A stretch of DNA of 64,000 bases from Owenia fusiformis (Eukaryota > Annelida > Polychaeta > Sabellida > Oweniidae), in assembly GCA_903813345.2 (NCBI GenBank), contig CAIIXF020000009.1, forward strand, positions 27,130,740 to 27,194,739, read 5' to 3'. The notes beneath the pieces were generated by a model that saw nothing but the letters and a program-made list of their open reading frames with translations, searched no databases and was not told the origin of the DNA. Positions 1 through 64,000 of the stretch are shown piece after piece. The first letter of the stretch is position 1, and every line of letters begins with the position of its first letter. A program made the position numbers and the translations under genes.

Positions 1-1996
1 GGTTATAATTTCAGAAAATAACAACATTTAGACATTTTCATTGTTGGAAAATATCGAGTTTCGATCCTGGGAGCCAATCCTCCTCAAATATTCTCTAAAG
101 TTACTACATGGCAGATTACTCTTTACATCATAACAAAACATAATGTGATACAGAATCAGATATAAATATTGTATACTGATTCTATCTATTCAGTTAAACA
201 GAAGAGATGTGCATTATAACATGTTAATTTCTTTTTCTCTATCCAAGTATATAAATTATTCAACAAGTTGCGCTCAATTTCCAATTCCAGTTGTGAGCCA
301 CATTTAAAGAGTTCTATCCTGTCATATTTATTGCTAAAATTGAATTTTGTTTTCATTTATGTAGTATATTTTGTTTTGTTCTGGTTTTACCCCTGTCATC
401 ATATTCCGCAAAAAAAGCTGTTCCAATATGTAAAAATCCTTAAATTCGTTAATAAAGTCAGATCTAATCATAACAAAAATATTTATGATGGATTCTACTT
501 TGTCCAGATTTTATGATAGGAAGTTACATATTAACTAAACTGGTCTTTAAAATGACAACACACAAGCTCAGAGAAATCCATATTTTATTCATTAGACGTA
601 ATATTTATTAACTTCATTTCATATCTTGTTAATTCTAATGGAATAATCCAATGTTCATTCATCGATTTTCACAGGTAAATCATATTTCTATTTTTTTCTT
701 TTGCACAATGAATATATGTGTTGTACTCCTTTACATTAGGGCACGTCTAGGAAATATTGCCTCAAAATTATGACAGCAGCTTGGTAATTGCCCCATATGC
801 CATGAAATACAACATTGTTGAGAGTGGTTTGTTTGGGATTCTGGATACATTAATCCACAACATTAATAAATGACTTAAGAGTTAGTTTGTATATCAATTT
901 ATGAATGATACTATTATTCTCAGAATATTCTAAAATATGCATTTATTTATAGATAAATAGAGGTTATTTACAGGGAGGGATTTTTGAGATGATTTTTTTA
1001 CATATCAGTTATATTCCCCTGCTGTTATTCACCAGGAAATAAGAGTAACATGGTTTAAAAATGATATCTTGCTTGTAAGAATTGCTCCTTGTTGTCAAGG
1101 TACTCAAAAACCTAACTACAACCTCGCCTCATTAAATATTCATTTGATAATGTATCAAATATGCATGATTCAAAAATAAATTGTTGACAAATCATTTATT
1201 GCATATTGACCAGCAGGAACAGAATGACATTTCACGTAGTATGAAGGTCGATTACTGTAAATAACTTGGACTATACTCTAGCATGTTAGCCTAGAGTGCA
1301 CTGGTTAAAGGCCCCATGAAAAGTTTAAGCTACTTCACTCAACATGCTCAATGTAATCGTCAAGATATGTGAAATTCTTTTAATCGAAAAATCAAAAGAT
1401 TATCCCTAAATAATGGATGGACTTTAAGAGAATTTGGATGTTATGGAATATTGAGAGCAAAACATATTGTAACAGTATGACATTTTTTAGTCTTTTGTTA
1501 ACGTCTCTATATTTTGTACTCCTTTTATTATTAACGCTGACATTAATGCTAAATTGAACATCCATTAATGAGCTTTTCACAAAAAATAACTTCTCAAATC
1601 AATACACTGTGATTCCCTGGGCATTATAAAATTGAAAAATATTAGCATTAAATAGATAGACAGCAAACAAATGAGAAAATGTGACGGTGCTTCCACTACA
1701 TTAATAAATTACTAGAGGGTTAATGAGAAAACGATTATAATACAAGAGATAATGGGAGGAGAGATAACAATTATCCACTACTTACACTCTATCAATAAAA
1801 CCATTGCCGTGACAACGTAATAATAAAAATACCACCAGGTTAAGATACCCAGAGATAAAAATATTTATCTTTTAGAGTGAATTATTCATAAAACTATACA
1901 CATTTTTTACATAAACCTGGGAAGAAATTATAAATATGTTTTAATAAATTGAAAAGGTGATTTTTATGTTTCACGTTATACTTCCAAAGAGGGTGT
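1..1996. other. Noncoding AT-rich sequence, no gene seen
   Basis: Only short random reading frames occur here, and no splice-bounded GPCR TM1/TM2 exon could be recognised. It is probably intron or 5' flank of the GPCR gene. Confidence 0.5.
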
Positions 1997-1997
1997 A

Positions 1998-2171
1998 AAA
2001 GAGCCCCATTAAATGGGCAACTTCAATCAACTAAAGAGCCCCATTAAATGGGCAACTTCACTCAACTAAAGAGCCCCATTAAATGGGCAACTTCACTCAA
2101 CTAAAGAGCCCCATTAAATGGGCAACTTCACTCAACTAAAGAGCCCCATTAAATGGGCAACTTCACTCAAC
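1998..2171. repeat. 35-bp tandem repeat, 5 near-identical copies
   Basis: The unit begins AAAGAGCCCCATTAAATGGG and ends CAACTTCACTCAACT. It repeats with period 35 at 1998, 2033, 2068, 2103 and 2138. Each unit has the near-palindrome GCCCATTAAATGGGC. Copies differ by one or two bases, which implies recent expansion. Confidence 0.9.
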
Positions 2172-2664
2172 CATCAGACATGATCAAGATTGGATCGAGG
2201 GAATATACCTGAAATATGAATATTCCAGAAGGGAAATATTCTCTATCAACAATTATTTTATGTTGTATCCTGGGATGTTTTATGGTGTTGACTGTTTTAT
2301 TCAGAATCAAATAGGACAGCTTAATGGAATTTCATAGTCAGATATCAGTGAAAGAATCTCCAATTTATATTCTTCAGTCTAGTCGTTTATTATTCACTAC
2401 AACAGATACCTTTTAGCCCAAAACCTTACAAAACACTAGATACCTACCAATGAGCTGAAATACTAAACCATAATGAAATAATCATTTTGTAATCTGATAA
2501 ACCTCCATAGAAATCATCGATAAACTCCTTAATTGTCCATTACGTAAAAATGAAAGTAATGTTATGGCAAACAGAATTAATGAAAATGATTTGATTCATG
2601 TTATTGCATCAAGTGCCAAATGATGGGAAAGATAAATATTACTGCAAATACGGTTTTAATGGAA

Positions 2665-3190
2665 TGATTGAAGTTGTTTGGAAGAAAAGAAGAGGAAAAT
2701 GCTTGAAGTTGTAAAAGAAAAGAATGGGGAAATGTTTGAAGTTCATACTGAAGAAAACAATGGGAAAATGTTTGAAAATGATATGGAAGAAAATTATGGG
2801 GAAAGGTTTGAAATATATGGAAAAAGGAATGGGAAAATGTTTGAAGTTGTCATCGAAAACAAAGATGGGAAATGTTTGAAGTTGTCATGCAAGAGAAGGA
2901 TGGTAAAATGTTTGAAGTTATTATGGAAGAAAACAATGGTAAAATGTTTGAAGTTGTTAGGGAAGAAAAATGGTAAAATGTTTTTAAGTTGGCTTGGAAG
3001 AAAAGAATGGTAAAATGCTTGAAATTGTTATGAAAGAAAAAATGGTAAAATATTTTTTTTAAGTTGTCATGGAAGAAAGAATGGGAAAATGTTTGAAGTT
3101 GTCATAGAAGAAAAAAAGTTGGGAAAATGTTTGAATTTGTCATTGAAGAGACGGAGAAAATGTTTGAAGTTGTTTTCAAAGAGAAGGACT
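2665..3190. repeat. Degenerate purine-rich tandem repeat (about 33-39 bp)
   Basis: Variants of GAAAATGTTTGAAGTTGT followed by CATGGAAGAAAAGAATGG repeat about 14 times with indels. A 111-codon open frame over part of it (2678-3013) is a by-product of the repeat and is broken by indels in the later units. Confidence 0.85.
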
Positions 3191-4239
3191 TGAAAGTGTT
3201 TTTCAAAATATCACAAACAAAATACATTTCCACACTGGACATAACAATTTCTCTCTGACTCTGACCTTGGACTATTGTAAATTACTAATGGATCAAATAT
3301 TTCCAGCGTCATCAAGAACTGCCCTTGAATCTTGTCAATGACCAATGAAGTAGTTCTGGAAACATTACTTAATTCCTGCTAATGGTAACCAAGAAATAGT
3401 CACCAGAGTGGCAGTTTACCCACTTAGACTTGTCACATATTTTGAATCTGGTACAACGTTTTCCAATCACGTATCACTTTAACTACCACTGTAGTTAATA
3501 TTAAAATCAACACATCGAGTGAGTGTCATACCTTATAACAGACATTATATTGCATAATATTGGATAACAATCTTATCTGAACTCTTAAAGGATTTTCCAT
3601 TAATCTTTTTCATTAGCTTCATCATTTTTCTACTCTGCTTATTATTGGATTCCGAACATGCTTTTATGACATAATTTCTAAAGGTTGTAGTCATGTTCTT
3701 TCTACTTACGTAATTGACTTAACTCGGCTACCCTAGTATTCGGATGATTAATAGTTGACTAAATTAGTTTCATAGAAGACAAATTCCAGCGAAATATTAT
3801 CCTCACGTTGGTAGGTCATCCATCATATCAAATATTAAAGGAAAGGGAAGGTAGAACTCAGCATCAAAGCTAAGAGTATTTCAACCTTTCTGAGAAAAAA
3901 ATTCTACTTCATTACCAGATCACTTAGTACTGTTAAATCAATTTTGACGTATAGCGTGTCTTTTGTAATCAATAATAACTGAAACTTGATTCATGGCCGA
4001 AGGGTGACTGTTATGCATTCTTTAATTAAATATCATTGCAGCAGGAAATGTTTACGAAAATTTTCTTCATTCTTATATTTTAAGTAAATACTTAATCCAG
4101 AAACAAATACATGAAATATCAACTAGTTATGCACATCTGTAATATAATTTTTCTAATGAATAGAGAAAGCCACAAATATTCAAATGAATTTAATTAAGAA
4201 TCAAAAACCATTTGATATAAATTGCTTTTATCATTTCAG
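3191..4239. other. Intron or flank without recognisable feature
   Basis: Unique AT-rich sequence leading up to the TM3 acceptor at 4239. No other conserved reading frame is seen on either strand. Confidence 0.5.
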
Positions 4240-4679
4240 TAATTGCTGTAACATCTAGCGTGCTGACGTTGACCTTAATTTCTGGAGACCGTTTCTTTGC
4301 TATAGTATTTCCCTTGAAAGCAAGAATGACAGAAAAACGGGCTGTATTCTTAATCATCACAACGTGGATCATATCTATTGCTGTGGCAACCCCGCATCTG
4401 TTCTCCAGGAGAATGTTCCAGTTGAATTGGAAGAACCGAGTGGAGACATGGTGCACAGAAGACTGGCCAAAGGTTGCCCTCGGGAAAATTGATGGTACAT
4501 GTAAGTGGGACCAACCACAAAGGAGGATATACTACACATGTTTTGTAGTGTTGATGTACTTCATACCTGTCATTGTAATGATAGTGGCATATACCATCAT
4601 TGTATATGCCCTGAATAAGAAGAAACCAGGAGAACAAACACGTAGATTGATCACACAACACGAGACTGCACGAAAAAAG
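4240..4679 (+). CDS. GPCR exon: TM3 to intracellular loop 3
   Basis: The acceptor is TTTCAG ending at 4239 and the donor is AAG|GTAATG at 4680. The first two bases complete a split codon, and the exon ends in phase 0. It encodes TM3 with GDRF, intracellular loop 2 (AIVFPLKARMTEKRA), TM4 (VFLIITTWIISIAVATP), a long ECL2 with cysteines in ETWCTEDWP and GTCKW, TM5 (YTCFVVLMYFIPVIVMIVAY) and the start of loop 3 ending in HETARKK. Confidence 0.9.
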
Positions 4680-7600
4680 GTAATGCTACAAAGATAAAGT
4701 ACAATCAGTTAGATTTATTTTATGTGCTTTCATTACAAGAATTTGGAAACAATATTTTCCAAAATTGTTATTTATTGCAAGGTTCATTGTAGTCTGAAGC
4801 ATTTTCCTATTTACAACAAGGAAACATTAATTGTTTGCATTCATCTAACTGAATACGATGTAATATAAGAAACCTCAAGAGCCTAATCTTTTTCTATAAC
4901 TTATTGATCAATTTCTTTTTATCAAAAGCCTACGTTTCAAGCTACAGTATGGTACCAAATGCCACATCCATACCCATTTCAAAGTCGCACAAGTGCCACA
5001 TATTAACGAAATTTACAAGCCACGTTCATATCCATTTTAAAGTCTCACAAGTGCCACATATTACCGAAATTTACAAGCCACATTCATATCCATTTAAAAG
5101 TCTCACAAGAACAACATATATTCGAAATTTATAAGGCAAATCCATATCCATTTCAAAGTCTCACAAGTGCCACATATTATTCGAAATGTATAAGGTAAAT
5201 CCATACCCATTTCAAAGTCTCACAAGTGCCACATATTATTCGAAATTTATGAGCCATATTCATACCCATTTCAAAGTCTCACAAGTGCCACATATTCTTC
5301 GAAACTTATAAGCCACATTCATATCCATTTAAAAGTCTCACAAGAACAACATATTATTAGAAATTTATAAGGCAAATCCATATCCATTTCAAAGTCTCAC
5401 AAGTGCCACATATTATTTGAAATTTATGAGCCATATTCATACCCATTTCAAAGTCTCACAAGTGCCACATATTCTTCGAAATTTATAAGCAACATTCATA
5501 CCAATTTCAAAGTCACACAAGTGCCATATATTATTCGAAATTTATAAGTCAAATCCATACCCATTTCAAAGTCTCACAAGTGTCACATATTATTCAAAAT
5601 TTATAAGCCACATTCATAGCCATTTCAAAGTCTCACAAGTTCCACATATTATTCAAAATTTATAAGCCATATTCATACCCTTTTCAAAGTCTCACAAGTG
5701 CCACATATTATTCGAAATTTATAAGCCACATTCATACCCATTTCAAAGTCACACAAGTGCCACATATTATTCAAAATTTATAAGCCACATTTATACCCAT
5801 TTCAAAGTCTCACAAGTGCCACATATTATTCAAAATTTATAAGCCTTATTCATACCCATTTCAAAGTCTCACAAGTGCCACGTATATATTATTCAAAATT
5901 TATAAGCCACATTCATACCAATTTCAAAGTCTCACAAGTGCCACATATTATTCGAAATTCACAAGCCACATTCATACCCATTTCAAAGTCTCACAAGTGC
6001 AACATATTATTCGAAATTTATAAGCCACATTCATGCCCATTTCAAAGTCACACAAGTGCCACATATTATTCAAAATTCATAAGCCACATTCATACCCATT
6101 TCAAAGTCTCACAAGTGCCACATATTATTTGAAATTTATAAGCCACATTCATGCCCATTTCAAAGTCACACAAGTGCCACATATTATTCAAAATTCATAA
6201 GCCACATTCATGCCCATTTCAAAGTCACACAAGTGCCACATATTATTCAAAATTCATAAGCCACATTCATACCAATTTCAAAGTCTCACAAGTGCCACAT
6301 ATTATTCGAAATTCATAAGCCACATTCATACCCATTTCAAAGTCTCACAAGTGCAACATATTATTCGAAATTTATAAGCCACATTCATGCCCATTTCAAA
6401 GTCACACAAGTGCCACATATTATTCAAAATTCATAAGCCACATTCATACCCATTTCAAAGTCTCACAAGTGCCACATATTATTTGAAATTTATGAGCCAT
6501 ATTCATGCCCATTTCAAAGTCACACAAGTGCCACATATTATTCAAAATTCATAAGCCACATTCATACCCATATCAAAGTCTCACAAGTGCAACATATTAT
6601 TCGAAATTTATAAGCCACATTCATGCCCATTTCAAAGTCACACAAGTGCCACATATTATTCAAAATTCATAAGCCACATTCATACCCATTTCAAAGTCTC
6701 ACAAATGCAACATATTATTCGAAATTTATAAGCCACATTCATGCCCATTTCAAAGTCACACAAGTGCCACATATTATTCAAAATTCATAAGCCACATTCA
6801 TACCCATATCAAAGTCTCACAAGTGCCACATATTATTCAAAATTCATAAGCCAAATCCATACCCATTTCAAAGTCTCACAAGTGCCACATATTATTCGAA
6901 ATTCATAAGCCACATTCATACCCATTTCAAAGTCTCACAAGTGCAACATATTATTCGAAATTTATAAGCCACATTCATGCCCATTTCAAAGTCACACAAG
7001 TGCCACATATTATTCGAAATTCATAAGCCACATTCATACCCATTTCAAAGTCTCACAAGTGCCACATATTATTTGAAATTTATAAGCCACATTCATACCC
7101 ATATCAAAGTCTCACAAGTGCCACATATTATTCAAAATTCATAAGCCAAATCCATACCCATTTCAAAGTCTCACCAGTGCCACATAATTCTCAATTGAAA
7201 ATATGATATTAATTTTATTTCTTAATATTTTTGAAGTTTTAATACAGCAATATTTACATATAAACAAATGAAACAGGTGTGAAGAACATCCCAAAATTAA
7301 TGAACTGCCATCTATCCGAGTCCTGGCTCCCATTGCTTACTAAATGCTTATAACATTTCTATGTGCGACTATGTCATTTGCTAGCTCTATGTTTTTATGA
7401 ATTATCAAAAGCCTTTATGTATAGATTAATTGCAAGCTCAAAGTCTATGCTAATTTAAATATTCAATTTATTAAATTATCACTTCAGTATATAACGATAA
7501 TGTAGTGTTAGAACTGAACCATATTGAACAGTTGAAATTCATTTTCAAAAATTGAAAAATTCTGCCTTTTGTAAACAACAATGATTGATCAATTTAGAGT

Positions 7601-10600
7601 TAAAATTAATGTTTATTAAAACCAACATGAGTAAGCATCATTAATCTTGATGTGACCTTAAGTAAACAATAGATCCTTGGCTCAGTTTGATAGATTTAAT
7701 ACACACAATCCTTGACTTGAACCATAAGTCACAGTGTGGGCACCTAATTGGGGAGATATCACCATTCATATAGAAAGAATGGTTTTCAGTGACAATCACA
7801 ATAGGGGGCATCGAGGGGGAAATAACCATAAAGAAAAGAATGGTTGTCAATGACAATCACAATAGGGGGCATTGAGGGGAAAATAACCATACAGAAAGAA
7901 TGGTTGTTAGTGACAATCAAAATAGGAGCATCGAGGGAGAACTAACCATATAGAAAGAATGGTTTTCAGTGAGAGTCATAACAGGGGGCATTGAGGGGGA
8001 AATAACCATATAGAAAGAATGTTTTTCAGTGACAATCACAATAGGGAGCATCTAAGGGGAAATAACCATATAGAAATAATGGTTTTCAGTGACAATCACA
8101 ATAGGGGGCATAGAGGGGGAAATATCACCATATAGAATTCGAAAGAATGGTTTTCAGTGACAATCCCAAAAGGGGGCATCAAAGGGGGAAATAACCATAT
8201 AGAAAGAATGGTTTTCAGTGACAATCACAATAGGGTTAATATAGTAAATTAACAGCCATGGCAAAAATGGCAGCAATTTTTCAAAATGGCCACTTTCTAC
8301 CAAAAATGTCATTAGACAGTGTGCCATGGTTATAGTATTCACATACCAAATATGAACAAAATCGCTCCACTACTTTTCGAGTTATAGTAAAATACATTAA
8401 AATGGTGGCCATTTTTCAAAATGGCCGCCTTCTACCAAAAGTGTCATTAGACAGTGTGCCATGCTTATAGTATTCACATACCAAATAAAAATGAACAAAA
8501 TCGCTCCACTACTTTTCCAGTTACAGCAAAGATCGAAAAATAACGAGTAAATGCCAACATTTTTCAAGATGGCTGCCATGTGCTTCTTTAATATCTACAT
8601 TTCTAGCTTTATTAATGTCTTATATCATTTTTTTACATTTAAAACATATTGCTATTACAGTTTTACATGTTGCACCTAAATTACTGTAAAATCGGCACTA
8701 AAATGGCCGCTCATTTAAAAATTTTGAAAATCGCCTTTCGAGCAGAACTTCTACCCCCATAGGGTATATGTATACAAAATATGAACAAAATCGGGCCAAC
8801 TTAACAAATATGCAACTTAACAAAAGCAATATCAAAGTCAGTCCATTTATGTCAAAAAAGAAATAATTTTATGATAAAGTAAATGCAGTAATCAGCAACC
8901 CTATTTCAGGATGCCTCAATAACCTAAACATCTTGACATAACAGAAATTAACTATTAATAAGAACATCTTTTTTCTGAAATGCAATATATTATGTAACAA
9001 TAACTAGAATGACATTTTCTCTATTTCCGAGAGGATGTTAGAATCTTCAGTGTCTTTGTTGTCATAATTGCATATGTTCCATAAAAAAGATGTACATCAT
9101 TGAGGGTATGCAGCATTTCTAAAAACATTTAAAGGTGCAATAAAATCTAAAGATGAGTTTAAATTAACATTTTAAAAATTGTTACATTTTCTAACATTTT
9201 TTGCTTTCAACATTCCATAAGTACAAGGTATCACAATGCATTTAACATGCAAATTTTCAATCTATGCTTTGCTGCAACTTTTATGAGATTGTTGGCCATT
9301 GTTGGTTGGAATCCATGAGGTATCTTTCATGATTATTTCAACAAACATCTTCAAAAGTTAATTTTATCATAAAGGACCAGGTATGGTATGGCAAATGATT
9401 TTAGACATTCATATATTTTACCATGATTATATTTTCTCCATAAACATGATATTTCTCATCAAAATAATATGTCTATCCACATAAATTTCTTCAATTTCTG
9501 TGGGGTCATATATCTATTTAATGAAAAATATTCATTCAAAGTATTCATGGTCAGTATATACTTAAGGTCATAGGTATGACTGTCTTAAATCATTTCCCAA
9601 GCCAAACCTGGTCTTTAATGAAAAAGTAACTTAATCAGCATGAAATTAAATTTTATTGACATGCTTTAAATTGGCTTCTTCAGTTGGTCAACCTACCCTG
9701 ACAGTAGAAACATTGACATAAGACACATTCAATTAATCATATCCTGGATAGAATATAAACTAAATATTTGTAAAATTATGATTCATGAATAAAAGCTGAT
9801 TTAAATAGAAATAGTTTATCTGATTCCTGTCATAACAGACATATGCCATTGCAAATGTCTGGCTGTAATCCTTTAATAATCCTAGTTGAGACTACTGACA
9901 ATATTTGAACAAATTAATTTTTGAATTTTTTTACATACTTGACACAAAAAAGCTGCCATAACTAATAACTTCATTGGATTTCGAAATGTTGCTCTTTGTT
10001 TCTTATAACATGCTTCGGTACAAGTTTTATTCTGCATGTTTCAGCTAACGCTACATTTTGTCCATAAAATCAAACTGAAAAATAAAAATCATAAATTGTA
10101 CAGTACTTATTTATTTTTAGGTAATTTATTTTGCTATAAATGTATGTTATCTGCAATACATACGAATATATTGACTGCGTTTTAGTAATTAGAAACATTA
10201 TAAAAGTCATGAGCTCATTGAAGGGCAGAAATTTATTGGAAAATTATCTTTAGACTTATCGATAACAAAAAAAAAAAACATTCATGGTTATTCAAAGAGC
10301 GTCATAAAACTATCGATCTGACTGATGAGAAATGTCATAAACATGAACAATTACATCACTGATTCCAACTTTGTTGAATTGAATGGTAACAGTGATGATG
10401 AAACCAAACGTCTCTGGAATTGACTTTTTACAATCAATATCACCGGTTGTTTCTTTGTATTGACTTAAATTGGCTTTAATATTGACAAATCACTCTTGAA
10501 TCTAATTGCTTCTACAATTTGTAGCTTTCTCAACTGTAAAATGATAAAATCACATTCCCTGTTGTGTTTGCTAGCTAACATTATGGGATGAAGCGTGGGA

Positions 10601-13600
10601 GTTAATATGTAATAGATATCCAAAAGTATGTTCATCATTTTGTCGCATTACATACCCCTAGTACTTTACTGGGTCCCTACCCTATAACTAGTAGGTACTA
10701 GTAAATATTCAAGGTTATATTTGAGTAAACATGATATTAAAATACAACGTCACATTTGAATCTTTCTTTTATTTCATTCCTTTGGATTAAAAATAAGCTA
10801 AGACCGAGGGCAGAGATTACGGTATCCAGGGAGAGGGTGTGAGGAAATCAATCTGTCTGTAAAACCTTGATCTTCTAAAGATCTTGTACAAAAAGCATGG
10901 TAGTGTGACTCTGTTTATATTATCAGATAATTTTCTGTATTGCTTTTCATACATAAATCCTATTTTTTGTTTATCAAAATACTGACTCCCCAGGACATGA
11001 TGAACACAACGAATTATTCCAAAAGTAAAATCACTTAATTGAGACATTCTATCCAGGAACTAAATCCATTACCTTAATTACAAAAATAAAATGTTCAACG
11101 ATATCTTGTGTAATACACAGAATCAACAGGGATTATAGGATGGAGCCAGAACAATAATCTACGTGCAAAATTAATCATGTTGAAATCTTTGTCCTAAACC
11201 CATATTAATTAACATGAAACATTGCAAATAATTACTAATTCAAGTCAGCTCTTTGCATCAGGTTTTAGTGTCAAATGTCACGTAAACCCTTGAAGGATCT
11301 AAAATCTGTAAGGACACTTAAAGAGGCACTGACTGTTATAGTGGACAATTTCCACAACCCTAAACATTCCACATTATGATGTTTAATTCATGTTTATGTA
11401 TCAATGTTCTATGTGACATTGGCCAAAATCTGAATAAAAAATAAATATCAGATGGTGTAAAAGTAAATTTGGGGATTCCTGTAATAATTCATTTAATTCC
11501 AAAGTCTTAGGTTTCAAAATGATTTTTATTTGAGATTAAAACAGTCAAATGTAATTGGATGATAAAGGTCAGGTCTTTAACCAAATAAAATCTCCTCTAA
11601 TTTTACATCAATTAATTAAATCAAGCAGTAACATGTCCTTTATAAAAATTGAACATTTTATTACATTGTTAAATGTATTTAATTGCTATAGAACATGGCA
11701 CCATCCATCATGATAGGTGTTACAAAAGTCATTGATTTCAGAACAGAATGACATCATATTCACGGAAAACCAATATATTCCAATAATTACCTGTGGATTT
11801 TGCACCCGTTGATCTAAACTGAAGAGGAAATTGCAAATATAAGACCCAATTATTAATACCATTCCTGTTTAAATGTTTGGATTAATTATATTTTATTAGG
11901 TTTTCATCAGAATAAGTTCCAACCACTCGATAATCTGAGGACATTGTTGATTAATGGATAGGTCGTGTCAGGTTTTTATGTCACCATTAAAAGCCCACAG
12001 TTATGATTCGGAGGAATGTATATTGAAGTAGTTTTCATAATGTTAAGCTAAGTCAAGGATAAGTGGGACAAAAGAAGCAAATGCAACAGCTCGAATGTCA
12101 TAATCGATTAAATTAAATCAAATTAGTCCAATAAGCAATAAATCGCAGAGTAGTAAAACTGAATGAATTTTTACTTATTATTAGTATACAGTATGTACTG
12201 TAAATTGCTTAAGGCGACGCTATATTATATAAAAAGTACAAAAAATGACTGCCATATTTTTTTGATAAAGACACATGTTTTTAAAATCTGTTTACCTTGT
12301 ATATGAATTGTGTATCTTGACTAATGAAACATGTCAAAGTTAACATCACACATAAACGCATTTTTCCAAACTATGAATTGGAGGTGCATGGATCCCCAAA
12401 GCTAGCATGAAAATGTGTGTCTGTTGCAAGGCTACTCCTTGAAACTTTCAAAAAATAGCCTCACTTCGCACTCTTCATGCTAGCTTTTAGGAGCCATACA
12501 CCTCCAATTCATAGTTATGAAAAAATGCGTTTAAATGTGAGGTTTTCTTTTATGTGTCTCTTTAGTCAGGAAATGCATTCACATACAAGGAAAACAGTAT
12601 ACAAAATCTTCTGACTTTATCAAAAAAATATGGCCGTCATGTTTTTGTACTTTTGATTAACTTAAATGTCACCTTAATTTGGCGTCATTTAATTTTTAAT
12701 TTGGCAGATTGGGCAAATTTAAAATTTTTAGCTGCTATTTAATTTGGCGGATTGACCATCGTCAATTGTATTACTAACTTCACATCTCACCACCAATAAC
12801 GCAATTTTATCTCTCCTGGTATCAGGCTGGTTTATCTAAACAAGTGGGGGCTCTGTAGGTCCTCGGAAATAGTTTAAAATTGATATTTTATCCATGATTG
12901 AGTCTCAGAATTTCACCAAAGTGCAAGGTAACACATGAAAAAGGTACTGGACGAAAATCCCCAGGTATTTCATATCTAAAAATTGGCGGAGACTTAATTT
13001 GATATTAATTCTATGATAATCCATAAAACAAAACATTCGATGTGAATGAAATCTGGCGCAAATATTCTGTTTTTTTCAAAAGTGATATCTTACTTGTACT
13101 TCTGTCATTTTCGCATTTGGAATTCTGACATATTCATTAAGTCCAATCTAGACAAACTAATACAATTTCAGACAACATGGACGTTGATATCTTCAAATTG
13201 AACAATGCAGTTGTCAATCATTTCATCTTTGTGTGATTGTTCAGACTAAATGTAATTTTGAGGCTTTACTTCATACGTTTTTGGGGAGGGCCCTTATCCA
13301 TGTTTTTCTTGGAATCAGATTGATTTTTTCTGTTATCCTGAGGACTTGGTCAAAACATGGAAAATGTTGTAGTATCTATGATGAGGAAATGGTCAAAGAC
13401 ATGTCTGCCTTCAATCATTTGCCATACCATACCTGGTCCTTTGCTTTTTAAAAATAATGATAAAATGATTGATTATGGTTTATTTGTTTAGATTTGAAAT
13501 AAATACATGTAAAATCACAGATTAATTACTAATATTTATTGAGTATACAAAACAATGTTATTTATTTATAGGTTGTCCGATTATTGCTGTCTGTTCTCTT

Positions 13601-15827
13601 GGCATTTATTATATGCTGGACCCCTCAACAAGTGTTCCTCCTGTATGATGTCTATAGACCAGCAACAAAAGTAAGTGATATGATTGCCTACAGGGTGTAA
13701 AACAAGCCATGTTACCCCAATGATACTCCCTCCTTCTCAACTTTTACATGATGGAATATTTTGGGATTGTGACACCTTTTCAAAATAACACTTACTTGAC
13801 ACCCTGTAATAGCTATTACCCTATACAGGGACATAATTGCAACTATTTTCCTTCGATAAGGGAAAATGGTCATCTCTTTTGCATTCACATTCTTCAAAAT
13901 AGTTCTTTGTAACCTCACAAGTAAATCTAGAATTTAACATGTTACAAGTGATTCCAATTCTAAAATCATTGACAACTGTACTGAATTAGTGAAATCAATA
14001 TGTAATATTAGCGAATTAAGAAAATACAAAAATTGCATGTAGTGAATTACATATGCCTATGAGTTACCCTGTATTTGCAGTTACCCCAATGGGTGTTCAG
14101 AGTAAAGTACTGGGCGTTAGCATTGGCTTACTTCAACAGTTCTCTCAACCCCATCATATACGCTGGACTGAACAGCAACTTTAGGAAAGGCTTCATTGAG
14201 GCCATTAGATGCCGCCTTGTAGCAAAGAATGTGAAAGTTGCACCTCTAGGTATGATATACCAAATATGCTTATTTTCTGAGACTGACTAAATAGCTTTTG
14301 GACCTAGTGTATTTTTAAAGTAATTCATGGTACTTTCCCTTTGGCACTTGTGCACACATATTTACATACAAACCCAAAACATGTACAATATATTAGGTCA
14401 TAAAGGATATAGAAAAGAGTTGTTGTTCACCTATTATTAATTTCAAGTATCTTTCAGTGTAGTCTATTGCTATTATATATAACAAATTGTGTTTTAAGAA
14501 TATTAATTGTAAATGTTTGTATCCAAAAGGGCCAGAAAAAGTTAAACTATGCAGCCAACCAGCCATTTTTGTTATTTTACGATTTCAATAAATGGTGATA
14601 GCAAAAAACTACAAGAGTTATGGAATCAATTTTATTAGTACAATGATATTTGATGGATTTACTTTTATGAAGGTTTACAATTTGCCTTTACCTGCCTATA
14701 ATTAAAGACAAACGGTGCTTATTTCTGATTCTAAATTTAACCAAAATTTTTAAAATAAGAATTCACGTATAACTTGCACCATCAATGCCATTGACATAAA
14801 CCTTCTTTAATTTCTATAGGCTACAATGAATTCTTTAAATTAGGGTCATCCTAGAGACAGAGCCTTTTACAACATTTTTTTTAATCTTGACAACAAAATA
14901 CTTTTACAGAAATTGTTGCATGGCTGATGAGCAGAATGAAAAATGTTCTGACTTTATAGACTATTAATTACCTTCAACCATATTTGATTTATTAACATTA
15001 TAAATATCTGTGTCCTGTCAACTTATGTAATATTCCAAATCAAAAAAAAAATTGCAATTTATTCATTTATATCATAATGCTACTACTACAATACAAATGA
15101 CCACTTGAATTTTAACAGTTATTTAGGAAGACATCTGAGAATATTTTAATGACCCACATCTCTAATTACCAAAGTTAACTGACATTGTTTTTGCAAAAGT
15201 GAAACAAAAACAAAAAATAAACAATAAAATCCCCCCTTGATGCCAGAAACAATAAAAAGTTCCAATGGTAATGATTCATAGAACTACCTCTTTTCATCTA
15301 TTCAATTATTTATGAACACATTTAGTCTAATGCATATTAACTCCTATTCAATCAAATATTTAATACTGTGGTAATTTTGCCTAATAATTTAATTTTCCTA
15401 TTGCCTAATTTTTGCCAGGTTCGGAAAATTAATGTCGGAAATATTGTCTTCATAATGTTATGCAATGGGAGGTTTCTTGTCATGAGGAATGTTAAGATTA
15501 GGAAAATGATAAAATTTGAAATCAGCGGCAACTTTAAATGGATTATAATTTTCAGATACAATACAAGGCCAGAGTCAAACACAGACACAGACAACACGTC
15601 ATAATGCAGTCCAACCAATAACAAGTCAACACAATGAAAAACAAAAAGTGAAAATGGAGATTCGGACAGAGGAATGTAATACTGTTGTGCGTACTGAAAC
15701 ATTGATGGTAGATAAGGACATGCTGGTTGAACAACCTAATGAACATGATAACACAACTGTTAAAGAGCACCGAGAAAATAAGATATTTGAGGTGGTCATA
15801 ACAGATGAACAAAACAAGACATCGTGA
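4240..15827 (+). CDS. Class A (rhodopsin-like) peptide GPCR, 3' portion (4 exons)
   Basis: Seven-transmembrane receptor of the neuropeptide class, expected in the plasma membrane and coupled to G proteins. Exons are 4240-4679, 13572-13670, 14081-14249 and 15556-15827, all with AG/GT borders and matching phases (1/0, 0/0, 0/1, 1/stop). The first exon starts at TM3 (VTSSVLTLTLISGDRFFAIV) and runs through TM5. The second carries TM6 with CWTP. The third carries TM7 with NSSLNPIIY and the helix-8 start NFRKGF. The fourth is a hydrophilic tail ending at TGA 15825-15827. The ETWCTEDWP segment in extracellular loop 2 and the ARKK-VVRLL junction before TM6 resemble orexin/NPFF/QRFP/galanin-type receptors, but I cannot name the ligand. 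The DRY motif reads DRF. Exons for the N-terminus, TM1 and TM2 were not found in bases 1-4239 and probably lie upstream of the window. Confidence 0.9.
4955..7190. repeat. 59-bp satellite array, about 37 copies, with higher-order pattern
   Basis: The unit reads CCACATATTATTCGAAATTT then ATAAGCCACATTCATACCCA then TTTCAAAGTCTCACAAGTG, 59 bp. The first copies diverge more. From about 6000 onward two variants alternate: CATGCCC..GTCACAC..TTCAAAATTCATAAG, and CATACCC..GTCTCAC with GTGCAAC or GTGCCAC. This gives a 2- to 3-unit higher-order repeat. It sits in the GPCR intron 276 bp after the TM3-TM5 exon. Short open frames inside (4904-5134, 5875-6132) are repeat translations. Confidence 0.95.
7735..8235. 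repeat. About 60-bp tandem repeat, 8 copies
   Basis: The unit is AATAGGGGGCATTGAGGGGG, AAATAACCATATAGAAAGAA, TGGTTTTCAGTGACAATCAC. Copies carry 5-15% differences and small insertions. Located in the GPCR intron. Confidence 0.9.
8245..8800. repeat. About 142-bp direct repeat rich in AAAATGGCC words
   Basis: Two adjacent copies (about 8245-8388 and 8389-8526) share CAAAATGGCC, TCTACCAAAA, GTCATTAGACAGTGTGCCAT, TATAGTATTCACATACCAAA and AACAAAATCGCTCCACTACT. A diverged third piece follows at about 8692-8800 (AAAATGGCCGCTC and ATATGAACAAAATCG). The composition recalls the 162-bp units at 60331-61140, but I see no clear homology. Confidence 0.8.
9371..9618. mobile_element. MITE-like element with about 40-bp imperfect terminal inverted repeats
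   Basis: The left end AAAGGACCAGGTATGGTATG and on to GCAAATGATTTTAGAC is matched by the inverse of the right end (AAATCATTTCCCAAGCCAAA then CCTGGTCTTTAA). About 250 bp, no coding capacity. A related end in the opposite orientation is at about 13390-13443 (TCATTTGCCATACCATACCT followed by GGTCCTTT). Confidence 0.7.
9620..12208. other. GPCR intron, no feature recognised
   Basis: AT-rich unique sequence. No splice-bounded conserved exon and no strong repeat seen. Confidence 0.5.
12209..12677. mobile_element. Foldback/MITE flanked by TTAA (piggyBac-like target)
   Basis: Left TTAA at 12209-12212 and right TTAA at 12674-12677 bound two arms of about 200 bp. The arms are inverted copies: CATATTTTTTTGATAAAG versus CTTTATCAAAAAAATATGG, and CTATGAATTGGAGGTG versus CACCTCCAATTCATAG. 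Outer ends are GGCGACG and TGTCACC. A TTAA duplication is typical of piggyBac-type insertion. No transposase is present. Confidence 0.7.
12678..13571. other. GPCR intron with repeat fragment
   Basis: Contains AATTTGGCGG-like words and, at about 13390-13443, the inverted end of the 9371-9618 element family. A 72-codon open frame at 13233-13451 runs into that repeat and is not a gene. Confidence 0.5.
13572..13670 (+). CDS. GPCR exon: TM6
   Basis: A 33-codon exon, phase 0 at both ends, between TTTATAG and GTAAGT. It reads VVRLLLSVLLAFIICWTPQQ and then VFLLYDVYRPATK. The CWxP motif is the class A TM6 hallmark. It lies 8.9 kb downstream of the previous exon, across the satellite-bearing intron. 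Confidence 0.92.
14081..14249 (+). CDS. GPCR exon: TM7 and helix 8
   Basis: Between TTTGCAG and GTATGA, starting in phase 0 and ending in phase 1. It encodes YWALALAYFNSSLNPIIYAG, the NPxxY signature of TM7, followed by LNSNFRKGFIEAIRC. The Cys after helix 8 (AIRC) is a possible palmitoylation site. Confidence 0.92.
14250..15555. other. Last GPCR intron, no feature recognised
   Basis: 1.3 kb of AT-rich sequence between the TM7 exon and the tail exon. No repeats or conserved frames are evident. Confidence 0.6.
15556..15827 (+). CDS. GPCR last exon: cytoplasmic tail
   Basis: The acceptor is TTTTCAG ending at 15555. Its first two bases complete the Asp codon left by the previous exon in phase 1. 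It encodes about 90 polar residues rich in Gln, Thr and Glu (GQSQTQTQTTRHNAV near the start, EVVITDEQNKTS at the end) and stops at TGA 15825-15827. The tail is not conserved enough to check against a family. The call rests on splice phase and on the absence of any better terminal exon nearby. Confidence 0.75.
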
Positions 15828-16029
15828 TCTCAAAGCATTCAGGATTGCCGTCATCAGTTTTACCAACATGTGTCATAAGAAAATATGATCATCAGATGTT
15901 CCTGGCCCACCCAACTCGAGACATAGGGGAGGGATAATTGTATATAAATGTACTATAAAACCCTGCCTTAGCTAGGAATGAGAATGATGAGCTACCTCAT
16001 CGCATTCTGAAAAAATGAAAATTTCTTTC

Positions 16030-16270
16030 TTTGTTCCCCTCTCACCATTAACTTCTTGACTACCCGTAATTTCAGAGGTGACGAGATTCCTCGTCACCTC
16101 TGAAATTACCTTGAAACCCAGCGTGACAAGGTAATCTTGTTTTAAAATATGTAGAAATGATCTCTGCCATCTAATTTTACTAAAATATGCATCCCTTGTA
16201 GTAAAATGTCAAAAGCTGGCAAAAATGAAAAATTGGTTCCAACCCAGTCTGGAATTCAAGAGGTTAAATG
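16030..16270. mobile_element. MITE-like repeat, copy 1, with central 20-bp perfect hairpin
   Basis: Shares TAGAAATGATCTCTGCC, AATTTTACTA, AAAATGTCAAAAG and ATTCAAGAGGTTAAAT with 23973-24276. It contains a perfect stem at 16066-16085 and 16090-16109 (GTAATTTCAGAGGTGACGAG, loop ATTC). It lies about 200 bp after the GPCR stop, so it may be in the 3' UTR. Confidence 0.7.
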
Positions 16271-17016
16271 TATTTCCCCAAAAAACAGTGTGGGAATATA
16301 GCTTTGATAGTTAACCGAATGGATAGATCTACAATTTTTTTAGTCTGGAGAACATATGAAGGCTAATTTACAATCAACTAAATTTAGGATTCATATTACC
16401 ACTAATGTTTCCCTCTATAGCATCATTATTACATCATAATATGACAACATCCCTAAGTACAAACTGTCAAGACTTTTGACTGGTCTCTGACCAATCAGAA
16501 TCTCATATTTTAACTGAGGTAATAAAAATATATAAACTAATAGTCCCATACAATATGAACAAATGTGTACTGAAGAAATCCATATGACAAAACTTGACAA
16601 AAGTAGTTTTACTATAAGTAATTTTAGTATCAGTTATATATGGTACTAACTTGTACATGTACTATAAAATCAAAGTCTAAAATCTAAAGTGAACTGAATG
16701 ATATTGTATATATTTTTTGTATAAACATTAAATCATGATACCTCTGAAAGTATGTCATGATGGCATGATAACTGATGTCAATAAAATTCAGGATGGCCAA
16801 TTTATATTTTAAATTATATTTTAGACTTATTTTTTGATATCTACAGAAAAAATGGGTCATTGCCGTGATTTCTTTTAAAAAATTTAGGGCATAGAAAAAG
16901 ATTTGGAAGTTGGTATGATAGTGTTAGAGGAGACGCTATCGTGTCTAAATTTTAGGGAAAATGTAGGGTTATATCTGAATCAACATTAGAGAATGACTCT
17001 TTCATCAAATGAAATA
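16271..17016. other. GPCR 3' flank with candidate poly(A) signals
   Basis: AATAAA occurs on the plus strand at 16521-16526 and 16780-16785, 0.7-0.95 kb after the GPCR stop. Either could end the transcript. Nothing else recognised. Confidence 0.35.
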
Positions 17017-17553
17017 CAGGGTGGTCAAAAAAAATAGAAACCCCGCATTTTCCTCATATCTTTGTCATTTTAAGAAATTACTCCCTGATATTTCACACAT
17101 TCGTAAATCATTCAATTTCCTACCACCCTACTATATTTCATGACCATCAGACTGATAGTCACAATTTTACAGCACTTTGAACAACATGCTTCAGGTTTGG
17201 CCGCCATCGCGCTAGAGGCAAACTTGCACAGTTGTCAATGATCCAAATGCATTCCTCAGCAGGTACGGCCTGAATGATACAGATGATCTCACTGTTGAGG
17301 TCTGCAAGTGTCCTGGGGTCATTATTATACACTCTATCTCTGCCATATCCCCATAGGTAGGGACATTTTGGACGACATGTGCAGGTTGGTCTTCAGCTCA
17401 ATAGTGGCCACCGGGAATGTTCTTTAAAGTGCTGTAACACGGTGACTATCAATCAGATGGTCATGAAATATGGTAGGCAGGTAGGAAATTCTTAGAATAA
17501 TAAAGATATTAGGTAAAATGGTGTAAGGGTTTCCAGTTTTTTTGACCACCCTG
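17017..17553. mobile_element. Tc1/mariner-like element, deleted, with transposase relic
   Basis: TA target duplications at 17015-17016 and 17554-17555 flank terminal inverted repeats beginning CAGGGTGGTCAAAAAAA. On the minus strand the interior, with frameshifts, reads pieces such as YLWGYGRDRVYNNDPRTLAD and LNSEIICIIQAVPAEE. These resemble the FFLWGY...VY..NPRTL.DL...I...I.aIP.E C-terminal stretch of mariner-family transposases. At 537 bp it lacks most of a transposase. Confidence 0.7.
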
Positions 17554-18703
17554 TACATATGTAGTATCCATATAGTCTAATACTTCAACTATATTGAGGT
17601 AATTTGCTTTATTCTAAAGAAAGGAGGGAGGAATACTGGCCCAGGGTTCAGAGAAGACCCATATCTTCAATGTAAAATCATATAGAGATGACCCATCGTC
17701 ACTGATTGGTCAATTGGCAGGAGGTGACATAAACAAATTTTTGAACTCAAAAGCTTTTAAAACGCTTTAAATTATATCATGTTGATTTCTGGCCTGTTTA
17801 CCAATGTTACAGCTTGTTATTTCGTCAAGATGAAGAAAGATGTCATACATCGATTAAAACTTCACATTGATGTGTGGTATTCACAAACTATATGGTGAAA
17901 ATTTAGGCAATGTGAGTCATCTCTAAGCTCTGGGGTTTTCCCTCCTCTTTTCTAAAGAGAAATGTTGTGGAACATAAGATCTAGATTGATAAAAGGATGG
18001 CAGTGTGCTTTGGAGGAAAGATATAAATAATAGACAAACCACACTGCCATCTTTAAATTAAACCAGTACAAGGTACTAAATTAATTGTGAGAGGCTGAAG
18101 TATAGGCTCCCAAAATGAGTACCTTGCATGGAATAAAATAACTAGATGTAGAATAACATTTCAAGAAGAGTATATGCTGTACAGTATCTATCTAGAATAA
18201 ATTATACTTTGTATTTATACAACATATAGTGTTTTAAGTGGACAATTTATACAGGCTAATGTGCATCCTCAAAAAATAACCCATACATGTATGACCTTTG
18301 ACAATTGAGGTTAGACTCAGGCCAGTTTTTCAAATATAACGAGACTCATGAATTTAAATTTTCTTTCACAATGTAATATTGAATTTCTTGAATCATAATT
18401 TTTTACTATATTTGAGAAATTGTCTTGTGAATGTTTAAAGAGCTGATTCAGCCCAAATCTAAGAGTTCTCATAATTACATGAAATGATATACATTGTGAC
18501 ATATTTTCTAATGCTTTATAGTGCATTCTTGTCAACCCTTAAATGATCAACACATTTAGAAAAACACACTTCATTCTTGACTAGACATTATGACCTAGCT
18601 TATTCTCTAAATATAACAATTTTCCAACAATACAGAAATTTCAGGTATGAGTTCAAGGTACATGTAGGTAAGAGAACATAGTAAAAATTCACCTCTCCTT
18701 CCT
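17554..18703. other. Intergenic, between convergent GPCR and Tolloid genes
   Basis: Likely includes the 3' UTR of the Tolloid gene (minus strand). No confident poly(A) signal near the stop was assigned. TTTATT on the plus strand at 17608-17613 (AATAAA on the minus strand) is a distant candidate. Confidence 0.4.
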
Positions 18704-18940
18704 TATGCCTAGGTCATATTTGCCCCGATTCATCGGCCGGCGCCTGGCTGATTGCAGTATTTTGTTCAAAACTGATTTCAACTTGCTTTAAATTGACCAG
18801 ACATTTTTTTAGAATCATGTACACGTTCTCAGGAGTTTACAACTGATTTCAAATATGAGATTTGTCCTTAAATTTTTAACAAAATACTCAATGGGCTGGG
18901 CACCGGCCAATGAATCGGAGCAAATGTGACTGAGGCATTA
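18704..18940. mobile_element. MITE with about 60-bp terminal inverted repeats
   Basis: The left arm (ATGCCTAGGTCATATTTGCC, CCGATTCATCGGCCGGCGCC) pairs with the right arm (CACCGGCCAATGAATCGGAG, CAAATGTGACTGAGGCAT). A remnant with the same end (AGAGCAAATGTGACTAAGGC) is at about 27832-27852. Confidence 0.75.
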
Positions 18941-19211
18941 GAAAGATGGATCTGGGGTTCCAGATTATATTGAGTATACAGTTCTAGTTTGATCTGAGTA
19001 TCTCGGATCCTAGAGTGTATGAAATATCTCTGAGGTTCTGAATTTTAACAGGTATAATGCAAGTTCCATATTGAATTGAGTATTGAAATTCCACATTGAG
19101 TTGAGTATTTCATTTTCATTTTGTGTGGTCCTTTTGGGTCTTACAATATTATTGTATTGAGTGCTAGTATCTCATATTGACTATCAGCAAGGTCCTAGAT
19201 TGTATTGAGTA

Positions 19212-19923
19212 TCAATGTATCAGTTCCTGTTGAGTACTTGTATCTGGTGTCTTGTTTGCAATGGGTACAGGGAAGTAATAGGCAAGGAAGCCGAGACCAG
19301 ATCCATCATTATCACTGACAAATGACACCCACATGTGACGCCCTGGAATCATGGGAAATAAATCAGCATGGATGGTAAATCCTGAATCGTCGTTTCATTG
19401 CTGTTATATTTTTTGAAGGTGGTGTCTGTGGACATTAGGTACAATGTGTCTTGATATTGAAATGTGGTGATATGGATCAAGAATTTTTATATGCAACCTT
19501 TATATTTATATTGCCAAACTTCCTATTTGAGTTGTATATTGAAACTAACAAATTTTTAGTTGATATTATAAAATCTGTCAAGAATATATAGAGTGTACAT
19601 GTATGTATATGAAATCTTTTCGAAATAACCTTCAAAAGACAACTTCTACTACCTACCAGAGCTTGTAAAATTTGCAGTTGGGGTCCTTGAGCCACAATAT
19701 CGACCAATCAGAGGTGAGAGTTTATTCCGCCCATCTCTAATCTCAACATAATCAAACAAGCATTGCTTGGTAGGTTCCAAGTCAAACACGTCAAAAAACA
19801 GGCGGACATGTTGGTTTTTGCGAGCACTAATCTTCCAAGTACAGTCTAGAAATGAGGAATAACGTTTTGGGAATGCTGGACTTGTAATATTGCCTTCACC
19901 AGTGATCTTGTCATAACACCTAT
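19212..19923 (-). CDS. tld: Tolloid-like exons 17-18: CUB4 and C-terminus
   Basis: Exon 17 (19923-19657) reads [20 protein letters not shown] and [20 protein letters not shown] through [14 protein letters not shown]. Exon 18 (19381-19212) reads [38 protein letters not shown] and a short tail ending TQQELIH. The stop TGA is at 19214-19212. The acceptor of exon 18 (GATTCAG|GATTT) lacks a good pyrimidine tract, but an in-frame stop lies just upstream, so this border is needed. Confidence 0.9.
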
Positions 19924-22900
19924 CTGTAATGAAATAATTTTACAATACAATACACTACACTACACAAAAAATTTATAAGGCTCTTATTAGATTATTGAAA
20001 TACAACTGAGAGATTTTATCATCATTTTTCTAAAATCCAAATTCATGTTTTAAAACTAGGGTATACATGTATATCATAATTATAAGAAAGAAATCCCTCT
20101 ACCAATAATATTAATTTGACTATCCTAAGAAGTTATTTCAGAGGTGAATTTTAAAAGCCCCTCCCCCATTGTTCTGACCTGGTTGTTTGAGTGAGGCCTC
20201 ATACTTTGCTGAGAAGTATGGGAGGAAGTAGACACTGTTGGGGTCAGTGTGGAGGTGAATGGTGATTATACCAGATGATGAGCTGATGATGGGAGGTGGG
20301 TTCTTCATACCGCAGAACTTCCCCTTGGAGTCCTGAAATACATAACACAATCATAAAGAGTACAGTAAGGAAGTACAGCAAAACCTGTCTAATCCAAACA
20401 CCACAGCCAAAAGTGTTCAGTTCAGATTAACATGTGTTCACATTTCAAAGTTTTCTCAGTATGTGAGTATAAGTGGGAGATAACAAAATTGTGACAGAGA
20501 GAAAGGGTTCGGATGAGAGAAGTGGATGGTCAGATATGCAGGGTTCACTGTAACGTCCAATCAGGTAATTTATCAAGTACCCGAAGCCCCATCTGGTGAA
20601 CTGTGTCTATGTATGATATAAGGGGGTACATTTCAGATTATATATTACATAATTTCTCTAATAGATGGCAGTTCAGGTTCCTGTGATTTTATCGGAAAAA
20701 AGGCTGCACAAATTAATTACAAACAAAGAGAACATTGATTGTCTAATCAATGGCTTCTGTTTAACTCCATAAAATGTTTCATTTACAATATGATTTTATA
20801 CAAAATACAAAGTTGAGATCTGATTGTGACTGATATATGGATATTTTTATTAGAGGACCATTCAGATATATGTTCAATAATGATTTAACTTGTTTTTCCA
20901 GAAAAAATACATACAAAAAAAACACACAAAATAGAACACTTACTTTATTTCCTACTAAGACCTCCACATAGTTCTCATTACAACCATGCTCTGAGGATAC
21001 GTCAAACTTTGTGAATATCAGTGTTACTCTGTACTTGGGCTTCACTTGTATATGCCAAACACAGTCACTGTAGGGTTCCGTGGATGAGCGAATCTTACCG
21101 CGGATCTCAGAGAATGTCCCACCACAAGAATCTATATGAAAGAATGGGAATTCATAGGTAATGATGAACAGGGTGTCAAGGACTTCAGGAAAAATATGAA
21201 TTTTTTGCACAGATTTTTGGAGCTTGAAGATCCAACCAGTAAATTATATGCGCTAAAATCATCCTTAAATAATCATCAATGATTAAACGTAATGCAAGGT
21301 AACAGAAAACCAAATATTTATTTTGTTCAATATGAACATAGGATACAATTACAACAGATACAAAATACCAATAAACTAGAGGGACATAAAATTCAGAGAA
21401 GTCATTCAAAATATCAACCTAAATTGAAACTAGCTTAACCTCAATAACGCAGATGCGAGTAGGTAGTTACCAGATTCACCACCAGGTGGCTCGTTCGGGT
21501 CAGATAGCATGGCGGGTATAGGAGAAAGTTCCCTTAAACTTAAATCACATCTGTTTTAATGATTCAATTTTCATATAACCCTTATGTATCTAATAGTTAT
21601 GCAAACTGAAATATGTCCAGTAAAAGAAAATGTTATCTATCCAATACAAGAAAAGATATTTCACTTTTTGTGATTTTGTATCATGGGGTCTATGGGGAAT
21701 CAACCCGAACAAGAAGTCACATTTTCAAAAAAAATTAAATTTTCAAAGTTGATAAACAATTTTCAAAACCATATTTTTAGATGTACTTTTACATGCAGAT
21801 TTCAAATATGACATCACTTTGACTGAATTTTTAATTTTTAATGACGTAAATCAAGATTATTTCTACTCGCATCTGGGTTATTCAGGATTTCTGTCTATTT
21901 TTCTATAAATTCATATAAATATCAATAAAATTCAAGCATTCCAATACAAAGTGTCATGTAAATGAAACGACATGCTTCAACTTCCTAAATTCAGGCTGAT
22001 ATATTTCGATTTCTTACCTTTGAATTCAGGAGCTTTAGGAATGCATTTCCAGCCGTTTCTATGCAACATGTAACCACGGCGACACTGGCATCTGTAGCCC
22101 TGGATGTTGTTCTTGCACCAATGTTGACATTTTGTCTCCTTCAGTCTACACTCATTATAGTCTACCTACAGAATAGACCCTGGCTGAAATATCTTTTACA
22201 GAATAGACCCTGAATGAAACATCTTTTACAAAATAGACCCTGGAAGAATATCTTTCACAGAATATACCTTTGATGAAATATCTTTTACAGAATAGACCCA
22301 GGCTGACATATCTTTTACAGAATAGACCCTGGCTGAAATATCTTATACAAAATATATCTTTTACAGAATAGACCCAGGCTGACATATCTTTTACAGAATA
22401 GACCCTGGCTGAAATATCTTTTACAAAATATATCTTTTACAGAATAGACCCTGGCTTAAATATCTTTTACAGAATAGACCCTGAATCGAATATCTTTTAC
22501 AGAATAGACCCTGGATGAAATATCTTTCACAGAACAGACCTTTGATGAAATAACTTTTACAGATTAGACCCTGACAGAAAAAACTTTGGACATTTTTTCA
22601 GCTAATGTGGTAGTATTTTAAAAACGAATATATAAATAATATTTAATTTCAATTTCTTTTTATATACTCTCACCTATTACATATGACATCTTCAGTTTGC
22701 TGTTGTCTGTTGATGACCACAGTATCATTGCAACTGATGTGGTTAACACCAATTCACTTGTAGTTGAGCAGTTGTGGCGTACACTACTGTACCTGAAATA
22801 TACATTATAGCTGCATTGGTCAATTGTGATGTACTTATAGAGGACAATATTTAAGAAATATAGACTGAGGAGCAGGGGTAATATTGTCGAATACACCCTG

Positions 22901-25900
22901 CATGGCTAGGCACAAACGTTTTCTGTAACCCAAGACCAAAGGGAGTGAGGGGTTCGAAAGTTTTTGTGCCTAGCCCTAGGGGTGTATTCGACAATATTAC
23001 ACCTACTCTGAGCTCTATATTACAATTCGAACATGAAAATTCACCAAAATGTTTCGAATATTCATTATGACATCGCACATTACTCGTATTAGCAGAGGTA
23101 TTGTTTGCGAATATACCCCTGGTGAAATGTTGACTTTGTTCACAGTTTACAGGAGGCGTGAATACAGTCATGTTCGAATGTATCTTATTGTTCCTGACAT
23201 ATACAATACTATTGTTGTGTATAGTATGGTAGAATTCTCCAAATGACATGATAGCTACAGATAAAGAGAGAGAACTGAGGAGAGGAGAGAATAGTGAGAG
23301 AATTGAAAACGTGAGGGATTCAGGGGAGAGTGTAGATAAGGGTAGACAAATATTAAAACTATGTATATAAACAGGGAAACCTGTTCAGTGGAGCACATCT
23401 GTAAGGGAAAAGCTTTTCTGGTTGCCAATAAACTTCATGTAAAATGAAATTCTGTTAGTGGAACATTATTTTGAGGTACCCTAGGCATTCTCCTTACAAA
23501 TGTGTTACTCTGTACTCTAAAATAATTTACCTGTCTAATTTTGTTGTTTCATTTATATCATTGACACTTTTCTTTGTGCCTCTATTGCGGTTGGAGCTAT
23601 CCCCGCTTGTTTTAATATAGATGTCTCCCACACAGTTCTCCCTTGTACGGTTCACTTTTCTCAGGTCAAAGGTCAACTGGATTCTCACACTGTTGTTACC
23701 TGTGATAAAAAATTGAGTATCATCTGAACAAACATTAATTTGATAATGTCAACAATAAGGCAACAAAAACCCCATTGAACATTTTCGGTAATAATGTAAG
23801 CCTTGAAATACCTCCATCTATCACCCAAGAGCACTCAACAGGGCGACTAGTTGGCACGGGGACCAGAGGAGATTCAATGTTTCCTGTTCTTGACATCTTG
23901 TAGGCGACACAGTCTAAAATAAATCAAACTTATACAATATAAGCCATACTTTTTACTTCCACAGAGTTCTTTTTAAACCTCTTGAATACCCAGAGTGACA
24001 GATATATCCGTCACAAATGAAATAAGACTGATGCCCAGAGGGACGAGAAAATCTGTCACAAAATTTTTCACAAAAATTGCTCTCATTTGAACAATTTTCA
24101 TCCAATTTACACAAAAATTGTTTTAAAACGTGTAGAAATGATCTCTGCCGTCCAATTTTACTAAGCTGAGCATCTAAAGTTGTATAGGTATGTAATAAAA
24201 TGTCAAAAGGTGGCAAAAAATGAAAAATTCTCTGGTTTCATGCCAATTTTAGAGCCTGGGATTCAAGAGGTTAAATTCATATATAAGACAATTTACATGC
24301 TAGCGAAATTTATATATTTTAAGGTAATTATAATGCAACATCCATGATAAAGTAATTGTACATGTGCAATATCCCATTTTGAAGAAAAGTATGATTATGT
24401 CAATGGTCATTAGGATGCATAATCTTGTACATAGTACCTTTATATCGTATGTTGTACTTCCTGTATTTATAGTCCACAAAATACTCGCTGCTGCTATATC
24501 CACTGCTACTCTCACCGGAGCCATCATCCATGGGACTTTCTAAAATATGAAGAACAAGGCATAACATTACAATATAAAGGAAAAAATTTCAAAATTTTTA
24601 TGTCTTTTTTTAGACAGTTAAACAACTGTCAACTTTTCATTCAAATTTTTTTTGACAGTTTCTGTAGTACAGGGTGATCATTAAGTTTATATCTATATAT
24701 TCACAGGGGAGTTCACAGCATTGAGACATCTGTCTATAGTGAACATGTTTATTTGGAAAAATTTATGTATACAACACTTGAATACAAATAAATAAAATAC
24801 AATAAATAAAATGACAACATATTTGAATGTGTCTAATTGACAAGTATTCGAACTTACCCACATTATAATGAGCCAAGAAACCTTTACTCGTTATAGATGA
24901 ATCACTTCGGAATCTAATCCATAAACTACGATACGATTCAATGATGCCTGGTTGGCCCTCACCACAAAATCGACCAATCAGCTTTCCCATTTCATCGATG
25001 CCTTGTCTGACTTCCACAAAGTCAAATGTGCAATTTGTTGATTTCTCGAGACTGAATTCTGTGAATTCCATTGACAGAAATTGACCTAAAATGAAAAGAC
25101 AATTAAATCGTCACACTTGTTTTGGGACAAAAAACGGCAGTGTATGTACTTGTAGCTTTTAGTATCATATCATATGCTATGTATGGATTTATTACCAGTA
25201 CATGTAATGATTATTTAATTTTATATAATTCCTGAAATCAATTGAATCACAATTCATGAGACCCAACACTATTAACAAAGTTACTATGGCAACTATTGAA
25301 AAAGACAACTAAGTTCAAACAATAGAAATACAATACAATACAATTTTCAGACAAGGCATTAACATGCAAAATGTCACCATCTGCCATTTGTTACAAATGC
25401 CATTCTCCACTAAAAAGTTGGAGACTACAACAATATGTCATCACTTCTGGTGGTGACATAAAAAACAACGATCCTTTAAATCTTTTAATCAAGTTACTAA
25501 CCCGGCTGTATATGTATGATCCAAGTACAGTTGTGGTTCCTCAGGTAGCTTATGGGGTAGTGTGGGGTACTCAGGTTGCCATGCTTACCAGTAAGCTCTT
25601 CATAACACAGGGGCTCTGAATATTCATGTACAAATAATGATGTTTTAGCACATATTGAATTGTGTCATTGCTTCCCATGTAAGGTATTGTAACAAAGATG
25701 GCATGTTCTATCATCGTACATGGTGAACATTTTTTTCAAATCTATCTTTCTTGCAGCCTAGCTTTTGCTTATTATTTGTATACAGAAAAACTTTTATATT
25801 CAAAAACACCAATCTAATTTGAACACCTGCAAATCCAAACACTTTTGCCCAGTCTCAGTGGCATTTGGATTGGACAGATTTTTGCAGATATCATGACCAA

Positions 25901-28900
25901 GACAGAGTGAAAGCAGAAACAGTTTAATTTAGTTGTTTATGATACCACATGGCTCTATGTGCCTATATTACACATCACTAATGTTGATAATCCAGGGCTT
26001 CTAGTATTAAATAAGATGTAAAGCATCAACCATCTCTGAAAATATCACCTTGAATATTAAAGTTACATTATACAATACAGAGTTGTTAGTCTACTTACTT
26101 GGACAGTTGTACAGCAACCTGGCTTGAACCATATCACCAGGACTTAGTCCATCTCTCTGGCCAATCTCAACATTTTTCCTTAAAGGTTCAATGGTTGATT
26201 TACCATTTTTACTGAAGTGTAGCTGAAGAAGAAACACTAAGGCTTTATCAGCTTCAAAGTTGTAATATTTTTTCAAATATTTTTTGAGTAATATTTTTAA
26301 TTGCGGTCAATCATATAGCAGTTGTAAATATAAAATCATTGTAAAATCAACATTAATATGGTTCCCATTTTGAAACCAGATATCACTTTGAAAATTTCAG
26401 AAATTCTGTCCCCATAACGCTTAAAATAATTTAATCAAGTTAATATGCGTATAAAATATGAACAGAATTGAACTCAGAAAATAACTAACCCTTCTGTAGT
26501 GCATAATGGAGTAATAGTCATACGGCTGGCTGAGAGAGTCAATCTCAAAAGAAAACTTCTTGTCAAAGTTCTCTAATTTCTCTGCAATGATGTTCTGTTT
26601 GAGGACCTTCACATATTTATCTCTATCTGGTCTAAAACATTTAATGAAATACTATATAGTACTATCCATGCATAATCAAAATGTTAATGAACGATAAAGT
26701 TAGTTGGGTTCAATAGTTTTTTATTGGATATTTTTGACTTTCAGTGCCTCAAAAGTTCATAGCAAAATAATTATGTTAAAGCAACTAATCCCAGAATCCT
26801 GTGAATTTTGCTTGTAAATTTTTCAACCTCTTGCTAAATTTTTACCATTATTGTATCAAACTTATGGAGGCGTTCTGCAGGCTGCCGCACCATCCAAAAG
26901 TCCCATACAAGCAATTTAAGTTTGGCACTAAAAATTCCCTACCTGCTATGTTCGTGCCAGAATCCAATGACGTGACCAAGTTCATGCACGACTACACCAT
27001 AGTTGGCACAATGAGGAGATAGAGTGACATGTTGTTTACCCCCTTGACGACCAACAAAAGAACAACATCTGAAATGAAGGAATATAATCTTAGAATTCTT
27101 TCAAAAATACAATCTGGGATTTTTTTCAATATAAATAGCCAGCTCCGCTGAGCAAATATTTTGATACGTGAATAGAGGTTTATGTGTGTATAGAAGTTTA
27201 TGTCTTTAGGGCAACCAAGGTCAAAAAGTGTAATCTGAAAGTTTAGCGTATTTACGACAATATCCAACAATAGTGGTCGAAACAGGTCGTACACACTCAT
27301 TTCCACTGTAATGTCTATATTAATTATTTGGAAATTCCTTTTAGAACAGCAGCACCCAATTAGTGCATCCATCATATATAAAATACAAATGAGATAAAAC
27401 ATATACATGTAATTCATAAAATCAACGAAGAACATGCACACAACTATTGTGCATAACACATATGTTATTTCATTCAAGTCTATTAATACCATTACCAAAT
27501 AAAAATGAATAACATAACTTACCCACAGTGTCCTGGTGTAAAGTATATGTAGTCTTTCTCATATGTTCTATTGATAAAGCGTATACAAGTGTTTTTCTCC
27601 CAGTGACTCATGGCAAGCTGGATATTCTCTGTTACAGCATCTAGAAAAAACATGATATTCCATAAAAGTGACACTCATTTAAAGGAGGACATTTTTGTAA
27701 CTATTTTTATAACTTCCACTGTGACACCTTGACCTGAAAAAATTGGGGTATGCCATATCATGCGACCTTGATCCAACAAGATTTTCTATGGCCACTGTAG
27801 GTATTTCTCAATTTCTGCTATATGCTTGCTGTAGAGCAAATGTGACTAAGGCCTTAAATTATTGGTTCAAAAATACCCTGAGTGCAGAAGTAAGTTCTGA
27901 AGTAACCTCTGAGTAGTTAAGACAATTTTACGGTTCAGCAGCCCCACCCCAACTGCCAGTGCCCATCAAACCCCAGGGCATAAATCAATTCAAACCAGCT
28001 GTGTTGACATCTTCTCAACAAATCAACGGATCAAAAGAAACACATTTAAATAATGGTGTAATGTTGGTCAATACTGGGTAGGCAATGACTTCAGAAGAAA
28101 TGACCATATGTAGAAATTTGCCTGTCTGACAAGCTCTGACTGGCTCAATGAGTTCAAAGGTTTCATTTTAGAAGTCAAATGAATATGAAAAGGTAGTTCA
28201 AAAATGGTGTCAACAGTTTTTTACCTGTGATGTTAGGTCCTATAACGTAGGGTACTGTCTGATTGCTCCACTTTCTCTCAGTCAGTCCAGTTACAGCTCT
28301 CTTTTGGCGAGTCTTCTGCAATTAAATTTTACATTAGTACTCATACATAAAATATGCTTAAATATCAAATCAATAACACATATATGCTCCAACACTTAAA
28401 TAATCAAGAAGTAAAAAGTAATTCTAATTATCTAGAAATATGAAAAAATGGTGCTTTAAAAGTTTATTACAATTGGTATGCTCAAATTACCTTATAATTG
28501 GTGTTTTGAAGCTACCCTATACTTGCTTTGTTGAAAGTACTTTATGATTGGTGCATTGAAAATACTTGTAATTGGTGTTTTGAAAATATCTGATAATTGG
28601 TGTATTGAAAGTACCTTGAAATTGGTACATTTGGTATGATGAAAGTACTTTATAATTGGTGTGTTGAAAATACCTTATAATTTTTGTGTTGAAAATACCT
28701 TGAAATTAGTTGTTTAAAATAACTTATAATTGATGTGTTGAATGTTCCATATAATTGGTGTTGAAAGAAAGTACCTTCTGATTGGTGTTAAAAGTACCTT
28801 AAAATTGGTGTGTAGAAAGTACTTATAATCGGTGTGATAAAAATACCTTATAATTGTCGTGATGAAAGTAGTGATCATCTAGCTGTGGCTGGTCTAACTG

Positions 28901-31900
28901 TAGCAAAGACTCTAGATACACATGCTGCTCGTACAATCCACGGAACTCTTCACTTGTAACTGCAATGTCACCCTCAATGATGATAACATCTACAAATAAA
29001 TACATATTATCATGACAAAATGTCACCTTCAATGATGATAACATCTACAAATAAATACATGTTATCATGAGAAATGTCACCCTCAATGATGATAACATCT
29101 ACAAATAAATACATGTTATCATGAGAAATGTCACCTTCAATGATGATAACATCTACAAATAAATACATGTTATCATGAGAAATGTCACCCTCAATGATGA
29201 TAACATCTACAAATAAATACATGTTATCATGAGAAATGTCACCCTCAATGATGATAACATCTACAAATAAATACATGTTATCATGAGAAATGTCACCCTC
29301 AATGATGATAACATCTACAAATAAATACATGTTATCATGAGAAATGTCACCTTCAATGATGATAACATCTACAAATAAATACACGTTATCATGAGAAATG
29401 TCACCCTCAATGATGATAACATCTACAAATAAATACATGTTATCATGAGAAATGTCACCTTCAATGATGTGAACATCTACAAATAAATACATGTTATCAT
29501 GAGAAATGTCACCCTCAATGATGATAACATCTACAAATAAATACATGTTATCATGAGAAATGTCACCTTCAATGATGTGAACATCTACAAATAAATACAT
29601 GTACATTTTATTTTTGACAAAATGTCACCCTCAGTGATGACAACATCTACAAATAAATACAGTACATGTTAAAATATCTTCATCTGGTTGCAATTACATA
29701 TTTTCAAATTAAGTTGTAGACAAGGTATTAACATGCAAAATGTTACCACCAGCCATTTGTTACAGGTGCCAAATGCCAAACTCCAAACAACCACCGACTG
29801 CAGCCACAAAAATAACACTTCTGATGTTCACATAAAAATGATTAACCCTTAGAACTGACGCTGAAACCATTTAAATGCATTAAAATTGATTACAGTCTGA
29901 GTAATTTTACTTACAATTTCTTTTATTCATAATTTACTACTCGGTATAGCATACTTATTCATATATAATAAATGGTTACTTATTTGTTTTATAGTACTTT
30001 TAGGCAATTTACTTACAATTCAAAATCTTGCTATTTTCAACTTTGTTTTGAGAATATCTTTATTTACATGAGAACACCATGATAGCTTGCTATTTCCACC
30101 CAACTGAACGAAATAGGAAGCCTTGTTTGGCTGAAATTCCTGGGAGATGAATATCATTTTCGCAAGATTCAGGTGAATACCATTTTTATGAGAGGAATTA
30201 GGAGGAAAAATATAATTTCTTTTCAATATTAAAATATTCCGGGTATTATTCACCAGGAAGTAGTAGTATCATGGGAAAGAGTTGTATATTTAAAGATTAC
30301 ATTTTCTCATATTAAAATGACACTCTGGAGTAAATAAAAGTTAATAAAAGTTCATAGGAAAATCAAATGTCATAATTCTATTAGGTTATGGTGTACGAAA
30401 TCAATCATTCTACGATAACCTGCCAGATCTTTGACACCATATTCGATGCCTGATTTCCCAAGAGATTATGTAGTAATACGAATGAGGATAGTTCAGTCAG
30501 ATCATTTAAGCACAATAGCTTCCAGAAAAGGTCCCTGCAGAGTATTTTAATTTTCCTGATGAGGGTCTTTCTAGTTATCCAGATAAAGGGGTCTCAAAAG
30601 AATAAAGATAAGGTAGTCAAAAATATATGATAAATTTTATATGATAGATATAAATATGTATGATAGATATGATATAATAAAGATGTATGGCTCTGTTACA
30701 ACTCATATTTTTAGATGTTGCGACTAGGGTATATTTTGAAAATGCACAATCAAACCTCACTCAATGTCGTAATAAATGAAGAAATCGCAAAATGTGATAT
30801 TATCTCAATATTTAAAGAAAAATGTCACACCTTTGTCACAATTTTAATTCATATGGACCACAAGTCCATATAATACATGTACATATTTTGAACTTAACTA
30901 ATCTTAGAATTAGATGTAATAAATATATACTTTTAACTCAAATATACTAAAAGTCTAGTGCTTCTGAGAAATAAAAAGAATAAAATAGATACATTATTCA
31001 AAGTATAGTTTTACTGTGGACTAACATTCAACCCTTCACAAACATTGTTTATCCCCTCTCCTCTGAGAGAGAGATAGTCCATTATGAAGAAGGATGTATG
31101 TAGTGGATGGTGCCAGGAGCCCTGCACTTGGAGGATGCTATACTGAAGAGAAGTCAATGTGTCCAGCCTTTCCCCACAGACACACGCACATTCCTATCAG
31201 CACAAGACGACTATAGTAAAGCACTCTTTAACTCATTCAATACTGGGCCAAAAAGCACTAAAATACTGACAAATTTTGAAAATTGCCATATATGGTAACT
31301 CTGAAATAATGGATGTAGTGTATACATGGGCATACATATATAGTGTTATATATCATTTTAAAGCATATGATATACTCTTTCAGAATGAATAGGTTTTTAA
31401 GTCCCATTTTATAAGTTGTCATGGTTACAAGATTCCAAAAAATACATTGAGTTTGTGCTTGGACGTGATATCACGTCCTTAGTAGTCAACGTATGTGCTT
31501 TATGACGTCATATCACGTCCTCCGTAGCTAATGAGTTAAAGTGATAAAAATGTTGCAATCATTAGGAAAACTCAGATTCGGAGTTCTACATGAGAAAATT
31601 ATTATTTTATGATAGTCTACACTAGAGATTCAGCTAGGGACTCCTTAAGCTGTAAAACATCAGGGGAGGTATTGTAATTACACTAAATCATATCTCCAAA
31701 CAATAAATGTCATTTGTTGTAAATATGATGAATGCCAGATATGACATTGAGACAGAACTGGAGAATATATTCCTTCTGTGTTTACTCTAGTTTGCAACTC
31801 AATGCAGTTATGAAAATCTGCATATACCGCACTGGCGGATCTGGGGGGGGGGGGGGGGGGCCTGGGAAAGCAGAAAAAAATTGGGCCCAAAACTCAAGGC

Positions 31901-34900
31901 CTTAAAAAGTGGGCCTTTTTGGTCATTACTGGGCCTCAAAATTTTAAAATTTGGGCCCATTTTTGCGTTTTAGGGGCCCAAATTTTTTCCGTGCAAGCAC
32001 AAAAGATTTTTCATAGGTCTGAAATTTGGGCCCCCCTTGTTCGTTCCCAGGTCCGCCACTGTACTGTATACTATAAGTGCATCCAGGGATATATCCAATG
32101 TGATTCCATTAAGGGGAACATATAAAAAAACAATAAATAAAGTAAACAGTCCATTTAGCACCGGGACACGAACCAAGGCATTTTAGGAGTAGACCATTAC
32201 AACTTTGGATGGGGGCACTAATCTAATTTTTTCTGGGCAACTTAGGAAATTCTATTTTCCTCCAAAAACTAATATAATGACTATTTATTTTTCTGAGCAT
32301 ACTATAAGGATGTTTATGAGATAATTTGATGAATTATTAGTTACCATCTCAGTGGTCATGCTACGTCAGTTTTGGTTCTATAATTAACTTCATTATTAAA
32401 GATTCTTTTACAAAATGAACAAATTAATTGGTGTTTTTGGGACAAAAATACTGTATAGAAATTGAAACATTAGAAGACAACCCACCCAAAAATACAAATT
32501 AAGAAAATCAAAACTATATCATGCAAAAATCTACAAATGTTAACCAAATATGGTATTATCTTAATGTGCTGTGTGTATATTCACTAACATGATCATTTGT
32601 TTATTTAAGTAAAATAATCTATATTAACCTTTCACAGAAAATGCCCTTTGCGCATAATAATTTAACATGATCTTTGTTATACTTTCACGATGTTTAAATA
32701 TTTCATTCAAGACCATAATATTAATCCTAATATTTATTTATCTATCACAAAAAACGTTTGATCTATTGAACAGAGATACCAAATCTATAACTGACCCAAG
32801 ATCATGTTTTAGTTTCTATGACCATAGATATTTTTATATATCTGGAAGCACCATATACATTGTATTTGTGTGGCGCCATAGCAATGTAGATGTAGTATAG
32901 GAACAGCAATTCCAGTAAATAAATACATGTAAATAGAAAAATACAAAAAAAAAAAAAATTCTAATTCCAGAGCATATTTATTGACTGAAAAGCCAAAAAT
33001 CTGAAATTCCTCTCAACAGATCTCCACAGTCCCACAGAGAACTGTTTTTTACTGTTATGCGTTTCAATTCTCAAAGCAGCATGTCCGAGTGCTATCTTAT
33101 ACAGAAGCTTTTCAATGATTAACAAAAACATGTGTTTTTGAAATAGAAACTTGGTTTCAGGCACTCTCTAGAAGGGTTATCATCTGTAAAAGCAATCACT
33201 ATTCAGTGAATGAATTGTGGCCGATCAAATGAATTGATAAGAAACCCAAGTGTGAAAAGATGACTTAGTTTATTTTGGTAATGTAAGGAGTTATCCCTTA
33301 TTCTTTGCCATTAGACTAAATGGAGAATTATTTGGGATAAAAATTGCAAACTACCACCTTTACCATTCTGAATAAAAAAATTCAAAAGGATTTATACAGA
33401 AATGTGTCTGATGATACCAGCAGTTGGTATTAAATAATAAAATATGATATCAACATTTATTTTCACAAATACAAACTTGTCAAAATCTCTCCTTGAATGA
33501 AATAAAAAGACATTGGATCTGCCATATAACATAAAAGATTCTGAATTCAGTTCTTTCAAGATTGTAGCTCTTTCCATGCTTTTTCTCATTTTAAACAACA
33601 TCACCATGGCAATAGACTCACTCATGCCACTCATGGTCAAACAGTGAATATCACTTTTGCATCATGCTTATATTCCATCACAAGAGATAAAATAAGAATG
33701 ATAAATTATTTTTTCCGAAATCAATTTCTGGATAACATCAAAACTCTATGAGAAGTTGTGTCAAATCATAAGAATTACATCTCAAGTCTAACTATAATTG
33801 ATAGAGATAGGTTGGCCTCATAGGGAAAATTAATTTGCTCAGTGTATCTTATTTTAAATCGCAAGTACTTCCAGGAGTAGAGTCAAATAGATACATATCT
33901 ATCAGAATCTTGTTTAGAAGAAAAAAAAGTATGTGAATACTTAAATGAATAAATAGCACTGGCATAAGTTGTGATGGTAAAAAGGTATTTTTTGTTTTGT
34001 TGCGTCTCAAAATCAGTTCAATATTGAAGCAAAATTCAAGTTCAAATACTCCAAAATTTAAAATGGTGCCTGTTAACAATCCCTCATTTATTTTGACATA
34101 TATTTAGGTCATTTTGAGGAGGCTTCCGATTCCCTAATTTCAGAAAATGCTAAAGAATGGCATTTCACATTCTCTCAATTAAATAAAATCTGATACAGTA
34201 TTCATTTGTTGCCAGATGTAAAACGCTATATGTTTATATTGAAGTTAGTATCACCAAACTTGTTTTGGCATACTTTAATAATTACCCCCCCCCCCCCACC
34301 CTCCAATCCACACAGGACACTGCTAATGAGGGAAACATCTGACCTCTGCAACATGATACATCAGCAGTCCAAGCCAACAAGAAATATAAGAACAATTGAA
34401 TTATTTGCAGGGTTAATCAAATCACAAGTCAAATAATGGGCTGATAGGATAATTATTTCTTTCCTCCATGGAATATAATGTGCTAAACAAAGGGAAAGAC
34501 CCTCAGGAAAATCGCAAAATAATCAAACATTGAAAAGGAAAAAACTTGAAAACAAGCAAAATTGCAAGAAAAATATCATCCCTGCATTAGGATTAATTTG
34601 ATAAATTTCCAACATCATATGCTTTTACCTAAATTACCTTGCACTAATTTAGATAAAGGTAGAAACCCTGGGACACTTAAACAATTTGTAAGGGTAAGAC
34701 AATGCACCTGATACAGTAGAATTAATTTAAACTTTTCTCAATTTTGCCAAATTACTGTTCCAGGTCCCAGTAGGCCAACAAATGTATCAGGTCCAGACTG
34801 CTGGGTTTGAATTTAATGTAATTAACATGCGGCACAATGGGAACTAATCTATATTAGTTTAAACTGATAAAGTGTGGAGTTTTGCAATGACCATCGAGAA

Positions 34901-35681
34901 GTCCAGTTTTAGTAAAGCTATAGTAGTCATATCATTTTACTTTTTGAACTTTGGATTTTGAACATTTTAGATTTTGTTTAATATAGGCCATGAATATTTC
35001 ATTTTCCTTGACTTTGAAGTTCTCCCATTTTGCATTCTTTCCGTCTATAGAAATGTGGATTAAAACAGAGATGTTCATGATTTGTTATGCTTGTTTTGTC
35101 AGTTGCTAGTCTCAGCCCCCTCCTCCCCCCCCTATGTCAGATATCATCTTGTTAAAAATTACAAGATTTATGTGGTACCTAATGGCCTCTGTGTACCCTG
35201 CGTGCAGAGTCTAGTTAAACTACACTCTGCCTAGTAGAGACCATTTTACAGTTTAGTAGCCCCGCCCCCACGACGAGTACCGGTGACAGTTTGGGTAATA
35301 AATCACTTTTGACCTACGCACTGACCTTTCTTCCACAAATCAGCGAGCTGGAAGAAGCGTATGCCAAATGCGTTCTTATATAGAACGTTGGTTAAATTTG
35401 GCCAACGAACACTGATTGGCGCGGTGAGTTCACAGGTTTATTTTAGTTTGAAAGAGTGAAGACGAAGCTCTCTTTTAAGAAGTGAAGTCAAACGAATGCA
35501 TAGGGTGGCCTCTACCCACTTCCAGCTCAAGAGGTCTACAATGTAACAATTTCTTGGCAATGCAATAAAAATAATCAAAATACTTACCCTCCTCATTCCC
35601 CTGCTCCTCTGGGTTTCCTATGCACCCTGAAAGGATAGCTAGAGTCATGGTACACAATAGTATGCACCGTAGCCCAGTCAT
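19212..35681 (-). CDS. tld: Tolloid/BMP1-like astacin metalloprotease (18 exons, complete)
   Basis: Secreted zinc endopeptidase of the BMP1/Tolloid group. Relatives cleave Chordin/Sog and procollagens and shape BMP gradients. Exons in transcript order: 35681-35588, 28989-28847, 28315-28225, 27640-27523, 27068-26943, 26631-26490, 26222-26099, 25615-25502, 25085-24858, 24539-24438, 23913-23812, 23699-23531, 22792-22674, 22161-22018, 21131-20944, 20332-20179, 19923-19657, 19381-19212. All phases join, giving 864 residues plus TGA. Order: signal peptide (1-21), propeptide ending RQKR (82-85), astacin (86-279), CUB1 (280-393), Ser/Gly linker (394-427), divergent CUB2 (428-557), EGF (558-605), CUB3 (606-719), CUB4 (720-864). 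Canonical Tolloid is astacin-CUB-CUB-EGF-CUB-EGF-CUB-CUB, so the second EGF and one CUB are absent. BMP1 itself (astacin-CUB-CUB-EGF-CUB) is the nearest match plus one CUB. Confidence 0.93.
20179..21131 (-). CDS. tld: Tolloid-like exons 15-16: CUB3
   Basis: Exon 15 (21131-20944) reads [40 protein letters not shown] and [12 protein letters not shown]. Exon 16 (20332-20179) reads [20 protein letters not shown] and onward to YEASLKQP. The four CUB cysteines and the FCG turn are present. NYVEVLVG replaces the usual DYVEVRDG. Confidence 0.92.
20376..20550. mobile_element. Pogo/Tigger-like MITE
   Basis: TA at 20374-20375 and 20551-20552 flank ends beginning CAGCAAAACCTGTCTAATCC and ending GCAGGGTTCACTG. 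CAGyrAAACCTGT-type ends with TA duplication are typical of pogo-family elements. Related pieces: 25783-25882, 43137-43316 and CAGTAAAACTTTCATC words at 53737-53830. Noncoding, inside a Tolloid intron. Confidence 0.65.
21450..21875. mobile_element. MITE family A, copy 1 (426 bp, CAGATGCGAGTAG ends)
   Basis: The left end CAGATGCGAGTAGGTAGTTA and right end CTACTCGCATCTG are inverted. The interior includes CACCAGGTGGCTCGTTCGGG and TAACCCTTATGTATCTAATA. Other copies: 59639-59938 (inverted, internally deleted) and 60070-61420 (carrying a second insertion). No coding capacity. Lies in the intron between Tolloid exons 14 and 15. Confidence 0.85.
22018..22161 (-). CDS. tld: Tolloid-like exon 14: EGF-like module
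   Basis: Encodes (D)[43 protein letters not shown]. Six cysteines sit in EGF order. The D-x-NEC start and the C-x-C-x2-GY stretch fit a calcium-binding EGF. The acceptor used is GTAGGTAG|ACTAT (22161), because only this keeps phase with exon 13. The acceptor lies directly against a 30-bp tandem array. Confidence 0.9.
22162..22580. repeat. 30-bp tandem array abutting the EGF exon acceptor
   Basis: Plus-strand unit AGAATAGACCCTGGCTGAAA TATCTTTTAC, about 14 copies with a few short units. On the transcribed minus strand each unit reads GGTCTATTCTGTAAAAGATA TTTCAGCCAG, so every unit carries a pyrimidine-containing stretch ending in TTTCAG. The last unit merges into the real acceptor GGTCTATTCTGTAGGTAG|AC. 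Confidence 0.9.
22674..23913 (-). CDS. tld: Tolloid-like exons 11-13: divergent CUB2
   Basis: Exons 23913-23812, 23699-23531 and 22792-22674. The first reads [20 protein letters not shown] and [10 protein letters not shown], a normal CUB start (C...G.I.SP...C.W.I). The next reads [20 protein letters not shown] and so on, and the last ends LKMSYVI. The C-half lacks the usual DYVEVR/FCG landmarks and carries several N-glycosylation sequons. The fold is inferred from position and from the N-terminal half. Confidence 0.8.
23973..24276. mobile_element. MITE-like repeat, copy 2 (relative of 16030-16270)
   Basis: Inverted ends: TTTAAACCTCTTGAATACCC on the left and GGGATTCAAGAGGTTAAA on the right. 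The interior shares TAGAAATGATCTCTGCCGTC and AAAATGTCAAAAGGTGGC with the copy after the GPCR gene. Located in a Tolloid intron. Confidence 0.75.
24438..24539 (-). CDS. tld: Tolloid-like exon 10: Ser/Gly-acidic linker
   Basis: A 34-codon exon, phase 1 at both ends, encoding [20 protein letters not shown] followed by [14 protein letters not shown]. It lies between CUB1 and CUB2, where canonical Tolloids have almost no spacer. The acidic SG pairs ([10 protein letters not shown]) resemble xylosylation sites for glycosaminoglycan attachment. This is inference from motif only. Confidence 0.8.
24858..25615 (-). CDS. tld: Tolloid-like exons 8-9: CUB1
   Basis: Exon 8 (25615-25502) was found by phase and motif: [20 protein letters not shown] then [11 protein letters not shown], the first half of a CUB. 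Exon 9 (25085-24858) continues [20 protein letters not shown] to [17 protein letters not shown]. Together they give the four CUB cysteines and the calcium-site-like (F/Y)DFVEVR stretch. Without exon 8 the phases still fit, so an exon-skipped form lacking the CUB1 N-half would stay in frame. Confidence 0.9.
25345..25480. repeat. Interspersed about 125-bp repeat, copy 1
   Basis: Shares TTAACATGCAAAATGTCACC, CTGCCATTTGTTACA and AATATGTCATCACTTCTGGT with 29715-29850, 41965-42060 and 42860-42995. All four are in the same orientation. Possibly a SINE or short MITE. No ends could be defined. Confidence 0.7.
25783..25882. mobile_element. Pogo-like MITE fragment
   Basis: CAGAAAAACTTTTATATTCA with AAAACACC on the left and TTGGATTGGACAGATTTTTG CAG on the right, flanked by TA-like bases. 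Matches the end pattern of 20376-20550. Confidence 0.5.
26099..28315 (-). CDS. tld: Tolloid-like exons 3-7: cleavage site and astacin catalytic domain
   Basis: Exon 3 (28315-28225) begins KTRQKR, a furin site, then [10 protein letters not shown], the mature astacin N-terminus. Exon 4 (27640-27523) encodes [20 protein letters not shown]. Exon 5 (27068-26943) has [16 protein letters not shown] and the zinc site [15 protein letters not shown] (residues 177-191), which fits HExxHxxGFxHExxR with the catalytic Glu. Exon 6 (26631-26490) has [10 protein letters not shown] and the Met-turn SIMHY. Exon 7 (26222-26099) finishes with [16 protein letters not shown]. All residues needed for catalysis are present, so the enzyme should be active. 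Confidence 0.95.
27860..28210. repeat. Interspersed repeat, copy 1 of a SINE-like family
   Basis: Shares TACCCTG.GTGCAGA, ATTTTACGGTTCAGCAGCCC (versus ATTTTACAGTTTAGTAGCCC) and the right part ..TGGC..GATGAGTTCA.AGGTTT.ATTTTAG with 35200-35470. In the intron between Tolloid exons 3 and 4. Confidence 0.6.
28447..28846. repeat. About 25-bp degenerate array copying the exon 2 donor
   Basis: Plus-strand unit AAAATACCTTATAATTGGTG TGTTG, about 16 copies. On the transcribed minus strand each reads CACCAATTATAAGGTATTTT, which matches the exon 2 end GACAATTATAAG|GTATTTTTA. At least six units keep AAG|GTA (for example near 28490, 28610, 28670, 28697, 28772 and 28794). The exon's final 25 bases form one more unit. 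Confidence 0.88.
28847..28989 (-). CDS. tld: Tolloid-like exon 2: propeptide
   Basis: Encodes (D)[18 protein letters not shown] and onward to HHDNYK. The acceptor is TTTATTTGTAG|ATG and the donor AAG|GTATTT, and the phases fit exons 1 and 3. Both exon edges are repeated in the adjacent arrays (28990-29670 upstream, 28447-28846 downstream). The last 25 coding bases are themselves a unit of the downstream array. Confidence 0.85.
28990..29670. repeat. 54-bp array copying the exon 2 acceptor and first codons
   Basis: About 12 units of 54 bp. Minus strand: ATGTATTTATTTGTAG|ATG, TTATCATCATTGAGGGTGAC, ATTTCTCATGATAAC. Each unit therefore holds a copy of the acceptor TTTATTTGTAG and the codons for (D)VIIIEGDI. 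Eleven consecutive units are open in one frame (29606-29010). The unit next to the exon has one extra base and a TGA, so the array does not read through into exon 2. Some units carry GTGAACATC instead of GATAACATC. Confidence 0.93.
29715..29850. repeat. Interspersed about 125-bp repeat, copy 2
   Basis: TTAACATGCAAAATGTTACC, CAGCCATTTGTTACAGGTGC and CAAATGCCAAAC place it in the family of 25345-25480 and 42860-42995. Confidence 0.7.
29851..31228. other. Tolloid intron 1, no feature recognised
   Basis: AT-rich, no conserved exon. The upstream part of this 6.6-kb intron also shows no coding signal. Confidence 0.5.
31229..31540. mobile_element. MITE-like element with GGACGTGATATCACGTCC palindromes
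   Basis: Ends TTTAACTCATTCAATACT and TAGCTAATGAGTTAAAG are imperfectly inverted. The right half holds a perfect 18-bp palindrome at 31461-31478 and a second near-copy (GACGTCATATCACGTCC) at about 31504-31520. Noncoding. Confidence 0.55.
31827..32060. mobile_element. hAT-like MITE (CAsTGGCGGATCTGGG ends) with G-run
   Basis: Ends CACTGGCGGATCTGGG and CCCAGGTCCGCCACTG are inverted, a pattern common to hAT-derived MITEs. Inside are a run of about 19 G and repeated TTTGGGCCC words. The two flanks do not show a clean 8-bp duplication. Confidence 0.65.
32061..35195. other. Tolloid intron 1, mostly featureless
   Basis: Includes a C-run at 34286-34300. Short open frames are random. No conserved exon on either strand. 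Confidence 0.5.
35200..35470. repeat. Interspersed repeat, copy 2 of the 27860-28210 family
   Basis: Sits in intron 1, about 120 bp inside the first donor. It has ACCATTTTACAGTTTAGTAG, CCCCGCCCCCAC and GATTGGCGCGGTGAGTTCAC. Its higher GC content than the surroundings helps mark it as inserted. Confidence 0.6.
35588..35681 (-). CDS. tld: Tolloid-like exon 1: signal peptide
   Basis: Starts at ATG 35681-35679, first in the frame, and ends in phase 1 at GTAAGT. It encodes [20 protein letters not shown] and [11 protein letters not shown]: a short basic n-region, a hydrophobic core and a likely cleavage near SGC-IG. The split codon joins exon 2 as Asp (G|AT). The first intron is 6.6 kb. Confidence 0.85.
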
Positions 35682-35695
35682 GGCGCATCAGTCAT
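35678..35695 (-). promoter_or_regulatory. Upstream mini-ORF overlapping the start codon
   Basis: In the leader, ATGACTGATGCGCCATGA encodes MTDAP. Its stop overlaps the main start as ATGA. A further out-of-frame ATG lies at 35688-35686. If the transcript starts upstream, these would reduce or shape initiation at 35681. Confidence 0.45.
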
Positions 35696-38569
35696 GGTTC
35701 AGTAGTTCTCATGGGTCGCCATACTAATACAATAACTGCCTGTGTAACTACACGTTATGGCCACTTGATTGCTTCTTTCAAGTTAAACCTTACTGCCTAT
35801 CAATTCTTGAGCTTGGAATACCCATCCACGTTGATTATTCCATATCTCCTGAATATAAAAAAGTCCAAATATAATTTTAATTTGTATGTTTCTTATTTTC
35901 ATATTAATCCAAAACAAGATAAATTAGCCATATTTATTGTTTATAATAACAAGTGTACCTCTGACAGCCTGAGTCTTGTAAAAGATTCCACTTTCCAATA
36001 AGAAATACTTTTCTGCGAGACTTTGCTCCTTTATTGCTCCAAATTGTAATAATCGCAGTGTTGTTGTTGTTATTCTTAATGAGTGTTGATGTTTATGAGC
36101 GACGTTTGTGTAAGATGAACCACCCAATGTTTGTGTAATATGAACAACCCAGCGCAACTTGCTCCTCAGACCTGGCACATCTTCTATTGTACCAGAACCA
36201 CTGGTGAAGAACTCAGATTGGCATTCTCATAGAAACCACGGGTAAGAAGCTTATTTTAATTTTGCTCAAATATCATTTTGTGTTCTACTTAATACATTCC
36301 AGTGGAATAATATGAAAAAGCATTGAGCTTAATTAAATTATGTCTTGAATTTTAATACATAAGTCTAAATTTTGGCTGCTGTTTTAAGCCCTAAATGTAT
36401 CTACAATTTGAGTTTTGCTACATACTGGCAGTGAGAGAAACCACAATTTGAAACCATCAAAACTGAAGAAGTTTTATTGGTTTTTAAAGAGAGTTGGCAA
36501 AAATGTAATCAAAACAAGGGATAGTTGTCAAAAGTTGACATAGGTTACAAGATTTATGGTCATAGAAATCAAAGGTTAATGTTGTAAAAACATGAAGGTT
36601 AAGGCAAGAAAAAACATTTTTGGATGTCTCTAAGATTCACCAAGGTTTATGTGTTCTTTGGAAAAATATTCTTGTCAATGTCATACATTTAGTGCAGATC
36701 ATTCTGACCTGCTTAGGCTGAAGATGATATGTTAATTTTGTAAATAAGGTACCCCTGGACTACATGTACATGTAGTTGATTTTCCTCTTAAGAAAATTCA
36801 ATTTGTGTTTCTTTTATTTTTAATTTTAGCGCTAGTGTGATAGAAGAAACTGATCTTAAAATAAAGTGAAAACTTGGGTTAAAATTTTATATTGTGTCAT
36901 CTCATTCCATAAAATCACAGAATTACACAATTGTGTTCTTAATAATACAGCTTCTTTAAAATTCCCTAGACATCTTTCTTCATAAAGACAAAGGCTTGAG
37001 TCAAAAGCTGTAACCAGGAACGAATAAACAAGGACGTGATTATGGTCCCAAAGCTGCCGTTAATTCAATGAACAGCTTATCATGTATAAAACAGAAGACT
37101 GCATTGCCAAATCAATTTCTATGATTTCTCGAAGACAAAATTAAAGGATCTACTAAAGAATTCACTCATTTTTAAATAATCTGAAAAAATAATTGTTTTT
37201 ATATCTTATTCAAAATATAATGTAATAACTGTCGAGAGATGTTTTTGTGATGTTTAATTTGGAAAGTATGAAGAGAGGAATAAAAAGAAATTTTTGAAAT
37301 GCGAAATATCAACATTTTCTAATTATATGAGTTGACTGTATTATAAAAAACCTTTAATGTTCATAAGCTATGAAATATTATAAACACAATCATGAATAAT
37401 TTATTTAGATTATTTTTCACATGTAAAACAACAACTTTTCAATATTTATATATTTATTGATTTCATTTCAGTTTGCTATAGCGCAAGTGTTCTTATGGAA
37501 AATAATAATAAATAGTGTTGACATAATTTGTCATGCATTTGTCATATTTATATATATATATCAAAGATTATAATAATTCATCCGACAAGCCTGTCTTTTA
37601 GTGTTTTTTAAAAGCTCCTAGATTTCATTCCAGGAATATTAAACAATGCAATATTTACAATATATAAATTCAGTACAAACATATAAATATACAGATCAAA
37701 TTAAAGAAAATTAAATAACAGATAACATGTACTTATTAAACATGTTACATTTTTTTTCACATGGCATGCAAACTTTTTGTTGTCTATTCTCTTTAATTAG
37801 AGTGATTTGGGGTACCAATATTATTAAGTTATGCATAATATGCAACTATGACATGAAACATGCCAAGTTCCGCAAAATATAGGCTGGCCTTGTCTCAAAC
37901 CATAATACAGTAAACTATGTGTATGGTAAACTGGAGCAAGAAAAAATATTTGTTTTACAAAAATGTTCACCACAATTTCTTTTTTCATACACAGTCGTAG
38001 ATTCACTAGAAACACCATTTACTTGAGGCAGGTGCTCAATATGTTAGGCGTTACTGTATTTAAAGTGGCAGCAAAGAGAGTATAAAATATTGGAAGCAAT
38101 CAAAAATCATGCCAATCTTCCCCTTACAATCTTAATTTTATTTTCTGAAAAAGGATTTTAGATATTGTTGGACATTTCAGAAAATGAGCATGACATGTGT
38201 AAAGTTGTGACATTTTTTGAAACTTACTCTGAACTGATCAGTATTCTTTGTTGTCCCTTTAATATCAAACATACCTACCTGTCAATCATACATTTTACAT
38301 GAGATTTAAAAACTGTTATTTTTTATATAAGGTAAGCACAAGCCAGGATCTACAAATGGATGATCCAAATCAAAATCAAGGACTATAGGATTTCATTTTG
38401 ACATTTTCATTTGACAACTTCTGAATAATTGTTTTTCTGTATTTACAGTGAGGCTGTTACCTGTCCCATACCTGGCTGTGCCCCTGTTTACAAATAGACT
38501 TTACCCCTGCCAATCCCCCCCCCCCATTTTCCCCTATTTAGATTTTACACCGAGCCTGTCCCCTATCTA
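35696..38569. other. Intergenic region upstream of the Tolloid-like gene
   Basis: Expected to hold the Tolloid promoter on the minus strand. No TATA box or other element could be assigned. AT-rich with short simple repeats (TATATATATATATC at about 37549). Confidence 0.4.
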
Positions 38570-38747
38570 GAATTCTGGAGGGGATCCAGGATTTTGTGTC
38601 GGGTGTGGTGCATCCTATGAGTGGTATGCCAAATAGCACTGAACTCAGGGAAATTTGAGATTTTTGATGCCAATATGTGTATTTTCCTATTATTATAAGG
38701 GTGCTGTATCTCACACATTGTCCCCCTGAATCCGCCTCTGAATTATA
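38570..38747. mobile_element. hAT-like MITE (GGAGGGGATCCAGG / CCTGAATCCGCCTCTG ends)
   Basis: The right end CCCCCTGAATCCGCCTCTG is the inverse of a CAGAGGCGGATTCAGGGGG-type terminus. The left end is a degenerate match (CTGGAGGGGATCCAGG). About 178 bp, noncoding. Confidence 0.5.
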
Positions 38748-38929
38748 TGTGTGATGTCATAACTTTGTTCTGTTCTTAAATACAACTCCAATCCTACCAC
38801 GATACTCATCACAATGAATATGTAAACCAGTTCTTTCAGGCGTTTATACAACGATTTCTTCATCTTTACACTTTTCAAAATCTGTAAAATAATTCCATTA
38901 TAATGCCATATTCTTGATACCATCAGAAC

Positions 38930-39755
38930 TAACTCTAATGATACATTGTTAGGTATTTGCCCAAAGATAACTCAAGATACCATATTCTGCCTTGTAAGCA
39001 CACATCATAATGTGGCTCTATTTTAACTTGATTGGGAAAATATGGTACAATGAAATCAGTGTACAATATCCTGCCTTGTAAACACATGGAAAGATGTAGG
39101 TCTATTTTAACTTAATGGGGAGAATATGGTACAAAGAAATCAATGTACAATATTCTGCCTCATAAACACATGGAAAGATGTAGGTCTATTTTCACTTAAT
39201 GGGGAGAATATGGTACAAAGAAATCAATGTACAGTACAATATTCTGCCTCATAAACACATGGAAAGATGTAGGTCTATTTTAACTTAATGGGGAGAATAT
39301 GGTACAAAGAAATCAATGTACAGTACAATATTCTGCCTCATAAACACATGGAAAGATGTAGGTCTATTTTCACTTAATGGGGAGAATATGGTACAAAGAA
39401 ATCAATGTACAGTACAATATTCTGCCTCATAAACACATGGAAAGATGTAGGTCTATTTTAACTTAATGGGGAGAATATGGTACAAAGAAATCAATGTACA
39501 GTACAATATTCTGCCTCATAAACACATGGAAAGATGTAGGTCTATTTTAACTTAATGGGGAGAATATGGTACAAAGAAATCAATGTACCATATTCTGCCT
39601 TGTAAACACATGGAAAGATGTAGGTCTATTTCAACTTAATGGGGAGAATATGGTACAAAGAAATCAATGTACAATATTCTGCCTTGTAAACACATGGAAA
39701 GATGTAGGTCTATTTTAACTTTATGGGGAGAATATGGTACAAAGAAATCTATGTT
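38930..39755. repeat. About 90-bp tandem array, 9-10 copies
   Basis: Unit AATCAATGTACAGTACAATA, TTCTGCCTCATAAACACATG, GAAAGATGTAGGTCTATTTT, AACTTAATGGGGAGAATATG, GTACAAAGAA. Shorter 83-bp variants lack part of the ACAGTACAATA stretch. Central copies are nearly identical. Lies just downstream of the PGAP1 poly(A) candidate. Confidence 0.93.
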
Positions 39756-39880
39756 CAAATATTTAACAAAATGTTACAACAATATGAGAAATGTCCATGT
39801 TATTTCTGGCCGAAAAAACTTCGCAACAATTCTAACAATTTACAGTACATAACACGTTAAATACATTTTGTAAGACATAA

Positions 39881-39886
39881 TTTATT
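39881..39886 (-). terminator. Candidate poly(A) signal of PGAP1
   Basis: AATAAA on the minus strand, 137 bases after the PGAP1 stop codon. Confidence 0.5.
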
Positions 39887-40022
39887 GTTCAAACACCTAG
39901 AATTGAACAGACATTGAGTTCATAGGCTTTGTATCCTATATTTATAATATATTGAGTGTAAAATAAAAATAATAAAAAGGATAAACATTTACAAATATCA
40001 ATTTCTGCAAATTGTTAGAATG

Positions 40023-43000
40023 TTACTCTGTTTTCTCTTTGCCGTCTACTGTCGGTTCTGATATATCCACCTCCTCGCTAGATGGAACCACTAGTTGTAA
40101 AATGGCCGAAACAGCAACAAACAAAATGGCGATGGTTATGAAGTAGGAAATCCTATAGATAGAGCTGATGGAGTAGAGGACCATGGGAATACATTGGAGG
40201 TAGACTGCCCAGGAAGCTGTTTTGTAGACTGCCCTGAAAACAATACCTTAACTAAACTCCAGATGTCACAGAAACAATACCTTAACTAAACCCTGGATTT
40301 CACAGATTTCAGCAAAATTATTCCCCTAAATGGTTTCAAGAAAAATCAATAGATAACATTATTGAAAAAAATCAAAACTTAAATTAAATTCGCAAGAAGG
40401 GCCCAAAAAGGTGATCCTCTTTTAGATGACAAGCTGTTTTCCTGGAATCACGATGACAATAATGCAGCACACCATCACAATAATGAATATGACAATTACA
40501 TGTATATCACATCAAAAATGTTATAAAAAACTTGAAAAACTAGCCCAAATAAATGCTGTTCAGGTTAATGAAACATATATCTCGTATTTCCATGACAACA
40601 TGCCTTATTTAGGGACTAACCTGTTTGTGACGGGGCCTAGAGTGTAGAACAAAATAATCAGAGAGAGACAGCTTACTATAGATGTCACCCTGGCAGGATC
40701 GCGCGAAAGACTCATCGAATAACTGATAAATAAAAATATATTATTCTATTGAGTTTTTATGATTTAGAAACAGTATGTGTAAATAGATGGCAGGATTGCT
40801 CCCAAAAATGGACTCAAAATATATTCCTCAAAAAAGTTAAGGAAAAACAAAATTCTAATCCTGGAAATGTGCATCAGCTGTTGTGAAACATGTTTCATTG
40901 TTGTCTCCCAATAAAAACGCCATCTAGAAAATAATATGTGAAAGAACAAGACCATTTTAATTGCCTGAAGAAAGATAGTGAGAAAATAAAAAGTAGTAAT
41001 AGAATCATACCTCAGATTTTGAAACCAGACTATGAGAGATGGTGCATTCAAGATAACAAGCCAATTCCATAGCAACAACACAGTTTTGTAAACATTGTAG
41101 GTGCTGACATCTTTTGTGCCTGATTTCTTCTGTATATGAAGAAGGAGAACCTGAAATCAAACAATATGGAATGTACATGTAGGTCACAATATTTATGCTT
41201 TGATGTTTTTTTTAACATAATAATGGATTATGGAAATATTGGCATTCCACTAGACCCTTAATTTACCCAAAAAATCAAGGTTTACTTATTTCTATGAACA
41301 TCAAACAGAAAATAAAAAATAAATTTTAGTTGAAAAAAACAGACCTAAAGATTTATCAAATAGTCCAGCAACATGGATGACATAAGTTACCTTGGCTAGT
41401 AGTAGAACAAACACCATCACAAGGCCTACAGAGCCACTGAATATCCCGGCAACTAGTGTTGCTATGACAACAATATTGTACTGGAAGAATGTAGCTATGT
41501 CACCACTCCTATTTGATCTGCAGCACCTGTGTAATGAAACAAACTAACAAGATGATATCAACATTTAATGTTTTTCTATATTTCCACTTAATTTCATAAA
41601 AGATTCTCAATTTCAATTCAAGATGCCAAACTTTAATGTTTCTCTATATTGAATTCATTCCATGAATTTCAATTTCAATTCAAGGCAAGAAAAATGTTCT
41701 TCTAGAGTCTCTACAATGAATATTCATAGTCTTCCCTAGTTCGATTATGTAAACACCTAAGGGAATAAAACTAAAAGATCCTTCACTGGAGAACCAATAG
41801 ACTCTAAAAGGTCAATAAATCAAACACGTCTCATTAGTCTAAATCGCAAGAATCACTGGTGACAGATTTTTGGGAGATCTGAATATGAGATTGTATTTCA
41901 AGCACATGTCAATTTATATTTGAATCGGTAGATTTACTGAGATGCTTTCATGGAAACAATAATACACAAGGAATAAACTGCACAATGTTGTACCTGCCAT
42001 TTGTTGCAGATGCCAAATGCCAAACACGATTCAAAAATAAAGTTGGGACTATGAGAAATAACTGCCTTACTTGAGTTAAAGTACATACCTTGCACATATA
42101 AATCCTAATATTGCACTGGCTATATAGAGTGCTATAGATACTAAAGCATGATGCACGAGAACCAAACTTGTGGCTAGCACGTATAGTGATAAAGGAAGAA
42201 GAGGGAACCATATTCCTTGAGCAGCTAAACCCTCCACATCATCCCTGGGTACACGTAGTAACTGTAATGCTGGGGCAAATATGAACGTACTGGAATATAT
42301 AATATATCATAAAGAGTACTATTAGATGAATTATGGCTGTGTTGAATTTTTTCATAGTTATAATCTTTGGAAAGTAGATTGCATGTACTTCAAATTTAGA
42401 ATGATTTCAAAATCTATTAGTTGGTCACTAAGTGTGTAGATCATGGTATATCTGTGTTACATCCTATAAGTGGGGACTTTACTAATGTACAAGACTTACC
42501 CAAGAATGATTCTAAGTAAGGCTGCAGGGGGCGCCACCCTATATGACTGTCCCCAAGCTGTGTGGGCATCTGTGAAACCAACTGCACTTCCTAAAATACA
42601 ATGACTGGTAACTGAATTACACATAACTAGGTGTGTTATTTCATATTTCATCCAATCAGAACACAGTATAAATTACAAAAGACATTCTGTTTGTTTTCAA
42701 CCTTGAATAGTTATTTTTGGATTCAGTGAAATTGATGATTTGTGGGTGATTTAATGTATTCTTATCTTCTATTGCCTTGAATTTGAATTCAGGCTCTTGC
42801 CCTCATTTAAAGTCTGATACAAGACAGACATGCCTAAAACTGACCACAATACATTGAGTCTATAGGTGTTAACATGCAAAATGTCACCACCTGCCATTTG
42901 TAAAAGACACAGAATGCCAAATGCCGAACACTCTCGACAAAAAAACCTGGAGACTATAACAATATGTCATCACTTCTGGTGCTGACATAAAGAAAATATG

Positions 43001-44641
43001 AACTGACATTTCTTTATCAAACTGAATATGGTATAATTATTTTGTCACTAGAATAGTTACTAAAACAGCACAAGAATATTTTGTTGATTCAACAGCGCTT
43101 TAATTATATTGGCAGTATAGACTGGTTAAATGGTATTCTGTGAAACCTGTGTAATTGGAACACCTTTGGTACCTCTAAAAAAAATGTTCCTGCTGGGGGG
43201 TTCTACTAATAAAAGTTCATTTGACAATAAGTTAACAAGTTGCTCGACTTTGAAAAGTGTTCCACATATAGAGGTGTTTCACTTTACAGAGGTGTTCCAC
43301 TTTACAGGTTTTGCTGTATTTTTAAATTAGACTTACAGTATTCAAGAAATGTCAGTTCCCATGAAATTAATTGGAAGGGCTTAAACAGTTGTAACAATAT
43401 AATTTCCAACCAGTTGACAATGAAAATGACGAAATCCAATAAAAAGGAATTTAATAGGCTTAATCATGCTTTTGGCTAGAAATTCTTTCCTCATCAATAA
43501 GTGGCAAAAAGCGCCTTTAAATAAGCAACATTCCATACATATCTCTTCTATTAATTAATCTGTAAAGGATATGAACTGATGGGTCTTGAGTGAAAGAACT
43601 TGCAAGCAATTGTATAACGGAATACTTCTATATGGAAAATAATTAGGGTTAAAGGGTGATGTTTCATAGAGGGGAGGCTAAGCTGAAACATAAACACACT
43701 TTCAGAGTTGGCTTTTGGGAAAATGATTTGTTGCCAAACTAATGAGATTTTCAGATTCAACTATTGTATCGCAAGTTATGGAGATATGAGATTAAGCAAA
43801 TAGTTAATGGATGTTTATCCACTGAGATAATGTCTTTAGAGATTACTTTTAGGACGAAATATTCCCATGAAAATATATCTTCATTTTCCTGTATTTTCAG
43901 TGTTCGGAGATTTATGTAACATTCAGGCTGATTTGAAAAATTGGGAATATACAAAAAGGGCAAAAGGAAAATTTTATAGCTGATATAGTAAACATCATAG
44001 CGGTTCCTCTCAGAGAACAGTCCTAAAGTAGGGGTATTATAGAAAGCCAGTCAACATTAGTTAACATTATGTCTATTTGACTTACTTTGCAATTCAAAGT
44101 TAACAAGAGATCATTCAATGTTAACAAGATCATATCAAAATTTCAAAAATTAAAATGAAACATGTATAAAATACAAATGCTTGTTTATTTATCTCTGACG
44201 CTCTAAGTCTTACAATAAGCAACAATACCCCATGTGAAGTATGGACTAACTTGAGATTTTGCAAAGATACGTGTACTTGGATATTATTTTGAGGTAAGTT
44301 TCAATTATAATCACAAATTCACCGTATTCTTCTTTCATTTACACTTATAAAGTCTTCAAACTTCTCAGGACGAAAGAAAACCAATTCATATTTCTTTATT
44401 TTTTAATTACAGCCATCATCAAATTTCTCTTTCAACATTTCTTGTGACTGGTAATTAACGAAGAAAAGAAATACGAGGCAAGGATATAACATTCAGGATT
44501 TCCGATATATTGATGGGTCAATTATATAATCGTTAACACAAACTTACCTGTTTTGTGTAATGTATGTAGTTGCCATGACAACACCATCAGTATGTTGATC
44601 ACTATGAATGTTGGGAATAGGTTACCATAGAAACGAACCAG
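40023..44641 (-). CDS. PGAP1: PGAP1 exons encoding the C-terminal transmembrane cluster
   Basis: Exons 44641-44548 (LVRFYGNLFPTFIVINILMV), 42590-42500 (SAVGFTDAHTAWGQSYRVAP), 42289-42089 (IWFPLLPLSLYVLATSLVLV), 41526-41391 (FQYNIVVIATLVAGIFSGSV), 41150-41011 (NVYKTVLLLWNWLVILNAPS then LIVWFQNL), 40722-40621 (SIVSCLSLIILFYTLGPVTN) and 40233-40023 (TIAILFVAVSAILQLVVPSS and an acidic cytoplasmic tail ending GKEKTE). About seven hydrophobic helices are visible, as expected for PGAP1. Confidence 0.92.
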
Positions 44642-47600
44642 CTAAAAACATAAAAATTCAATCATAATACAATACACTATACCCTTCTATGAGTAGACTA
44701 AGAGCATGATATATCTTTTATGTTCTGCAATTTACAAGACAAGTGCTGTAATAGAAAATTAAGGTTCATCAATTATTCAACTGACAAAATTAGCTATCGC
44801 TTATCACCTTTTTAAACAATAATGGTGCAGTGAAGTGACAGGAACCTATTATCAGATTTTCCAATATTTCTTTGAGCCAATGAATGTTTCTTCAAGTCCT
44901 CCATTAGTTTTTTAAGTAGATAGTTACATGAAAGTGTTCCATATTGGCTTAATAAAATGACACTTTTACTGATGCCAGAAATATCATACAAGAAGTCTAA
45001 ATGTAATTGGGGTAGAAGAATACATACTATGGTGGGACCCTAGCTCATAATCTTTACATGAGAATCATGCTCATTTAATCATAACATGACACCCCTCCTC
45101 CTTAATCCATTACATGACATCCTCTAACTCAGATCATTACAACATGACCCTCCTACTTAAACCATTACATGACACCCCTCCAGCTTAAATCATTACATGA
45201 CACCCTGTAACTTAAATAATAATTGACATTCTCCAACTGAAGTCATTACATGACACCCCTCCTCCTTGAATAATTACATGACATCCTAACTTAAATCATT
45301 ATTTGACATTCTCCAACTGAAGTCATTACATGACACCCCTCCTCCTTGAATAATAATTACATGACATCCTAACTTAAATCATTATTTGACATTCTCCAAC
45401 TGAAGTCATTACATGACACCCCTCCTTCTTGAATCATTGTATGATAGTCCTTCTCCTTTATCATTACCTGACACCTCTCACCCTTGAATCATTACATGAC
45501 ACCCTTGTCCTTAAAACATAATAGGACACCCCTTCTTAAACCATTATTTAACACATCTCTCCTCCTGATTGAGACAGGGGGTGAACTGACAGATTGGAAA
45601 AGTGGTTGCATCTATAAAAAGAAGTAAATGAAAGCAAAAGTTCTGAGTTCTGAGTTTTAAAATTTTTAACTTCAAATAGTTCAGGTGCAGATTCAAATTA
45701 TTTTCATAGAGTTTAGATCACAAGGGGCAAAGGCCCCTCAGGAAATATGTATTTTATGAGCTCTTGCCTTCCTCAATCTCTGTATTCTTCATGAAATATG
45801 TTCAAAAAATAATTCTGATAACTTAAATAAGGAGCCCAAATGCTACGCAAAATACTGTGCAATGAATTCTATATATAGAGGGGCCATTTGACCAACCCAA
45901 ATATTTGTCAAGTCTAAACCCCTTAGTAGCCAAACAACAAAGTGTTTACTATGATTTTCAAATCAAAGCAAAGTTTAATTCTGTCTAAAACAACTCAATT
46001 AAAATCTCTGACATTTATGTAATCTGAACCCCATGAAGTTTCACAAATTTAAAAACGAAGCATAAATATAGTAATAATCAAGATAAATACAGATTAAAAG
46101 CTCTATAGATTTGTGGTACTATACATTTGGACAGCTATTCAAAGTTACAAATTTTTGTTGCTGAATTATTTAGATCAGTATTTACTTTCTTGGAATGCAA
46201 GTTGTTGATCATTTGCTGAATCAACACCAAGACTTGTAAAGTTCTAGACCAATCAATAGAAACTCTGCCAGATATCCTCCCAAAAAATCAAACATATTAT
46301 CAACCATCTAGAAATATCAAATAGTTCTATTTTAAATTGTATTATTGAACTCTGTGTATGAATGAAAGCCAGGCCAGTCTAAACATTCTAATTTCATCTG
46401 AAGTTTTTCTCTCATTCCATGTGTCCATATATACTTGACCAACGTGTATCAACAATACTGAATGGCTATTGATTGATTAAGAGGTTTTCGTTACAGTTCG
46501 ACCCTAGCGATGTGGCGACACTGCATACTCATAAATAGGAATATGGAAAAACGAGACACACTCAATAAATGATCTGGGAATTCTCAGGGATAGCAAACTC
46601 AGTGATGACATGATTTGATAATGAAAATCGACCATTTAATAATAAGTAAACAAAGGAGATGATTACAAAATGGTAGGTGAACCTTCGAAGATTCTTTTAG
46701 TTATAAACAATTCCTTTCAAACGTGTTATAATATGCATTAAAAACATGTCTTTATCTTAAAACTTGATATAGGAAATGTCTGAATAAAGAAAACAATTGC
46801 AAAAAAGATATTAATTTTCTCATATGAAATTCAAAAAATATATATACTAGTATATTTTACTCTTGATAATGTAATAGCTAATTGAAAATTGAAACTATGT
46901 GTGACAAAAATTTCGAGGGAAATTATTGATATACAATATCTAAGACAAAGGAGGTCGTTTTGACCTTTTAAGATCCAAAACACGTATATATCGACTTAGT
47001 TGTGTTCAAAAAACCATTCAGCCTTTACTTGGAAGCAGGATATAATTAAAGTGTATAAAATAAAACTGACATTTCTGATGATGTGCAAATACAGTTAAAT
47101 CAATTCTGAAACACCACTCACACATTAGCTAAGGTAAGTTCACTCTAAATATAATCAGGATTGGTAAAAACAGACAAAACGAGGCATCAAAATTTTTTAA
47201 CCAAATGTCACCTTTAGGAAGAGTCTAATAATTCTTACAGATGTTTACATGAAATGACAACTGCCCTTGCCAGTCATAAACAAAAATGATAGCTAAAACA
47301 ATACATCATATAAAATATTAATTATACAAAATGATTTATTCCTAGAATATGAGGTACTGATACACTGTAGCTATGGAAGAACTTCATAAAGAAATGCTGC
47401 ATCTTAACTCTTTTGAAAATCCTCAGAACATTCTATACAATCATTAATAAATATATAATTAAACTGAAAACAAAACGTTTTTTTCACATGAAATTCATCA
47501 AGTCAAAAAATATAGATATTGATTAATCCAAAGCACTTATTACATTCTGATACATGTGGTATAATTATGTTAACAATGTTATTGTAGCATCTTAGCTAAG

Positions 47601-50600
47601 GCCTAGTTTATTATTGGAAACTACTTCATCCTCTACTTCACCATTGTATAATCTTGTATCATATTGCAACCTCACTTGAAGTTCTCCTTACGTCTCTGAC
47701 TCCACATACAATGGTTGCATAAATTAGTTTTTCATGAAACATGAAGATATTTATTATTATTATTAATTGTTCGACTAAATGATTTCACCAAATGACATCC
47801 ATGATTGAGTATGTAACTTGTGATATAAAACACCTGGGAGAAATATTCATTTAAAGTGGTACTATTATCTCATCACTGCATCATTTTCCATTTTGGGGGT
47901 TGTACTTACTTATAATGCCCATATCTAATTGACTTGCCCCAAAACATCATCAAACAACTGCACAAATTACAAATTATGTATGATCTTCAGATGACCTTCT
48001 CATCTCAGGACAGTATAACCATGTGAACATTAAATTAATAGGGCCGAGAGAGCAGATATCAAGAATGATGATTTAGTCGAGACTAATGACAGGCTTTTCT
48101 TTCCTTAATGCTCACATAAGACTGATTAATGTTCTAAAAAGCTGCTAGTTTCAATTTACAATGCTTTTTCCTATCAATAATGCTCTCGTAAATTCAATAA
48201 TACCCTATTGTGCCGGTTTATTGAATTCTCTTGATGTTCTGCCAGATAAAATGCTGCCAATAGCAATAGGTATAAGGTATGGTAAAGTTGCAGGTGTTTT
48301 CAATTAGTTCATTACACCATTCTATATCTTACCCTTTCACTCAAGACATTTGGGTAATCTTAGAGGAGGACCGTTAAATCTAAAACAGGAAGTGACCTTG
48401 CTTTTCCTTGACAAAATTTTTTTTTTCTGATTCTGAACTAACTGTACCTAGAATATTTTTGTTTTTGCTATAGTTTTTTATTTAAATTTCTTGAACGTTA
48501 ACTCCCCACATGAGCTATCGGTAATAGTTCACCTTTTGTAGTCCATTGGCATTGTTTTCTTAACAGTTGATGATTGACTCTTTCAGACATGTACCACCAG
48601 ATTAATTCAAACATTATCATTAATGAAATAATAAGATAATTATTTGACTTGTTTACTGTGCTTTTTAAAAGAGTCACCATAGTAACAGTTGCAGTTACTT
48701 ATATGGTAGACAAGCCTAGTGTTGCCAGTAATGGGGCGATAAATGCTGATTACACTTTAATTTGTTACATAATCTTTCCTTTTGACTTGTATGTTGTTCC
48801 AAAATTTTGATACAAAATCGTGATAATTGGGTGTTGACAGAATAGAGTAAGTCTAAATCTCAAAATATAACAAAACGACTCATTTAGGATACTTCATAAC
48901 TTTTAAGTATCTATGACCCGAGAGTCCAGAATCTGTGTTTTAAACTATATTATTCTCCATAATTCAATTTTAAAAGTGTTGTTGAGTTTGTACCATCAAT
49001 TTCCTTAATAGATGTCACCATGACAAATTATCTCTGTTTGTTCTAAAGGATGTCACCATGACATATTATCTCTGTTTGTTGTAAAAGATATCACCATGAC
49101 AAATTATCTCTGTTTGTTCTAAAGGATGTCACCATGACATATTATCTCTGTTTGTTGTAAAAGATATCACCATGACAAATTATCTCTGTTTGTTCTAAAA
49201 GATGTCACCATGACAAAAAAAAAAAATCTCACAAAACATTAGAAGAAAAGAGTTTGTTTTATAATTCAATGTTTATTTTGTTATTTCACAATGTAAAAAG
49301 ATATAATGTACATTGTAAATGTTTATCAAGATTTTTTGAACTATTAATAGTATTTGTATTATATTACATTATGGCCGCTTTGTTTATTTACCCTTGAAAA
49401 TTATATATCTATCACTCAAAATTCATGATTTATCTAAAAGCTGAACTAAGAAAATTTCATGATCTATATAATTGTTTCCATGTTTTGATCTTGTTAAAAA
49501 AAACATATTTGAATATCTGCAAGGAATAACTTCCATGTAAGAGTATTTTCTTAGTTTTACATTTGAAATCAAATTTTGATTTCTAACAAAAACACACTTT
49601 ACAATGCAAAATATTCTTTTACAACCCTGAAAACATATAAGTGAAAAGTCACAATACAACCTAAAACAGCCCTTTATTATTCTCTATTGCAGGACTGTTA
49701 ACAAAGTCAACAGAAATGCCAGCTTTCTACATAACGTGTAAAAAGCTTCAAAAGAATTAAGTAAATACATAAAAAAATATTTTGAACAACCTAACAATGG
49801 CAGTGAGAGGATATGACTACAGAGGCCCTAGCAGTGCTCCTAAGAGTGGGAAGTTGTATAGCGACGACAGGGCGGCTTTGGAGGTTAATGTTTCAAACAT
49901 AAAGGAGCACCTCAGACTAACAGAGCAAGTTCAGCTATATAAGGATAAACTTTTACAATGTTGTCAACCCAATCAGCAAGTTCATAACATGAGTGCAACA
50001 AAACATTTACAGATTGATGCATGGAGAAAGGAGGTGAAATTCAAAGATGAGGACATGAATAAACGTTCGCAACAGGCTAAAATTGCCTATGAGGAGGAAC
50101 CAACGAGTATTAGATGGACAAGCTCAAAATCGATACCACGCAAGAAATCAAACATATTCAGCAAACAAGATAAAAGGGAAAAGCCGTTATCAGTATTTCA
50201 GAACTCAGATGATCCGTATACTTTAGATACAGTTGCTAAGAATGTTGCTGGTATTACAAATCATTATAACAATGAACGAGACTCAATTGCAAGTGATACA
50301 AGCCCTAGATCAGTTACAACCACAAATACGCATATTAATTCCAGTGGAAGTGCAATTCATAGGGATAAACTACAAAACAACCTGAACTCAAGAAACAATT
50401 CCCACGAGACTGACGTAAATACAAACCCCGAAGCGAGTGACAGTAACAGTTCACGGGAGGATATTCCAGTCTTCCTTAACAAAGACTCCGTCGTGAAAAT
50501 CGAAGTGCCTAATTTGCTGTCATATAGTGGTGATACAAATCCCTCACACCAGAAAGCAATCCAATCTCATGAAACATTTGTGCGACCATATTCCACACCA

Positions 50601-53600
50601 TTCACGCATTACAACAGTTCACCTACTCTTTCCTCTGGTTGCCTGTCGGGGTATAATAAAGCTGTCGAACGTGGTTTTGACACTCTGCTAAATAACTCAA
50701 ATGGAGTAACATATAATCGAGCAAAAAGTGGACTATTTGATAAATCAGCTAAAAAGAGAATAAGAGTACGAGAAGGCGAGAAATTCAGAGCTCGTAACGA
50801 GATCCTGCGTGACATCATGCACTCTTCCATGCAGGAAAGAATGAGTCCTAGGCCTAAAAGTGGATTAAGTAATACGCCAAAATCTTCTCGATCTCAAAAA
50901 AGTGCTACTGTAACCAGAAGACCAATGACAGTACCAGCTGTTATTAGAGACCCGCCAACGAAGAGAATGCCAGACAGTTTTCTTAAAATGTTGGTTCATA
51001 AGCTCGAATCTGAAAGTATCAGTGAAAAATCCTCGCAGAAAAAGGTAGAACAATATAAACGACCTACGGAACAAATTGTTGAAGCTCATGAAAAAGTGGA
51101 TTCTCCTCCTCCAAGTATAATAACTACTGATCATTCAGACGAATCCAACAATGCAAAACCTAATGTAAAAACAATTGATATTGTTGAGCAAATGTCAGAA
51201 TTACTTGGTAGTATTGCTGAGGTGGATGCAGCATGTGACGTTAACTTCGAATTAGGTGCAAGCAAAAATTTGTTCATATGACCAATGTAAACAAAACATG
51301 AATTCAAATGAGGATCAGGGTATTATGTTCTAAGTATTCCTTCAGGCTCAATGCTCCATTATAATAATAATATAATCCAAGACAGGACTTTGAAGTTGTA
51401 ATTAACAATTTGGAGAAATTTAAATCTTTTGAGATGTTACATACTTGCTTTTTGAGTTCCAATATATAAGATATTGCATCTTAGGTCACCCACCCTCTAT
51501 CTATTTACATTAAAGGGTGTCCATAAAGTTTCTTTATAATGTAAATTCTTTGTAAAACATAAAGAACTTTTTGGCCACCCTGTATTATATAAGAGCTAAA
51601 ATGGGGAGGGGGAAACCAGAGTGAAGTTGATGTTTATAATGTGTAGTAGAGTAGTGAGTATGAACAATGCATTTGCATGGTTGACTTATTTCTTCAATTC
51701 TAATATGATGCGTGACGTCACAATAGCTAGAACAATAGATTTCTACATTGGAGTATGTATGACTGCTTAAATCCATAAATGCAAATAGTTATTTTTCTTG
51801 TCTGTTTATCATTTAGAACCGTAACAAAGACCTTGATTTTATGATTTATGGCAGATATATGACCTTATAGTCCATTTGTCACCCCTATACATACTATAGT
51901 GAACCTATGAATTGTTAAAAACACGATGTTTTATGGTTTAATTTATAATAACAAGGGTTTTCTGAAGTGATTTAACTGGGTTGGACAAAAAGTTAGTTTG
52001 GGGAAAAAAGTATATTGGCTAATTAGGGAGGGGTGCATTGGCTTAACATGGCGTTAACTATTGACTTAGCGTCGGGATACCACCATGTACCTGGTATGTT
52101 ACCATGGTGATAGATACAAAACATTTCCCCAACGTTAATTTTTTGGCAACCCAGCTAAATCACTCCAATAAACCCTAATGATAGTATTTGCACAGAAAAA
52201 CATCATGTTTTTAAATATTCATACGTTAAGAAAATGACAAATGGACTATTAAGTGTTATTCTTGGCATTGCAAAATACCTCAATCGCTATGCTATTTGAT
52301 TCTTTTAATAATGAACAGAATAAAATTTCAGTCATATACTGCGCCATAAATCATAAAATCTTGGTCTTTATTCCTTAAATATTATACACATTCTATGTTC
52401 TGCATGTCGACAGAAAAGTAACATCATTATACATTTGTGCAGAAATTTTATGGAATTTGCTATGTTCGTAGAATTATCAAATGTTGAAGTTTACCTCAGA
52501 ATTTTTTTTTAAAAATCATTGCAAAATTTCAGCTTGAAATTGATAAATTATAAAATTTGTCTCAAAATACATGTATTCTCAAAAATTGGATTTTCACCAA
52601 CATACAGGGTGGTCCAAAAAAAAGTGAACCCCTGCAACTGGCCATATTTCCCTTATTACTTGTAGGAGTTATTTTTTATTTTCACATGTTGTAGAGGAAG
52701 GTCTAAAATTTATGTTGGTAATATACAATTTCCAGAAATTATAAGCCCTAACCAAACATTACTGGACAAATTGTGATTTTCAATATCCGCGATTCTTCAA
52801 CCCTTTGACACGTTTCCCCTGAGAATTTTTTAAGCTGCAGTTTTAAAGAACTAATATTTTCTGACTTTGTTCAATTTTAAATCTTGCACATTATGGCTTA
52901 AAACTAGCATCCTACATTTGTTAGTTGCAAAGTTATTGTGATCCAAAGAGATGTGCTAAGCTTCCACAGACGAAAACATTTTCCAGTGAAATCATGAACA
53001 TACCCCTATATGATCTTAAAATGTCAATATCTTCATAAATCATGGACCAATTCTAATGATATATGGCTCAAAACATTGAATATTGGATTTTCTTTTGATT
53101 TTTTAAAGATATTTGATGAAGGGGTTATCAGATTCCTGGTCACAGGGGGCAACTTCCTTCCATAAGAGGCCCACCTCTAACTGTTGGTGTAGGTAACATA
53201 CCCCTGAACTGTTGAACAGTTAAAAATGCTTCAAAATGATCAATGAAAGTGTGAAATGTGTTTTCTGCTTGAATAGTGTCCCTTTTGTCATATGGTAGGG
53301 TTTTAAACTTGTATCTCTAACTGAAAGCTGTTTAAGATCATCCAATGTGTTTAAACAATTTCCGTGAATCACATTTGTAAAATTTTGTACAATATCTAAT
53401 TTCCAGGCATGTTTGTTAAACGCTTGTAATTTTTTCAAAATTTAAGACTGAGAATAAATTATGGCATCAACCAAAATTTTAGACCTTTCTCTACAACATG
53501 TGATAATATGAGCCAATTCATGCATGTATTAAGAAAATTGTAGCCTGTTGCAGGGGTTCACTTTTTTTGGACCACCCTGTAGTTATCTATAAATCATAGA

Positions 53601-56600
53601 ATAAGCAAAATAAATCTAAAAAAAATAAAACTGGAATATGTGATTATATCTTCATATGTAGAGAAACACCTTACTTATACAGTAAATCCTTTCATATAAA
53701 TTGACCTTACATTAGTACAATCAACCCTTATATATACAGTAAAACTTTCATCTACAGATTGATACAATTGTATAAATATATACAGTAAAACTTTCATCTA
53801 CAGATTGATACAATTGTATAATAAAACCAGCTCAAGGTGAACACTTTGAGGTCGACAAAAACACATACATCTTATGTCTGGTATTTATTTTGAATTGGGT
53901 TGTTTAAAAATAAGTAAAGTATTTCAGTTTGATGAGAGAAAATATATTTAGGGTTCTGTTGTTTGGAAATTCCAACCTAGACTGAAAAGTTAGATAGATT
54001 TGAACAAATCAAAAACCTTTGATTAACTTTGTAATTCAGATCACCTTGGAAGTATACTTGAGTTATTTCATATGTCATATTGGATAACAGTCAAAAAATC
54101 ATCATTTCGCTGTTATTTAAAAAAGGTGATAGAGAATTGTTAAAAAATTATAGGCCAATAAGTCTATCAAATACTGACTATAAAATACTAGCATTTGTAC
54201 TTGCAGACAGGCTACAGTTAGTAGTTGGGAAACTTATTAGTTTACACCAAATTGCATATATAAATGGTAGATACATTGGTAACAGTTGCCGCTTAGTGTT
54301 AGATATTTTTGAGTATTTTAAAAATAATGACAAAGGGCAAGGATCAATTCTATTTTTAGATTTTACGAAAGCGTTTGATTCTATTGAATGGAACTTCATG
54401 TTTGAAACTTTAAAAAAATTCAATTTTAACGATAACATCATCAGATGGCTTAAATTATTATATACAAATCCATTTATTAACATTAAACAAAACGGATGGC
54501 TATCACATAATATTCCAATGGAACGCTCATGTCGGCAGGGCTGCCCCGTTTCTGCAATTTCATTCATATTATGCTGTGAAGTTATGTCTTTGAAAATAGT
54601 TCAAAATAAAAAAATAAAGGGTATAGAAATTGATAACATAAAATATAAAATTTCACAATCAGCAGATGACACATCATTATTTATCAAAGATAAAGCATCC
54701 ATAAGTGAAGCATTAAAAACTATAAAACAATTCTCGAAATATTCGGGACTTCAACTAAATTTAAGTAAAACAGAAGGAATATGGCTTGGAACCAATCGTA
54801 CTTTTGAAAAAAAATTTGAAAATATTAATTTTACAGATGAACCTGTAAGATATTTAGGCATATATATAGGTCACAATGAAGATAAATGTTATGATTTAAA
54901 TTGGAATGAGAAAATAAATGACCTTGAAAAAATTCTTGATTCTTGGAAAAAAAGACACCTTACCTTATTTGGAAAAATCACTGTTATAAAATCTTTAGCT
55001 ATCAAAACTTATCTACTCAGCATCAATTTTATCTTATAAAGAAGAAATTATAAAGCGAATAAACAACTTGATATTCAACTTTTTATGGAATGGCAAGAAA
55101 GATAAGATTAGGCGAACTATTATGATAAACAATATAGACAATGGGGGTCTAAATATGCTGGATTTAGAATCACAGCTACACAGGCTGGTATCGAAATATT
55201 TGTCCGCTGTGACGGAGCATACTATTTTTCATAAAAACACTAAGAATACTTCACGATTTATTTTTTAACTCATATGTTTCGTTATACCATACAAAATTAC
55301 TTACTCCATGCAATGGATATATCATTTGCGGGTAACTTTCACTTCTGTTTGAAGTCAAATTACGCTGGGAAGAAAAGCTATTGAAAATGGCGCCGGAGTA
55401 TCATACTTCAAAATGTACCATTTCTTGTTTAACTTTATAATGGCACGATATAGTGACACGATAATATTTACACATGGTTTCAGCATAACTATGAAGGTAT
55501 AAATGAGATAGTGATGTATTTGGTCTTTTTAATTCTTTTATAAAAAATAATGTTTAATTTTTTTGTCCGCTGTGACGGAGCAGTTGCAAATGTGAACTGT
55601 GAAAATGCTCCGTCACAGCGGACAAAAAATATTAATATTATTTTTTATAAAAAAATTAAAAACTCCCGATGCATTAATATCTCATTGATACATTCAGAGT
55701 TATGCTGAAAACATATGTTAATATTATCGTGTCACTATATCATGCTATTAAAAAGTTAAAAAAGAAATGGTACATTTTAGAGTTTGATACTCTGGCGCCG
55801 TTTTCAATAGATTTTACTCCTAGCGTTATTGGACTTCAAACAGAAGTGAAGGTTACACGCAAATGATATATCCATTGCATGGAGTAAGTAATTATCTTTG
55901 ATATAACGAAACATATGAGTTAAAAAATAAATCGTGAAGCATTCTTGGTGTTTTTATGAAAAATAGCATGCTCCGTCACAGCGGACAAATCTTTCGATAC
56001 CAGCCTGTGAGCTAAATGCTCTTAAAGCTGTATGGATTACCCGTATATACGACAAAAACAATATGTTTAACAAAATTCCATACTTTGATTTTGACAAACT
56101 TGCTCCAAGTTTGGATATTTTGTTAAAAATGAATGTATTTTCTAAAGACCAGCTTGAGGGATTACCTATTTTCTACAAACAAGTTTTGAAAGCATCCAAT
56201 AGCTGTAAAGATCTTGATGAAATAAAAAATCTGAAACACCATGAAATAGTCCAGCAAACCATATGGAATAACAGATTATTTCAATTAAAAGGCAAACCAC
56301 TTTTCTTTAAATCTTGGATAGATAGTGGTATTATTTATGTCAAAGATCTTATCATTCGAAATGATTTTTTAAATGTAAACTATATTCTAGATAAATTGAG
56401 GAATAAAATAAATTGGATTTCAGAATATTTTCAAGTCTCAATTGCAATGAAATCAATAAAAAAAATCATTAACATAGAACAAGCAAACTTCACAAATATA
56501 TCAAGAAAACTCAATTTCAAAGTAAAAAATGTTCAATTAGATTTTAGAGGCCAAAAATCCAATTTCTTTTATAACATATTGAAGAATAAAAAATCTGAAA

Positions 56601-59600
56601 AATGGTTTGTCTCAAAAAATGGGAAAAAGATTTCTGTATAACAAATCAATGTAAAATAGATGAAATAAATTGGCAGAATTTTTTTGTTAGCAAGATCATC
56701 AAGATTAAAGACAAAAAAGTTGCCAATTTTAATTTCAAACTAATTAATAACATACTTCCTGGGTTAACTGACTTATTTATCTATGGTATAACAAATTATT
56801 ATCATTGTAGTATTTGCAATCACTTATGTTATTTGAAACATATTCTTTTTGAATGTTTTTTGTCAAAGGATATATGGAAATTTATATACAACACATGTGG
56901 TCTCAATATTTCGTATAGAAAAATAATAATTGGTTATAATGGCCAAGACTCTCAAACTAATTTTCTGAATTATTTTACAAGTATAGTTGCTTACAGCATT
57001 TACAAATCCTACATTTTAGAACTGAATAGTAAAGAACAAAGAACATTTGAAAAGATACTTTTTATGTTAAAATATGAAATTAATTGTAGAAAAAATGTGT
57101 ATTATTGTTCCAAATGGAATTTATTATCCAAACTACTGCAATGAGATTATGTAAACCTGTTTTTATAAATCATGTACTGTCTATATATTTAGTAAATGAA
57201 TGAAATAAAGACTATTTTAAAAGAAAAAAAAAACAGTCAAATGCGTGTTGAAAACAAACCCCTTTAACTTTGGTTTGTATGTCATTTTTTGATCTTTCAA
57301 CTGTAAAATGTATGTCATCTATTAAAAAGAACATGAAAAATGTCACGTACCTAACTTCATTAATGATATAAATACACCAGATGGAGATACATTAAATTGA
57401 AAGCATTTATTCAACAGAAAAGTTTAAGGAACTTTAAGAAAATTGTTACTTAAATCTAATATCTGTAGAGAAACCAAAAGGAGAACATGTCCTCTGATCA
57501 AAAAGATAACACATGTAAAGAAAAGGGAAAATGGATATGTTTTGCACTGCTTTTGTTTACAACTATAACATTGCCCAGTGTATTCGCAATAGTAAATCTA
57601 AGTGAAACATACTATGTATACGTTGTGATTTGCGTGAATCTGATAATAATGTTTTCATTTGTGTGCTACATTGTGGGGATGAAAAAATGCAAAAGCCTTG
57701 AACACATGGATTTTTACTCCACTCGAGGGCCAAATATGGAGGAAATTGCAACCATAGATGCACTCAAGGGTGATACTGAGAACGCAATAGGAGAAACTGC
57801 AGCGTCAACTGAAGATGTACGTACAAATGAACTTCCACCGCATTATGAGGCAATTTGCCATTTCCAAGAAAGGGATGGTTCAAATTCACATCCCATAGCA
57901 CAAGAAGTTTCCCCAGCAAATATCATTTGGATTTATTCAGCAGACGCAAAAAAGATTGTTCAACCACCTCCTTACAATGACTCACCTCCATCTAAACCAC
58001 CAGCATATGAAACTGTAATTTCTATCGATGGGAGTTTGAATTAAAAAATGATGACCTTCATGCATAGACAAAATACACAAAACGCTGTGGTGATTTATAT
58101 GTCACATAGCATAAAAAACATCTTTTTATTTTAAAAGATTTACAGAAGGCTGATTATAAAAAAAACATACCTTTTGAAAAAGAGACATGATTCACGACCA
58201 TTTACAGTTACCCCAGAATATTATGTAAAGTTGAAAATGTGAGGATAAATTGATATACATGTATTTACCTGGCCAAGGAGCTCCGTCCAAGCAGGCTTCA
58301 TGGCCAATCTGTAGGTACATCCTGGCTGTAGAAAAAGTTGAAGCCTTGCGTTGGCTTCAAAATTCTGTGGTCGGGGAATTTGTAACTTTACCGCAAGGGA
58401 TGAGTTTTTGTTTGGCCTGAATTGAAAATGAAATTCAAGATTACTTTTTACATATGTGACATATGTGTGTCAGGTTACAGACACTTTTTTGGACTCATTA
58501 TTTGACATCATTAGGTCTCTTTTTATAGACACAGAGGCCTGACCTAGTTTTGAGTTTTTGCATTCAGGTTTTTAGTGTACTATGATACTCTTTCTTTAAA
58601 CACAATAGTTCATTTTGTGGAAATATTTTATAATTATACAGCTACATGTATAAGTAAATTGACTAATAATAAATAACTTTGTTTAGAGGTTTCTTTAAGG
58701 TTAACCTTTTGCAATATGCTATCTGTATAGAAATACTGTAAAAGAGGGGGGGGGGGTCTTATTTGGGGGGGGTCCATTGATCCCCAAGTTTGCTGAACAT
58801 TTCCTGCTTTTTATTTCCACGTAAACGTATACACAACACTAAGTATAGTAATACAAAAAAAACATGTTGATAAGTAAAAACTCACTTGCTAAACTGGTAG
58901 ACATTTTCATTGGACCAGGGTATATTGAGGATCATCAAGCTACCATCATAATTGCCTAAAACATAAATAATTCACATTAAATGTATTAACTAACCTTACT
59001 CAATGTAAATCAACAAACACTATTTTGTTCAACTGGCAATGGTTCAAAAAGTTTTGAGTTGAAAACAAAATACAAATATCACTGCAGTCATTCTATTATT
59101 TGCATTAATATTAACAACCATAGAAAACTACATACAGAGTTTAGAAAATATCTCAAAGACTATACATACATCCATAGGAAAAATGCTTTAAAATTAAGAG
59201 TTTCCTGGGAAATTTGTTCTTTTAATATGACTACATATTGATTTGATCAATGTCAACTTGATGCGATAAAAACATATTAATTGATAAAAAGTTTGGTTTA
59301 TGGAAGTGTCCAAATTTTTAAAGATGTATTAAAGAAAACATTGACTCACATCAGTTAAAAATCAACATTTTTTCACAAAATCATAGAACATTTAAAGTCC
59401 ACATTGGTAGCAACGCTGTTTTGAAAAATCATTTTTAAGTTGAATATGACCTCTATTAATAGGTTAAAATCTGTAAAAAAATATAATTTTATAAATTGTA
59501 TTGCCTTTGAATGTAGGAAACTGCAAAAAAGAAATTCCCTTGAGGAACATATGTCGCCCTGCCATCTTTAAATAAAAGATTTATTAATCAGCAATAAAAG

Positions 59601-62600
59601 TTAACATCCATACTCTATAGAGGTGGACATTAATACACCAGATGCGAGTATAAATAATCTTGATTTACTTCATTCAATTTTCTTTGAAAATATGATTTCT
59701 AGGTCGGGGAGATTCCCCATAGACCCCATGTTGTAAAATCACAAAATGTGAAATATCTTTTCTTGTGTTGGACATATTTTAATTTGTATAACTATCTGGT
59801 TCACAAGGGAAATATGAAAAGTGAACCACTAAAACTGATGATTATTCAAGTTTAAGGGAATTTTGTAATACCCTGCCATGTTATTTCCCCCAAATCAGCC
59901 ACCTGGTGGAGAAAGTGGTAACTACCTACTCGCATCTGAGTAATTGTCAATAAATGTCTGAAGGAATTATGTCAGTTTCTATCCGTTATTTTCTGGGAAT
60001 TAACACATAAACATCTAAATTCTAAAATGTATTGGTACAAACATCATGTGAACATAGATGGCAATAACGCAGATGCGAGTTGGTAGTTACCAGTTTCATC
60101 ACCAGGTGGCTCGTTCGGGTCAGATAGCATGGCGGGTATAGTAGAAAGTTCCCTTTAACTTAAATAACATCTGTTTTAGTGGTTCAATTTTCATATAACC
60201 CTTATGTATCTAATAGTTATGCAAATCAAAATATGTCCAGTAAATGAAAATGTTATCTGACCAAACAAGGCACAGACGTGAACAATATCGTACCTAAAAC
60301 ACAGCAGTGTGACAGTGAAGAATTTAGGACGGAAAATCCAAAATGGCCACCTTAAAATTTACCCAGAATGCCCAAAAACTAATCAGTTCTTAACTTTGAT
60401 ACGTAGAAACATCCCTGAAAATTTCAGATGAATCCATCAAATGGTTTGGCTGGAAACCTGTAGACAAGTCTTGAAAGTGAAGATTTTAGGATGGAAAATC
60501 CAAAATGGCCACCTTAAATTTTACCCAGAATGCCAAAAAACTGATCAGTTCTTAACTTTTATACGCAGAAACATCCCTGAAAATTTCAGATGAATCCGTC
60601 AAATGGTTTGGCTGGAAACCTGTAGACAAGTCTTGAAAGTGAAAATTTTAGGACGGAAAATCCAAAATGGCCACCTTAAAATTTACCCAGAATGCCCAAA
60701 AACTAATCAGTTGTTAACTTTGATATGTAGAAACATCCCTGTAAATTTCAAATGAATCCGTCAAATGGTTTGGCTGGAAACCTGTAGACAAGTCTTGAAA
60801 GTGAAGATTTTAGGATGGAAAATCCAAAATGGCCACCTTAAATTTTATCCAGAATGCCAAAAAACTAATCAGTTGTTAACTTTGATACGTAGAAACATCC
60901 CTGAAAATTTCAGATGAATCCGTCAAATGGTTTGGCTGGAAACCTGTAGACAAGTCTTGAAAGTGAAGATTTTAGGACGGAAAATCCAAAATGGCCACCT
61001 TAAAATTTACCCAGAATGCCCAAAAACTAATCAGTTCTTAACTTTGATACGTAGAAACATTCCTGAAAATTTCAGATGAATCTGTCAAATGGTTTGGCTG
61101 GAAACCTGTAGACAAGCTGAAAAGTGAGACGCCGCCCGCCGCCCGCCCGTCAAGCTGACGACAATATCGTACCTTTATTAGGTACGATAAAAAAGAAAAG
61201 ATATTTCACTTTTTGTGATTTTGTAACATGGGCTCTATGGAGAATCAACCCAAACTAGAAGTCACACTTTCAAAAATAATTAAATTTTCAATCTTGATAA
61301 ACAATTTTCGAAACCATATTTCTAGATGTACTTTTACATGTAGATTTCAAATATAAAATCGCTTTGACTGAATTTTGAATATTTAATAGCGTAAATCAAG
61401 ATTTTTTCTACTCGCATCTAGTCTATTTGAAAATCTGAGATTTTATTACCTTTCCTAATCATATTAGGAGGAACCTTTACCTATTGTATTTTAAATCACT
61501 TACCTTTCTGTGTGTCATTACTACAACTAAGGCTGGTAAGACTTGCTGTATAGGCCTGTAGGGGGGCACTTAATCCAATAAGCTCAACATCATAGAACAA
61601 TTCATTCTCCCTTGTAGCTTTTATAACTGTCTCTGCAGTCATTAAACTGTTGGGGAAATTAAATAAACCACGGGAGATGTTTAGCAGTGTGTATGACAGG
61701 TAGCGCTCGGTATTGGTAAATGTTTCAACCGTTACTTCAATTTGTGTCTTAGATTTTGGTATGGAGAGTATAACATGGGTGAAGCCAGTGACATCTGTGG
61801 GTTTAATGGAGATCATCTGTAAATATGGGAAAGTACACATATAAGTATCATGACGGAGCATTTATGTGTAGGTTTTACACATATAAATATCATTAAAGTG
61901 TTGTGTAGCAGTTATGTATAGGTTTTACACATATAAATATCATGACATTGAAGCAGTTATGAAGGTTTAACACAAATAAATATCATGACGATGTAGCACT
62001 TATGAAGGTTTTACCCATAAAAATATGTAGGCTTGACACATATAAATATCATAAAGTTGTAGCAGTTATGTAGGTTTTTACATAATATTAATAAAGCTTA
62101 CAAACATATCACCATTCATATTTCGAATTGTGATACACGTACAAAGAATTCTTATGCTGTCAGCATGCATTTGTATTTGCAAAATATTGAAACGCATATG
62201 CATGACCAATGACCATCCATCTTTTCAAATACTATTCTAGTTCACAATATATTCTAGTTAGAGGTCAGTTATTTCCATCAACATTAAAAGAATCTGTATC
62301 GTTCATTTTGAGAAATGTGTGTAGTGTATCACCCTCAGGAAAAACATACATTGTATATTGTACCTCCCAGTGCATAACTAATATATATTTACCTTCTTAT
62401 TAGCATACTGAGGGGGAATGATGCCACCTTTGTGAGATAAATCTGTAGCAGTCAGACTGAAAAATATTTGAAAACAATTGTAACTATGTATTTCATTATT
62501 TATATCATTTTATTTTGTTCAAATATGGATTATTATGAATTGATGACATATCACATTTTACGGACAAAAGAAAAGTATTCAATTCTTCCATTACAAAATG

Positions 62601-63685
62601 AGCAGTTAATCTTACCAGGTTTCTGATTGGTCCGCCTTGCAGCCTAACACCCACATGTCTACATCCTAAGAAACAAAAAAACAAATACAGTCAATCAAAG
62701 CATCTTTCATTTTATTTTTTTATGCATCAGGTTTTACAAGTAAGACTGTACTTGTACTTCAATGTAAGCATTTTATGATGTATACACTGTGGTATTTATA
62801 GATACATCATATTGGTTAGCTATGGTGTAGCATTGTCTCGAGTTAAGACTTATTGGCCTGTACATGTTTGTGGTACAATTGTCAAGAAAATATATTAATT
62901 TCAAAAATCCTGGACATAACATGAAAATGCTGTTAAAATATGGGATCTGACGATTCTTTTTGGTATAAGTGAAATATTGCCCCTTGTTCGCAACTTACCA
63001 CAGTTGATGTCGCAACAATCCTCCAATCATCTCCTTGAGGAATCATAACACAGAAATAATGAGCATTTTTCACTTTATTACGCAAAAATCTCCATGATGT
63101 TTCAGTCCTCACTTCCTGTTTAATTGATTTATCTAGAACTATAGGTGTCTCTGCTTTATTAGCTACATAAGCGCCACCTTTGTTTCTATAGAGATGATGA
63201 CGAAATATTGCCATTTTTTCAGCTGTGTTTGTAATCACTTGATGAGTTTTTCGGTCAATTATATCAAACATTGCTCTCTTTGTTGCCATGACCATTTGTT
63301 TACACCTATAAAAATGATATTGAGAAGAACAATATATTTGGGAACTTTTAATTTGTCTATTCTATAGACACAATAAATCAGTGTGCATCTAAATTAAAAA
63401 TTACTCTTTAAAGGCCCTGTAACCCAAAATGATTTAAAATTCATATGGGGCCTTTAAAGAGGGGGAGTCGTAAGATGTCCTTTTGTGTGCAAAAATTTTA
63501 GTATGCTTTTTATCAAAAAAAAAATTCCTAATTTCAAAAATCAGTTTTGTGTGTGCTCTGGCAGTTATGGAAACAGAAGTGTTGAAGTAGAAGGAAACTT
63601 ATAAAACATGGTATTGATGGCTAACAACTTACCAGACTGCGCATAGATGATCAGTGGACACCCAGGCCTTAGGAACAGACATACT
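40023..63685 (-). CDS. PGAP1: PGAP1, GPI inositol-deacylase, C-terminal 659 codons (14 exons)
   Basis: ER membrane enzyme that removes the acyl chain from inositol of GPI-anchored proteins before ER exit. In-window exons, transcript order: 63685-63633, 63305-62999, 62665-62616, 62456-62393, 61816-61504, 58955-58886, 58416-58269, 44641-44548, 42590-42500, 42289-42089, 41526-41391, 41150-41011, 40722-40621, 40233-40023. Phases join throughout and the frame ends at TAA 40025-40023. Recognised by SVPKAWVSTDHLCAVWC-K, which matches the KVWVS.DHL..VWCK block of animal PGAP1, by IPWSNENVYQF and LVRFYGNLFPTF, and by the C-terminal NLSYSMSLSRDP region. The N-terminal alpha/beta-hydrolase (catalytic Ser) exons lie beyond 64000. 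The intron 44642-58268 contains two genes on the other strand. Confidence 0.93.
41965..42060. repeat. Interspersed repeat fragment, copy 3
   Basis: TGTACCTGCCATTTGTTGCA and GATGCCAAATGCCAAACACG match the family at 25345, 29715 and 42860. Confidence 0.55.
42860..42995. repeat. Interspersed about 125-bp repeat, copy 4
   Basis: GTTAACATGCAAAATGTCAC, CACCTGCCATTTGTAAAAGA and ATGTCATCACTTCTGGTGCT. Lies in the PGAP1 intron 42591-44547. Confidence 0.7.
43137..43316. mobile_element. Pogo-like MITE
   Basis: The left end CTGTGAAACCTGTGTAATTG with GAACACC and the inverse right end (CAGCAAAACCTGTAAAGTGG, AACACCTC) flank about 180 bp. The GAGGTGTT.CACTTTACA motif is tandemly doubled near the right end. 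Family as 20376-20550. Confidence 0.6.
43317..44547. other. PGAP1 intron, no feature recognised
   Basis: AT-rich, only random short frames (43551-43963). Confidence 0.5.
45040..45560. repeat. About 30-bp degenerate tandem repeat
   Basis: Variants of AATCATTACATGACACCCCT CCTCCTTG repeat about 17 times. A longer block of about 100 bp, containing ATTTGACATTCTCCAACTGA, is duplicated within it. In the large PGAP1 intron. Confidence 0.85.
45561..49004. other. Large PGAP1 intron, no feature recognised
   Basis: 3.4 kb of AT-rich sequence. No conserved reading frame, and no inverted-repeat element could be delimited by eye. Confidence 0.45.
49005..49220. repeat. 38-bp tandem repeat in dimer form, about 5.5 units
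   Basis: Unit GATGTCACCATGACAAATTA, TCTCTGTTTGTTCTAAAG. Two variants alternate (GATGTCACC..AAATTA..GTTCTAAAG and GATATCACC..ATATTA..GTTGTAAAA), which gives a 76-bp higher-order unit. Confidence 0.9.
49797..51281 (+). CDS. Unrecognised 494-aa low-complexity protein, intronless CDS nested in PGAP1 intron
   Basis: Single uninterrupted frame from ATG 49797 (ACAATGG context) to TGA 51279-51281, opposite in strand to PGAP1. I do not recognise the family. The N-terminus MAVRGYDYRGPSSAPKSGKL is followed by a charged, likely helical stretch (NIKEHLRLTEQVQLYKDKLL, residues about 32-51). The middle is Ser/Asn/Thr-rich and probably disordered. A basic segment follows (KKRIRVREGEKFRARNEILR, about 318-337), then KSG-containing repeats (RAKSGL, RPKSGL, TPKSSR). 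A hydrophobic-acidic C-terminus (IVEQMSELLGSIAEVDAACD) could be helical. No signal peptide or TM. Codon usage and length argue for a real gene. An acceptor-like TCTATTGCAG at 49683-49692 suggests a spliced 5' UTR. Confidence 0.75.
   Translation: MAVRGYDYRGPSSAPKSGKLYSDDRAALEVNVSNIKEHLRLTEQVQLYKDKLLQCCQPNQQVHNMSATKHLQIDAWRKEVKFKDEDMNKRSQQAKIAYEEEPTSIRWTSSKSIPRKKSNIFSKQDKREKPLSVFQNSDDPYTLDTVAKNVAGITNHYNNERDSIASDTSPRSVTTTNTHINSSGSAIHRDKLQNNLNSRNNSHETDVNTNPEASDSNSSREDIPVFLNKDSVVKIEVPNLLSYSGDTNPSHQKAIQSHETFVRPYSTPFTHYNSSPTLSSGCLSGYNKAVERGFDTLLNNSNGVTYNRAKSGLFDKSAKKRIRVREGEKFRARNEILRDIMHSSMQERMSPRPKSGLSNTPKSSRSQKSATVTRRPMTVPAVIRDPPTKRMPDSFLKMLVHKLESESISEKSSQKKVEQYKRPTEQIVEAHEKVDSPPPSIITTDHSDESNNAKPNVKTIDIVEQMSELLGSIAEVDAACDVNFELGASKNLFI
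51512..51587. mobile_element. Very short mariner-type MITE or solo ends
   Basis: AAGGGTGTCCATAAAGTTTC and the inverse AAGAACTTTTTGGCCACCCT form a hairpin of about 75 bp ending in a TA-rich flank. Lies 230 bp after the nested gene's stop. Confidence 0.5.
51823..52373. mobile_element. Foldback element of about 550 bp
   Basis: Inverted matches run from the outer ends (AAAGACCTTGATTTTATGAT with TTATGGC versus GCCATAAATCATAAAATCTT GGTCTTT) through TAGTCCATTTGTCA versus TGACAAATGGACTA to the core (GATTTAACTGGGTTGG versus CCAGCTAAATC). No coding frame. Confidence 0.7.
52605..53579. mobile_element. Mariner-like nonautonomous element, 975 bp
   Basis: TA duplications (52603-52604 and 53580-53581) flank ends CAGGGTGGTCCAAAAAAAAG and TGAACCCCTGCAAC, matched in reverse at the right (GTTGCAGGGGTTCAC through GGACCACCCTG). 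A second inverted layer is present: ATTTTAGACCTTTCTCTACA near the right is inverse to GTAGAGGAAGGTCTAAAATT near the left. No transposase frame is recognised. The ends resemble those of 17017-17553. Confidence 0.78.
53675..53830. repeat. Short direct duplication with pogo-like ends
   Basis: CAGTAAAACTTTCATCTACA followed by GATTGATACAATTGTATA occurs twice (about 53737 and 53786), preceded by TACAGTAAATCCTTTCATAT. Pattern resembles pogo-type termini. Confidence 0.55.
54096..57144 (+). pseudogene. LINE ORF2 remnant (reverse transcriptase to C-terminal zinc knuckle)
   Basis: Fragments: 54096-55039 carries LLKNYRPISLSNTDYKILAF, LFLDFTKAFDSIEWNFMFET, MERSCRQGCPVSAISF and the catalytic box QSADDTSLFI, where the usual aromatic before ADD is Ser. 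A frameshift near 55020-55040 moves the frame to EEIIKRINNLIFNFLWNG and LNMLDLESQL, cut by the foldback insert. It resumes after 56009 with LKAVW and IPYFDFDKLAPSLDILLK. A second shift near 56602-56641 leads to INNILPGLTDLFIYGI and a CSIC...H...C knuckle, ending at the stop of 57144. Disabled. Confidence 0.88.
55179..56009. mobile_element. Foldback transposon (831 bp) inserted in the LINE
   Basis: Starts CACAGGCTGGTATCGAAATA and ends with its inverse (TTTCGATACCAGCCTGTG). Nearly the whole element is two inverted arms of about 410 bp around a short centre (GTTGCAAATGTGAACTG). The motif TGTCCGCTGTGACGGAGCA occurs four times, at both ends and back-to-back at the centre. Flanked by AGCTA at 55174-55178 and 56010-56014 (5-bp duplication). 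No coding capacity. Confidence 0.88.
57487..58044 (+). CDS. 185-aa two-TM membrane protein with three PPxY motifs, nested in PGAP1 intron
   Basis: Uninterrupted frame ATG 57487 to TAA 58042-58044, on the strand opposite to PGAP1, ending 225 bp from a PGAP1 exon. Two hydrophobic segments (WICFALLLFTTITLPSVFAI, residues about 16-37, and YVYVVICVNLIIMFSFVCYI, about 43-62) form a likely hairpin, so both ends may face the cytosol. The tail has PPHY (117-120), PPPY (160-163) and PPAY (171-174). PPxY motifs bind WW domains of NEDD4-type ubiquitin ligases in known proteins such as NDFIPs and arrestin-domain proteins. I do not recognise a named family, so an adaptor or trafficking role is inference. 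Confidence 0.78.
   Translation: MSSDQKDNTCKEKGKWICFALLLFTTITLPSVFAIVNLSETYYVYVVICVNLIIMFSFVCYIVGMKKCKSLEHMDFYSTRGPNMEEIATIDALKGDTENAIGETAASTEDVRTNELPPHYEAICHFQERDGSNSHPIAQEVSPANIIWIYSADAKKIVQPPPYNDSPPSKPPAYETVISIDGSLN
58269..58955 (-). CDS. PGAP1: PGAP1 exons encoding the lumenal middle region (part 2)
   Basis: Exon 58955-58886 reads GNYDGSLMILNIPWSNENVY and QFS. Exon 58416-58269 reads PNKNSSLAVKLQIPRPQNFE through LQPGCTYRLAMKPAWTELLG-Q. IPWS and the CTYRL..KPAWTELLGQ stretch align with IPWS and CRYEVTVKTSFSQILGQ of vertebrate PGAP1. Ends in phase 0 just before the 13.6-kb intron. Confidence 0.93.
59639..59938. mobile_element. MITE family A, copy 2 (inverted, internally deleted)
   Basis: Ends CAGATGCGAGTATAAATAAT and CTACTCGCATCTG. 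The interior is the reverse of 21450-21875 (AGATTCCCCATAGACCCCAT, CAGCCACCTGGTGG) with deletions. Lies 130 bp from copy 3 in the opposite direction. Confidence 0.8.
60070..61420. mobile_element. MITE family A, copy 3, split by a second element
   Basis: 60070-60268 and about 61195-61420 match the two parts of 21450-21875 at the point where the solo copy reads ACAAG|AAAAGATATTTC. The intervening 0.9 kb is a separate insertion. This gives an order of events: MITE first, tandem-bearing element second. Confidence 0.85.
60269..61194. mobile_element. Tandem-core element (5 x 162 bp) with terminal hairpin
   Basis: Inserted in MITE copy 3. It starts near CACAGACGTGAACAATATCG TACC. Five units with exact 162-bp spacing begin at GGAAAATCC (60331, 60493, 60655, 60817, 60979; unit words CAAAATGGCCACCTTAAA, AACATCCCTGAAAATTTCAG, GGTTTGGCTGGAAACCTGTA). 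It ends in a GCCGCCCGCC run and the hairpin TATCGTACCT-TTATT-AGGTACGATA. The layout (160-bp-class tandem core, short GC microsatellite, hairpin end) recalls bivalve pearl and Helitron-like nonautonomous elements. Assignment is tentative. Confidence 0.75.
61504..63685 (-). CDS. PGAP1: PGAP1 exons encoding the lumenal middle region (part 1)
   Basis: Exon 63685-63633 reads SMSVPKAWVSTDHLCAV. Exon 63305-62999 reads CKQMVMATKRAMFDIIDRKT, WRFLRNKVKNAHYFCVMIPQ and DDWRIVATSTV. Exon 62665-62616 reads DVDMWVLGCKADQSET. Exon 62456-62393 reads LTATDLSHKGGIIPPQYANK. Exon 61816-61504 reads MISIKPTDVTGFTHVILSIP to SLTSLSCSNDTQK. In human PGAP1 this corresponds to the segment after the lipase core, lumenal and before the TM cluster. 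Confidence 0.93.
61817..62392. other. PGAP1 intron with about 40-bp degenerate repeats
   Basis: 61860-62090 has four or five variants of GTTTTACACATATAAATATC ATGAC..GTAGCAGTTATGTA. The rest shows no feature. Confidence 0.65.
63404..63461. repeat. Short hairpin MITE fragment (CTCTTTAAAGGCCC stems)
   Basis: CTCTTTAAAGGCCC and GGGGCCTTTAAAGAG enclose about 30 bases. Located in the PGAP1 intron between 63306 and 63632. Confidence 0.6.
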
Positions 63686-64000
63686 CTGCAAACACAATAT
63701 TGGTTAAAGAACTTGTGTAAATTGATCTTGTCTTGCACAAGATTTGATTACAAACTCTCTTAGACTAAAGTTATTAGGAGCGGGGTTAGAGCACCTCATT
63801 CTTAAGACTGCTTTTATGAGGGATGAAAGAACCTACCACTAGAATTGAAACGCAAAGTACCTTGTACTAACATAAATGATTTCACTTTACTTGGGACAAA
63901 CCAACCCCTTTCAACAAATTGCTTGCAAAAAAGATATATTTTTGACTGATTTCCTCTCAATGATCTGAAGTACTTTCAAAACAAGAATTGTTGTATGTGA
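63686..64000. other. PGAP1 intron continuing beyond the window
   Basis: No further PGAP1 exon recognised. The upstream exons, including the lipase domain, must lie to the right. Confidence 0.6.

Follow-up and report, generated by a model that had tools for sequence, protein, structure and literature searches.

Why does a small coding exon lie between two tandem arrays that resemble its own splice junctions, and do the additional splice sites carried by these arrays have any consequence for the gene? The question is raised by exon 2 of an astacin gene in the annelid Owenia fusiformis, whose surroundings we analysed in a window of 64,000 nucleotides (the whole stretch of DNA studied, from contig CAIIXF020000009.1). 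Each of the two published primers for syt1 of Owenia fusiformis has a single exact match in the genome, and the two converge on the same contig, so that amphioxus is an improbable source; hemerythrin and COX1 gave no matches and were uninformative about the organism.

A tolloid-type gene with tandem arrays at exon 2

On sequence grounds, the host gene is a tolloid/BMP1-type astacin gene on the minus strand, encoding a developmental protease. Its astacin domain is closest to BMP1/tolloid, matching BMP1 in the PDB with an E value of 1.1e-49 versus 1.5e-31 for astacin. Pfam Astacin, CUB and EGF families were found along the gene when ten pieces were scanned, with the CUB and EGF exons lying downstream; two of the ten pieces (joined exons 1-3, and an exon within 23735-23923) matched no Pfam family. 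The coordinates, splice signals and phases of exon 2 are consistent with those of exons 1 and 3 (Table 1), and it is from phase and splice signals that its borders are judged to be authentic. The name Tolloid, given in the initial annotation, is right as to type, but tolloid-type paralog is the better label, because RSRRAATARPERLW, a sequence close to vertebrate BMP1, is found at the furin site of a second gene, located on the same chromosome at C9:8.10-8.15 Mb.

Table 1. Positions of exons, arrays and associated elements within the window
Feature	Position	Strand	Basis or remark
Exon 1, coding part (signal peptide)	35588..35681	-	Donor AGG/GTAAGT; splice signals and phases
Exon 2 (propeptide, ends ...HYFHHDNYK), 143 nt	28847..28989	-	Entered in phase 1, left in phase 0
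Exon 3 (KTRQKR furin-like site and start of astacin domain)	28225..28315	-	Splice signals and phases
54-bp array, 13 copies, each with TTTATTTGTAG acceptor	28964..29661	-	TRF and unit alignment
204-codon open frame through eleven 54-bp units, closed by TGA beside exon 2	29010..29624	-	Open in the entry phase of exon 2
Inverted repeat predicted to fold into a hairpin around the real acceptor	28980..29013	-	Folding and shuffles; recurs in inner units
Degenerate 25-bp array: last 25 coding nt of exon 2 and donor, then 16 units (last partial)	28446..28871	-	Cyclic alignment
30-bp array	22167..22587	-	Abuts, without crossing, the likely acceptor of an EGF exon of the same tolloid-type gene

Units of both arrays span splice junctions

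TRF describes the upstream array as having a period of 54, 12.8 copies and 94% matches. Each unit joins 28 nucleotides from the end of the intron to 26 nucleotides from the start of exon 2. The TTTATTTGTAG element occurs 13 times, including the real acceptor, and in every case retains its AG and is followed by ATGTT, as at the start of exon 2. The composition proposed at the outset, acceptor plus exon start, therefore stands, whereas the count of about 12 units becomes one of 13 acceptors. The ten inner units have a mean identity of 98%, and the exon-proximal unit is 95% identical to them. The outermost two show only 81% identity to the inner units, a pattern to be expected if the ends of an array escape homogenisation. 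Adjoining exon 2, the step is 55 nucleotides where 54 is the norm, and a TGA lies there; an extra base and a TGA had already been described at the outset as ending the open frame beside the exon.

The downstream array was resolved by cyclic alignment, which yields the consensus CACACCAATTATAAG/GTACTTTCAA and 18 rows. The first two rows hold the end of exon 2 and the other 16, the last of them partial, lie downstream, in agreement with the roughly 16 degenerate units initially described as matching the exon end plus donor. Exon 2 closes with 25 coding bases that agree with the unit at 21 positions and, as had been proposed, constitute one of its copies. A match of this quality was never reached in 200,000 random 25-mers drawn from the window (draws skipped the ~2% falling inside arrays), nor by any of 1003 25-mers ending in AAG, which rules out a chance likeness. 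A GT occupies the donor place in 11 of the 15 full downstream rows and is absent from four, so decay has affected some of the donor decoys. Read-through in the downstream direction completes a TAA 24 nucleotides beyond the normal exon end; read-through products would thus be truncated on either side of the exon, as anticipated, by TGA upstream and TAA downstream.

The two units are unrelated, as 424 of 500 shuffles score as well as the observed likeness between them, and the 54-bp array is homogeneous while the 25-bp array is degenerate. Unrelated units and unequal divergence together argue that the edges of exon 2 were amplified separately, as the initial annotation had claimed. Its other central claim, that the arrays are made of the exon's own splice junctions, also holds: upon alignment, the units share the exon-border sequence, combining intron with 26 or 25 nucleotides of exon. 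The middle 92 nucleotides of exon 2 show no likeness to either unit (295 and 316 of 500 shuffles, respectively, score as well). In a DNA search of the genome that skipped simple repeats and common words, neither array was found elsewhere than at this locus, and a dispersed repeat was rejected on this basis as the source of either unit.

An inverted repeat places the real acceptor within a predicted hairpin, whose arms are 10 bp in the inner units and include one G-U pair in the exon-proximal unit. Only 7 of 5000 mononucleotide shuffles match this repeat. Folding of three junction stretches gave z values between -1.8 and -2.2, and folding of the whole of exon 2 alone gave +1.3. Pure neutrality offers no account of this 10-bp acceptor hairpin other than a possible role in aiding slippage.

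Arrays at other exon borders

The paralog at C9:8.10-8.15 Mb contains an exon homologous to exon 2, with a common GDIA motif and the same entry phase, so the start of exon 2 is older than the 54-bp array. No array crosses either border of the paralogous exon. Its intron holds three degenerate copies (63-81%) of a 43-nucleotide stretch, ending ~10 nucleotides before the acceptor, and its interior holds a 12-bp, 2.8-copy low-complexity repeat 8 nucleotides from the donor. The end of this exon is quite different and the exon is longer (277 versus 143 nucleotides). A match to exon 2 at C11:16.84 Mb was set aside as a comparison for want of visible splice sites.

Tandem arrays cover 12.3% of the window, 5.4% of 40 astacin loci and 10.1% of 52 CUB/EGF loci. 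We surveyed 179 automatically called borders (104 acceptors and 75 donors, with miscalls possible) at 87 loci, leaving out five of the 52 CUB/EGF loci (L077-L080 and L088) as near-identical copies of L076; the borders are partly dependent, as L047 lies inside the window and some CUB loci overlap. Two crossings were observed, fewer than the mean of 10.9 under rotation, and arrays within 40 nucleotides on the intron side were also fewer (8 versus a mean of 13.9). These counts argue against an attraction of arrays to exon borders. One of the 179 borders is genuinely crossed. This second case, at L089, comprises three copies of a 116-bp unit that includes an acceptor and ~60 nucleotides of an EGF exon, and its upstream copies run into an in-frame TAA; its unit has no inverted repeat comparable to that at exon 2 (longest arm 5; equalled by 945 of 1000 shuffles). 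The other crossing, at L087, was read as a coding EGF repeat rather than a mirage. Two near-cases were also rejected: at L070 the array as delimited by TRF stops short of an acceptor that is similar to it, and at L050 arrays lie within ~20 nucleotides on both sides with units that contain no exon sequence.

Both edges of one exon were hit in 1.9% of rotations of the arrays over the window, a test using 17 exons of which some ends are estimated and several are off by a few bases. Because such a double hit is unusual, both by this measure and against one crossing in 179 borders, a local cause or selection at exon 2 may be involved.

Relation to known boundary duplications

Minisatellite-like duplications of intron-exon boundaries, termed mirages, are described in amphioxus for Adh3, the globins BflGb6 and BflGb9, troponin C and PGBD5 (PMC3087553, PMC3902484). 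According to these reports, both 5′ and 3′ boundaries are duplicated, and the mirages are unstable and do not interfere with regular splicing, although their authors suggest that the extra sites might serve as cryptic sites and regard it as unclear how the repeats arose. The resemblance to exon 2 is close. Tandem copies of minisatellite size span a boundary on the acceptor or donor side; AG or GT is retained in many but not all units (AG in 13 of 13 and GT in 11 of 15 at exon 2); and inner units are homogenised while boundary units diverge, as in the 54-bp array (98% versus 81%). Unlike the amphioxus cases, the host here is an annelid. Moreover, unrelated units occupy both edges of a single exon, whereas in the globin paper the two sides are affected in different genes.

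Two further systems are also comparable. In the IFI6-type minisatellite, as described in a citing paper (PMC4526556), a repeat at an exon end has units that are splice donors, as at exon 2; two downstream units are used there as alternative donors, whereas the downstream donors tested here yield a stop (9 of 9). Human segmental duplications contain variable internal tandem repeats where exons meet introns (PMC2812944). As at exon 2, minisatellites have expanded there at the boundary, a process that changes the structure of genes and may give rise to introns. The human repeats differ between recent paralogs and about half are coding, whereas around exon 2 the copies lie in introns and the reading of the exon is normal.

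Origin of the arrays

We favor, with a probability of roughly 0.8, the interpretation that exon 2 carries two independent mirages arising from neutral slippage seeded at its borders, with splicing confined to the exon-proximal sites. Probably, then, the arrays reflect harmless slippage of the kind described in amphioxus, now in a distant animal group. Short junction-spanning segments would have been duplicated in tandem, comprising 28 nucleotides of intron and 26 of exon at the acceptor and 25 nucleotides at the donor, and slippage or unequal exchange would then have extended both arrays into the neighbouring introns. Exon 2 would be the seed of at least the 54-bp array, and the two arrays may be of different age or turn over at different rates. 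The spliceosome would normally use the exon-proximal acceptor and donor, selection would purge units that enter the coding sequence or shift its frame, and the arrays themselves would be without function.

For the donor side, a different order of events is compatible with this interpretation. The 25-bp array might have existed first, and the end of exon 2 might have captured one of its units as the last 25 coding bases, a relocation of the border that we consider possible though on balance doubtful. The exon-end unit shows ordinary identity for the array (21 of 25, against 19-24 matched letters in other full rows), the bases in question encode residues that precede the furin site, and the paralogous exon is longer and has quite a different end. 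However, the 25-bp alignment extends 16 nucleotides further into exon 2. Once its last 25 nucleotides are removed, exon 2 does not align to the unit any better than shuffled sequence (369 of 500 shuffles are as good), which weakens this extension. A broader proposal is more speculative still: that mirages, far from being peculiar to cephalochordates, arise generally in animal genomes rich in minisatellites and are actively moving exon borders in this annelid. The donor array would already have supplied the last 25 coding bases and the acceptor array would hold twelve ready alternative acceptors, making the locus an intermediate of border relocation or intron gain.

Decoy sites and their predicted products

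Splice sites were scored with a position-weight matrix derived from 47 donors and 73 acceptors of the same genome, most of them automatically called. Among the 13 acceptors the real one has the top score (16.3, with the others at 13.0-15.3), and all 13 lie at or above the 68th percentile of reference acceptors. By simple first-AG scanning, an outer acceptor could win, all being strong. The real donor scores 8.8 and is equalled or beaten by three of the 15 downstream GTs, seven of which reach the 10th percentile of reference donors (6.2). The many decoy acceptors and donors initially described are thus present at the sequence level. All 12 alternative acceptors, and all nine of the 15 downstream donors that were tested, lead to a stop before the furin site, and therefore use of a decoy would lose the enzyme.

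Such sites could form a regulated module of unproductive splicing, in which decoys divert transcripts to stop-containing, decay-prone forms and so set the dose of the protease. In its favour are the uniform stops among the decoys tested, the strength of all 12 decoy acceptors and the recurring predicted hairpin in which the real acceptor sits. Nevertheless, we regard it as very unlikely. Stops are also expected from drift, the decoy acceptors are intact because their units are near-identical copies, and the donor array is decaying. The paralogous exon, moreover, has no border-crossing array, and amphioxus mirages are reported not to disturb splicing (PMC3087553, PMC3902484). For the last two reasons, and as the tested decoy products are truncated, the early suggestion that the arrays tune exon 2 inclusion or protease secretion is not upheld; neutral slippage seeded at exon borders, offered then as the fallback, fits best.

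It is highly improbable that the upstream array encodes a longer propeptide isoform: although eleven units contain no stop when read in the phase in which exon 2 is entered, all eleven products end at the TGA beside the exon, and with the intron part shuffled the unit still stays open in ~43% of trials, so the open frame was dismissed as a sign of coding and is likely a by-product. Tandem arrays are prone to mis-assembly, and these come from a single assembly, but a wrong array length or flanking order has scarcely any likelihood given that units carry distinct variants, exons 1-3 follow one another in the right order and frame, and another mirage exists at L089.

Implications

If mirages are found in an annelid and not just in amphioxus, splice-junction duplication would be a broader raw material for intron gain and for shifts of exon borders. 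The locus would also serve as a natural experiment, setting 12 near-identical decoy acceptors against one presumed real acceptor, on how the spliceosome chooses among near-equal sites.

Unrelated tandem arrays at the edges of exon 2

Each edge of exon 2 in the tolloid/BMP1-type gene of the window belongs to a different tandem array. Upstream lie 13 acceptors, spaced mostly by 54 bp and each formed by TTTATTTGTAG followed by exon-start-type sequence, and the exon end is itself the first unit of a degenerate 25-bp array downstream. The likeness of this border to the 25-bp unit is beyond chance: the last 25 coding bases match it at 21 of 25 positions, a score that 200,000 random draws across the window (array-internal draws skipped) and 1003 25-mers ending in AAG all failed to reach. 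The central 92 nt of the exon match neither unit, and the two units do not match each other. Thus two unrelated arrays each contain one exon edge, to depths of 26 and 25 nt. These alignments bear out the proposal of the initial annotation that both edges were amplified independently, by units that share exon-border sequence; the extra base it described beside the exon is seen as a 55-nt step, compared with 54 nt within the inner array.

Inner units of the 54-bp array are 98% identical, whereas full rows of the 25-bp array match their own consensus at 19-24 letters, indicating that the arrays differ in age or turnover. By eye, a TTTTGTC context is common to the outermost and exon-proximal 54-bp units, and the exon-proximal form may therefore be the older one. 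In most 54-bp units, the acceptor is held in a predicted hairpin formed by a 10-bp inverted repeat.

Consequences of decoy site use

Splice sites were scored with a matrix specific to this genome (47 donors, 73 acceptors; exon 2's own sites left out). The real acceptor reaches 16.3, above its twelve copies (13.0-15.3). The score of the real donor is 8.8; among the 15 GTs downstream, 7 have at least 6.2, which marks the 10th percentile among reference donors. Joining exon 1 in silico to the upstream acceptors yields a stop in all 12 products, 11 of which end in ILS before the stop, ten of these after one or more copies of an 18-residue repeat. Each of nine downstream donors tested adds VFLSHRL and then a stop. 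Because the TAA is completed 24 nt beyond the exon end, just before the nearest downstream GT, the remaining six donors must have the same effect. The truncation anticipated for decoy use is upheld in silico: all decoy products tested stop short of the furin site. As a clue to coding, the series of open units in the 54-bp array is weak, since the unit stayed open in 43% of trials in which its intron part was shuffled and its exon part fixed.

A paralog and the direction of change

The window corresponds to C9:27130740-27194739 (contig CAIIXF020000009.1) of a 498-Mb assembly. Of four Owenia fusiformis primers published in PMC8111721, three were compared with this assembly: syt1 forward has a single exact match (C11:1988496, plus strand), as have the final 20 letters of syt1 reverse (C11:2020441, minus strand), with no match for the reversed controls; elav1 forward has no match either, perhaps because an exon junction falls within it. 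The syt1 matches point to O. fusiformis, an annelid, or a very near relative as the source. The encoded astacin protease is closest to BMP1 (E 1.1e-49) and tolloid-like 1; a family scan finds Astacin, CUB and EGF exons, and reading phases are consistent over exons 1, 2 and 3.

Coordinates of gene features and arrays
Feature	Location	Strand	Details
Exon 1 (signal peptide)	window, ends 35588	minus	
Exon 2	window 28989-28847	minus	
Exon 3	window 28315-28225	minus	KTRQKR furin-like site
30-bp array	window 22167-22587	minus	TTTCAG and TCTGTA motifs; reaches acceptor of window gene's EGF exon
Array outside window gene	window 4961-7186		59 bp x 37.7
Array outside window gene	window 60310-61127		162 bp x 5.1
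Copies of 43-nt intron stretch (paralog)	L096 8322-8528	minus (gene)	three degenerate copies; 81% and 63% to reference copy
Second mirage	L089 (C6:19814118-19817237) 1220-1563	minus	116-bp unit, three copies

Astacin, CUB and EGF matches at C9:8.10-8.15 Mb reveal a second tolloid-type gene, which we infer to be a single gene from the strand and order of these matches. Over 60 aa, the furin exon of this paralog (RSRRAATARPERLW...) with part of the exon that follows scores 63.5 bits against BMP1; a 68-aa piece of the window gene scores 52.0-55.8 bits against BMP1 and tolloid-like 1. The propeptide exon of the paralog begins AG|CG GGG TTC ATG GGA GAC ATA GCT (AGFMGDIA) and has the entry phase and GDIA motif of exon 2, and no array crosses its borders. 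Judged from this sequence comparison, the start of exon 2 therefore predates the 54-bp array, which was probably seeded from it. On the donor side the paralog exon has another ending and a greater length (277 versus 143 nt), so the direction can be read in two ways: either exon 2 seeded the 25-bp array, or an array unit may have turned into the exon end.

The 43-nt copies in the paralog stop ~10 nt before the propeptide exon acceptor (first base 8311), and a short low-complexity repeat lies within that exon, 8 nt from its donor. The paralog furin exon also carries a coding 21-bp repeat with a GHTN motif (4.9 copies; 7419-7520 of L096, C9:8138700-8148699), directly preceding an RSRR cleavage site.

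Frequency of arrays at exon borders

Tandem arrays occupy 12.3% of the window, and mere proximity to exons is unremarkable: in a model of 17 window exons they cover 2 borders, against a rotation mean of 4.2. Different arrays on the two sides of one exon, however, occurred in only 1.9% of rotations of this model. In a survey of 87 astacin, CUB and EGF loci with 179 called borders (one locus, L047, from the window), arrays cross 2 borders against 10.9 expected under rotation. Arrays that enter coding sequence are probably removed by selection, and those spanning a border are probably rare survivors. As a rough estimate from a single case, borders hit independently at ~1 in 180 would give double hits in ~3 in 100,000 exons, perhaps a handful per genome.

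One of these two crossings, at the locus L089, is a genuine second case of a mirage, the minisatellite-like tandem duplication of an intron-exon boundary published for amphioxus. Its unit joins the acceptor GATGTTTCAG to ~60 nt of an EGF_CA exon, and an in-frame TAA closes the upstream copies. The other crossing, at L087, was read as a coding EGF repeat.

Other arrays approach exons. Judged by phase, the EGF exon start in the window gene probably lies a few bases beyond the 30-bp array. At L070 (C1:49130000-49133185), which belongs to a CUB exon cluster, the CUB exon acceptor TTGTATTGTAG is similar to the 12/23/38-bp array that reaches it. At a paralog CUB exon (L050, C9:8109204-8112398), a 23-bp array stops ~19 nt before the acceptor and a 45-bp array begins ~10 nt beyond the donor; neither contains exon sequence. 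At least six EGF_CA exon copies, five equal in score and with four of five gaps ~1.46 kb, apparently reflect entire exon-intron blocks repeated in tandem at C4:25902380-25916673 (L076-L080, L088). Coding EGF-unit arrays of 123 bp (41 codons) occur in L071, where one contains an in-frame stop, L082 and L087, and EGF matches at C11:24.43-24.51 Mb are spaced 123 bp.

Comparison with known systems

Where the amphioxus globin paper treats these repeats, its data suggest that regular splicing is not interfered with; repeats differ among haplotypes, those of Adh3 also vary in soma, and their origin is called unclear, with new introns as a possible outcome (PMC3087553). PGBD5 has been added and troponin C cited as further cases (PMC3902484). 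A human IFI6 minisatellite supplies several splice donors (PMC4526556), and human exon-intron boundaries with variable tandem repeats are described (PMC2812944). Earthworm metallothionein, with intronic minisatellites and unexplained exon-4 duplications absent from transcripts (PMC12783039), is perhaps a related annelid case. In the literature searched on minisatellites, mirages and splice sites, no example from an annelid went by the name of mirage, which does not prove that there is none.

All mirage features tested are present at both edges of exon 2, homogenisation having been assessed for the 54-bp array only. Neutral slippage at exon borders, one reading offered by the initial annotation, fits best and is the most likely explanation: short segments over each border would have been duplicated and spread by slippage. 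The 10-bp inverted repeat at the acceptor may have aided expansion of the 54-bp array and might affect splice choice; no such repeat was found in the 116-bp unit of L089. The new elements here are the annelid host, the two-sided arrangement and the second instance in the same genome.
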